From: Membranipora membranacea
Taxonomy: Eukaryota; Bryozoa; Gymnolaemata; Cheilostomatida; Membraniporidae
Direction of reading: 5' to 3'
Length of the DNA: 64,000 nucleotides
Assembly: GCA_914767715.1 (NCBI GenBank)
Contig: OU612073.1
Location: 2,170,001-2,234,000 of the forward strand
A model generated the notes under the pieces. That model made no database searches, had not been told where the DNA came from, and was given only the letters and a program-made list of their open reading frames with translations. Shown here one piece after another: positions 1-64,000 of this stretch. The translations under genes and the position numbers were made by a program. The first letter of the stretch is position 1. Each line of letters begins with the position of its first letter.

Positions 1-3000
1 TTGCTTCCATGAAGAATCTAATTCCTCCACAGGTGTATCTACCTGTACAGTGACTCTGCGATCAGCACTGCTGTGTACTACACGGCTTAAAGTGTTACCA
101 TGGTGTACCATAGCACCGTTACGAGCTGTTCTGATACGGAGACCGGGGTCAGTGAAGGGGGTCAGATATACACAGGTTAGCAGGTAGTATGCGTACGAGG
201 GAGGTGATAGGCCAAGAAAGTTTATATCCACTCTAAGTTGTAGAAGCTTATTGTCAGTAGGAATAAGGTCCAGGGCATCAGTGGAGAAGTAAGGGATGAT
301 GAATGTATTCCTTAGTGATTTATGAACTGGACCACACAAGAGATGGAAAGCCTTAAGCAGTGGCAAAGCCACCTCATATGGAAAGTTTGTTTGACAGAAC
401 AAGTTCAATAGAACAGCCTCATCAACAACTCCACTCTGCAACAGACGATCAACAAGTTTTGTGTATCTCTTTTTTGAGATCATCTCATTTCCCACAGATA
501 TAATGCTGGGTTGGGCTGCCAGTCTAGAATCCCACCGATCTCTAAATCTGTGATGAAACAGGAGAGCGATTGCGTCGGTGACGGCAGTAAGTCTATGGAA
601 AACATATCCCCTCAGACTATCCTCATGTTCAAACCACAGAACTCGACCAACATTGTGCATATAACGGAGCACAGTAAGATTTGCATCTCCTGGAAACATT
701 TTTGTGACTTCGGTGAGAAGAATGAAGGGCACATCACTCATCTGATCAAAGAAGAGAAGAAGCAACTCCCAAAGTTTTGGGATTATTGTGAAGAAGGGTT
801 CAGCTCTGATCTGTAGGGTCTGCAGTATCTGGAGGATAACCTCCTTACTGTTATCACTGCTATCTAACTCAAATATATTCTGTGAAGGAAAGATTTCTGA
901 TGAAGATGAAAAGAGGGCAATACTACAGAACTCAGAGGGACCTTTAGTAAATCTCTTCTCTTCCTCTATCATATCCCTGATTAGAGTAGTCAGAGTACGT
1001 AGCAGCTCTTTCTTTCTGGTTTCAAAGCTAGACACATCAGAGAATTTGTCTTTATGGGTGAGGACAAGAAGGGGATGGCCTAGAAGAGGACATGACACAT
1101 ATAGATGTGACATGTAGTCCAGGACTAGTATCCTCACCGCTTTTTTTGGGCCACCTGATGACAACAACTCCTCAAATTGCTCCATATTGACAACAACGAC
1201 TGGAATATAATTACTTCGTATTACCATATGATAGGAAATATGGTAAATACGGTCACCTCCAAAATCAAATACTTTCAACTGTGACTCTCCAACTGTGATC
1301 TCATCCATTTTGAAAACCTCAGTAGTGTCATCCTCAATTCCTTCTCTGTTACGATATGTCAGACTTCTTTCCTTTGTTTTCAAACTATTAATGAGACTAG
1401 TTTTACCTGCCATTCTGTTACCGATCACTGCTGCAGATACTATAGGGAGCCTTACACCACCGTGCTGTTTGAGATCTGTGTAGTATTTTCTTATAGCCTG
1501 CAGGCCCTGCTCACAGACTGCATAGGGAGGAGATGTCAGAGCTACACAGTCATCACAGTCCAGCTCCTCTAGAGCAGGTAGAAGAAGAAGACGAGAGTCT
1601 AATGATTGGAGTTTTCTGTTACCCCAGAGGTTCAGTGTCTTGAGCTTCTTCAGTTGTATAATGACTGGTGGGAGAGATGTGAAGCTATTACCTCCTATAT
1701 TTATGGTCTCCAGGTTCGAGAGATTTGACAACCTGAAATAATAATTGTATGAGCTCTAAGAATTTAGATAAAATACAGACGTCTATTCTCAATATCAGTC
1801 TACAGCTCTTTTGGCACCATTGCCTGAAATAATTGTAAAGCATCAAAGGGCAGATGATAGGGTTGCTCAAGTATCACAAATATAGACATGACATAAATTT
1901 AATTCAACACTGTGTTAATTGCATCTTGCATCATTGGGTGATTATATCTGGTAGGTCGTAACTTGTCTCCCTCCGCTCAATATCTCAACCCATCCCAACA
2001 ACTCCTCTCCAATGAGTGAATTTATGATCAATTTGTATTTATAATGGCTATGTGCGGCTTCAGTACGTTTGTGTACAAATCCCAAAATAATCATTCGTGG
2101 CCGACATCAATGAATTTTTTTTTAAAGTTGGTATAATCGCACATAGGCAACTTAAAGTAGACTGCCCTGTTCATATTTTATTATTTTATTATGTGTGATA
2201 GTTTGGCAACTTTTTGAATAGGCAAAAATTGACATCTTAGGTCAGATTTGCAGCCTCTTTGTGTTTTTGGGAAATTCTCACAATTCCTCGAAAGAGGTTT
2301 GTCTGAAGAGAATCAAATTGTCTTTGAAAGGGTGAAAGAAAACCTCATGGCCAACATAGTCTCGCTTCTCAAGTCTTATATGGGCTCATTTAATGAGACA
2401 GCAAGATGGCGCTGATGGCTACTACCTCCACTACTATCGACATCCTCAACATGGAAGCTCTACACCTAATTTTATCATCCTACCAAAAGCTTCATAGGCG
2501 TACCAGGGCAAAAGGTTCTTTTACAGATGCGATTTCCACCATGTTGAAAATGATCAGATGTTTATCAGCTGTTCTCAGCTCATCTCTACATTTTAGGTAT
2601 GCAGTTGACTCTGCAGGCATTTTCTATCTACTTTGCTTGTTGAGAGTTGAGGGACTTCAAATGAAATTGAACCGAAACATTTTTATTATGGGAACTCAAC
2701 TCTTTAGGAGAAAAATCTGAATTAAATCTCATGTAAGAGCAAGATGGCTCTGAATGTCGCCAACCAATGCTTTGAAAATATACAGCGAAGAGGCAAGATA
2801 TTGGTTTCAGAGAAAAAACTTCCGCATTTTCCAAAAAGCCGGATTTGATGACGACAGTTAAAAAACTATGGTAAACACGTCAAACATCACTACTGTATCA
2901 TATGTATATTTTGGGTCTACATTATTTGAAAATGTTGCTTGTAGTATAGACAAAACGGAAAATATTTTTTTACTTAATATTTGCTCCTAAAACGTACAAA

Positions 3001-6000
3001 ATATATTTAAAGACATCGAGAATTCGTCTTCATGGTGTGAAATCCTAAAATTATTAGTTGTCTTCTTCTTGTACAGAAAAAACCAATCTTTAAACTTAAC
3101 TATATCATGATCATTCTTAAAGGACAACTGTCGTATTCCTATTGGCTGAGGGATGGGAGCTTTCACCATTCCAGTCAGTTGCATGTTAATGCACTGATCT
3201 TTCTGAATTTGGGTAACTTGAAATTTGAGGATGGCTTTAAAAGACCAGCGGAAACATACATACTTATATCAGTCACATACAGAATAGACACATATACCTG
3301 GTACTTATTATCAGTATATCGAATATCTATATAATTAATAAATGTGATGATGGTGTTTAAAAAAACCTGTTGGAAAAATTTATATATATATATAATATAG
3401 ATAAAATGATATATATATATATATATATATTTCTATCAGTCATAATATACAGAACACACACACCTACCTGGTACTTATCTCAGTGAGCCCACAGTTGTGC
3501 AGACTCAGCTTAGTCAGCTCAGTCAGCTCATACAGACCATCAGGTACAGATCTGAGTGCTGGGTTAATACTGAGGTCCAGGGTCTGTAACTTAGTCAGCT
3601 GTGATATCCTGTATTATATATAATATGAGTCAATTATAATTACTTGTGCTGGAGGATTAATATTATACAGCAAGATATTTCTCAAACAATATATTAAATT
3701 TTCTTCATTTCGCATGAATATGATCAAAGTATATCATAATATCTCATATTAAATCCGAATATCTATATAATTAATAAATATAGAATTATTCTCTGGCTAC
3801 ATGAGTGCAAAGATGAATTTACGCTACTGATATCAGTCATAATATACAGAACACACACACATACCTGGTACTTATCTTAGTGAGCCCACAGTCAGACAGA
3901 TACAGCCCAGTCAGCTGAGTCAGCTCACACAGACCATAAGGTACAGATCTGAGTACTGGGTTATAACTGAGGTCCAGGTACTGTAACTTAATCAGCTGTG
4001 ATATCCTGTATTATATATAATATGAGTCAGATATAATTACTTGTGCTGGAGGATTAATATTATACAGCAAGATATTTCTCAAACAATATATTAAATTTTC
4101 TTCATTTCCCATGAATATGATCAAAGTATATCATAATATCTCATATTAAATCTGAATATCTATATAATTAATAAATATAGAATTATTTTCCTGCTACATG
4201 AGAACAAAGATGAATTTACGCTACTGATATCAGTCACATACAGAATATGCACACATACCTGGTACTGATATCAGTGAGACAACAGTTATACAGACTCAGC
4301 TCAGTCAGCTCAGTCAGATCATAAACAATGTCAGGTACAGATCTGAGTGGGTTATTACTGAGGTCCAGGATCTGTAGCTTAGTCAGCTGTGATCTCCTGT
4401 ATTATATACAATATGAGTGAGAAATATTAACTTGTGCTGGAGGATTTATGTTATCATACATTTTCAAATGATAAATCCAATTTTCCTCATTCCACATAAA
4501 CATCATCAAACTATATCATAAATCTCATATTGAATCCGAATATCTATATAATTAATAAATAGAGAATTATTCTCTGGCTACATGAGTGCAAAGATGAGAT
4601 TGTACAGCTCATGTTGTTTAAAATTTTATATATTAGTACATATAGAACATGGCCAAGTTCAATACACAAGTTTGAATACTTTAATTACTAAATTCCTTGA
4701 TGGTATGCAGTAAAGTTTTTTGTTAAGTTCCAATATTAAATCTAATCATATATTTTCAACTTGCCTATGTATGTTATTTGTGGTGTATACTGGCCACCAA
4801 TAATAAAAATGGGCGATGCAAGAGTAGCCGGTGTCACATAGAAGGCTGCGGATAGATTGTTTCATGTAAGATTTCTCATTTTTAATTCCCATCAAAAGAA
4901 TGGAACAAAACGACATCAAATAAGACTTAACTCAAGCTTGCTGTTGGATAAGAATATTTTGCTAATGCTTTAGTAAGTGTGAGTAAGCGGGCTGTGAGAC
5001 AAGGATAGAGATAATAGGAGCCTCGCCCGGGTCATATCACTGATAAATAACTCAGAAATATAGCATAATAGTATCATGTGTACTCTACTTACTTCTGCCA
5101 TTCAAATGTGCCCTGCCTGAGAGAGCCTTCATCAATATCCTTCAGTCTGAGGTATAGGAGATGAGGAGCTATAACTGGTAACCAGGAGGGGAAACTCTTC
5201 AGACCAGAGATACAGAGATGAGTGATAGAGTTATCTCCCTTCTCTAACTCTATCTCCTCCCATGTCATGTCTCTGTAGTCTGCGAGCCATAATTTAGGTA
5301 TCCTCTCTATCTCCTCCTCTCCTGAGTGTCTGTACCAGACTCTGTACTTCCCTATAATGTGATTATATTATAGATAAATATAATAAGGCATTAAAGATCA
5401 TAAATATTATAATTATATTGATCTTTGTGTACTCATAATACTTATGTGGGAATGTAAGATAACAGTTAGATAAATTGTTGTCAACCATACTATAGAATTT
5501 AGAATGAAATACAGGTACAGGTTGGTCGGTGTGGATTTAGTTGTCCGATCTTAGGTGCAAAATATGTTACATTTGAGGAGCAGTCGAGTTGATAAAACAT
5601 ACCAAACAACCTGTGAGGATAGGAATGCAACAACATTATGAGTTGTCTGACCTTACATGCCAATGCCTATTGCTTATAAAAACCGTCAGCAGGGAGAATT
5701 ATCCTTGCTTTTAGCTATTGCAACCATTTCTGTTTCCTAACATTAGGAAAAGGTCCCCTCATTTAAGAGATTGAAATATTGTCATGAAAGCGGAACAGTT
5801 CTGAGCTATTTTCAGTTACTGAAGAGGTTCACTGCTAAACAGGATTAATGATGCCCTTTGCTTACAACAATGAGTAAGATAATTCCCTCTGTAAACAGGA
5901 AATACAGTCATACCATCATTATCAGTGTTATCCCCTCTCTCATCAGCAGAGTTATCCCCTCTCTCATCATCAGAGTTATCCCCACTCTCACCGAAATTTG

Positions 6001-6892
6001 ATTCGGAGTTATCTACAATCTCAGCTGGTATGTTGACCTCCTCCTGGTATATCTCTTCAGTGATGTCATTTCCACTACAAGTTACACAGTCTCCCTGATC
6101 TGATAGAAATACATCTGTGTTAGCTGCTGAATTTATGCATCACAAATCATGAGTGTAATATTACAGTTTGTTTTTAGTTTGACAAGGTTAATCAACTCCG
6201 CCTCCCCCGTGGGTTTCATCATAGACAATGATAGTGAAGAAATTTGACGATTGATATGAGTCTCAGCAAGTTTTGCGCTGAGAAATATGTCCTGTAAATA
6301 ATGATCAACCACGCATCTCTGTATAAAGGCAAACTGCTAATGGAAATACCCATCCGGGGCCAACTGGCCATCCTTTTCACCTTGTATCAATTTCAGCATG
6401 TCACCATAACAAAGCCATCTGGTTGCAAATATTGTAGCCGGATGGCCTAGCAGCAATTTGTATTACAAACCCATCCGCATGGCTGTTTGGCATCTGCTGG
6501 TTGCCCAATACCAACTAGAAAGGGCATTCATCAGCCTACTGATGCCGTATACCCATCCGTATCTGTCTTTATCCCAGTAAACTATTCTGGATGGTTTCCC
6601 CCTATAAAAACTGCTGGTTGCCAAGTTGTCATCATGCAGCTGACAAATAGACCAGTTGGTACTTTGGAAACCATTTGATTTCCAATATAGCTAAAGAAAC
6701 TTTCACTCAGCAATTTCCAAGGCTAATTGGTGCAAAATAACCTACCGAAATGGCATAAGATAAATTAGATTGTCAAACAATTTCATCCTTACCGTCAGAA
6801 ACTGACTGTCCATCACCTTTAGCTGAGGGAGGAGGATTATTTCTCTTTGAAGAATGCTCAGCTTTTCTGATACATGATAGGTAACTTCCCAT
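1..6892 (-). CDS. LRR-Roc-COR protein, copy A (partial, 3' end off the window)
   Basis: Paralogue of the gene at 46607-57794. Exons in transcript order: 6793-6892, 5914-6099, 5093-5351, 4259-4396, 3865-4005, 3468-3608, then 1732 to beyond base 1. That gives 899 codons with no stop. The start is the ATG at 6892, giving MGSYLSC, a myristoylation-type N-terminus in which Cys4 of copy B is Tyr. An acidic linker with repeated ERGDN, three 46-47-residue LRR exons and further LRRs follow. The Roc GTPase has P-loop GNRMAGKTS, DFGGD and THKD motifs, and COR comes after it. ROCO proteins use Roc-COR as a nucleotide-controlled dimerisation switch (established for the family). Whether copy A also ends in a caspase cannot be seen. 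An acceptor-like AG lies just upstream of the ATG, so a 5' exon is possible. Confidence 0.85.
1733..3467 (-). other. Intron, copy A
   Basis: The intron between the last LRR exon and the Roc-COR exon holds no gene I can support. It is closely matched by 52202-53953. It has an (AT)n stretch at 3379-3430 and the relic LRR exon end near 3294. Short open frames at 2406-2720 and 3107-3334 are not supported by splice sites or motifs. Confidence 0.7.
3468..4396 (-). repeat. Tandem LRR exon array, copy A (3 units)
   Basis: Three exons (3468-3608, 3865-4005, 4259-4396) repeat with their introns at a period of about 395 bp. Each starts and ends in phase 2 and encodes two LRRs of the form ISQLTKLQ.L.L..NP..RSV, then CELTELT.L.L..C.LTEIST. 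The introns between them are nearly identical to each other. A relic of another unit, only its donor end (tacctggtacttat), sits near 3294 and also exists in copy B at about 53790. Confidence 0.9.
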
Positions 6893-7114
6893 ACCTGTTT
6901 CCTATAATAGAATAAGTGAAAACTTCTGCATCCAAATGTCGTCAGACAGCTTACGTATACAATAGGGACCCTGATATGTTTTAATCAAATTGCTTCCTGA
7001 CCAATTTTGGTACATGGTTGAGTGTTCTTAATTCAGTTTAAGAGTAACTGGGAGATGGAACAAAATATATATAACATTGTTTAAAGCCCTATGAGACAGG
7101 ATGCAAACCATGCG

Positions 7115-7161
7115 TTCTACTATCTAAGGGTACTAAATTGAGGTACATGTTATATTATCCA
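7115..7161. repeat. 47-bp repeat, copy A unit 1
   Basis: Begins ttctactatctaagggtact and ends ttatattatcca. The same 47 bases recur at 8864-8910, 58087-58133 and 59837-59883, while the surrounding sequence of units 1 and 2 is unrelated. Unit 1 lies about 220 bp upstream of the LRR-Roc-COR start codon. It could be a short mobile element or a shared control element; nothing in the sequence decides which. Confidence 0.85.
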
Positions 7162-7539
7162 CCATCTGAGTTTTAAGACTGCAACCTCAGTGTTCGGAGA
7201 GAAGGAAACATGAGCTCAGTCTCACTCATAGATGTAACGACCGAGAGTTTTGTTGCCAAGGATAGATTTTAAGAGGCGGGACTTTAGGTGGCAGTGCCAA
7301 AATAGTTTTATTGAGTATAAGTAACAGAGTGATGACATTTTGGAATTAACTAAGAGAATACGAAGTCAAGCCAGCTGTTAAATTATGCCATCAGCGTTTA
7401 TAGTTGTGTTTGTCACTGGAATCTCTATCACCTCCTGCTTTACCCATCTCCTGATTCACTTAACTCAAATATGATGATAATATAATAGGAGAGTGATCAG
7501 CGAACCGAACGCCTTCACAGTAAAATTTATCTTGATCAT

Positions 7540-7733
7540 CTGTTTACCCCCCTCAATAAATATACTGAAAAGCCATTAAGTTCCAAAGCTGTGCGAGAAG
7601 CAGACTTTCCCTCCAGAAATTTTTAATCCCTCTATGGAAGACCACTGCCAATTTCCTATAATGGATTCGAACCCAGCTTGGCATAAATCTCCATCTGATT
7701 GCATGGCAGACACTAAGACCACTACACCACCCT
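7540..7733 (-). mobile_element. tRNA-derived SINE, copy A
   Basis: On the minus strand an RNA polymerase III A box (TGGTGTAGTGG, 7719-7729) is followed about 46 bp later by a perfect B box (GGTTCGAATCC, 7663-7673). The flanking bases cannot pair as a tRNA acceptor stem and there is no cloverleaf. This is therefore a tRNA-derived SINE head rather than a tRNA gene. The body runs toward about 7540; its 3' end is not clearly marked. The copy in segment B is at about 58515-58713, so insertion preceded the segmental duplication. Confidence 0.6.
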
Positions 7734-8863
7734 AGCTTCTTTGCTTAGCTAAGGTGTATTCCTGTATAATTGTACATTGTTTATGAACCTATGGTGAGTG
7801 AGTTTAATTTAAGATACACTAAATTTCGCAACCTAGGCAACAATGCGAAAAGCGAATCCTTAATGCCGCGAAAACTAAACTCCTATAGGGTAGTTGTCAA
7901 ATAGTTTTGCCTGTGTTCCGCAGACAATACTGTAGTCATAGATAGACAGGTTAGGAGTTACTAACAAAGTCCTCCACTACTCTGATATTTGCATGAGGGT
8001 GTACAGGCTGTAAATTAATCTAAGAAGTTCCTTGTTTGGAATGAAAACTTTTCTAATTCTATCAGAATGAAACAGTTGCAGCGTCAGACCCTACCCTAGC
8101 CGAAAAACACAAGCTGTACCCTAAAACAAGTGGATTGAAATTGTGGATTAATCTGGAATTATTTCGACAGTAAGTCGATAAAAATAGATTTATGAGTAAA
8201 TGGGTAAATGAGTTCCGTAGATAGATATTCTGTACCCTTAATTGGTCTAATAATTACATGAGATTACATGGTCTTTCATCATAAAAGAATGGTGTGTGGT
8301 TGCTAGCGAGAATTGAAGTAGAGATAAAACTACCATATGAAAAATAACATGCCAAACCACAGGACCTGCCATGCCAAAAGGCAGAGAAGCCACCTTCCAT
8401 CTCAATAGGTACCTGTTGTATAGTTCTATACCACTACACAATAAGGACCTCGCACCCCTAAATTGTTGTTGGTTTTAATTGGATTCAGTTTAGTTGACCG
8501 CATATGATAACTGTGCGAGTTTGAGAATTGTTCTAGTATTTCAGGGCTATCAGTTTTTTAAAATAATTTTAATTTGAATAATTGCATGATATTACTGCAC
8601 AGATTAAGGGTGTGAAGGTTCCCTGGCTCTTGGAGCATAAACTGAGCCTGAATTTAACCAACATGTCTTCTCCAAATCTTTGGTCTGTCTTCTGCAATAC
8701 TTAATTGGCCCTCCCCTCCCTCTTTTATCTTTTGTTTCAAACAAGATAAGGGGAGTGAGTTTGCATATATGTCAGGCGTCAGCGTTACCGCATATTCATC
8801 TCTGTTGCAAAATGCTACCTGGGCGAGCGTAGGTAGACTGAGGATAATATTGTCTACATTTTT

Positions 8864-8910
8864 TTCTACTATCTAAGGGTACTAAATTGAGGTACATGTT
8901 ATATTATCCA
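8864..8910. repeat. 47-bp repeat, copy A unit 2
   Basis: Second occurrence of the motif at 7115-7161, in the same orientation and 1749 bp away. It lies about 2 kb upstream of the start codon of the copy A gene. Confidence 0.85.
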
Positions 8911-10387
8911 TCATGGGGCAAACAGTATGACTGATAAAGAAGAGATAACAACGTTACAACCTTCTTTATAGCACTCCTAAACATAGACAAACTTACTAAG
9001 GACTAATATCTCACCGTCAAGAATTACTCTAGAATCAACGTCACCTATAAATGATTTTCAGACACAAATAGACCACTACACTGAGCAAGAGTTTAAATAG
9101 CTAAATTAAGGGTATAACATAAAGTGACCCAAATCGAGCTGAACTAAAATCTAAGTGTTATTTCATCATCTAGGTAGGGTAATTGATGTAAGTGTTCTAA
9201 TGGCCTTTTACCACTAGAACATAGCCGTTAGACCTCCATGTAGCGACCAGTTTTGTTCAGTGAATTTTTGACCTGTTGTCTCCTGACCACTGCTACAGTT
9301 TTATGCCCGGTTGGCTATGTCACATCCAGACATGATTGTATCAGTCATTTACTTGCTCTAACTTACCTATTGGTATCAGTTCGCGACATAAATATGGCTT
9401 TGATATAGATATACATGCTGTTTCAATCCTGGCTGAATGGATTTGTCACAAATATGATGAGTGGTTTGAATTGAACCCATCCACTTCTATGTTGCAAATC
9501 ACCCTAAGACAGTTAATTCTAGCTAGAGCTCTAATATGCTATATAGTTTGAAGGTGACTTAATATTAGCTAGCACCAGTTTTCTGTAGCAAAGGTTGGTG
9601 TTCTTATTATGTAAAGTATTGGCTAATGGAAGTTGGCCATAACTTTCACTTTTTCATTCTGCGTGTAAAGCCAGACTTTTCCTCCTGCAAAAACTTAACT
9701 TTGCTATGGTAGGCAACCACTGATTGCCCATTTAATAACTGGATCCCTATGTGGCAGGCAGCACAACCAGCCCTTAAAAGCGTTCGGGATGGCGATCGCG
9801 GCTGTAGGCGGTTGTTAAGGGGTGGGTGGGAAGCTAGGAAACTCCGCTTTTTGCAATTTATTACTTTTTTAACTTTAGCACTTGTTAACAGCACTTTTGC
9901 CTCATCTCACAGAGTTCTAACCCAAGATCTGTGCATTGCTAGCCTGAGCTCAGAAGAAAGGATTGCTCCAAGTCAATATTATTGTCTTTACTCAACAATT
10001 TTGCTAATTTTTCTGATTTACCGCTGCATGTTACTCCTTGCTAATAACTCTCTGCTGCACCTCTCCTTACATTCTGACCATGAGTGATTCTCTCCAACAC
10101 GAGGTAAATATAACTCCAATTGCTTCTGGGAAATTGAGGTTTTAATTTAGAAATCAAACTAATCATCTTGGATTGGACTGCGCAGACATTACTTACTTAC
10201 TTACTTACTTCAATCAATCAATGACAGCAGGGAGAATGACAGTGACAGCTAGTGACAATCAAAACAAATGGTCTGCTCTGCTGGTGTTGACAGTATATAT
10301 TAATAAATTGTAATGACAAATGACAATATTTCCATGCCCTCTCTGTTTGACATATTAAGTGTGAAGACTTTGCACATCAACCATACG

Positions 10388-10526
10388 TACATACATACAT
10401 ACATACATACATACATACATACATACATACATACATACATACATACATACATACATACATACATACATACATACATACATACATACATACATACATACAT
10501 ACATACATACATACATACATACATAC
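10388..10526. repeat. (TACA)n microsatellite, copy A
   Basis: About 35 uninterrupted tetranucleotide units. Open frames read through it (MYVC or IHTY repeats) are artefacts. The copy B tract at 61363-61529 has about 42 units, so the tract length has changed since the duplication. Confidence 0.97.
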
Positions 10527-11686
10527 TTGACATGTTGTTTGTCTACTTTTTTTTCTAATCTGCATTGAATGTACATGGCCTGATATTTTAGGTCTATGTG
10601 ATTATGATGATCAGAATGGTTAAGTGACTGATTTGTCTCGGCAACCTGAGCTACCATTTCAATAGAAGACACAGCATGGAGGATCCATAGTGCTCAAATA
10701 TTATTCATTAGAGAAATGGTATGTAACTACTTTATCAAGATACATATCAATTTGATGTCAGTTGCTAGAATGACAATCTATTGACCCGGAATAAAGTGAA
10801 GATGTCAGACATTCTATGGATGCATGTGAGCCAAGTCACGCATATACAGTCCAGCTAGTTGGTTTAGGCCTGTTAGCCTGAGCTGAGGGTTCCTTTTTAA
10901 TTTGGTTCTAGTTTGAACAGTTGTATATTGAGCCAGACATTAAAACATCAACATTTTATAGGGCAATTTTAATGATTGGGGAACCAACAATAGTTTATTA
11001 GTAGGTTTATAGCTTCTTCACATTTTGTCAAGATAATGGCGGATTTTTTCTCACCTGTTAGGCTTTTGTGGCAGGTGTATAGAATATCATTTTATTAGAT
11101 TACATGCTCCATGCAAGCAAAATAATTTTATATTACTATAATTTAAAAAAAATTGGGAATGCTCAAAACAGAGAGCATATCTATACAGTGGTATGTGACA
11201 TATTGTTGGTTATTTGTTAGGTCATCTCTATGATTATATAACTTAATTTACCTCAAGCCCCCTCAAGCGTTTAAACCTTGATAGATACCTGAAGGTCTGA
11301 TGCACTAATCACCCTCCGCTGTATCAGCTGACTGATTGATCTTCATTGCTACTCTAGTTCTGTTTTAAGCTTCCTCACATTTCCAACTGAACTCCACTAT
11401 ATTGAATGCTGCCATAAAGATCGAAAGATTTGACTGGTTTGCCTCACATATAATGCTGCTATAGCGCTGACAACATCCAGGTAAGCTATCGATTTTTTAT
11501 AGAAGTTGTGAGCTTGACTGAGTCTGCTTGATGTGGGCTGTGTCTCTCCTTTGTCAACAGAGAATGGAAATTTAATCTACATGATGCATTACAGCACAAA
11601 AACTCACTGCTTTACTAAAACTAACTTATACAAAACAAACAATAGAATAACAAACTAGAAAAGAAGCATAAAAGCCAGAATTATAG

Positions 11687-11804
11687 TAGTTTAAGTGCTC
11701 AAACGGTGCAAGATGCTGGTAGAGGCATTTCATTATCAACCACCAAAGTGGTTGATAATGAAATGCCTCTACCAGCATCTTGCACCGTTTGAGCACTTAA
11801 ACTA
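11687..11804. mobile_element. 118-bp perfect foldback element
   Basis: Two 57-bp arms are exact reverse complements around a 4-base CAAA loop (11744-11747). The arms begin TAGTTTAAGTGCTCAAACGG. The flanks repeat ATTATAG(TAG), consistent with a 7-10 bp target duplication. The matching place in copy B, near 62685-62700, is an empty site with a single ATTATAGTAG. This is a foldback or MITE-type insertion made after the duplication. Transcribed, it would form a 57-bp hairpin. Confidence 0.85.
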
Positions 11805-12265
11805 GTATTATAGTAGTGCTTTGCTTATACAAATATGGGAATATGATAAGTGTTTAACTATAGAGCTTTCAGCTCTTAGCTCTTACTCTGCTCAGAGCCC
11901 TTCAATACACCACATATACAGGACTACTTCCTTCATGATGACCTACTTTTGAGTTATTTTACCCTGGCAGACATGTTATTGCTATAGTTGTGCGTTGTTG
12001 AACAAAAATTAGATTTTGCTTGCATGACACGTCCGTTTATTTGATCGGAGGTGGAACAAATCATGAACAGGCAATCTAAAAGAAAATGAGAGGATAAAGA
12101 ATCATTAGAATCATGATAACCCGCTTGTTGAATATTTTTTACACAAAAAATAAATATTACAACAAAGAGGCCATAAAGGACGGACATCAGTAGCAGTGAA
12201 AAGGCCTTGTATCAGACATCAACTATGATGTGAGCAGGTTGAGATATCAAACCTACTTTTATTGG

Positions 12266-15200
12266 TCAATCAAAGATACACAGACACAAGTCAGTACTGC
12301 CTGAATTTTGTGATCCAGTATGGCTTGTGCTGCAGGTAGGGTGGGAGCGATGCACCACCCACACTCTTTTGTTTTATCAAGATCACCTGCTGATAATAAA
12401 TGCTAGGCTCTGCTTATTACTTTATGTTGGTTAAAAATCAGTTCAGTCACTAATCACATTCCGTTGAAGAATAGGCGGCGAAATAGTGGGTGCTTTTAGG
12501 GCGAGGCGGTGATTTCTGCACAGATTTGCTTTCAGTTTGTAGGCAGGTCGGAGCACACCTGGGGTCCAAAAAGTTTCAGTAGTCGGTGGACTGCATGTGA
12601 AATTCAAGACTTCCATGCTGAAGACCGGCGCTTTAACAACTGTGCTAAATCTTCTTCCGCCTTCAGTTTACTGTAAAGTTAAAAAGACCGAAAAGATTAA
12701 AACTTGTATTGTTGCAGACACTTGGAGAGCCCACCTTTACTAGGGTTGACTCGGGTAGTTTAAAGAACTTGTGTCTCACTAAACGATACCGGTATTATAC
12801 CCTACATGTCAAATATTCAGTCAAATGTCGTTGCTTTTAACTATTTGTTATTTGTACACTTTTTAGAAGATTTCATCATAAGCCGGGAGCCAGGTATTCT
12901 GAGTCAGGCCTGAGAACCAAGACATGTATTAAGCAATATTATCTACCTGTGTACAAAATGGATTATAGGGGAGGGTAACTCCAAATTGTAATCATTTAAG
13001 AAGTGAAGTGAGGAAGAGCAGCCTCATAACCCTGGCTAGTACTAGTAGTAGTAACTATGGGGAGTAACGCCTGGCTAGTAACAAATATTATCAGTGTGAT
13101 GTAACGATGAGTTAGAGACTGAAGGTGAAAGACAAGGCTGCATACATAGAGGACTCTCTCATCACAATCAAAATCCAGTATTCAGTCACCTGAGGGTTTG
13201 TCACTAAATTCTGAAGGGGATACTGAGTCATAAACAAATTTGTAAAACTGGCACTCAGAGAAATAAGCATCCATCCGATTTAGGACTCAGACTGCAACGT
13301 TTTCAAGCATTCAATTTGTTCCTTCCTGATTGATAGTGTAATGCCACAAATTTGCTTACTATTTGTCACTCACTTTGATTATTGTGTGAGAGCAGAGTCT
13401 GCTCGATGGATTCGATTTGATCACCTCATTGATATTGCTGGATAAGAGGACTGCTATAATATTGAGTACATTAGGAGCACATCGTAGAGGTTTTACAGTA
13501 CAGCTCCTGTAATATAAAACACATCTAGGCATACACAAATAGCTGAGTGCTCCTTTATTAGAATATCATGACAAAGTTTGATGGACTATGTTGGTTAAAC
13601 AAGATGGGTTATGGTGACACTTTCATATGAAAACTCAATTCCCTTGGAGCAGCCCTTGAGAAATACAACAGATTGATTATATAGATAATGAGCTATCACA
13701 TATTCCACTTTTGATCATAACATATATCTGAAGTGTTACTGTCAGCGCACAAGAAACTGTTGTGGCTATTGTAGGTCTGCATCATTTAAGGCAGGATAGC
13801 AAGAATTTCTTGGAACTCAAATGGATTGCACTGCCTTTTGTCAAATTCTAGCCAGCAGATTTTTTATGGACAAGACACCAAAATAGAAAGAGTACAGTTT
13901 CATCCCATATTGTCGCAGGGGGAGCGGTAACTCAGAGGTTTGGTAAAGTAAAATTTGGAGTAATCAGAGAGCTGATCAGAGAGCTGATAACTCCTAAGTA
14001 TAGTTGGTACTGAGACATTTAAATCTCATCTCTGTTACCAAAATATTTTGAGCAAGAAAGGGATAAGAAATCTTCTGATAATTCAAACACTCTATATACA
14101 AACCTCTAATCAGTGATGGTCTGCAGTCGTATATTATAGTATAGTCATGGTCAATCAAAGATACACAGACACAAATCAGTACTGCCTGAGTTATGTAATC
14201 CAGTAAGGCTGGTGCTGCAGGTAGGATGGGGAGATGCACCACCCACAGTTGCTTCAGTTTACTGTAAAGTTAAAAAAAGACGGAAAATATTTAGATTTGG
14301 ATTGTCACAGAGACTTGGATTGTTCTACTAAGGTTTTGTTCGGGTAGACTAAAGAACTAGTGTGCCACTAAATGGCCATTAACCATATCAACAAACTATT
14401 GAACATAACATCAAGTGGATTCTACTGCTACCCACCGATATTATACTCTGCATGGCCAATATTCGGTCAAATGTCGGCGCCATCCAAGCATATCATTTAT
14501 TTAATCTACTGATAAAATAGAATATCTGCATTGCGGATAACTATAGTAATTGTTGTATCAAATATTTCAGTCATTTTCAACAGATTCTACATGACCTGGA
14601 GAGACAGGTACTCTGAGTCTGGCCTGAGAACCAAGACACGTATTGAGCATCATAATCTACCCGGCTACAAGATGGATTACAGGGAAGGGTAACTCCAAAT
14701 TGAGATAATTTAAGAAGTGCAGCGATGAACCCGTAACTCTAGCTAGTAGTAGTAACTATGGGGAGTAAAGCCTGACTAGACTAACATTATCAGGATATAT
14801 TGGAGGACAAACAGACCCAAAAATCAGTTGAGTTCATATGTACTTATACATGTTGATAGCCCTGAAGATAGCTAATGAGTTATACTGATAGTCTGCCTAA
14901 GTATTTTTACATGATAATTATTATGAAGCTGATGAGAATTAGAAGATATAACCATTAATTGTAATGTTAAACTCTAACCTGAGTGTGTTATACTGTGAGA
15001 AGATCGAGTTAAGGGAAGGTACAGTCTCTGTTTCTTCATATACAGAATTAGAAAGACTTGGTTGCAGTTGATCATATGTGTATTATCTGATATATCAATG
15101 GCTCCACCAGCTACACAGTCTACTGACATGGAAAGAGAGAATGTAAAATAGTAATTCTCTAGAAACATGATATTATAATGTCTCTGTCACTATCACTTTT

Positions 15201-15395
15201 GGTTGGTGTAAGTGTAGTGTAGTGAAATAGGGATATAATTATTAATAAAGACTGATAGTAAAAGAGGAAGACAAGTCTGCATGCATAGAGGACACCCTCG
15301 TCATAATCATACAGTAACTTGTGGGTGATTTTTCTGGATTATGAAGGAGACACTGAATTAAAAACAAATTTGTTAAATTGCCGGAGAAACATGAG
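12266..15395. repeat. Decayed ~1.9-kb tandem duplication
   Basis: Blocks at 12266-13260 recur, with many substitutions and gaps, at 14146-14790 and 15240-15395. Examples are ggtcaatcaaagatacacag at 12266 and 14150, cttcagtttactgtaaagtt at 12661 and 14253, and gcctgagaaccaagaca at 12908 and 14620. The first block is also present at the right edge of copy B. No coding capacity is evident in the repeated parts. Confidence 0.75.
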
Positions 15396-17119
15396 TCAAT
15401 GGTGACATACAAAATGACACTGGAAATGCCCTTATAGTGATCGCTTAGTATGAAAACATGGATAAATAAACGCTTAAATACAAATTGTAGCTTATCATAA
15501 GAAGCACAATCAGTTATACTTTGGGTCAGTTTTTATCTGATTTTAGATTTGGCGTTGGCTGACAGACCTAAAACTCAGGTAAGTTATCATAGAAATATTA
15601 AAATTGGATGTCATACACTATAATCGAAATGATGAACAAAGTAAAAAGGACCACCAGGAATAAGTCTTAGCGCTCAGACGGCTGTATAAACATATTAACT
15701 AAACATGTTATCTTGTAGTCCTTCTCTATAGTTCATGTCAGAGCATCAGTCATGCTTGGATCTCATTTCATACCCTCTCTCACAGTGTGTACTATCTATG
15801 CTTCACCTTATTATGATTATGATTATTATTATGATCAGAGTTTACGACATACATGAGTGTACAGTGTACTGTAAACAGACTACACTAACACAAAGGTACA
15901 AGGATAGATAGATATAGAGAGATCATCTATATCGGCATACTGATTGTTGATATATCGCTGATTCATTTAATGTCAGGGCTGAAGAGGGAAGATGAGGTTT
16001 TAGGGATGCCTGTATTCTTTTTTTTTTGGTATTTCCTATATTTGTTGCTAGCTGCTTTCGAACTATCTATCATATCTAAAATTTCACTTACCAAACAGCC
16101 AAGAGAGCAAGGCCAGGCCATCCTAGTGTCCAACTAAATCAGCTGAAGTTATAATAAGTCTGCGGTATCTCAGTCAATCTTTCATCTCAAGCTTGATGAT
16201 GGCATCTGTCGCTGGTATAACTGTATCTGGTTTTCAGCACTCAGCATTCACCTGACTTTAATAAGTAGATAAAACTATAAAACAATCATCCCCTACTTCA
16301 TCTTAGAAGAAACAGAACAGAAGCTTGCCTGACTAACATAGTATCATATATATTATGTGTGTCTAGTAAGCAGTCCCGTTCTACCGCATGACTATGGAGT
16401 CGACTGAACTTAGGCTATCTTAGGTATTTGTCGATAATAAAAGAGCGGGCAATTCATAAATAACAATTAATTATTGCCATAATCAGATTGACATCCATTT
16501 GAATCTCACTTCAGTGATGGCGTGTGATAATATTCCGCTGACTGTTGTTCTGACATACTATGAGCTTACCTGAGTGGATGGTTGGTTAGTAGACGGGCAT
16601 CTGATGAGAATGTCTGATTAGTAGAGTCGGCGTCTGGTGATATTATTCCTCTCACCATCTCATTATTAGTAGCTAAACATCTCTTTATGTCTGCGTAACA
16701 CCTGTGGGTATTAGCAGCAGTCTTCATTTGAGGGTTCTGTTCTGTTAAAATAAAACAAAGCATGCCTTAACCTCCATAAACAAGAGTGCGAACCGTATGA
16801 ATATACACAGGACATTCTCATTTGTAGATAGGGATGAGTATATCGGGGACTGTATTTAGTGGAACAAAACAGATCTGAGAAAAACAACTACTGATATTTT
16901 CCCATCATCCACTGTTAAAGTACTTCATGGCTGCCACTGATGATAAGAGACATCATATGCTTTTCAAATGTTGATCAAAAGCTTCAGAGAGTGCGTAAGT
17001 TTAAAAGGATAATTACCATGTACCACTGAATATTACATACTTACTAACTTGCTACTTGTAGATATATCACCATCTTCTTTGTACAAGCTATCAGCACTAT
17101 GACAAAACCGTCTCTCCAT
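14979..17119 (-). CDS. Tentative small multi-exon gene, unrecognised
   Basis: Two exon-like stretches are supported by splice signals. Exon 1, 17056-17119, starts at an ATG giving MERRFCHSADSLYKEDG. Exon 2, 16570-16741, is bounded by ttttaacag and CAG|GTAAGC and encodes a Cys-, Thr- and Asn-rich segment with no motif I know. The phases join only if exon 1 ends at the weaker A|GTAGCA donor. A third candidate, 14979-15122, has good splice sites (catgtcag and CAG|GTTAGA) but does not join exon 2 in phase, so an exon is missing or it belongs elsewhere. The gene is placed upstream of the copy A gene on the same strand. Low confidence in the model, moderate that exon 2 is real. Confidence 0.3.
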
Positions 17120-18606
17120 TTAACATTCCAGTACGTCAACACTGTGTCATAGGTCAGTACCAGCCGCCATCTTAGCCAGCCACTGCGGGTCCTACCAGGT
17201 GGTAGGTTGTCCCTTAGCTTAGCTGATGATGAGCTATTTTGATAGAACTAAGTCCTGCAATGAGGAATCAAGAGATGCCCATAGTTGGTCTGTGGGGAGT
17301 CAAGTAGTTGCTGATGTCAGTCGCGACTTCTCCATAGTGCATGGTTCGGAACATGCTGAGTCTGCGGAACTCTCGCATTGTGGGTAGGTAATGTTTTCAA
17401 CAATAATATCATGTATTCTCAGAAGATTGGCATAGTTTGAGATAGAATAACAGACACCCTCAAAATGTACATTGCAATATGCAATGCCCAGATCAGGGCA
17501 TGCCTACAATAAAAATACTTGCCTATACATAATATATGTGTAGCCTGTTAATGAGTTGCTCATCAGGGGATACCACCTTCTACACAAACAATAAAACTTG
17601 TCATTCAATGCAGGGAGATTGAAGAGGAGAATTGGGCTTTTTAGAACATATCTATAATATGAGTAGAATCACTTTGATGTATTATGCACCAATAGTCCCT
17701 CTTCTGCATGTTTTTCATAAGGTACCAACTGCCCATACAGTTTTCAGTAAATGCATGAAGCCTACATCATTGATTGTCTCAAATAACACTCTCACTTCCC
17801 AGAGAATTTCATGGGATTGCATGAAAAACAATGACAGTTATGTAACAGCTGGCTGACCATTTAGTCTTAATAGCTATATATTATGTTTGATTACTCATTG
17901 CTTGGGCTGGGACTGGAAATAAATTTATTCTGTGATCTTGGAATTTGCCAAAAACATCAAAAATCAATTAGTCTTTGGAATTGTGTATTGCAATGAGCTG
18001 TTGTTGGTTCCCACTTCCACCTACAATCAAGCTACTAAATCTCACCAAGGTAAACTCTTTAATTGTAGTTTTACTAGCTTTTTCAAAAATTTATTACTTG
18101 CTTCTTGTGCAATAAATTATTCAAACAGGAAATGACATTAAATGAACATACTTGAACCACCCTTTTTCATTAGAAGAATCTCATTGGCCAATTCATTCAT
18201 TTCAAGCACATGATTGGCTTTATACCGGTTTCCGGTTAGCCACTGTTGAGAATCCCAATTAACCAAAATATCTTGAAGCTGAATACAGTGAATTTCTCAA
18301 CAGAACTCATCATCCATCAGAAGTAGCATAGCCCTGTCGAAACAATATCATCCTTTTAAAGTGTTTAACTAAGGAATAAGATACTTTTTGTTAATTTTAC
18401 TCTTTGGTGTAACTCATTGTCTCCACTCCTTGGTTAATTCAAGGAGTAAAACTCTTATACTCCTTTTTACCTTGAGTTTTACCTTGGGCTTGAGTCTTCT
18501 TCGTCTCTAACGCCGACTTTGAAATCAGGACTTAAGAAACATTTTGCCATTAATCGGTTAATCGGTCCGGGTCAATATCAAGGTCAAGCAAATGAGCAGC
18601 TAGTAC
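17120..18606. other. Intergenic DNA, nothing identified
   Basis: AT-rich sequence with short open frames only (for example 17632-17856) that lack splice context or motifs. The 3' end of the LINE at 18607 probably extends some tens of bases into the right side of this stretch, but no tail repeat marks it. Confidence 0.5.
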
Positions 18607-19641
18607 TTAGGTTGCACCCAATGGACGAAGCACCGGGCTGTCGATTGGTAGCGTGTTCCATTCTTTTGCAGTTCTTATGAAGAACGATTGCTGGTAGTGG
18701 AGCGTATTGGTGTGCGGAATGTAGTACTGATGTTGGTGCTTTCGTGCTGAGCTTGATGATGTAAGCTGCATATGGCCTGAGCCTTGGGGCACCCCGGAGG
18801 TAACGGCTGCTTCAGATGATTCCTCTCCGTCTACGACTATCTTCTGGACACGGTTAGTTAGAAAGTCGTCGATCCATGCTATTATTTGGAATGAGACTCC
18901 TAGGTTTGACAGTTTTGTGAGAAGTTTTTGGTGATTTACCTTATCGAAGGCTTTACTGAAATCTAAGACGCATGCCTCAGTTTCATGGCCTTGATCCAGG
19001 TTATGTGATATGTATGCGACCAGTTCTATCAGCTGCTTTTCACAGCTTCTGTTTTTACGGAAGCGGTGTTGGTGTTTGTAGAAGAGGTCTTGAGTTTCTG
19101 CGAAGTTCATGAGGCGGCTGGTTATGATGTGCTCCATCACCTTAATGAGAACACATGTGAGGCTGATTGGTCGGTAGTTCTGTGGTAGGTATCTTTCACC
19201 CTTCTTGAAAACAGGACACACAATAGCGCTCTTCCAATCCACAGGTACAGCTCCTTTGTCGAGAGAGTTCTGGAACAAGCTGGTTAATGGTCCAGCAAGA
19301 ACATCTGCAAGCTCGCAATGCCGTCTGGGCCAGCAGCTTTATTAAGTTTGAGGGCCTTCAGCTGATTAAAGACACCATTCATACATACAGGAATCTCGTC
19401 CACCTTTGGTGACAGTGTGGCACTGGTGTAGTCAGCTTTTTCTGTCGGAGTTGAGAATACAGACGTGAACTGGGTATTCAGCAGCTCTGCGCGTTCTTTT
19501 GCTGATGATACTAGGTGGTGACCATCTTTGAGTGCTCCGATGCTGGCTGAAGCTGGCGACCTTCTATGTTTAACATAGGTCCAGAAACGCTTGGATAGCT
19601 CCTCTTTAGTTTTGTTTTCGTCAGTGAACAAGTTGTGTACA
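18607..19641 (-). pseudogene. LINE reverse transcriptase fragment (3' half of split element)
   Basis: Reverse-transcriptase half of a CR1/jockey/L2-type non-LTR element. Visible blocks are AAGPDGI, NYRPISLT, LDFSKAFDKVNH and SGVPQGS. It is broken in three ways. A frameshift lies near 19280-19300 after AGPDGI. An internal deletion right after VPQGS removes the catalytic Y/FADD block. The reading frame then resumes in a C-terminal tail with the FFIRTAKEWNTLP motif typical of these elements. The 5' half lies at 27919-28934; the two were one element before the gypsy insertion. Not active. Confidence 0.9.
19637..19641. other. Target site duplication, left
   Basis: GTACA directly precedes the left LTR and recurs at 27914-27918 directly after the right LTR. 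Five bases is normal for Ty3/gypsy integrases. It fixes the insertion site inside the LINE. Confidence 0.95.
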
Positions 19642-20326
19642 TGTGATACGGCTGTATTAAGACACGGTTCAACCTAACTTATGTTAGGATTTTAGGCTGA
19701 CAACTTACCGTGTCAAAGAAGAGAGAGTGTTGATCTGGGATGGGATTCTTTCCTTTTGTTTTTCTGGGAACCAAGGGGTTTTAATCCTCGGTGGAGGGCA
19801 CGGAGGCCAAGTCTGCGCGTAGGCAGGAAGAGTGACTGCAATATAGAAGTCGAGTATTTAGTTTGCGCGGAGGCAAGTTTAGTTGTCTGCTATTAGGCAG
19901 GTGTGCTATAGTTATAGCGTGTTATATATGCTGCATTAGATCAGGTCGATGAAGACAAGATGTATTAGACCCAACCCTATAGCAGTTCACACTCAAAAAA
20001 TGTGCAACATTGAGTTGAACTAGTAAACCTGTGTTGAGCGGGTCCATATATGGTTGTCTTGTCCCACTTAATGTCATCATGATTGACACAAACTTGCTCT
20101 TGTTGTGCAGATGTATTTTGGCTGCGACAATCATCATATTGATCGTAATCAGGGGGCATAATTCCCATTCAGGTGCTGATGCATAAAACAGATCCTAGCA
20201 ATGCGAGGATATTTATAGCCTCAAAGAAGCTTGATAGGTGCAAGGTATATTGAAGCATTAAACAGAACCTAGCCACGAGATGATAGTTATAGCCTCAAAG
20301 AAGCTTGACAGGTGCAAAGTATCTCA
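19642..20326 (-). repeat. 3' LTR (685 bp)
   Basis: Same length as the right LTR, and I could find no difference between them by eye. Ends are TGTGATACGG and GTATCTCA on the plus strand. It contains an imperfect direct repeat (20186-20249 and 20260-20322, sharing tatagcctcaaagaagcttg) that falls at the U3 start in the element's orientation. Confidence 0.97.
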
Positions 20327-20605
20327 GTTGCCTCTGCATAAAAAAACTTGATTCAAACAGAAGGAATCTACTTCTTTTTTTTGTGCATAGCCCAGCTTTG
20401 ATACCGGGGAGAGAACACTCTAAGGAATTTACTTGTATTCAGCTGTGTGTGAGTGTATTGTATATAATAATGATAGAAAATAGCGAATCAGTTGACATAA
20501 TTTCAAAAAGTTGTATTTCATCAGCATGATGATTAGTTACTACTTTACTAGTTAGTACCACATGCCGCACTAAGCCAAGTCAGTTGTTGAAGGAGGGAGG
20601 ACGAA
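20327..20605 (-). other. Non-coding stretch before 3' LTR
   Basis: Runs between the accessory frame and the 3' LTR. The usual polypurine tract for plus-strand priming is not clear. The minus strand has GCAGAGGCAAC at the LTR edge and an A/G-rich run (AAAAAAAAGAAGTAG) about 40 bases upstream. Confidence 0.5.
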
Positions 20606-21372
20606 TTATTTCTGGTCGGAATCCTCCGAAGAGCTATTTGGGTCCGTCTCTTCCCCCCTCTTGCAGTACTTGCGTGAGGTGTTTGCCGTAATTTCATTGT
20701 GGTTACTCTCGTCATAGGTTGGTGTTACCACCATTGTGGTGGCCCTCCTTTTTGAACCGGGTGTTTGTCGTCCGCTGCAGTTGCAGCGAACTTTGACGTA
20801 GAGGTTTATTACACCTGTTTGCACCTCTGCTCCTTTTAGTGCCACCGTTGCCTTGGCTTTATCATTAGTAGATCCTTCCAGCAGGAGGCTGGTTGGCCGA
20901 GCTGACTTTTCCGGCACTCCTGCTTCAGTAGCCGTGGTAATAATAGCTTCAGACTTCGAATTCGGTGCACCATCACCCATAAATACCGTCCTCTCTAGAG
21001 TGTAAAGGATTCAGATCTAAGTTTAATGGGTACAGAACGGTCATATATGACTCCCATATTATATGTCTGATATGTTCTATATTCAACAGAATGAACCTGA
21101 CTGCCTATTAACATGACAGAGGAAGAAGATCAGCCTTTTATGTATGGTAGATGTGGTTTTACAAAAAAAAAAAGAGAAAATGTTGTGTAAGTAACCGATA
21201 GATTGCTGAAATATTTACCAGGTATGATGTTTGCCTTTGGCTGGTTGTAATGGTGGTGCTGGTGCCGTTTATTATGTTTAGATGCGTAGATGCCGTGTAC
21301 TTGGTTCATGTGGTGTGTCAATGTGGTAAAATCTGACGTTATATAAGTGCACTTTGCGCAATGGAAGCCCAT
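20606..21372 (-). CDS. Spliced accessory ORF with C2H2 zinc finger, inside the gypsy element
   Basis: Downstream of pol are two open frames: 21130-21372, which starts with a classic C2H2 finger (Cys5, Cys8, His21, His26; C-X2-C-X12-H-X4-H), and 20606-20980, a basic, Ser/Thr-rich frame ending in an acidic tail. A donor in the first (CTG|GTAAAT, exon end 21219) and a pyrimidine-rich acceptor before the second (tttacactctag, exon start 20994) join them in phase. They give one 180-residue product across a 224-base intron. The finger suggests nucleic acid or protein binding; the function is unknown. The finger-coding ATG has no upstream acceptor. Standard gypsy elements carry no such gene. It may be a captured host exon or an element-specific regulator. 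The splice is inferred, not observed. Confidence 0.6.
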
Positions 21373-21614
21373 TTTGTAGATATATTAATTTAGTTTGATA
21401 GTGTGCATATAAAGATGACAGTAGGCTGAACATCCTGTCCCCAAGGGCATTTATAGTTTGTGAGATGGGTCAGGAATGTTAATCCCAAAGCTAGGTAGCC
21501 TGTCACTAGTCTAAAGATACACTCTGGCTATCGTAAGCTAATGCTCAATACAGCTATTAATGATCGGTATGTAGGTTTGACCATTGTACCGGCTATAAAC
21601 ATTGTCACATACAT

Positions 21615-24600
21615 CTACACATAGTCATCACCCATCTCAAACTCAGCATAATGGTTAGGACGCCTTCGTTCACGAGGGGGTCTGGCATTATGAGGTGCAA
21701 CTAATGTCAAGTCACCCCCTGGTTCTGTATGAGGGCTATCATGTGGAAATTCGAAGTTCCCTCCTTGAGCAGGTGACCCCTTTGAGTCAGTTGAGTCTAA
21801 CACACTCTGAACATCATGGTCAGCTGTTTGGTCACTGTTTCCAAGACTAGGTTTGAATAATTTGAGTCTCATGTGATGTTCAATAACATCTTTTCCTTTC
21901 TCTTGGATTAGATAGGTGTCATAGTCTAGCACCTTGATAATCGGGCATGGACCTGAATATTTAGCTTCCAGCTTGCCTGGTCGGTTAGTCTGAGATTTGA
22001 GCCTTTTAACCCATACCAGGTCTCCTTCAGAAAATGGCTTGTGCAAAAGATGGTCATATGCATCAGTTTGGCTGATAGGTTGCCCAAGACATTTGTTATA
22101 GACCCACCTCAATTTTCTATTTAGTGTTCTTATATGTTCTGTTACAGGTTGAGAATCTGTCGGTGGGGATAGTACGGATGGTAATCTAACCTCCCGACCT
22201 AACATAACCATATTGGGCGTGAAGCCCGTAGATGCGTGAGGAGTGGACCTATAAGCCATCATGATGGTGTCAATCAGCTCATCCCATTCGAGGTCAGTAC
22301 CCTGTACACATGTCCGTAGACTTGAAGTCACCGAACCTATGACTCTCTCTGCATAAGAATTCCCCATGGGATGATATCTAGCTGAAAATGTCTGCTTGCA
22401 TTGTCCTAGGTTACTCAGTTCTTTCATGAGTTGAGAAATGAAGGCACTACCTTTATCAGAATGCAGAATTCTACAGAACCCAAATCTAGAGAATATGCCA
22501 TTAAATAAACTCTTAGCACATGAATCAGCATCTGGCTGGGCAAGTGGGTATGCCTCTGCCCAGCGAGAGAAGTGTTCTATTGCGATCAGAATATATGAAT
22601 GTTCGTTTTGGGTAGTAGCTAGTGGCCCCACAAAATCTAGGCTAACCTGGTCCATCAAGGAACCCACACTAAGGTTGCGTTGACTGACAGGGTTTCTGGT
22701 GAGTTTACTTTTTTGGCAACTGGTACATGATTGAACAAATGTCCTCACACTTGATTGCAAAGCATACCAGAAATAATACAGCTTTAAGCGAGACTCAGTC
22801 CTATCCATACCAGCGTGGTCTAACCCATGAAAAGCATCCAGCAGTTTAGCTTGGAAGCTCTCTGGTACCACAATGAGATATGTTTCAGTGTGATTGTCAA
22901 AAATCATTAGTAAGTCATCCTTCAGTTTCATATTCGGTAATTTCCCAAGATAATATCTGGTAATACGTGAATATTGTTTCACATCAGTGGGGGAAATAGA
23001 TTTATTTTCTCTTATACAGGTCAGAATGGGACTGAGATGAGGGTCTCGTTCTTGGGCTGTTATCAGTTCCTCAATGGAAATGCCTACTGTAACATCAGTT
23101 TCACAGACTTTAAAAGGTATACTTTCGATCGCCGCTGAGGAGACCTTTGGATCAGAGACGTGTATGGGAAACCGTGATAAAGAGTCAGCGTTGATGTGTT
23201 GTTTACCAGGTCGGTGTACAATATCAAATTCATATGATCCGAGGGTTTCCAACCAACGAGCTAGTATCCCCTGTGGATTTTTGAGGTTATTCAACCATAT
23301 CAGAGAATGATGGTCAACCCTACATAGGAATTTAGCACCGTACAGATAGGTATGGAAATGTCTGATGGCTGACACAAGAGCATACATTTCCTGTTTGGTT
23401 ACAGAATATTTCTGTTGGCTATCTGACAATGCTTTACTATAGAAAGCAACAGGCCGTTCCTCACCGGTCTCATCTCGTTGAGCTAGCACAGCTCCGATTG
23501 CCTCTCCACTAGAATCAGAATCTAGTATAAAAGGTATGGACCAGTCAGGATAGGATAAAGTTGTAAAATCAATCAGCTTTTGTTTGATAGTTTTGAATGC
23601 CTCTTCACATTGGCCAGACCAGTTGAATTTACCGGCACATTTCTTTTTCAGCATCCCGTACAAAGGAGCAGCACACTGAGCAAAGTCAGAGATGAACTTC
23701 CTATAATAACTAGTGAAACCCAAGAAACTCCTGAGTTCTGCCACACATTTTGGACTGGGTACCTTTTGAACAGCCTCGATTTTAGCAGGATCAGTATGCA
23801 CACCCTTAGCGTCAACAACGTGACCAAGAAATGCTACTTGATTTTGCATAAGGTGAGTTTTTGATGGTTTAATCTTCAGGTTGGCCTCCTGCAATCGTGC
23901 AAGCATGAGATCGAGCCTTTGTAGATGAGTGTCTTCATCTGCACTAAAGACGATAATGTCATCGAGATAAACAATCAAGTTCTGCCAATTTATGCCCTGC
24001 ATGACTTTTTCCATAAGTCGCTCAAAGGTGGCGGGGGCTCCACACAGTCCCATTCCTAGAACTTTCCAAGTATAGACCCCACTCTTGGTACAGAACGCAA
24101 CCTTCTCCTTAGCATCAGAGCTAAGTGCACATTGCCAGTAGCCGCTTATTAAATCAAATGTGCTAAAATACTTTGATCCTCTGAGTGACTCCAAACAGTC
24201 ATCAATTCGAGGTAGTGGATGCGAGGGTATATATGTAGCTTTATTCAGCTTCCTATAGTCTTGTACGAACCTGGTTGTCCCGTCCTTCTTGCTCACAAGA
24301 ATCACTGGGCTTGACCAAGGGCTCACAGTCCTTTCAATAAGACCTTTGTCTAATAATTTGTCTACATGTTTCTGAATTTCTAGATTTTGATGGTGACCTG
24401 TCCGATATGGAGCCTGTCGTATTGGTATGGTGTCCGGCCTCACATGAATTTCATGGGGCACCAGGTCACAATAACCCATGTCATATTCGTCTGTTGAGAA
24501 AACAGATTGATACTTGGTTAGGAGTTGTGCCATCTTAGCCTTGATTACAGGAGAAACATTGTCAGGTAAGGCTGCATATAGAGGTTTTACATGATCAGGT

Positions 24601-25856
24601 AATGAGGGTTGGGATTCCAGTTTTGCTGATCTAATATGAGAATTCATAGATTGGTCATTCGGATACTGGGATTCCCAGACCTTCATTGCCTTCAGATCTA
24701 TCAGGTGTGCCAATGGCTGATCAGCTGATATATGTACCGGGTCAGCTGTGATGTTGATAACTCTCATGACGAGATCTTTGTCAACTACACATGAAGCAGC
24801 CATCAGATTTTTATGGTTCACTACCGCATTATTGGGTTGTAGTAAGCCCCCTTCATTAGTGCCACATTGAGTATACAAGTCAATGATTCTTTCAGAGTGA
24901 GGTTCAATGGTCACTTGGTTGGTGGCAAAGCACGCACATGAGATACGCTTACCGGATTTATCAACAAATGGTATGGATTGGTCAAAGATTCTCATAACCA
25001 TGGTATCAAAGTCTAGAATGCATCCAAAGGTTGTCATAAAATCCATGCCCAACATGCCATTCTCATGAATATCAGCAATAACAATAGGCCCACGAAGGGT
25101 TTGACAGCCAAGTTTTATCACGACGTCTTTTCTCCCATAACAGGATATAGCTGAGCCAGTAGCAGTTTTGCCGCTGGTTACCCCTGTTATACCAGGAGAT
25201 CTCAGGAGTCCGAATTGGAGTGCGAGATTCTTGGATAGAAGAGAATGTGTGGCACCGGAGTCAACGAGGAACAGAGTTGGATGGCCATCCACCTCAAGTT
25301 TTACATATGGTGAATCATCCCTGGCAAGGGCTCGATTCACTATCACACTATTTACAACAGGTAAGTCACAATCAGAATAGGGATGCTCTTGCAAGAGATC
25401 ACTATTGGACCTGGTTTCTTCATCATAGATATGCGTATCTGGTAATTCGGTTGGTACTGCACTAACCATAGCAATGGCAGCTGTAATTTCCTCAGGTTGT
25501 TCACCTACAGTGGTAAATAAAGAGTTTGGTTGGTCAGACTGTAACATGATTCGGCTGGGTATGTCAGTTTTCACATAGGCTCTGTGGTAGTCATTTAAAA
25601 TAAGACCTTGTACTACGCTCATTGTGAGTTTCACCGGTGGTAGGGTGACTGTCTGACATAATACTTCTGGCACAGTCATCATAACTGGCAGCGGGGTCTG
25701 TTGACCAAAAGGGTTATTTTGTATAATATGTTCAGTTTCTGCTTTCATGATCGGTATGAAATGCGTTGAGTCAGGCAGTGGTGATTTATTCATAATCCCA
25801 TTCCCACTTACTGCCTGGCAGACTGTAGGGGAATGGGCTTGGAGTTTCCCGGACAT
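21615..25856 (-). CDS. pol: Gypsy pol polyprotein (protease, RT, RNase H, integrase)
   Basis: 1413 codons without interruption. The aspartic protease active site LVDSGATHS is at about residues 198-205. The reverse transcriptase catalytic YLDDII is at about 630-635. RNase H acidic residues lie in LDSDSSGEA (about 778-786) and RVDHHSL (about 846-852). Integrase has an HHCC zinc site (H1010, H1015, C1044, C1047) and a D-D-35-E core (D1074 in SLDFVGPL, D1134 in HSDKG, E1170 in SYAERV), then a GPY/F-like module near 1277-1320. All catalytic residues are present, so activity is plausible. The frame overlaps gag in the -1 register and probably opens by frameshifting at 25844-25850. The ATG at 25856 lies six bases before that heptamer and may be incidental. 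Confidence 0.97.
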   Translation of the reverse strand: MSGKLQAHSPTVCQAVSGNGIMNKSPLPDSTHFIPIMKAETEHIIQNNPFGQQTPLPVMMTVPEVLCQTVTLPPVKLTMSVVQGLILNDYHRAYVKTDIPSRIMLQSDQPNSLFTTVGEQPEEITAAIAMVSAVPTELPDTHIYDEETRSNSDLLQEHPYSDCDLPVVNSVIVNRALARDDSPYVKLEVDGHPTLFLVDSGATHSLLSKNLALQFGLLRSPGITGVTSGKTATGSAISCYGRKDVVIKLGCQTLRGPIVIADIHENGMLGMDFMTTFGCILDFDTMVMRIFDQSIPFVDKSGKRISCACFATNQVTIEPHSERIIDLYTQCGTNEGGLLQPNNAVVNHKNLMAASCVVDKDLVMRVINITADPVHISADQPLAHLIDLKAMKVWESQYPNDQSMNSHIRSAKLESQPSLPDHVKPLYAALPDNVSPVIKAKMAQLLTKYQSVFSTDEYDMGYCDLVPHEIHVRPDTIPIRQAPYRTGHHQNLEIQKHVDKLLDKGLIERTVSPWSSPVILVSKKDGTTRFVQDYRKLNKATYIPSHPLPRIDDCLESLRGSKYFSTFDLISGYWQCALSSDAKEKVAFCTKSGVYTWKVLGMGLCGAPATFERLMEKVMQGINWQNLIVYLDDIIVFSADEDTHLQRLDLMLARLQEANLKIKPSKTHLMQNQVAFLGHVVDAKGVHTDPAKIEAVQKVPSPKCVAELRSFLGFTSYYRKFISDFAQCAAPLYGMLKKKCAGKFNWSGQCEEAFKTIKQKLIDFTTLSYPDWSIPFILDSDSSGEAIGAVLAQRDETGEERPVAFYSKALSDSQQKYSVTKQEMYALVSAIRHFHTYLYGAKFLCRVDHHSLIWLNNLKNPQGILARWLETLGSYEFDIVHRPGKQHINADSLSRFPIHVSDPKVSSAAIESIPFKVCETDVTVGISIEELITAQERDPHLSPILTCIRENKSISPTDVKQYSRITRYYLGKLPNMKLKDDLLMIFDNHTETYLIVVPESFQAKLLDAFHGLDHAGMDRTESRLKLYYFWYALQSSVRTFVQSCTSCQKSKLTRNPVSQRNLSVGSLMDQVSLDFVGPLATTQNEHSYILIAIEHFSRWAEAYPLAQPDADSCAKSLFNGIFSRFGFCRILHSDKGSAFISQLMKELSNLGQCKQTFSARYHPMGNSYAERVIGSVTSSLRTCVQGTDLEWDELIDTIMMAYRSTPHASTGFTPNMVMLGREVRLPSVLSPPTDSQPVTEHIRTLNRKLRWVYNKCLGQPISQTDAYDHLLHKPFSEGDLVWVKRLKSQTNRPGKLEAKYSGPCPIIKVLDYDTYLIQEKGKDVIEHHMRLKLFKPSLGNSDQTADHDVQSVLDSTDSKGSPAQGGNFEFPHDSPHTEPGGDLTLVAPHNARPPRERRRPNHYAEFEMGDDYV
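25797..25850 (-). promoter_or_regulatory. -1 ribosomal frameshift signal between gag and pol
   Basis: On the minus strand the heptamer G GGA AAC (25844-25850) is in the gag frame, a classic X XXY YYZ slippery site. A 6-base spacer (TCCAAG) leads to a perfect 9-bp stem, CCCATTCCC (25829-25837) with GGGAATGGG (25797-25805), around a 23-base loop. The loop contains a nested CTGCC/GGCAG pair. A one-base backward slip moves ribosomes exactly into the pol frame. Spacer length and stem position match well-studied retroviral signals. Confidence 0.85.
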
Positions 25857-27175
25857 TGGTTGTCATAATGGGCACCACCACAGTGTCGACATGGTTGACA
25901 TACAAATGAATGATGGTTGGCACCGCAGTGCCTACAACGCCTTCTTGTTTGCTGAGATTTTTGTACATTATGATATCCATCTTTTTCAGAGCCCGGAGCC
26001 TGTAATGAAGGTGTAGGAGGAGATGAGGTAACAGAGTTAGGCTCTGTGATAACCTGTGAGACTTGAGGAGATGGTGTAGACTGTTGAAATGTTGGCTTCA
26101 GTGGCGAATATTGCCCGTAGAAAACATCTCTCATTGCAGCCTTCTCCACTATCTCTTCCAGAGTATCGAGACCTGAACTGCTGAGTTCATACCGAGCATG
26201 TAGGTTAGGGATAGCACGAATGAAGTACTTTATGCTAATCTTCCCTTTTGTTTTTGTATCAGACTCTGCATATACCACCTCAACCATTTTCCTTATATCA
26301 TTAGCGAGTTCAGACATTGATTCAGTGGGCCTCTTTTTGCGTTGATCTAGTAACGCATCATATTTTTGCATGAGGATTTTAGATCCATATCTGTTTTCCA
26401 ATATATGAAAAATATGATCAGAGTTGGTGACTTTTTCAAACAAAACAGCCTCACGCGCTGCGCCTTTCAGGCATTGTTTTAACCATATGGACTTCATGAC
26501 CTCCCCATTCCAATTGTTAAGAAGGGCACACTCCTCGAATAAAATTCTAAATGTTGCCAAATCAGTCCGTCCACTGCCATCAAATGTGGGCAACTCAGTG
26601 ACCGGTTTAGACAGTTTAGGAAATGAATGGCTAGATTCAGGAATAGTTTTAGGAGAGTTCGGCCGTATCTTATTAAAGCCAGGAATAACATCAGCGGTTG
26701 CTCCTTGGTTAGGATGAGAAGTACTGTATACAATATTATTAGAATTTAATGGCACCACATAATTTGGAAGGAATGGATTAGTCTGTTGCATTACCGGATT
26801 GGGATTCACAACTGATCTGGACTGGCGGGGAAGGGGTGACGACTCAAATTGGTGAGATTGGGATCTCATTATCTCGGGTACAATTCGAGACACCTCGTCA
26901 TGCACCAGAGCATTGATAACTGATTTCCATTGTTCATGTGAATCCCGTTCTCGTTTTATGAGGCTATCCATTGCCAATTGGATGCTGTCTAGCTTGACAG
27001 ATAACTCAGATTGCCTCTGCCCAGCAAGATCTGATCCACCATCGCTGTTTGGAATCACGTCATCGACGCTGCTGCTAAAGATATCAGCAGTATCTGGATG
27101 TAATTCATCCGAGTGCCCTATCTCAATCAGCTGATTGTTTGAGTTAAAGGGGTTTGTGGATCTGAAGCAAGACAT
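25808..27175 (-). CDS. gag: Gypsy Gag polyprotein
   Basis: 455 residues from the ATG at 27175 (MSCFRSTNPF), 33 bases after the primer site. The same frame is open further upstream into the LTR but without an ATG. The middle holds a retrotransposon Gag-type capsid region (TFRILFEECALLNNW...). The C-terminus has two zinc knuckles of spacing C-X2-C-X3-H-X4-C at about residues 414-426 and 429-441, slightly shorter than the usual C-X2-C-X4-H-X4-C. Knuckles bind the RNA genome during particle assembly (family knowledge). The TAA stop at 25808-25810 falls in the loop of the frameshift hairpin. Confidence 0.95.
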   Translation of the reverse strand: MSCFRSTNPFNSNNQLIEIGHSDELHPDTADIFSSSVDDVIPNSDGGSDLAGQRQSELSVKLDSIQLAMDSLIKRERDSHEQWKSVINALVHDEVSRIVPEIMRSQSHQFESSPLPRQSRSVVNPNPVMQQTNPFLPNYVVPLNSNNIVYSTSHPNQGATADVIPGFNKIRPNSPKTIPESSHSFPKLSKPVTELPTFDGSGRTDLATFRILFEECALLNNWNGEVMKSIWLKQCLKGAAREAVLFEKVTNSDHIFHILENRYGSKILMQKYDALLDQRKKRPTESMSELANDIRKMVEVVYAESDTKTKGKISIKYFIRAIPNLHARYELSSSGLDTLEEIVEKAAMRDVFYGQYSPLKPTFQQSTPSPQVSQVITEPNSVTSSPPTPSLQAPGSEKDGYHNVQKSQQTRRRCRHCGANHHSFVCQPCRHCGGAHYDNQCPGNSKPIPLQSARQ

Positions 27176-27207
27176 GGTTCTCTCTCTCTCTGACTTTGGA
27201 ATTGTCA

Positions 27208-27225
27208 GCCCACCCGAGGACGCCA
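27208..27225 (-). other. Primer binding site
   Basis: Three bases inside the 5' LTR, the minus strand reads TGGCGTCCTCGGGTGGGC. It starts with the TGG that pairs with a tRNA CCA end. The matching primer tRNA would end CGAGGACGCCA. I cannot assign the amino acid with certainty; a G discriminator base would suit tRNA-Ser, but this is only a guess. Confidence 0.75.
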
Positions 27226-27228
27226 AAC

Positions 27229-27913
27229 TGTGATACGGCTGTATTAAGACACGGTTCAACCTAACTTATGTTAGGATTTTAGGCTGACAACTTACCGTGT
27301 CAAAGAAGAGAGAGTGTTGATCTGGGATGGGATTCTTTCCTTTTGTTTTTCTGGGAACCAAGGGGTTTTAATCCTCGGTGGAGGGCACGGAGGCCAAGTC
27401 TGCGCGTAGGCAGGAAGAGTGACTGCAATATAGAAGTCGAGTATTTAGTTTGCGCGGAGGCAAGTTTAGTTGTCTGCTATTAGGCAGGTGTGCTATAGTT
27501 ATAGCGTGTTATATATGCTGCATTAGATCAGGTCGATGAAGACAAGATGTATTAGACCCAACCCTATAGCAGTTCACACTCAAAAAATGTGCAACATTGA
27601 GTTGAACTAGTAAACCTGTGTTGAGCGGGTCCATATATGGTTGTCTTGTCCCACTTAATGTCATCATGATTGACACAAACTTGCTCTTGTTGTGCAGATG
27701 TATTTTGGCTGCGACAATCATCATATTGATCGTAATCAGGGGGCATAATTCCCATTCAGGTGCTGATGCATAAAACAGATCCTAGCAATGCGAGGATATT
27801 TATAGCCTCAAAGAAGCTTGATAGGTGCAAGGTATATTGAAGCATTAAACAGAACCTAGCCACGAGATGATAGTTATAGCCTCAAAGAAGCTTGACAGGT
27901 GCAAAGTATCTCA
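27229..27913 (-). repeat. 5' LTR (685 bp)
   Basis: Promoter LTR of the element. A TATATAA motif on the minus strand (27509-27515) is a plausible core promoter element; the transcription start was not determined. It is followed inward by three bases and the primer binding site. Confidence 0.97.
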
Positions 27914-27918
27914 GTACA
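27914..27918. other. Target site duplication, right
   Basis: GTACA, identical to 19637-19641, immediately outside the 5' LTR. Confidence 0.95.
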
Positions 27919-28934
27919 TAGGCTTAGTGTTGCCTGCGGAGTTGGGTCTTCACTAGTTGTTTGTACATAAGATATCTTTGTTCTAGACGTGGTGTGCCTC
28001 TCCTTTTACATCTTTTGTACAACCTGTTTCTCGTCTTGATCAGTTTGTGTAGATCTCTGTTGATCCAGGGACATGAGTCCTTCTTCCTTGTAGGTCTTCT
28101 TGGTATACAGTATTCCATTGCTGTGGTTATCTCATCTTTGATCAGCAGCCAATGGTCATCAGGGGATGGTATGTAAGCCTTCTCGATCAGTCCTAGTCTC
28201 GGTTCAAGATAATCGGACATAGCTGTCCAACCAGCTTTGTTGAACAGCCATACACGTTGACGAGGTTGAGTTTTGTTGACTGGGGATATGGCCAGCTCAA
28301 GGTAGGCTATGGCGTGGTCACTTATGCCGGGGATCACCTGCTCAGGCATATTGGTGGCTATGAGATCGAGAATGTTTTTGGTGGTTTCTTTGTCTTTTGT
28401 GTAGTGGGTTCTTGTTGGTTTAGTGACATCCAACAGGTCACTGAATTCATGGTGGAGGAAGGTATGTTTAGTTCCGCCTTTCAGTGAGATATCAGACCAG
28501 TCAAAGCCAGGGAGGTTGAAGTCACCGGCAGTGATATAGGAGTTAGGGCGTTTCTTCTTAGATAACCGGGTTAGGGATTCTCTGAGATTCTCAGTGAATG
28601 TTTTGTCTACTATGTTGGGTCTATAACAAGCCGCAATATAGATGTCACGGTGGCGTAAACAATTGACTTTTACCCAGAGTTTCTCAGCCTTTGTCTTAAT
28701 ACTCACAGAGGTGCTAGTGATCGATGAGTTGATGGCAACTAGTACCCCTCCTCCACTCCCAGTTGTCCTATCCTTTCTGTATATTGTGTATGAGTCGCTT
28801 TCCAGTTCTGAATCAGCTATGGTATTATTGAGCCAGGTCTCAGTGGCTATCACGATGTCAGGTTTTGTGGTCTCGAGTAGGTTGATCCAATTGAGTAGGT
28901 TGTGGTCTCGAGTAGGAGTTGAACGCTGTCTCAA
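27919..28934 (-). pseudogene. LINE apurinic endonuclease fragment (5' half of split element)
   Basis: 336 codons of the AP-endonuclease domain of a CR1/jockey-type LINE. It has ATETWLN, GGGVLVAI, AGDFNLPGFDW, the KNILDLI block and GISDHA with the catalytic SDH. The frame is open further 5' to about 28990 without an obvious start. It ends at a TAA (27924-27926) a few bases before the gypsy insertion. The same frame continues beyond the insertion at 19641, so this stop was a lesion in the LINE itself or its linker. The reverse-transcriptase half is at 18607-19641. Confidence 0.9.
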
Positions 28935-29323
28935 TTGAAACTCCCCGATAACATTGTGGTCTTTATTGTAATTTATGTAGAGTTGTGGGGTCCCTCAGAG
29001 TAGTTGGACAACTCCGAAAGGCAATATCTCATTTTCAGCACGGAACCAAACTCTCTGACGGAACAAACTAGTATACAGCTTGTAAAATCACATGTAAATT
29101 GTGTACATGATTATTTGGGGCCAAATTTGTTTACATTGGATTTGTTTCTCATTGGTTATACATGAATGTGATCAGCCAATTGGTCAATTTGTTTACATCA
29201 CATGCCTGACATGGCGCATAAAACAAATAGCTTGGATTTTCAAATCCATTCCCTTGGTTCTTGGTGTCAAGAAAACCTTAAGTTACATCTACTGTGTAAA
29301 CCTACTGGGTGGCAAAAAACATC
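28935..29323. other. LINE 5' remnant and upstream flank of the coiled-coil gene
   Basis: The left part probably belongs to the LINE 5' end, since the endonuclease frame stays open to about 28990. The right part is the 5' flank of the plus-strand gene starting at 29324. No TATA box or other core promoter is convincing. Confidence 0.4.
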
Positions 29324-29817
29324 ATGGAGGGAAGGTCTCCCCGAGGAGTGGTGTCTGTATCAAAGAATGTGGTGCAAATGATGAAAACAAGACTTGAAGA
29401 TGTTGAGGAATCTGCAAATCAACTCACCCGACCAAGCCCAAAGTAATAACTTGAGGGTCTAAATTACAAAGAGTAGAGTTAGTAGTTGTTCTTGTAACCA
29501 CAAGAATATATACTTCACTTAATTTCTAAGAGAGTGACAATCTAAAAGGTCTGAGTCAGTCACTTGCTTGCTGGTGGTGAGTTTAGCTTGATTATATTTA
29601 AGCAGACTTCATTGAATTGAATGGCTGGTGTGGCAGTTTCTATTGTAAGTTGACTTGGAAGTTGACTTGGAAGCAATGTACTATTTAGTATCATCAATGA
29701 CCAGCTGTGACAATGGGTACATGTAGAACTATAAGACTTATGATATTCTCATGCAGAACATTTGGGTGATTCAATTAGAATATAGAAAAGTCGCAACTAA
29801 CACATAAGGTTATTCGC

Positions 29818-29952
29818 TGCCTGTCCACTGTTTATCCAGCCCCAGATTCCGTTTCAATCAAGGAGTAATTTAGGTTGAAGTCCGTTGTCCACTGTTTATC
29901 CAGACTACATAGCTTTTCCAGCCCCTACCCATGTTTCAATCACGGAGTAACA
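29818..29952. repeat. Imperfect ~60-bp direct duplication
   Basis: gtccactgtttatccag followed by a gtttcaatca.ggagtaa block occurs twice (29822-29873 and 29884-29952). The second copy carries an 18-base insertion. It lies within the first intron of the coiled-coil gene. No function evident. Confidence 0.6.
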
Positions 29953-31471
29953 GGGATCTTGGATAGCTCAGTGTCAGAAGTGTCTGATTTGGGATCATGA
30001 GTAGTACAGTAGGGAATTATCCGGTACGAAACAAAATGCCCCTGCTTGTTGATTTAATTAACCCTGGATAACTTGCCGGCAAGGTAGCCTGATATTCTCT
30101 GTAGAGAAATGACATATTTTAGAAGAATATACATGTCTGTGATTCTTGATGTCTAGGCCTATTGAATGAACTTTTAAAATTAACCAAAATTCCACAATTC
30201 CCTAGCCTAGATATAATTTAAAATATGTGGAATAAAGTGTTGAGCTTTCTATGTTTGTATGCACCCTCAGCATAGTGGATAAGGTCTAGACAAAAAGTTT
30301 GGGGGTTTTCAAACAAAGATAAGTAGCTGTCCAGGGTTTGTCCACAGGATGATGGAAAGATAGCGAATAAGTCTCTAATTGATACCATTCCCAGATTAAC
30401 AATCAATGTAGGGTAAATTCAGCCACTACAGATTTTTCCACGGTTTTTGTGATAAACAATCATGGTGAGGGTTTGTCTGGGAATGAGACATTCATATAAC
30501 ATTAGCTCATATCTAAGGCGTCAACCTAAATCAATCTCTCAAATTTTATTTATTCTGTTTGTAGGAAATACTTACTGCCAAGCAGCAAGGAACAACAGAC
30601 AGGTTCTCTATTTTACTTTCAAAGGTAAGGTTGATAGTATAGAGACAGTGCAGTGCCCCATTCCACCCTCTAAAAGTTTACAATGTGCAATCAACTTATG
30701 CATGTGCATTAATGAATACAGGTTTTCCTTTCACAATAGTGCTAGGATTGATTCCAATGCACTTTTTGTTTGCAAACAAAAAAACCGACCTCACCAGCCA
30801 TTGGAAGAATAAGATTCTAGTAGAAAAATGTAACTATTCAATCCCACTTCAAACATGTTTCAGTATACAGTATGATTTCAATTGAAGCAGTAGCCTATCT
30901 TTGTTCAGATGTGTCATATATGTTTATTTGATACAGATACATGTTTATTGAGCGTAGAAGCAGTTTGTCAACACCTCAATCAATCCTAACAGCGCCGCCT
31001 TTGGACACTCTGATCTGATTGGTTTAGGTTTTCCACTCTTACCTTTTTTCAATTTCCCACTAATTCAATACAACACTGTGTTTTGGTACACAAGTTGCTG
31101 TGTTTTGCTGCAGACACAGAGTATGGAGACTGTATTACAAAGTTTTAATTTACAGTTTGTTAACTTGTAGACACTAACACCTTCTGACCTGGAGCAGAAG
31201 CTTGTTGAGATGACTGATATATACACAGATGAAATCAAGAAACTTTCCTCAGGTAAAATCAAGCTGGCACTTTCAAATGATATTCAAGTTTATGCTCTCT
31301 CAGGGTGACTTTTTATCAACTTTATCAACAACTTAGTAAGATATGACAGCATGAAAGGTTGCTCTAAACTCTTGCTCTAACTGATTGATATAGAACTCAG
31401 ACGATCGACAAAATATTGGTGAGAACTACAATCTGTTTGGTGTGTATACCCGAGAGGAGTCAATGTTAGCA

Positions 31472-31587
31472 AGAGTTAAGTTTAGCTAGGGGATGACTTA
31501 AGAGTTAAGTTTAGCTAGGGGATGACTTAAGAGTTAAGTTTAGCTAGGGGATGACTTAGGAGTTAAGTTTAGCTAGGGGATGACTTA
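31472..31587. repeat. 29-bp minisatellite, 4 units
   Basis: Unit agagttaagtttagctagg plus ggatgactta, four head-to-tail copies with one substitution in the last. It lies in an intron of the coiled-coil gene. There are no spacers, so it is not a CRISPR-like array. Confidence 0.95.
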
Positions 31588-32718
31588 ATTGTAAGCTAGC
31601 ACTGAATGTTGGCTGCTGAGGTGGGAGCCTATATAAAGTAAAGATTGTGAGTTGACAATGTTTTGCCTAAAGTTAAGCTGTTACAAGTATGTGCAAGATG
31701 GCAAAAGTTTCCTCCTACCAATAACTTTACTCATATAATATATATTTATAAACCTTTTACGAGTTGTACCCTCATGAGGAAAAAGAAAGCAAGACAGTTA
31801 AATATAGTATATGATTTTGAAATATGTAGGATATGAAAGGAAGTTTTTCTGATTTACAATGATCCTTGTCTAAAGAAATTTTACAAATGCGTTGTTAACA
31901 CCTGGCAGAGGACATTTGTGTTGTGTGTCAGGACACGCCTTGCGAAACATCAAATATTACTTGAGTTTTAGCTTTTTTGGATCAAGCTTCAATCTGGATT
32001 TATGTGTTACAGAAAACTCACACTTGAAAGCTGATAAACAGGAGGTACATGAGAAGAGGCAGTTTCTGGAGATAGAGTTACAAAAAGCTAAACTGGCTCT
32101 TGAAGAATCTCATAAGAACCAAGTAAGAGAGAAAAAATAAAATTCTAGTGGGCTCAGGGAAGGTAAGCAATATGTTGTATGTTAATCCAGAACTTCATTA
32201 CTTCATCACATTATTATTATTAGCTTTTCATGGCCTCAGATTTCCCGTTGCCACTGAATAATCCTTAGTGGTCACTGAGAGAGACAGATAATTTGATGGG
32301 AAGGTGTCTCTTTTTTTCCTCGTCTTTGTTGTCACTAAAGTGGTCACTGTTATCAGACTCCCGTATCAGGTGATGATAATGATAATATACCTACATTATA
32401 AATGATCCTTGATTAGTATGCGCTAAGAGGATAAACGTCTAATAGTTCTAGTATATGTTTATGACCAGGATCAGGTCATTGTAGTTCTGTTTGTGAAGCT
32501 GGTTGAGAAAATTAAATTATTTCTTTTGTGTTTTTAGGGTGAGAAGCAAGAAATCATTTCAGCAGAAAAGAGTCGGGGAGACAACCTTCTGAAGAAAGTA
32601 GCTCACTTAGATCGCCAGCTGATAGAGGAAAAACAACTTAGGTACACTTGATTGGTCTTAGTCTGCTGCTTGTTATGTCATAGTCACTGGATACAAATTT
32701 ATCAGAAACCATTGCATC

Positions 32719-32818
32719 CTCTCATCCTCTGCATGATGATGTCACAGTGAACAGGATGTGCACTACAAGAAACAAACACTTCCTGTTCACTGTGACATCA
32801 CAATGCAGAGAATGAGAG
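32719..32818. repeat. Imperfect 42-bp inverted repeat
   Basis: Arms 32719-32760 and 32777-32818 share gatgtcacagtgaacagga in opposite orientation, with about four mismatches and a 16-base loop. It is intronic. It is probably a decayed foldback element; a small-RNA hairpin is possible but unsupported. Confidence 0.8.
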
Positions 32819-35800
32819 TTACCTTCCCTTATTGGAGGCACTCTTTCCAGCATCAATAATTCATGCTAAGTAGAGCATTGGATTTTTCTGTCATGTAAAT
32901 CTGACACATCTTTATCATAAGTAACTGCCGGACTATGCATTCATCTTTGGGTAGCCCTTAAGTATGTATGAATGCATATACTAACAATAGATGTCTCTGT
33001 GTTCTATATTTGCTTTGAATAGAGCTAATGGAGAACTTGGGCAGAGATTTGATGAGATGGAGACCTTACTCAAACAAGAACACTTAGAGGTAACCTTGGG
33101 GTCGCTTAGTCTGTTAGAGATATAGGAAGATGTCTATTTGCGATAATAAACAACACACGTCTCACGTCTTGTTATAGTCTCGATACCCTGTGATACCGTG
33201 TGAGAAACCTTGATGTTGCTTGAGTTTTAGTTTCTGGTAGCAGTACGGCCTACGCACTGTATACTAATAGTAGATCTCTTATTATTCAAAGAGTTGGCAA
33301 TTAATCCATATTTTATGCCCACTGCTTCATTATGCTGTGGATTTTTAGATCTCGTCTCAATAAGCGTCTTATGATTCATTTATTGGGGAAGGAGACCATC
33401 AAATGATGGCCTACCTAATTGTTCACTCTTGATTTGATAATAAAAGTTGCAAACAAATAGTTTCCAAAAATATGGTCTTTTTCAGAGACAAGGGTGCAGA
33501 ATTCAAGCAATCCACTAGTCGGTTAATTTGGCAATGTCCATAAATGTCACAAAACTCTCCGATCTTGTGAATTTTATCTACGATTATCAATGATTAAAAA
33601 TAATATTATCAGTTTTTATTCTTCAATTCAGACACAAAACTTCACCACAGACTTTGTAAGAATGAAGAAAGATTTGAGTAAGAAATGCGAGGAGGTGAAA
33701 TGAGAGAAGGACAGACACCGATCTATCGAACAGGAAATGGTCACCGTCTGTCAGGAGCTCGGTGGGTTAAGCCTCATTTGATGTGTCATAGGCTTGCACA
33801 TTATCGGTGTGTGTATGATAGTTTGATATTATTGATTAACTACATGTCTCAGTCGGCCTAGTGTAAGGAAATCCTAACAAACGCAGACAAACTGTGTCAG
33901 CAAATTGATTGAGGGTAAAATAACTCTATAAAGGGGAGGTATGGAAAAATTTGATGCAAATTATCAATGTTGCGCGGATTGGCTGTGTGGCTGTCCATGG
34001 AACAGGAGAAGGTGGCTGACCTGATCATCATAAAACCATCTGAACTCTATTTTGTATGTCTCATAAGTTAATTGATTCGAATCAAGCATCGGTCTATGTA
34101 ACAAATGCTCTTGTCCACATCTAAACTGAGTGTAAGAGGACTGAGGCATAGAAACCTCACAATAATTCAGGACATCTCTGAAAGCAGTAATAAGTTGTCC
34201 ATATATATGCATACAAACATACTCTATTGTAACTTGTCTTTGACAAAGTTTACCAATCAAAGTTATCTTATCTTATATTACTTTTTCTACTAGTTATGCT
34301 TATTCAAGTTACCCTATATTATCACAGAGACAAAGATTAGTGAGATAGAGAATATGAGACATGAGAAAGAGAAGATAACTGATGACATGTCTGTAGTACA
34401 CAATCAGTATAAACAGCTCAACACACAGCTAGAGGCTATGCAGAACTTGTTCAACGAGTATCAGGTTAGCTTCTAAAACAGTAAAGTTTGAGCTTAGGTT
34501 GCAAAATGTGGTACCCGTCAGGTCAGGTCCCAGGCAGTTTAATTTTGGGACTAGCCTCATTTTGGAATATCCTTTTCGTATCGGTAAACTCCTACCCTTC
34601 TCGAAGCTGGCGAAAGAGAAATGCCCCACAAACAATATGCTGCAAGTTTGGGGCGGTTCTGGTATGTCAGGTTTACTTGTAGCTTATTGTAAATTATCTG
34701 CCTGGTGTTGCTTAAGTCTGGGAGGACTAGGCTATTAAGAAAGCGAAAAACAAAATTATTGTTAATCTCCCCCCAGTAATTAACCTACTTGTACTGGTTC
34801 ACAGAAAGAGAAGTCACTTATAGAGGATGAGTGTACTAAGCTAAACACTCGTATTGAGGAGCTTACTGGTGAGAACTCCAAACTTTCTCAGGAGCTGATC
34901 AGATCTCAGGCTAATGATGAGTCTGCCAGACTAACAGATACAAGACAACAACTGAGACAGACCAGCAAACAGCGAGATCAGCTCCTCACTGACAAGTTAG
35001 TCACTCGTTACTCACTAATTTTGTCCTTCATCAAAGTTCACAGTAGTATACAGTTAGCCCAGTTACACTGCCCTCTTTTTCAACAAAAAACCTAACCAGT
35101 TGCGTTTGGTTCGTACAGATGCTTCTTGCAGGTGCTCGATTAAAGTATCATATGGTTGTATACTATTTTAATTTCCCACCTTGTCCATGGTTCCACTACA
35201 AGAAGGTATATCTCTGATCATACCAGTCAATTTAGACAATCACCTACCATGTGCCCAATACTCATCTTAGATCCTGACATCTCTTTTTGAATATACTTAG
35301 GCTACATGAATCAAATCATGCTGTACCTCTCCTGACTACATATAGATGTAATAGCATATAATGTGATCAGTACCATCTATCGATATCTGATATGTAAACT
35401 CAGGCAAAGTGTTATCTTGTGATTTCATTGTGATTTCAGTGAGGAGTTGTCTACCCGAGATGAGGCGCTGGAATCGACGAATCAGGAGTTAGAACAAGAG
35501 CTGGATGATTTAAAGGATACTGCTGATAAGGAGGAGGAGACTTAATATACTATGATTGGTGAACTACAGGAGAGGCTGGCGAAACTGAAGAGTGAACTTC
35601 TCTCACTGGAAGGAGATAAGGGTAATATACTAAGTGAGGTATGTATTGAATTGAGTTTATTTTGGTGTTGAAAACACATCACGATTTAGGTATGATCCGT
35701 ATCTCTCAATTATTAAGAAGACGAATATCCAAAGGCACAAAGCTGGACAAAATTCTTGAGGTTCTAGTTTTTGGCATGGTAAAATATCGACTATTAGTTT

Positions 35801-36577
35801 TATAACAATTGCGTAAAATGTGACTATCATCAACGATAAAATGTTGAGCTAAATTAAAATACTCATGTCAACAAAACAGTCAACCTGATAAGTTATTGTG
35901 GCTCTGTGAGTAACACAGTAGAGATGATGAGGGAGTTCAAAAGAATTTCAGAGAGCTTAATGTAATCAAGCGATACAGGGTGCTGGCAGCTTAAGCCCAA
36001 ACATTATCTAAGATTTGTGTCTCTTATCTTCTCAGTCAAAGCTCCATCTCGTATCTCAAACATTAATAATAAAACATGTAGCCAAAAAGGAAATAGCAGG
36101 GCAGGTGAACGATGTCATGCACAGATATAAAAGTTATATTTTGTACACCTTACTACTACTACTTTGAGCCTGTAATCCTCGCATTGAGAAGATTATGATC
36201 CAGGACACTTGTACTAAATGGACACAGTTTTCTTTTCCTAGAATGACACAAGAAAAGTTGAAGTTGTATCTGGATTTCGGTGTCATTCAATAATGAAGAG
36301 TGTTTTTTACCCTTACAGATAAATTGATAAAATTTCATAAGAACAACTTCCACATCTGTTTTTAATTTCTCATACAGGTGGACGGTGCCGTAGATGCTAT
36401 GGACAGTGAGAGAAGTGAACTCCAATGTCAGATAGAATCATACAAAGCACAGCTCTCTGCTGCCATGGAACTTATTATAGAGGAGGAGAAGATTAACACA
36501 CAGGAGTTAGAACAGAAACTTCTGTCTCTCGGAGCTACAGTAAGAATATAATTATTGATGTTAAATCATATTTTACT

Positions 36578-36645
36578 ATTTGAAGTTGCTACCCCTCTAT
36601 CGAACAGTAGACTAGTAGACCAGTAGAGGGAGAGCAACTTCAAAT
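36578..36645. repeat. Short 22-bp inverted repeat
   Basis: ATTTGAAGTTGCT at 36578 is mirrored by agcaacttcaaat ending at 36645. There are two mismatches in 22 bases and a 24-base loop. It is in an intron of the coiled-coil gene. Confidence 0.7.
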
Positions 36646-39600
36646 TAGATCAAACCCAATCTTTGTTGAAGGATCACTTTAAATTGTGGTAAGGCATTAT
36701 CCTGTCAACGACCAATGAGTCCATGAGTTTTGTCAGATTTATTGACGAAATATATTGCCCATCAAGGCTAGAGGATGACTGAGTTATGAGAAAATTGAGA
36801 AAGCCTGACAATTGTACAATAAGTGAGCAGAGCAACTTAATTTATCAGATAAACTTATGTGAATATTTAGATTGATCAAAAATAGATAGGCCACGTTATA
36901 GTCAGGTCTGTATGAAGTCTTTCTCAATTCTTCATCAGCTGTTGTGTTGTTTGTCATGTCTGTGAGGCCCATCAAGTGATTTTCTGTGGTTTGGTCTCGG
37001 GTGACTCTTTGTAAGACTCTCACATGGATATGACATGCAGTTCTTGCAGCATTATTCGGTCGGATCACACCAAGAAAATGCATGAACTGAGATTGTTGTA
37101 TTTTAACTGTGAATTATCCTCAGCCTAAATCAAAGCTATTGATTACCCTAGAGCAGTAAATGTTACCCAGAATTGAGTTAGCCAGTTTGGAGTGACTCAA
37201 AGTTAGCTAGCACTATATTTTGGCTTACTGAACTCTATATGAAGAGGAGATGGTGCATAAAAGTTAGCTAGCTATTTGAAGCAAGTGTAAAATGGCAAAC
37301 CTTAATTCCTACAAATACTTAACTCCTTGAGGATTATCTGATTCCAGTTGAAGCATGAGTTGGATAATTGCAAACACGCTTTAGCTCAGTCAGAGACGAC
37401 CTCACAGCAGTTACAGACTACATCAGAGCTCAGAGAGACAGATTACAACTCAGCGGTGAGGGTCCGAGATGAGGCACTCAGAGACGCTAAAACACTCACT
37501 GTCAGAGTGGACAGCTTAGAGGAGGTCATCAAACAGCAGGTAGGAGGAGGATGTGTTTGTTATCATTGTTGTGGGATTTCTTACTTGTAGTTCCGAGATT
37601 TGAACCTGTCCAAATTATATAAAACCAATCATACTCAAAAGAAAGAGAAGTTCATAGTGATTACACCTCGCATGATAAGCTTGGTTGTGGTTTCTGGGCT
37701 TTTTGTATTTCATTGCCGGTTTTTTTATTACTATTCATCACGAATGATCCTAGTCAACTCAAAAAATTTATGCATCTCTTTAATTTTTCGGCCAAGAGCA
37801 TTTTTTTAAGATCCACGCTAATCCCTCCCCCTGTGGGTAACCATGACTGTTCTGTCATATTATATTTATACAGGAAGAAATGAAATCTGATATCGAAGAG
37901 AAATTAAGGGATGACAATTCTAAGGTAGCCAAGTCTTTGGAGAACATGATGGCCTTACACACAGAGCTCCAGTGTAAATACGAGTCACTCCAGATAGAAC
38001 TGGGCAAGAAAGATACACAACTCAGTCAACACAAGAAAGACAAGTATAGAAAATTGATAAGAATAATTATTGTTAACAGGAGGAGGGTAAAGTTATAGTG
38101 ACAATATGATCCTTATTTGACTGCAAATGACACATGAACAGCAAAATTAAGTTTTGATTTTCAAAAGCAGTTTATAATGTTCATTTGATGTGGATGAGCG
38201 TATCTTTTTCCTTCCCATCTAATCTGACAGAAATGTGAAAGCCTGCACCATCACAACTGCAACACAATTAATACAAAGTCGATGGTGATTCATATAACAT
38301 AATCCTTTCAGTGCGCTACCAGTCCGGTGGGGGGAACAAACTGGGCTGATGTAGGAGGGTTTCTCTCATTCTTTTGTGCAACAAACATTCTATACTTTTA
38401 TAATCTGTTCCATTTAACAGGAAGGCTGCAGAGAGTAGAATAGAGAGAGCAGAGAGGCAGCTTGACTCCACATCTGAAAAATTATTGGACCTTCAATCTG
38501 AACAGACAAGTCAGGTTTGTACTATATTATTGCCACGGTGTTGAATTATTTGAGGTTGTCTGGTGCCCGTTATGGGATACACAACTCCTAATAATGAAGA
38601 GAAAATACATTGATCACATATTATTGAAAATAGGGTTGGGTGAATAGCATACCATGGGTTTACGATTTTATTAGAGTGAGATTTTGTAGAACTCAAGCAT
38701 GAAGTACCACTAAATGATATTTGAAGCCATTTCAGCGAACAAACTAGGCAGTTGAGTGAAACTGCTTCCCAGGGACAGTTACAATTGTATTGCAGTACAA
38801 ACATCTACACTCACGGCTGTTCCTCCAATAATTTATATTGTCAGATAAAATTTCAGATGTTTGAATAACATTGTACCCACTTGGTTAGTATTATACTTCC
38901 CATATATCGTCATGAAGGCTTAAAGATGCCCAGCCTCTAAATATAGTATCTACTGGACCACACCATCAAGGACTATTAATCACAACCCATTTTTCTTTGA
39001 TCATTCAGACTAAGAATATTGAATGAGAATTGAAGTCTGTTAAGAATGACAACTCCAAATTAGTAAAAACCCTACAAGAGACTCTAGAGCTCAATGAGCA
39101 GCTGAGAGCTCAAGTATCAATACTAGAAGAGACTGTGTGTAAACAGCAGACTGACTGTGATAAAGCTATTACTAAGAGGTGAGAATAATGAATAATAATG
39201 TGCTCGGTAAAAACTTATATATAATCACTTATCTAAAAAATATCTATATAAATTTTTCTTTTTTTTGTTTTGTTTGTCTTTTGTTTATGAGGTCAAAAAG
39301 TTGTTATTTTAGTTTGTTTATAACATACTTATTAATATGAAAACCTCAACTAAAACACATAATAATAAATATTAATAACGAGATACATATCACATCCATC
39401 CCTCCCAAAGTAAGTTAAATATTCCGGATAGATCTTGATTGTTTTATTGCCAACATGTTGACCTCACTTTGAACATTCCAGTTTTTCTCAAAGTCAGGAC
39501 TTGAAAGTTGGCTGAGTTTTTAAGTGCTGGAGAGTGTGATTATCAAACCCGCATTCAACATAAATTATGGATGTGTTTCTGTTCTGTTGTATTAAAATAA

Positions 39601-42600
39601 AGAATAATATGGCAAACCCAACTAAAAGGGAACATTTTCAGACAACCAATTTCCATTCTCTAATATTCCAGCAAAGATCTTGAGAATCAATCATCACAGC
39701 AGGAGTCGGCGTCCAGCTCAAGAATAGCAGAGTTAGAATCACAATTAAGCAGAGAGAGGGACAAAGCTTATCAGAAAATGGAGGATCAGCTTAAGACAGT
39801 GAGTGTCTGCCATCAGGAAAAAACCTTATATTGAACTCTGCAAAAATCATAATCTGATAGTTTGTGTTGCTGAGATGACAGAGACTTGCTAGAGGTCTCA
39901 AACGCAATTGACTTACGATCAATGAAACTAAAATCTTCTGCCTGAAAAATTCGGACAAGAAAACAAATTTGCCTAGTTCAAAATCAATATTTTTCAGATC
40001 AAGTAATACCGAGGATTTGGCTTAATGTCCTTGCACATTCTCATTGGAGGACCACCCTTGGTCTTGCATCCCCTAATAACCTACCTTTTCAGTTTAACCT
40101 CATATTTACAAGCTCTATATCACCGGTAGCAATTATTTCTTTGAGATGTAATCGAGTCTGTTGTTGTTTCTTTACTTGTTTCTCATCTGATAACTGCAGC
40201 TGGTGTTCAATGAGAAGAAGCATCTGATTAGAAGGAGTGTTCCTGCGGTCTTCTGACTTTACGTTGAAATGATATGACATGGAAAAGCGCTCTCCTACTT
40301 ATTTGAACAAACCGTTAAGGTCGAGTATTATCTTGATCAGCTTGATTTGGTGAGAAGTCCTTGTTTAACATGAATATAAAAACTGTTCACAATTATCACA
40401 CTGCAGGTTCTAAAAGAGACAGAATATTTTGGAATGTAACAGTGACCTCTTACATCAGAACTCATCACTCAAATCAGAATTCTCGGAGCTCAATGCCTCA
40501 GTTGAGAATCTAAAGAACAAGTTATCCGATGCCTGGGATGAGATATCTGGTGTGAAGGATAATCTAAAACACAAGAGCATGCAATCCTCGAAACTGAAGG
40601 TAGCTTCTTAATAATAACTCATTCTCTTACTGCTTTTTAGCGCCACTTTTCAGTGAAGTGTGATCAATTTTCCCTAGATTCAGAGTTTCTCCCCTCTCCT
40701 TATCAGCAGAAGTAGAGCTATGTTAAATGAAGACAAAAATGATCACAGCCTGGTTAGTAAAAATGTCAATAAGTAGCAGTCACTTTATTTGTTGGTCACA
40801 CTCTCATGTGAAATGCAATCACAATGTCTTGAGATTATACAGCCAGCTTCATATTTTCTTATATGATTAAGGTTGATTGAAATCCGATGTCTTATCACTC
40901 GCTCAACCCGAGGCATGGGCGGCGGCGGATATTGTTACATGATTTTTGTTTTCGCTCATAATCATCATTTTATATTATTTACATAAATTAATATCACTTT
41001 TACCGCATGTCACAGGACATTGAGCATAATACGAGACAACTCCAAGATGAAAATGAGGAGTTGTTCTCTAAAACCAAATCACAGCGGAAAACAATCAACA
41101 AATTTGTGTCACAGTTTAAGGAAGTTCAGCAGGAGATGAAACAGCTGGTAACTCTACACACAGAGCAAACTGAGGTGAGATTGTATACTTATACCATAGT
41201 CTTAAAAAGTGTCAGTCCTACTAGGCCATGGTTCTCAGGCTTCAAAGTCATTAGGGCATATGAAATAAAACAGTCTGTGAACTTAATTGCAGTAAAACTG
41301 CTGCAAAGTCTGAACATTGGGATTATAGTGGATCATAGTGACTTATTGTCTCCATATGTCCACTATGATCCTCGCTAATATATTTTTTAAAAATGCTATC
41401 TTTTGACAATTTAAACATTTTTATTATTTTTATTTGCCCTATGAAGACACAATATTTGACTTACTGGGGTAATATATCCATTTTTCTAACGGGACTGACC
41501 CTTTAATATATTAAGTCTCTGACTTAAACTGTCATAGATCTGACTACCATCTATAGCTATACTCTCAGCTATGCTGGGACATGCAACTCCAAATACACAT
41601 AAATATGTGCAGAGACTGCTTGATAAGTTTTTACTGGTCTAAATAACACTCTCTGCTGTATTGAAAATCATCGCTTTTACATTGGGGAACCTTGCATGTC
41701 TCAAAGAGATGGATAAAAACATTTACATCCAATGCAGTATCCGTGTGCCTACGGAAGATAGAAAAAAATCACAAAGACAAAACCGACCATTGCTTTGGAT
41801 ATAGTATGTAAATGATCTAGATATTGCAACATACCATTTGTTGTTACCCTTGACCTGATTTCAGAGAGAAAACAGCTGCTAACTCTACTGGTCCTTGATT
41901 TAATCCTAAATTATTATCTTCTTAGCTAATCTAATTTTGGGATTTGATGTGAGATGGTGCCAAAGACTTTTCAAATTGAGGACAATTTATTTACTTTCAA
42001 TTCCTTGTAGTAGCGATTTTCACATTGTAAGCAGAAGTATTTTTCGATAGGCAGCGTTGTGTTGAAAGCCATATATGTGTTCTCATTTCAGCTACTGGGT
42101 GAGAAAGAAAGGTTGCTACATGCTGAAGAAATGAAAACTGCAGAACTTAGGAAAAAATATCACGATTGCCGAAAACAGGTACCGAGGATTTTTTGCCCAT
42201 TGACTGGTTGACACAAATATTCAGGTTCCAGAAATCCACATAGCAGTGCCTACTGAGGGCCATAAATCAGCATTGATAACTGTTATATAGTTGTATGGAA
42301 AGTTATTGTTGTATAGAGTTTTGTTATCTTTTCTCTTGTGGAGACAACTCCCAAGTCAAAGGCACATGTATTGTCAGCCATCTCGTTTGGTCTATCGATG
42401 AGTACAAGAATATACAGAACATTCAGAACACAATATGCAGACTTGTAGGAATATAGTGGAGCGTGCCCTGCACCAGACTAGTGTTGGTAGTGTAGAAGGT
42501 GTTGGGAACCTTGCTACGTAGGTTGAGAAAAACACACGACCCCCTTCTGGAGGCTTTGGACATCACATCCTGGTTGTTTATGCAATGTATAACACTCTTA

Positions 42601-43511
42601 TCCAGCTTTCTGGATATCCTTGAGCACCTGTTGTTAGTGGTTAGTGGAAATTTCCTGAGTCAACCCCGTCATAATTAATCTCAACTTGAATCAAACGGGA
42701 ATACTTTAATGTAATTAACTAGTATCAGGTCAGTTGGGGTAATTTACTAGCGGACAGGATTGTTACTGTCTTGTACCTGACTACAATCTAATACTTACCA
42801 TGTTATACATTTTGTAGATCGCCACACAGCAAGCCATGCAAAAAGCAACAGAGACAAGGCTTATGGAGGGAAATAATGACACTCTTATTGTAAGTCGCAG
42901 TGATCTATACCAGTTCTACTTATGCATCATACTGTAGAGGAGTACATATAGCTGACGCTTAGGGCTGCTTCTTTTGGAAATCTATTTGTAAGTTAGCACT
43001 AAATATTACTAGCTGAGGTTCGAATCTATGATAAATAATGAATTGAAGTGAGTGACTACATGTAAGCGTACCTTAAACTTAGCTTAACTAAGCATATAGG
43101 GTAAGTTATAATATGTGTGCTGTAGGTAACTAAGCATATGGTTATAACAATTAAATCATGCGATGATCTTTTATATCTCGTGACTTGTTACTGGCAGGCC
43201 ACAGAAACACTAGAAGATACCAATCGTTATTTAAGGATAGATTTTCTGCTCTCACCTCGGAGTTAAGCTCAGCTAAGAGGCATCATCTCGATCTGGAGTG
43301 GAAAAATCTAGATAAAAATCAACAGCTGACTCTGGAGAGAAAGAAGATGGACAATACAACGGCTAAAGCTAGAAATATTATCAGGGTAAGTGAGAGCTGT
43401 AAGTAATATGACTTACAATGAGAATCTTCACAGGTAACTGTGTAAGTTCTAATACAAAGATCCTCTGCATATTCTTATAACTCTGAGCTCCCTTTGAAGG
43501 GCTAATCACGG

Positions 43512-43535
43512 CCCCCCCCCCTCCCCCCCCCCCCC
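43512..43535. repeat. Poly-C tract
   Basis: Twenty-four bases of C broken by a single T, in an intron of the coiled-coil gene. The minus strand is a long G run able to form quadruplex-like structures. Assembly length here may be unreliable. Confidence 0.9.
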
Positions 43536-43941
43536 GAGGTGCAAAGTTAGCCTTTCCACACATTACGTTTTATGTCAGCTAGCCCAGCCTAGTGCTTGCT
43601 ATAAATAATCACCTGAAGCTAAACTCAGGTAGCGTTTACTTCTCTAGGATAGTCAATGATTTCCCCAGTGATAATCGTGAGGTATGACGTGTGCCTCTGT
43701 TAAATTCAGCCATTCAGCTTGTATGATAATCGGAGTCGCTTGATTAATATGGGATCAATTAGTTCATTAGGTCAATCTTTGATTTAAATATATTTACAGC
43801 TATGCTAATTTAAACTTTGATGGAAGTACACTGCTGTATTCTTTCAGATGACAACTGATTGGTCAATTCTGAGCTGGCCCAGTAGCGCTACCATATATAT
43901 AGTATATTATTTCTCTATGGCTTGTCCATAGCCTTCCTGCC

Positions 43942-44009
43942 TATATATAATATAAATATATATATATAAATATATATTTATACATATTTATACATATATA
44001 TATATATAG
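43942..44009. repeat. (TA)n-rich tract
   Basis: AT dinucleotide and TATATTTATACA-type repeats in the intron just before exon 22 of the coiled-coil gene. Low complexity, with no other signal. Confidence 0.85.
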
Positions 44010-44501
44010 ATAAAGGGACAGTGGCAGAAGCTCAGGCCTATCATTACAAACTAAGACTTTTATTTACTCTGTTTACAGGCTAGTCGACACCAGCTGACTA
44101 ATATAGCTGATAAGACAGAGTTTGATGCCTCACTTAGAGAAACATCCAAAGAGAGGCTCAGATTGACCTCCTCACCTATCAGGTATGTTCTAACATTCCT
44201 TGTCATCTTGTTACTACCAAATAGCAATGATCAGTATTAAGACTTACCTCAGTAGACAAGTTTAATCTTTATATGAAATTTTGTATTGTGGACTTACCTG
44301 AATAGATTAGCTCAATATTTATGAATCGCTATCGCTGACACAATGTGTGCCTGTCATGTCTCATGTATCTATATTTGTTTGCTGACTGCTGTCCACTTTA
44401 GCTATAACAGCAGGCCACCGTGCAGCGAAAACTTAAGCTTATCTTGACAGGCCTTTTTATGGAACAGGAGTAAGCAACTGTAAGAACATGGTTACAATTT
44501 T

Positions 44502-44585
44502 CTGTCTTGACAAGATTGGTTAGTGGGCGGCGGGTGGGCTGGTGGGGCGTGGTTGCCTCACCGCCAACAAAACTTGTCAAGACAG
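44502..44585. mobile_element. 84-bp MITE-like inverted repeat with a G-quadruplex motif
   Basis: Perfect 13-bp terminal inverted repeats (CTGTCTTGACAAG and CTTGTCAAGACAG) extend imperfectly inward. The interior on the plus strand has four G-runs, GGG-4-GGG-1-GGG-5-GGGG, at 44525-44547. It is intronic in the coiled-coil gene. A partial extra copy of the end (gttacaattatctgtcttg) follows at 44591. The quadruplex would form on the sense strand of that transcript. Confidence 0.6.
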
Positions 44586-45251
44586 GCTAAGTTACAATTA
44601 TCTGTCTTGTATTCTCCTGTGAAATGAGTGTAACTTCTCTAATAGAATGATCCGTAGTTGTCCTCTCTCTGATGTTAAGTAGGTAACTCCAGATTGTCTT
44701 GCTTGATTGGTCAAATATTCCACAAAGTTATAAGCCCATTTTTATATTACATAGGTCTCCGAGACAGCAAACTATCCATGATATAACATTAGATGATATA
44801 CTGAGTGTATCCCAACAACCACAAACTCCGTCCACTTCATACAAACACAACCAAAAAAGAGCTGATAAAATAGACTCTGATCATCTTATATCAGCGTCAC
44901 CGGTATGTAACATGAACATCAGATAATCATTTACTTTAAAAAAACCACCATTCAAAGTTTAGTCATAATGTGTTTTCTGTTTGTAGCGCTATGTCATGAA
45001 TAATGCAAGTCAGCCATAATAATAGCGTTATGTCCTTTTGTAGTAACAGGTCTTTTTGTGAGTGACAGGAAAGTTTATCTCAAGAGGGAGATCATCTACT
45101 GTTCACACTATAGTAGTCAAAACATGATGATGTCCCTTGTTAGTATAACAAAATTAATGATGATTTAATGTTGTTATTGTAGTTTACATCCAGCAGTCAG
45201 AAATTAGATGCTATAACTAATGAAATGGAGAAAAGACGGCTGATTTCCTGA

Positions 45252-46606
45252 AAATTGACGAGACGGTGTCTCCATTAAAGTCACAGCTCTGAGATTTCTG
45301 CCTGCCACATACCAACTGGCAATGAAAAATTATTTTTATTGTGTCTTGTGTTATTTCTGTGGAGTTTTTGTTTGGTTATGAGTGACTGATTCACTTGTAG
45401 GCTTGTGATATTCTAGTGTTTTAGTTGGTCAATTGTTTATGTCTTTATAACCTAGCTGTCATTTCGGTCAGATAATTTATGGCAGTTTTTGCTATTACTC
45501 AGCAGAAATATCGGCTTACAATAATGTTTTAGAATTTTATGATGACTATACAATTTTTGTGGGGTGTACACTATGACTATCCAAACAGTGGGAGAACACC
45601 AAGCATGATCATATTTCACATTCTTTGGTTTAGCGTCCAACACTTTAGCATCAGAATTGAGTGACCTCATCGTACACGTGGACAGTAAATCACATCATCA
45701 TAATAGTGCTGTAAGAACATGATCATAGTTGAACAATGTGACAAGCAAAAGCATCATGCTTTATATCATTAAAACCAAGCCGGTAACTGCTGCTTTGATT
45801 GTGGCAAGTGATTTTGTTGGTATGTTTTACATTTTTCTATAAAAACAAAGTGACCTGTTAAGTTGCAGTTATTTTTGGACACTGTTTAGTAGTCAAACGA
45901 TGTAGATTACTTCAACTTATCTGAGCAGATAAATAAGACTGATGTAACTTTTATTTACAAGTCGTTAGAAGTTATCTTTTCATCATTCATGAGAAGACAA
46001 GTACTACTTTCTATAACAAATCGTCAAAGTACCAGTAAATGCATATTGTCAACCTTGGTTATAACTATAACTGCGTAGCGATGAATAATAAAGAAAAAGA
46101 ATTGGCTCTATACATGTGCTGTAGAGTTATACTGTTAAATAACCGAGAGCTGGTCTCCCATTATCCGCTTATATGATATCAGACTATACAAAAATGTTTG
46201 CTATAAGCCAACTGAGATAGACTCTTGAGTTTGCACAGTCTCCTTAATTCTAGGGATAAGGTGACCCTGTGTCATAGGACAGGCTAGCGTAGATCTGAAC
46301 TTTACCGCAGTCATCCAAAAAGTGACCATAGTGTTTTTAGTAAAATCGAGGCTGTATAATAAAATATGCCAGCTGTTATAATAATACTGAAAAATAAAAA
46401 CAACTGCTAAGAATGTAAACATTTTGTTAGAGAGAACAGCATGATATAACTTCTGGCTACAAAACTGATGTGTCATATTCTCTGTGAAACTAAAATAATA
46501 ATACAGAAATGCTGAGTTATGTGGCCTCAGAGAGCACCACATCATAAATGTCCTTTTGTACTCTAGGACATAATGTATCCTAAGATGTGACATCAGCTTC
46601 AGGTCT
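45252..46606. other. Convergent intergenic spacer
   Basis: Lies between the 3' ends of the plus-strand coiled-coil gene and the minus-strand LRR-Roc-COR-caspase gene, so it should hold both 3' UTRs. An AATAAA on the plus strand is at 46087-46092, and a minus-strand AATAAA lies near 45950. Open frames such as 46201-46593 have no support. Confidence 0.5.
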
Positions 46607-49600
46607 TCACTTTGCCACTTTCCACTTCAAAAACAACCGTTCGCTTTTCTTTTCTCCTCCAGTGATCTCTTCTAGTTCGCCTGGATAAACAAATAAAGTA
46701 CATATGTTGAGGAAAGAAGATCAAACAACCACTGGGTTTTGAAAAGTCATGATTGAAATTAACATTTGTGTTACTTCTTCTTGTGGGTCAGAAGGAAAAG
46801 AAAAATTCCAAAACTGCTGGCAGATTTAAATAAATTAAGCACAATCAGGACCACGGGCTAAGAATCTTGGAATCCTGAAGGGCCAGTGCATCAGAGTAAG
46901 GGTGCAGACCCCTGAGGAACGCCAGCCGAACAAAAACTCACAACTTGATCAAGGTTAAATCTCGAGATTGATTTGAGACCAGCGTTAGCATTCTACCCTA
47001 GAGTTCCTCTCCTGGGATCTGGAGCTATAATTGGCACAGCAAGGTTCAAGTAAATGGCTAGTTCCAGAATGCACTGCACATTGGGACAACAGTGAAAAAC
47101 CTTCCAATGAGATAATCACGTTAAACTCAGACATACTAGGAAGCCAGGAGAGATAAGTCAGTCTTGACTTTCTGAGATCAGTAGTGAGACTATCTGGATG
47201 TTCTCCTTGTTTTCTCATATCTATTCCAGGCTGTAAGAAGAGCATCCTGGTTCCCATAGTACAAGTTGTCCTCGGCATCTGAGCTACGTATGCCTCTTCC
47301 TTTCTCTTAGGAGGGAGAGATGTCTTTAGCTGGATAGTTGCCTTTACAGTGAACTTATTCACTGCTTCCTGTATCTGTTAAACAACATGTCCAAATGCCT
47401 TATCAAACTATCTAGTTGAAAGTTTGAAAGTGTGATCTACGTTTCAGAGTTTCAATGATGTTAAACGCAACAGTTTTAACTTACACATACCATTCATTTG
47501 TCTCAATTTTCAAATAAGTATCAAAATTTGGCAATGTTATTGAAAAATGAAATTCATATGGAATCTGTCAAGATGGTTTAGTTCTAAAGGTAGAAACTTA
47601 TGCACAAAAAAATTACTTTAAACAATGTCATGTACTTACTATGTTTCCCAGCATCTGAAGGTGATATCGATGAGCATACTTGTAGAAAGTGATAATTAAA
47701 CCTCTTATGAAGGGCGATCCATTCTGATCTCGAGGAGCAACAAAACCTGAAACACACCAATCAATATAAAGATATGAATAGCCTATCGCTGCTTATCAAG
47801 CTGGTAGTGAACAGGGAATTTTTTTGGTTTTAATCAGATAGTCTCTGTAGGGTTATTTATGTGAAGCTACTTTTACTCACCGTCAAAGCTAGACTGTATG
47901 ATGAAGAGATCAGCTAGTAAGCCATCTTCTGGTTTGTTATCCATATAGTATGTCCTTATACGTGAGTTGTCTCCTGATGCTTGACCTAATTCTGTACTGA
48001 CTTCTGTGTGCACTGCTGGGTCTGGTGCTATCACATCATCGAGCATTATATCCCTGTTACCTATAAATATGACAACAGTAACATTTTATTTCACTTCAAT
48101 TGATAACTGAAGGAGTACCTCTAGGTTTGATCCAGAGACATATTTTGCTATCAGTGTAAAATGCAGTTCATATATAAATCCATATATCCATTATATAACC
48201 AATGACCTATCCTATCTATCATACAATTATTGCATCAATGAGAGGCAGTTCATTTATTGCATCAAGTAAGGTAAACATGATTTCAATCACAACAAAATAA
48301 TTATGGTTTTTGCTGATGAATGGATGTCCCAATAGAAATATACATACATTACAGTCATCCTTACTTTGTGAAATAGATCAAGTATGATCAAATTTGCCTG
48401 TTTTCGTGCCGCCAGCAGTTGAATGGAAACAGCCACAATGTGGTCAAATAGGATCAAACCTGATCTAATTGGGGATGGTAAGACTTAGATATGAATATGC
48501 TGTGCTCTGATGGTAGTGGTCATTTGTATTTAGTAGTAAAATTTACTAACCTCCAGCGCAGGCTTGTATAATGATGAGTTTTGGTTTTCCTTTCATAGCC
48601 GGGAAATTTCTGGCTGAGATTAACTGATAGATTTCAGTCAGCCTGATGTGTTCGTTATCTGACCCTTGGACACTCCCTTCAGCACCATGACTAGTTATAA
48701 CCAGTACAAACATTCCTAGATCTTTGTATACTGAGCAGCCTGTCTGGTCTACCAGCTGAGTTTCTCTGTGAATATCTGTCACTATATCCTTTAGAAAATC
48801 AAATGTTCATTGTCACTGGGCAGCGATGGAGACCGGCCTCACTGACAGAACGCTGTCAGGGACATTAATATAAACTAACTCACTGATGATTGAATAAATC
48901 ACAAAAGGAGGCTGCTGCCTAGGCTAAATAGACAATGGAAAATTGTTTACCTTTGACCTGTAGTTTTTATACTCTCCATTCACAACAAACCCAAAGTTCT
49001 CCAACATATTCTTCATATTCTCATGATCTTTGTCAGCACCCTTTCTCCGGTCTAACTCTCCCTCTAGGTTTGTGTACTCAAACTCATTAGACAGTATGAG
49101 AGCTCTACCTCTTGTCTTAGTCATCTTATATAACATCTAACATAGGATGATGTAATATGTTATGTTCACATCATGGATGATCGCGAAAAATGAATACTGT
49201 CATCTCAAAGAAAATATTTGTACTACAAAACTTGAAGGTTTGTGTGGCAGCAGGGAGGGTGGGAGGCGACAGGTGACGTAAACGTTACACTGTGTCTTAA
49301 AATAAACAATAAATAAATCAATATGCTCTCCCCTATTAAGGAAAATTACCAGTACGTACACATTCATAGTGCTCAGAGCATCATTTGAATCAGTTGTTTG
49401 CATCACATTGTGAATCAAATAATGAATAGTCAACGATGGGAGTTGTCCACTTTTTGAACAAGTATACACTACTCCTAAATATGGATGCTTGTCGTTACCT
49501 CGACCAGTTATGTGTAGGAGTAATATTTCATGCATCTCTAATAGATCTGAGCAAATATGACCAAGAGGGTAGATGAAAAATATGTTCATATAGAGCTACT

Positions 49601-52600
49601 CAAAATTAGGTATATTGGACTAACTTACCATTTCCTGTGAGATAGTTGACTGTAAGTCACTGATGACCAGCGGTAGGTCGATTATTGGAGGTTGTGATTT
49701 CATCAACTCTATGATCTCATCCACAGCTTCCTCATTATTCTGTGTATCATTTCTGACATTCTCTCCACCAGCTGCTACTGCTCTGTGTGTCTCTTCTGGT
49801 TGTACAGCTGTGGGGCATTCATAAGGAAATGTGAGAAAAATTAGCAAAATTAACAATGATATATAACTTAGGATAATAATGATATTATACTCTTGTTACA
49901 GAAGGTAAATTTAGATTCCCTGTACAGACCCAGACCAGCTGATGTATCTGGAGGCTGGAGAGTGGAGATATAGGTGCTGACTTTATCTTTTTCTGCTTCT
50001 GTCAGCGACAAACCTGCCGAAAAAAAGAATTGATAATGTTATATACCCAAACAAATGAGTGATTCACATTCTACAACTGAGAATATTTCTATAAAAACAG
50101 ATGAAAACTTTCTACTTGCATGGCAGAAAGTAGAAGTAAAAGCAAAAACATGTACAAGATACAAGATTTATGCTTGGTCTCCTCACACTTACAAGGAAAT
50201 CTTAGAGGCCTCGGTACTTGGAGTTGTCCACCGTTAGTTTGGTCGTTACAGCAGGGCACAGGGTCAGCGTTAGAGAGGAGTGTGCTCAGCTGATGAGAGA
50301 GAGGTACATCTTTGTTAGTGTGTCTCAGAGGAGAATACCAATCTGGATCTACTTCTGTCTCAGGCTCACGCTCTTCTAGATACAGACAGTGAGCACAGTA
50401 GAACTCACAGATAGGTCGAGCTGCAACCCAGATAGACAGCAGGTGGTTGATAAGTGAGTCTGTGATGCTGATCAGCTGCTTCCATGAGGAATCTAACTCC
50501 TCCACAGGTGTATCCACCTGAACAGTGACTCTGCGATCAGACCTGCTGTGTCTTACACTGCTAACAGTGTTACCATGATGTACCCTAGCTTCACTCCGAG
50601 CTGTTTTGATACCATTCCCGGAGTCAGTGAAGGGGGACAGATATACACATGTTAGCAGGTAGTATGCGTATGAGGGAGGGGATAGACCAAGAAACTTGAT
50701 ATCTACTTGAAGTTGTAGAAGTTTGTTGTCCGTAGGAATAGGGTCCAGTGAGTCAATGGAGAAGTAAGGGATGATGAATGTATTTCTTGGTATTTTGTGA
50801 ATTGGACCACATAAGAGATGGAATGCCTTGAGTAATGGCAACGCCACCTCATATGGAAAGTTATGTTGTGAATACAAACTCGATAGAACAGCCTCATCAA
50901 CAACACCACTTTTCAACAGCTGACCAACAAGTTCCTCATACTTCACTTTAGGAATCATTCCTACAGCTCTGATGTTTGGTTGGGCTGCCAGTCTAGACTC
51001 CCATCGATCTCTCAATCTGTGATGAAACAAAAGGGCGATGGCATCAGTGACGGCAGTAAGTCTGTGGAAAACATATCCCCTCAGACTATCCTCATGTTCA
51101 AACCACAGAATTCTACCAACATTGTGCATGTAGCGGAGCACCGTCAGATTTGCGTCACCTGGGAATTTCTTTGTGACTTCAGTGAGAAAAATGAAGGGCA
51201 CATCACTGTTCTGATCAAAGAAGAGAAGCAGTAACTCCCAAAGTTTTGGGATTATTGTGAAGAACGGTTCAGTTCTGATCTGAAGGGTCTGCAATATCTG
51301 AAGAATAATCTCCTTACTGTTATCACTGCTATCTAACTCAAATATATTCTGTGGAGGAAAGATTTCTGATGATGACGAGAAGAGGGCAACACTACAGAAC
51401 TCAGAGGGACCTTTAGTAAATCCCTTCTCCTCCTCTATCATATCCCTGATTAGAGAAGTCAGAGTACCTAGCAGCTCAATCTTTCTGGTGTCAAAAACAG
51501 AAACATCAGAGAATTTGTCTTTATGGGTGAGGACAAGAAGAGGAGGGCCTAGACGAGGACATGACACATATAAATGTGACATGTAGTCCAGGACCAGTAT
51601 CCTCACTGCTTCTTTCGGGCCACCTGATGACAACAACTCCTCAAACTGCTCCATATTGACAACAATGACTGGAATGTAATTACTTCGTATTACCATATGA
51701 TAGGAAATATGGTAAATACGGTCACCTCCAAAATCAAAAACTTTCAACTGTGACTCTCCAACTGTGATCTCAGCCATTCTGAAAACCTCAGTAGTGTCAT
51801 CATCAATCCCTTCTCTGTTACGATATGTGAGACTTCTTTCCTTTGTTTTCAAACTATTAATGAGACTTGTTTTACCTGCCATTCTGTTACCGATCACTGC
51901 TGCAGATACTATAGGGAGCTTTACACCACCGTGCTGTTTGAGATCTGTGTAGTATTTTCTTATAGCCTGCAGGCCCTGACTACAGACTGCATAAGGAGGA
52001 GATGTCAGAGCTTCACAGTCATCACAGACCAGCTCCTCTAGAGCAGGTAGAAGAAGAAGACGAGAGTCTAATGAATGGAGTTTTGTGTTACCGTAGAGGT
52101 ACAATGCCTTGAGCTTCTTCAGTTGTATAATAACTGGTGGGAGAGATTTGAAGTTATTACCTCCTATATCTATGGTCTCCAGGTTCGAGAGATTTGACAA
52201 CCTGAAATAATAATTGTATGAGCTATAAGAATTTAGATAAAATACAGACGTCTATTCTCAATATCAGTCTACAGCTCTTTTGGCACCATTGCCTGAAATA
52301 ACTGTAAAGCATCAAAGGGCATGATAGTGTTGCTCAAGTATCACAAATATAGACATGACATAAATTTAATTCAACACTGTGTTAATTGCATCATGCATCA
52401 TTGGGTGATTATATCTGGTAGGTCGTAACTTGTCTCCCTCCGCTCAATATCTCACCCCATCCCAACAACTCCTCACCAAAGAGTGAAATTATGATTAATT
52501 TGTATTTATAATGGCTATGTGCGGCTTCAGTACGTTTGTGTACAAATCCCAAAATAATCATTCGTGGCCGACATCAATGGTTTTTTTTTAAAAGTTGGTG

Positions 52601-55600
52601 TAATCGCACATAGGCAACTTAAAGTTGACTGCCCTGTTCATATTTTATTATTTTATTATGTGTGATAGTTTGGCAACTTTTTGAATAGGCAAAAATCATA
52701 GGTCAGATTCGCAGCCTCTTTGTGTTTTTGGGAAATTCACACAATTCCTCGAAAGAGGATTGTCTGAAGAAAATCATATTGTCTTTGAAAGGGTGAAAGA
52801 AAACCTCATGGCCAACATAGTCTCGCTTCTCAAGTCTTATATGGGCTCATTTAATGAGACAGCAAGATGGCGCTGATGGCTACTACCTCCACTACTATCG
52901 ACTTCCTCAACATGGAAGCTCTACAACTAATTTTATCATCCTACCAAAAGCTTCATAGGCGTACCAGGGCAAAAGGTTCTTTTACAGATGCGATTTCCAC
53001 CATGTTGAAAATGATCAGATGTTAATCAGCTGTTCTCAGCTCATCTCTACATTTTAGGTATGCAGTTGACTCTGCAGGCATTTTCTATCGACTTTGCTTG
53101 TTGACAGTTGAGGGACTTCATGAAATTGAACCCAAACGTTTTTTATTTTGGGAACTCAACTCTTTAGGAAAAAAATCTGAATTAAATCTCATGTAAGAGC
53201 AAGATGGCTCTGAATGTCGCCAACCAATGCTTTGAATATATACAGTGAAGAGGCAAAAAATTCGTTTCAGAAAAAAGACTTCCACATTTTCCAAAAAGCC
53301 GGATTTGATGACGACAATTAAAAAACTATGGTAAACACGTCAAACATCACTACTTTATCATATGTATATTTTGGGTCTACATTATTTGAAAATGTTACTT
53401 GTAGTATAGACAAATCCGAAAATAATTTTTCACTTAATATTTGCTCCTGAAACGTACAAAATATATTTAAAGACATCGAGAATTCGTCTTCATCGTGTGA
53501 AATCCTTAAATTTTGGAAAACAGAAATTTGCTTTACGTGTGTACTGTGTACTGAAGTGGAAAATTTTCTCGAAAAAGCGAATTTTTAAGAGGGAAAATAA
53601 TTATTAGTTGTCTTCTTCTTGTACAGGAATCCTATTGGCTGAGGGATGGGAGCTTTCACCATTCCAGTCAGTTGCATGTTAATGCACTGATCTTCCTGAA
53701 TTTGGGTAACTTGAAATTTGAGGATGGCGTTTAAAAGACTAATGGAAACATACATACTTATATCAGTCATATACAGAATACACACATATACCTGGTACTT
53801 ATATCAGTATATCGAATATCTATATAATTAATAAATATGATGATGGTGTTTAAAAAACCTGTTGGAAATATATATATATATATTATATAGATAAAATGAT
53901 ATATATATATATATATTTCTATCAGTCATAATATACAGAACACACACACATACCTGGTACTTATCTCAGTGAGCCCACAGTTGTTCAGACTCAGCTTAGT
54001 CAGCTCAGTCAGCTCACAGAGACCATCAGATACAGATCTGAGTGCTGGGTTATTACTGAGGTACAGGGTCTGTAGCTTAGTCAGCTGTGATATCCTGTAT
54101 TATAAATAATATGAGTCAGATATAATTAATTGTGCTGGAGGATTAATATTATACAGCAAGATATTTCTCAAACAATATATTAAATTTTCTTCATTTCGCA
54201 TGAATATGATCAAAGTATATCATAATATCTCATATTAAATCTGAATATCTATATAATTAATAAATATAGAATTATTCTCCTGCTACATGAGTGCAAAGAT
54301 GAACTTACGCTACTGATATCAGTCACATACAGAATACACACACATACCTGGTACTTATCTCAGTGAGCCCACAACTATACAGATACAGCCCAGTCAGCTC
54401 AGTCAGCTCACACAGACCATCAGTTACAGATCTGAGTGCTGGGTTATTGCTGAGGTCCAGGGTCTGTAACTTAGTCAGCTGTGATATCCTGTATATATAT
54501 AATATGAGTCAGATATAATTACTTGTGCTGGAGGATTAATATTATACAGAAAGATATTTCTCAAACAATATATTAAATTTTCTTCATTTCGCATGAATAT
54601 GATCAAAGTATATCATAATATCTCATATTAAATCTGAATATCTATATAATTAATAAATATAGAATTATTCTCCTGCTACATGAGTGCAAAGATTAACTTA
54701 CGATACTGATATCAGTCACATACAGAATACACACACATACCTGGTACTTATCTCAGTGAGCCCACAACTAGACAGACGCAGCTCAGTCAGCTCAGTCAGC
54801 TCACACAGACCATCGGGTACAGATCTGAGTGCTGGGTTATCAGTGAGGTCCAGGTACTGTAACTTAGTCAGCTGTGATATCCTGTATTATAAATAATATG
54901 AGTCAGATATAATTAATTGTGCTGGAGGATTAATATTATACAGCAAGATATTTCTCAAACAATATATTAAATTTTCTTCATTTTGCATGAATATGATCAA
55001 AGTATATCATAATATCTCATATTAAATCTGAATATCTATATAATTAATAAATATAGAATTATTCTCCTGCTACATGAGTGCAAAGATGAACTTACGCTAC
55101 TGATATCAGTCACATACAGAATTATACACACACATACCTGGTACTTATCTCAGTGAGCCAACAACTAGACAGATACAGCCCAGTCAGCTCAGTCAGCTCA
55201 CACAGACCATCAGGTACAGATCTGAGTACTGGGTTATAACGGAGGTACAGGTCCTGTAGCTTAGTCAGCTGTGATATCCTGTGTTATATATAATATGAGT
55301 CAGAAACAGTATCTTGTGCTGGAGGATTTATGTGATCATACATTTTTAAATGATAAATCTAATTTTCCTCATTCCACATAAACATCACCAAACTATATCA
55401 TAAATCTCATATTAAATCCGATTATCTATATAATGAATAAATAGAGAATTATTCTCTGGCTACATGAGTGCAAAGATGAGATTGTACAGCACATGTTGTT
55501 TAAAATTTTATATATTAGTACATATAGAACATGGCCAAGTTCAATACACAAGTTTAAATACATTAATTACTAAATTCCTTGATGGTATGCAGTAAAGTTT

Positions 55601-57794
55601 TTTGTTAAGTTCCAATATTAAATCTAATCATATATTTTCAATTTGCCTATGTATGTTATTTGTGGTGTATACTGGCCACCAATAATAAAAATGGGCGATG
55701 CAAGAGTAGCCGGTGTCACATAGAAGGCTGCGGATAGATTGTTTCATGTAAGGTTTTCTCATTTTTAATTCCCATCAAAAGAATGGAACAAAACGACATC
55801 AAATAAGACTTAATTCAAGCTTGCTGTTGGATAAGAATATTTTGCTAATGGTTAAGTAAGTGTGAGTAAGCGGGCTGTGAGACAAGGATAGAGATAATAG
55901 GAGCCTCGCCCGGGTCATATCACTGATAAATAACTCAGAAATATAGCATAATAGTATCATGTGTACTCTACTTACTTCTGCCATTCAAATGTGCCCTGCC
56001 GGAGAGAGCCTTCATCAATATCCTCCAGTTTGAGCTTTAGGAGATGAGGAGCTATATCAGGTAACCAGGAGGGGATACTCTTCAGACCACTGATACAGAG
56101 ATGAGTGATAGAGTTATCTCCCTTCTCTAACTCTATCTCATCCCGTGTCATGTATCTGTAGTCTGTGTACCCTAAGAGAGGTATCCTCTCTATCTCCTCC
56201 TCTCCTGAGTGTCTGTACCAGACTCTGTACTTCTCTATAATGTGATTATATTATAGATAAATATAATAAGGCATTAAAGATCATAAATATTATAATTATA
56301 TTGATCTTTGTGTACTCATAATACTTATATTGGAATGTAAGATAACAGTTAGATAAATTGTTGTCAACAACACTATAGGATTTAGAATGAAATACAGGTA
56401 CAGGTTGGTCGGTGTGGTTTTAGTTGTCTGATCTTAGGTGCAGAATATGTTACATTTGAGGAGCAGTCCATTTGATAAAACACACCAAACAACCTGTCAG
56501 AATAGGAATGCAACAAAATTATGAGTTGTCTGACCTTACACGCCAATGTCTATTGCTTATAAAAACCGTCAGCAGGGAGAATTATCCTTGCTTCAAGCTG
56601 TTGCAACAGTTTCTGTTTCCTAACATTAGGATAAGGTCCCTCATTTCAGAGATTGAAATATTGTCATGAAAGCGGAACAGTTCTGAGCTATTTTCAGTTA
56701 CTGAAGAGGTTCACTGCTATAACTGTAAACAGGATTAATGATGCCCTTTGCTTACAACAATGAGTAAGATAATTCCCTCTGTAAACAGGAAATACATTCA
56801 TACCATCATTATCAGTGTTATCCCCTCTCTCATCAGCAGAGTTATCCCCTCTCTCATCATCAAAGTTATCCCCACTCTCACCAAAATTTGATTCGGAGTT
56901 ATCTACAATCTCAGCTGGTATGTTGACCTCCTCCTGGTATATCTCTTCAGTGATGTCATTTCCACCACAAGTTACACAGTCTCCCTGATCTGATAGAAAT
57001 ACATCTGTGTTAGCTGCTGAATTTATGCATCACAAATCATGAGTGTAATATTACAGTTTGTTTTTAGTTTGACAAGGTTAATCAACTCCGCCTCCCCCGT
57101 GGGTTTCATCATAGACAATGATATTGAAGAAATTTGACGATTGATATGAGTCTCAGCAAGTTTTGCGCTGAAAAATATGTCCTGTAAATAATGATCAACC
57201 ACGCATCTCTGTATAAAGGCAAACTGCTAATGGAAATACCCATCCGGGGCCAACTGGCCATCCTTTTCACCTTGTATCAATTTCAGCATGTCACCATAAC
57301 AAAGCCATCTGGTTGCAAATATTGTAGCCGGATGGCCTAGCAGCAATTTGTATTATGAACCCATCCGCATGGCTGTTTGGCAACTGCTGGTTGCCCAATA
57401 CCAACTAGAAAGGGCATTCATCAGCCTACTGATGCCGTATACCCATCCGTATCTGTCTTTATCCCAGTAAACTATTCTGGATGGTTTCCCCCTATAAAAA
57501 CCCATCTGGCAACTGCTGGTTGCCAAGTTGTCATCATGCAGCTGACAAATAGACCGGTTTGTACTTTGGAAACCATTTGATTTCCAATATAGCTAAAGAA
57601 ACTTTCACTCAGCAATTTCCAAGGCTAATTGGTGCAAAATAACCTACTGAAATGGCAAAAGATAAATTAGATTGTCAAACAATTTCATCCTTACCGTCAG
57701 AAACTGACTGTCCATCACCTTTAGCTGAGGGAGGAGGATCATTTCTCTTTGAAGAAGGCTCAGCTTTTCTGATACATGATAGGCAACTTCCCAT
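46607..57794 (-). CDS. Acylated LRR-Roc-COR-caspase protein (complete, copy B)
   Basis: Sixteen exons, 1467 codons, all phases joining: 57695-57794, 56804-56989, 55976-56234, 55138-55278, 54741-54881, 54348-54488, 53954-54094, 50232-52201, 49891-50013, 49629-49807, 48951-49136, 48551-48788, 47881-48060, 47640-47746, 47137-47374, 46607-46680. Domains: MGSCLSC N-terminus (myristoylation plus palmitoylation type), acidic repeat linker to about residue 95, LRRs about 180-430, Roc about 465-640, COR about 670-820, linker, caspase about 1128-1400. Expected behaviour is a membrane-tethered sensor. LRRs would sense a ligand or partner, the Roc-COR switch would control dimerisation, and the caspase would be the effector that cleaves after Asp. 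Family knowledge covers each module; the combination and mechanism are inference. The weakest junctions are the donor at 50232 (G|GTGGAC) and the last splice (47137 to 46680). A 5' non-coding exon may exist. Confidence 0.85.
47137..49136 (-). other. Caspase domain exons, copy B
   Basis: Exons 48951-49136 to 47137-47374 encode a peptidase C14 domain. The p20 part has RALILSNEFEY, then DRRKGADKD (S1-pocket Arg and G-x-D pattern), TSHG with catalytic His1223, and QACAGG with catalytic Cys1266, in place of the usual QACRG. The His-Cys spacing of 43 matches caspases. The p10 part has GFVAPRDQNGSPFI, equivalent to the G-SWR-GSWFI block with its substrate-binding Arg, and ends with QMPRTTCTMGTRMLFLQP. 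Several Asp residues in the p20-p10 linker (DD, PD, ED) could be self-cleavage sites. All catalytic residues are kept. Confidence 0.88.
50232..52201 (-). other. Roc-COR exon, copy B
   Basis: A single 1970-bp exon. Leading LRR residues are followed by the Roc GTPase: P-loop GNRMAGKTS at about residues 474-482, switch II DFGGD at 526-530, and THKD (NKxD equivalent) at 595-598. COR is recognised by the VLRYMHNVGRILWFEHED block and the region after it. Reading past the proposed donor, the frame stays open to 50089 and ends in a hydrophobic tail (LYMFLLLLLLSAM). Retained intron sequence would therefore give a protein without a caspase. Confidence 0.9.
52202..53953 (-). other. Intron, copy B
   Basis: Counterpart of 1733-3467. 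It holds an (AT)n stretch at about 53868-53915 and the relic LRR exon end near 53790. It differs from copy A by small indels, including an extra stretch around 53510-53600. No gene seen. Confidence 0.7.
53954..55278 (-). repeat. Tandem LRR exon array, copy B (4 units)
   Basis: Four 141-bp exons (55138-55278, 54741-54881, 54348-54488, 53954-54094), each phase 2 to 2, with near-identical introns and a period of about 394 bp. Each encodes two LRRs. Differences between units cluster at the variable positions of the beta-strand motif, such as LYLRYN, LDLTDN, LDLSNN and LYLSNN. Because each unit is a multiple of three in matching phase, units can be gained or lost without breaking the frame. Confidence 0.92.
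57695..57794 (-). other. N-terminal acylation exon, copy B
   Basis: First coding exon. It reads MGSCLSCIRKAEPSSKRN, matching the N-myristoyltransferase pattern M-G-x-x-x-S, with Cys4 and Cys7 placed for palmitoylation and a following basic patch. This predicts peripheral membrane attachment. It ends GACG|GTAAGG in phase 1. An AG acceptor at 57804-57805 sits ten bases upstream in an open frame, so an upstream exon could in principle make this ATG internal. Confidence 0.7.
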
Positions 57795-58086
57795 ACCTGT
57801 TTCCTATAATAGAATAAGTGAAAACTTCTGCATCCAAATGTCGTCAGACAGCTTACGTATACAATAGGGACCCTGACATGTTCTAATCAATCTGACAGAA
57901 AAGTCATTGAATTCTATAACTCCACTGACCGTAAAAAGTAAAATGTTTTTGTCATCTTGTTTTGCTTCCTGACCAATTTCGGTACATGGTTGAGTGTTCT
58001 TAATACAGTTTAAGAGTAACTGGGAGATGGAACAAAATATATATAACATTGTTTAAAACCCTATATGACAGGATGCAAACCATGCG

Positions 58087-58133
58087 TTCTACTATCTAAG
58101 GGTACTAAATTGAGGTACATGTTATATTATCCA
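58087..58133. repeat. 47-bp repeat, copy B unit 1
   Basis: Same motif as 7115-7161, about 290 bp upstream of the copy B start codon. Confidence 0.85.
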
Positions 58134-58514
58134 CCATCTGAGTTTTAAGACTGCAACCTCAGTGTCCGGAGAGAAGGAAAAGTGAGCTCAGTCTCACTAA
58201 TAGATGTAACGACCGAGAGTTTTGTTGCCAAAGATAGATTTTAAGAGGCGGGACTTTAGGCAGTTAGGTGGCAGTGCCAAAATAGTTTTATTGGGTATAA
58301 ATAACAGAGTGATGACATTTTGGAATTAACTAAGAAAATACGAAGTCAAGCCAGCTGTTAAATTATGTCATCAGCGTTTATAGTTGTGTTTGTCACTGGA
58401 ATCTCTATAACCTCCTGCTTTACCCATCTCCTGATTCACTTAACTCAAATATGATGATAATATAATAGGAGAGTGATCAGCGAACCGAACGCCTTCACAG
58501 TAAAATTTATCTTG

Positions 58515-58713
58515 ATCATCTGTTTACCCCCCTCGATAAATATACTGAAAAGCCATCAAGTTCCAAAGCTGTGCGAGAAGCAGACTCTCCCTCCAGAAAT
58601 TTTTAATCCCTCTATGAAAGACCACTGCCAATTTCCTATAACGGATTCGAACCCAGCTTGGCATAAATCTCCATCTGATTGCATGGCAGACACTAAGACC
58701 ACTACACCACGCT
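58515..58713 (-). mobile_element. tRNA-derived SINE, copy B
   Basis: B box GGTTCGAATCC at 58643-58653 and A box TGGTGTAGTGG at 58699-58709 on the minus strand, the duplicate of the SINE at 7540-7733. Adjacent sequence differs by only a few bases. Confidence 0.6.
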
Positions 58714-59836
58714 AGCTCTTTTGCTTAGCTAAGGTGTATTCCTGTATAATTGTACATTGTTTATGAAGCTATGGTGAGTGAGTTTAATTTAAGATACACT
58801 AAATTTCGCAACCTAGGCAACAATGCGAAAGGCGAATCCTTAATGCCGCGAAAACTAAATAGGGTAGTTGTCAAATAGTTTTGCCTGTGTTCCGCAGACA
58901 ATACTGTAGTCATAGATAGAAAGGTTAGGAGTTACTAACAAAGTCCTCCACTACTCTGATATTTGCATGAGGGTGTACAGGCTGTAAATAAATCTAAGAA
59001 GTTCCTTGTTTGGAATGAAAACTTTTCTCATTCTATCAGAATGAAACAGTTGCAGCGTCAGACCCTACCCTGGCCGAAAAACACAAGCTGTACCCTAAAA
59101 CAATTGGATCGAAATTGTTGATTAATCTGGAATTATTTCGACAGTAAGTCGATAAAAATAGATTTATGAGTAAATGGGTAAATGAGTTCGTAGATAGATA
59201 TTCTGAACCCTTAAATGGTCTAATAATTACATGAGATTACATGGTCTTTCATCATAAAAGAATGGTGTGTGGTTGCTAGCTAGAATTGAAGTAGAGATAA
59301 AACTACCATATGAAAAATAACATGCCAAACCACAGGACCTGCCATGCCAAAAGGCAGAGAAGCCACCTTCCATTTCAATAGGTACCTGTTGTATAGTTCT
59401 ATACCACTACACAATAAGGACCTCGCACCCCTAAATTGTTGTTGGTTTTAATTGGATTCAGTTTAGTTGACCGCATATGATAACTGTGCGAGTTTGAGAA
59501 TTGTTCTAGTATTTCAGGGCTATCAGTTTTTCAAAATTATTTTAATTTGAATAATTGCATGATATTACTGCACAGATTAAGGGTGTGAAGGTTCCCTGGC
59601 TCTTGGAGCATAAACTGAGCCTGAATTTAACCAACATGTCTTCTCCAAATCTTTGGTCTGTCTTCTGCAATACTTAATTGGCCCTCCCCTCCCTCTTTTA
59701 TCTTTTGTTTCAAACAAGATAAGGGGAGTGAGTTTGCATATATGTCAGGCGTCAGCGTTACCGCATATTCATCTCTGTTGCAAAAGGCTACCTGGGCGAG
59801 CGTAGGTAGACTGAGGATAATATTGTCTACATTTTT

Positions 59837-59883
59837 TTCTACTATCTAAGGGTACTAAATTGAGGTACATGTTATATTATCCA
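59837..59883. repeat. 47-bp repeat, copy B unit 2
   Basis: Same motif as 8864-8910, 1750 bp from unit 1. Spacing is kept between the two segmental copies. Confidence 0.85.
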
Positions 59884-61362
59884 TCATGGGGCAAACAGTA
59901 TGACTGATAAAGAAGAGATAACAACGTTACAACCTTCTTTATAGCACTCCTAAACATAGACAAACTTACTAAGGACTAATATCTCACCGTCTAGAATTAC
60001 TCTAGAATCAATGTCACCTATAAATGATTTTCAGACACAAATAGACCACTACACAGAGCAAGAGTTTAAATAGCTAAATTAAGGGTATAACATAAAGTGA
60101 CCCAAATCGAGCTGAACTAAAATCTAAGTGTTATTTCATCATCTAGGTAGGGTAATTGATGTAAGTGTTCTAATGGCCTGTTACCACTAGAACGTAGCCG
60201 TTAGACCTCCATGTAGCGACCAGTTTTGTTCAGTGAATTTTTGACCTGTTGTCTCCTGACCACTGCTACAGTTTTATGCCCGGTTGGCTATGTCACATCC
60301 AGACATGATTGTATCAGTCATTTACTTGCTCAAACTTACCTATTGGTATCAGTTCGCGACATCAATATGGCTTTGATATAGATATACATGCTGTTTCAAT
60401 CCTGGCTGAATGGATTTGTCACAAATATGATGAGTGGTTTGAATTGAACCCATCCACTTCTATGTTGCAAATCACCCTAAGACAGTTAATTCTAGCTAGA
60501 GCTCTAATATGCTATATAGTTTGAAGGTGACTTAATATTAGCTAGCACCAGTTTTCTGTAGCAAAGGTTGGTGTTCATATTATGTAAAGTATTGGGCGAA
60601 TGGAAGTTGGCCATAACTTTCACTTTTTGATTCTGCGTGTAAAGCCAGACTTTTCCTCCTGCAAAAACTTAACTTAACTTTGCTATGGTAGGCAACCACC
60701 GATTGCCCATTTAATAACTGGATCCCTATGTGGCAGGCAGCACAACCAGCCCTTAAAAGCGTTCGGGATGGCGATCGCGGCTGTAGGCGGTTGTTAAGGG
60801 GTGGATGGGAAGCTAGGAAACTCCGTTTTTTGCAATTTATTACTTTTTTAACTTTAACACCTGTTAACAGCACTTTTGCCTCATCTCACAGAGTTCTAAT
60901 CCAAGATCTGTGCATTACTAGCCTAAGCTCAGAAGAAAGGATTGCTCCAAGTCAATATTATTGTCTTTACTCAACAATTTTGCTAATTTTTCTGATTTAC
61001 CGCTGCATGTTACTCCTTGCTAATAACTCTCTGCTGCACCTCTCCTTACATTCTGACCATGAGTGATTCTCTCCAACACGAGGTAAATATAACTCCAATT
61101 GCTTCTGGGAAATTGAGGTTTTAATTTAGAAATCAAACTAATCAACTTGGATTGGACTGCGCAGACATTACTTACTTACTTACTTCAATCAATCAACGAC
61201 AGCAGGGAGAATGACAGTGACAGCTAGTGACAATCAAAACAAATGGTCTGCTCTGCTGGTGTTGACAGTATATATTAATAAATTGTAATGACAAATGACA
61301 ATATTTCCATGCCCTCTCTGTTTGACATATTAAGTGTGAAGACTTTGCACATCAACCATACG

Positions 61363-61529
61363 TACATACATACATACATACATACATACATACATACATA
61401 CATACATACATACATACATACATACATACATACATACATACATACATACATACATACATACATACATACATACATACATACATACATACATACATACATA
61501 CATACATACATACATACATACATACATAC
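61363..61529. repeat. (TACA)n microsatellite, copy B
   Basis: About 42 units, seven more than in copy A. Any open frame across it is an artefact of the repeat. Confidence 0.97.
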
Positions 61530-64000
61530 TTGACATGTTGTTTGTCTACTTTTTTTTCCAATCTGCATTGAATGTACATGGCCTGATAGTTTAGGTCTAT
61601 GTGATTATGATGATCAGAATGGTTAAGTGACTGATTTGTCTCGGCAACCTGAGCTACCATTTCAATAGAAGACACAGCATGGAGGATCCATAGTGCTCAA
61701 ATATTATTCATTAGAGAAATGGTATGTAACTACTTTATCAAGATACATATCAATTTGATGTCAGTTGCTAGAATGACAATCTATTGACCCGGAATAAAGT
61801 GAAGATGTCAGACATTCTATGGATGCATGTGAGCCAAGTCACGCATATACAGTCCAGCTAGTTGGTTTAGGCCTGTTAGCCTGAGCTGAGGGTTCCTTTT
61901 TAATTTGGTTCTAGTTTGAACAGTTGTATATTGAGCCAGACATTAAAACATCAACATTTTATAGGGCAATTTTAATGATTGGGGAACCAACAATAGTTTA
62001 TTAGTAGGTTTATAGCTTCTTCACATTTTGTCAAGATAATGGCGGATTTTTTCTCACCTGTTAGGCTTTTGTGGCAGGTGTATAGAATATCATTTTATTA
62101 GATTACATGCTCCATGCAAGCAAAATAATTTTATATTACTATAATTTAAAAAAAATTGGGAATGCTCAAAACAGAGAGCATATCTACACAGTGGTATGTG
62201 ACATATTGTTGGTTATTTGTTAGGTCATCTCTATGATTATATAACTTAATTTACCTCAAGCCCCCTCAAGCGTTTAAACCTTGATAGATACCTGAAGGTC
62301 TGATGCACTAATCACCCTCCGCTGTATCAGCTGACTGATTGATCTTCATTGCTACTCTAGTTCTGTTTTAAGCTTCCTCACATTTCCAACTGAACTCCAC
62401 TATATTGAATGCTGCCATAAAGATCGAAAGATTTGACTGGTTTGCCTCACATATAATGCTGCTATAGCGCTGACAACATCCAGGTAAGCTATCGATTTTT
62501 TATAGAAGTTGTGAGCTTGACTGAGTCTGCTTGATGTGGGCTGTGTCTCTCCTTTGTCAACAGTGAATGGAAATTTAATCTACATGATGCATTACAGCAC
62601 AAAAACTCACTGCTTTACTAAAACTAACTTATACAAAACAAACAATAGAATAACAAACTAGAAAAGATGCATATAAAGCCAGTATTATAGTAGTGCTTTG
62701 CTTACACAAAGGGAATATGATGCCTCGTTCAAGTGTTTAACTATAGAGCTTTTAGCTCTTAGCTCTTACTCTGCTCATAGCCCTTCAATACACCATATAT
62801 ACAGGACTACTTCCTTCATGCTGACCTACTTTTGAGTTATTTTACCCTGGCAGACATGTTATTGCTATAGGTGTACGTTGTTGAAGAAAAATTAGATTTT
62901 GCTTGCATGACACGTCCGTTTATTTGATCGGAGGTGGAACAAATCATGATCAGGCAATCTAAAAGAAAATAAGAGGATACAGAATCATTAGAATCATGAT
63001 AACCCGCTTGTTGAATATTTTTTTTTACACAAAAAATATATATTACAACATAGAGGCCATAAAGGACGGACATCAGTAGCAGTGAAAAGGCCTTGTATCA
63101 GACATCAACTATGATGTGAGCAGGTTGAGATATCAAACCTACTTTTATTGGTCAATCAAAGATACACAGACACAAGTCAGTACTGCCTGAATTTTGTGAT
63201 CCAGTATGGCTAGTGCTGCAGGTAGGGTGGGAGCGATGCACCACCCACACTCTTTTGTTTTATCAAGATCACCTGCTGATAATAAATGCTAGGCTCTGCT
63301 TATTACTTTATGTTGGTTAAAAATCAGTTCAGTCACTAATCACATTCCGTTGAAGAATAGGCGGTGAAATAGTGGGTGCTTTTAGGGCGAGGCGGTGATT
63401 TCTGCTCAGATTTGCTTTCAGTTTGTAGGTCTCAGTAGTCGGTGGACTGCATGTAAAATTCAACACTTGCACGCTGAAGACTGGCGCTCTAAATAGCTGT
63501 GATAACTCTTCTTCCGCCTTCAGTTTACTGTAAAGTTAAAAAGACCGAAAAGATTAAAACTTGTATTGTTACAGACACTCGGAGAGCCCGCCTTTACTAG
63601 GGATGACTCGGGTAGTTTAAAGAACTTGTGTCTCACTAAATGATACTGGTATTATACCCTGCATGTCAAATATTCAGTCAAATGTAGTTGCTTTTAACTA
63701 TTTGTTATTTGTACACTTTTTAGAAGATTTCTACATGTGCCGGGAGCCAGGTATTCTGAGTCAGGCCTGAGAACCAAGACACGTATTAAGCAATATTATC
63801 TACCTGTGTACAAGATGGATTATAGGGGAGGGTAACTCCCAATTGTAATCATTTAAAAAGTGAAGTGAGGAAGAGCAGCCTCATAACCCAGGCTAGTACT
63901 AGTAGTAGTAACTATGGGGAGTAACGCCTGGCTAGTAACAAATATTATCAGTGTGATGTAACGATGAGTTAGAGACTGAAGGTGAAAGACAAGGCTGCAT

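Follow-up and report, generated by a model that had tools for sequence, protein, structure and literature searches.

A candidate ROCO-family receptor with a built-in caspase and a diversifying leucine-rich repeat face in the bryozoan Membranipora membranacea

Does a single gene of Membranipora membranacea join a leucine-rich repeat (LRR) sensor, a Roc-COR GTPase and a caspase in one protein, and what might such a protein do? The question is raised by a stretch of 64,000 nucleotides, hereafter the window (bases 2,170,001-2,234,000 of C9, chromosome 9 of this species), on the minus strand of which 16 exons (57794..46607), all with GT/AG borders, join in phase to give 1489 codons and a stop. The predicted product of 1489 amino acids begins with an acylation-type start, followed in order by LRRs, Roc, COR and a caspase. 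An earlier note made from the same DNA had seen these 16 in-phase exons, all of which are present, with a length of 1467 codons that is replaced here by 1489. We hold it probable that the gene encodes a ROCO-family receptor with a built-in caspase, in which Roc-COR would gate the caspase and the recognition face would be diversifying. A second family gene, copy A (1..6892, minus strand), is cut by the window edge; it contains counterparts of exons 1-5, exon 7 and most of exon 8, and the caspase exons that belong to it (locus L017) fall just beyond that edge.

Exon 1 (57695..57794; minus strand, as for all exons and domains that follow) encodes the start MGSCLSCIRK, in which Gly2 and Ser6, with cysteines nearby, form a putative N-myristoylation-type signal. 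Both residues are kept in copy A, and the start of P0049, a predicted protein of the bryozoan Watersipora subatra, is MGAKSSK. Exon 2 (56804..57016) is an acidic low-complexity linker, and exon 3 (55976..56234) is a pre-LRR module (RVWYRH[ST]GE..) in which 30 of the 72 residues aligned with P0049 are identical. Four LRR cassettes follow, the first of which (exon 4, 55138..55278) is 141 bp long, is entered in phase 2 and encodes 47 amino acids with two LRRs; the second (exon 5, 54741..54881), the third (exon 6, 54348..54488), which is without a counterpart in the copy A alignment, and the fourth (exon 7, 53954..54094) are arranged in tandem behind it. The last LRRs, Roc and COR share a single exon (exon 8, 50193..52201), with the Roc GTPase at 51259..51927 (residues 471-693; P-loop GNRMAGKTS at 51891-51865, DFGG and THKD) and COR at 50371..51258 (about residues 694-989, the end being estimated from the structure model).

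The end of exon 8, which had previously been placed at 50232, is moved to 50193, since the donor at 50192 scores higher and the ending that it restores is conserved. Ranked among GT sites on a hand-entered consensus table, donor 50192 (CTT/GTAAGT) lies at the 97th percentile, that at 50231 (ACG/GTGGAC) at the 78th. The restored ending is ..PRPLRFPC, and the pattern ..P-L-x-x-P-C is present in 40 of 43 single-exon relatives (three are without it), is followed by K, E or M in 37 of these 40, fitting the read-through of a GTAAG, GTGAG or GTATG donor, and is also found at the COR-caspase joint of the Watersipora proteins. Exons 9 (49891..50013, beginning CLSLTEAEKDKVSTYI..) and 10 (49629..49807) encode a linker, part of which is uncertain because the exon 9 donor at 49890, which sets the 3' border of that exon, is weak; this donor is not conserved in the paralogues, and several in-frame alternatives exist. 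The first part of the caspase p20, with the S1 residue Arg1180, is encoded by exon 11 (48951..49136), and exon 12 (48551..48788) continues p20 with the catalytic His1245 (SHG, 48689-48687) and Cys1288 (QACAG, 48560-48558). An Asp-rich p20/p10 linker and the start of p10 lie in exon 13 (47881..48060), p10 with the S1 residue Arg1356 in exon 14 (47640..47746), and the end of p10 with the beginning of the tail in exon 15 (47137..47374), while exon 16 (46607..46680) supplies the remaining tail and the stop. The C-terminal tail (end of exon 15 plus exon 16) is provisional and is absent from the Watersipora proteins. The splice sites from COR to the caspase are common to seven genes, namely that of the window and six paralogues, apart from the donor of exon 9 and, for L020, the exon 10 acceptor, which is unaligned.

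A Pfam search of the joined product matched Peptidase_C14 (100.4 bits), LRR and, with 30.2 bits against a cut-off of 27, Roc; COR was unmatched and is assigned by fold. The AF2 model of exon 8 is an LRR-Roc-COR structure (pLDDT 87.2, pTM 0.87) whose best fold matches are LRRK1, LRRK2 and the bacterial (C. tepidum) Roco, and COR sits directly after Roc, the arrangement by which ROCO proteins are recognised. The P-loop, DxxG and THxD positions are invariant in 51 aligned sequences. The same Pfam search gave no NACHT or NB-ARC match, the GTPase being Roc, and no CARD, DED or Death domain. Rfam gave no match, and no relative was found in scans of viral contig and genome contig collections. A homologue search with residues 450-1489 scored no relative, probably because the query words were too sparse, and a shorter region did find relatives.

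Catalytic His1245 and Cys1288 (SHG, QACxG) are kept in four of four caspase sequences, and Arg1180, Arg1356 and Gln1286 are likewise invariant in all four and line up with residues of the caspases matched in the PDB; these three presumably make up a basic S1 pocket for Asp. The receptor reading could hold with the caspase being no trigger of apoptosis but a dedicated processing protease, its substrate cytokine-like or pore-forming, which would suit the occurrence of caspases 2 and 1 among the PDB relatives and a phmmer ranking that does not part inflammatory from apoptotic types. A profile of the four caspase sequences, however, ranks CED-3 first, followed by caspases 3 and 9, and we regard this variant as unlikely.

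The receptor-like layout proposed in the earlier note gains support from diversifying change on the concave face of the LRRs. Between the two copies of the window, introns differ at 179 of 4149 sites compared with 52.5 of 513 nonsynonymous LRR sites (p = 2e-7). In pairwise comparisons among the seven 47-residue cassettes of the two copies, the eight concave positions differ in 118 of 168 cases and the other 38 positions in 93 of 792, and in matched cassettes of copies B and A the corresponding figures are 16/24 for concave positions and 14/113 elsewhere (p = 1.4e-7). The same register recurs in Watersipora, where the cassette pattern was run on nine proteins, four of which, including P0049, gave none, and among the five that did, P0051 and P0053 are caspase-bearing; 12 cassettes of three proteins differ at 366/528 concave and 222/2574 other comparisons, and five cassettes of two other proteins at 52/80 and 28/390. 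For exon 8 of eight C9 genes, that of the window among them, dN/dS, taken from Nei-Gojobori pairwise counts in which pairs are not independent, is 2.75 at 12 concave positions, 1.32 at all LRR sites, 0.27 in Roc and 0.26 in COR, the whole-LRR values of 1.3-1.6 being only modestly above 1. For the caspase-half exons (10-15), the ratio is 0.33-0.35 against the four paralogues that are more distant; against two very close ones, with few changes to count, it is 0.41 and 0.62. Judged at the level of sequence, Roc, COR and the caspase are held by purifying selection, and the predicted concave face is diversifying, with hypervariable positions. The p10 exons are more variable than the catalytic exon 12, so protease activity might be lost in some copies.

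The same gene could be pictured as encoding a GTP-regulated protease that serves development or physiology (e.g., colony tissue regression) and whose LRR differences would reflect relaxed constraint after duplication; duplicated gene families do drift, human MFHAS1 is reported to have differentiation and signalling roles (PMC6320773), and MFHAS1 is the name given by NCBI to most Watersipora relatives. Relaxation, however, would not focus change on concave positions while Roc, COR and the other LRR sites stay conserved, and this concentration argues against relaxed constraint as the main cause of the LRR change. Dozens of copies, many of them clustered, would moreover be unusual for a developmental enzyme, and we consider such a role quite unlikely. 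The ROCO-family receptor with a built-in caspase remains the preferred reading.

Both ROCO-caspase genes are carried by a tandem segmental duplication (1-14793 / 50477-64000), with upstream flanks 97.5% identical and Roc-COR about 90%. Such flanks might be produced if the assembler had set two haplotypes in tandem, the divergence of the copies then being allelic, but at least 14 loci of C9, the two of the window included, are 87% or more identical to the Roc-COR exon, COR dS between the copies is 0.45 though the flanks differ by about 2.5%, and 17 haplotypic duplications were already removed from the assembly according to its description (PMC10290214), and a haplotype artefact is rejected as very improbable. 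The COR dS of 0.45 beside nearly identical flanks suggests gene conversion or recombination within the C9 array.

The search was extended to the 339.3-Mb genome in 18 contigs, in which the Roc-COR exon matches 67 stretches, merged to at least 65 loci (best 66 of 288 candidates scored). PF00656 is listed within 5 kb downstream on the same strand in 42 of the 65 (at 0.7-2.2 kb) and at 5.4 and 9.8 kb in two more, and it is listed in 0/65 within 5 kb upstream or on the opposite strand. The downstream DNA of the 21 loci without a listed PF00656 was examined, 12 at about 10 kb each and nine at 3.5 kb each. Ten of the 12 contain collinear caspase exons (tblastn), and two, L022 and L023, a divergent caspase; the halves of the L022 caspase score 15 bits (below the Pfam cut-off) and 24 bits, and that of L023 scores 59 bits with two frames joined. 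Seven of the nine contain a caspase, L045 has a caspase fragment only, beside a Roc-COR exon with stops, and L041, with a truncated Roc-COR exon, has no caspase in the 3.5 kb downstream. Altogether a caspase lies downstream on the same strand in 63 of the 65 loci, 61 within 5 kb and two more within 10 kb.

A Pfam Roc search added at least 31 further large-frame Roc loci, in 11 of which a caspase is listed no more than 8 kb downstream, with the other 20 counted neither way. An apparent stop in exon 13 of L017-L019 was traced to misalignment, the exons being open in their own frame; aligned with its L019 counterpart, exon 14 of L018 is a single base shorter and is possibly shifted. A sub-family at 18.9-28.1 Mb of C3 (L022, L023 and L042-L044) has a caspase strongly diverged from that of the window; the SHG and QAC motifs remain in L022, L023 and L044, and in L042 and L043 SHG is seen and the second caspase half matches the L023 type at 94-97%. 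PF00656 itself matches at least 145 places in the genome (best 140 of 515 candidates scored), some of which are pieces of one gene, with dense clusters at C1 33.6-37.1 Mb, C5 3.4-7.6 Mb and C10 22-24 Mb, and many are as yet unlinked to a Roc-COR exon. The predicted caspase repertoire of this genome is very large.

Outside Membranipora, a search with the Roc-COR region restricted to long proteins returned 17, six of them predicted proteins of Watersipora subatra. Of these six, P0049, P0051 and P0053 carry PF00656 above the cut-off, one breaks off within the caspase domain and two show no caspase; for the 11 proteins from other organisms, no PF00656 is listed. A separate search gave three further Watersipora proteins, also without a listed PF00656. 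Over both searches, three of nine Watersipora proteins have the caspase, one has a piece and five have none in their predicted form. P0049, P0051 and P0053, themselves predicted proteins, share the LRR-Roc-COR-caspase order of the window gene, and their Roc and COR align throughout with those of the window at 32-43% identity; against the Pfam Roc cut-off of 27 bits, P0049 (22.8 bits) and P0051 (26.2 bits) fall below, and P0053 is the only one of the three fused proteins to pass. Identity to snail and amphioxus MFHAS1-like proteins is 22-24%. P0063 and P0064, MFHAS1-like proteins of a snail and of amphioxus, are listed with PF00531 and PF00619 (Death and CARD), which may be the counterpart, by way of adaptors, of the built-in caspase.

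The single gene of the earlier note is thus upheld by paralogues of the same genome and by predicted Watersipora proteins. That exon joining had wrongly fused two neighbouring genes, LRR-Roc-COR and caspase, is a suspicion invited by an in-frame ATG at 49136 that starts the caspase exon, a gene model predicted from DNA, the weak exon 9 donor and the Watersipora predictions without a caspase, yet COR is separated from the following exon by 179 bases in which, as in introns 9-11, none of the three polyA signals scanned occurs, whereas intron 12, inside the caspase, holds three matches to such signals, and separate genes are ruled out, with next to no probability left to them, by the 63 of 65 same-strand caspase neighbours, with none upstream or opposite, by the Watersipora predictions that join both parts and by splice sites shared among paralogues on either side of the linker.

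Among known proteins, the human ROCO protein MFHAS1 (MASL1) has the same LRR-Roc-COR order, and under NCBI naming most relatives in Watersipora appear as MFHAS1 homolog or MFHAS1-like, a putative kinship taken from these names and the 22-24% identity. MASL1 reportedly lacks a clear effector domain (PMC3995007), whereas the window protein carries a caspase after COR, and one review restricts MFHAS1 genes to deuterostomes (PMC4104024). In brown algae, LRR-ROCO candidate immune receptors form an enlarged family with shuffled tandem phase-2 LRR exons in variable number and four positively selected concave LRR sites, and the account of them reports no ROCO domain combination beyond LRR-ROC-COR (PMC11378527). 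The window family similarly has tandem phase-2 LRR exons and, from the pairwise counts given above, fast-changing concave sites; however, the bryozoan cassettes are 141 bp long with two LRRs and the algal ones 72 bp with one, and the caspase is attached in the bryozoan. ROCO proteins joined to cell-death or immune domains are also reported from Trichoplax, with CARD, Death or TIR (PMC4104024), and from Aplysia, with TIR (PMC9334734), but their domains are of the adaptor type, whereas here the protease itself is in the chain.

The predicted caspase is similar to CED-3 and to caspases 9, 3 and 2 in p20 and p10, in the catalytic His and Cys and in the S1 arginines; it differs in that Pfam finds no CARD/DED prodomain, the position of which is occupied by LRR-Roc-COR. 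Animal NLRs and the Apaf-1/CED-4 apoptosome combine a sensor (LRR or other), a nucleotide switch and a caspase output. The window protein would work by the same sensor-switch-caspase logic, but with Roc-COR in the place of NACHT or NB-ARC and with the caspase covalently attached.

A working model of the receptor with a built-in caspase can be outlined from these likenesses. Acylation would anchor the protein at the membrane, and the concave face of the stacked 47-residue LRR cassettes may bind a fast-evolving ligand, microbial or allogeneic. Ligand binding would open the LRR clamp on Roc-COR, and the GTPase cycle would alter the oligomeric state, so that the nucleotide state might set how the caspase domains meet. 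Brought together or released, these could cleave themselves in the Asp-rich p20/p10 linker and then cleave downstream substrates, with cell death or an output resembling inflammation as the result. Initiator caspases generally require proximity. In the C. tepidum Roco, by contrast, GTP binding is reported to go with the LRR swinging off Roc-COR and with the dimer giving way to the monomer (PMC11052575), so control could run in either direction, with GTP or GDP as the active state. A wider proposal, which we put forward tentatively, is that cheilostome bryozoans possess a large hypervariable receptor system, each protein being sensor, GTP switch and executioner at once, in which exon-shuffled LRR cassettes in tandem arrays (a fixed framework with a varying ligand face) would report pathogens or non-self, the latter as allorecognition in encrusting colonies, to the attached caspase without apoptosome or inflammasome adaptors.

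A literature search of limited depth found no description of a Roc-COR/caspase fusion, and the ROCO-caspase architecture is, as far as we have seen, undescribed. One possible exception is a paper on Dysidea NLRs in which a figure legend lists both CASc and COR among the domains drawn (PMC12909245). Since the Watersipora proteins are public under automatic MFHAS1-type names, the architecture itself is on record. The ROCO family includes LRRK2, and how Roc-COR passes on a signal is an open question, with MFHAS1 described as lacking a clear effector domain; a natural Roc-COR protein ending in a caspase could make Roc-COR switching directly readable. Within a phylum of colonial animals, the family further supplies candidate genes for recognition and cell death, and it would be a second case, beside the brown algae, in which ROCO genes have diversified at the ligand face of the LRRs, here with an identifiable protease module.

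Other elements of the window lie around the two receptor copies. Between them, several coiled-coil-like frames are found on the plus strand at about 31874-43403 and are perhaps one gene; six of these frames were given to Pfam, with two weak matches below the cut-off and none for the other four. A Ty3/gypsy-type frame (21618-25862, minus strand) is flanked by two direct repeats of 687 bases (19642-20328 / 27229-27915) that are 100% identical and resemble the LTRs of a recently inserted element. This element has a LINE-type reverse transcriptase (18610-19338) on one side and an endonuclease frame (27927-28994) on the other, a placement that would fit insertion into a LINE. At 61278-61604 and 10303-10693, in matching places of the duplication, there are long runs of microsatellite sequence (read as YVCM/HTYI).
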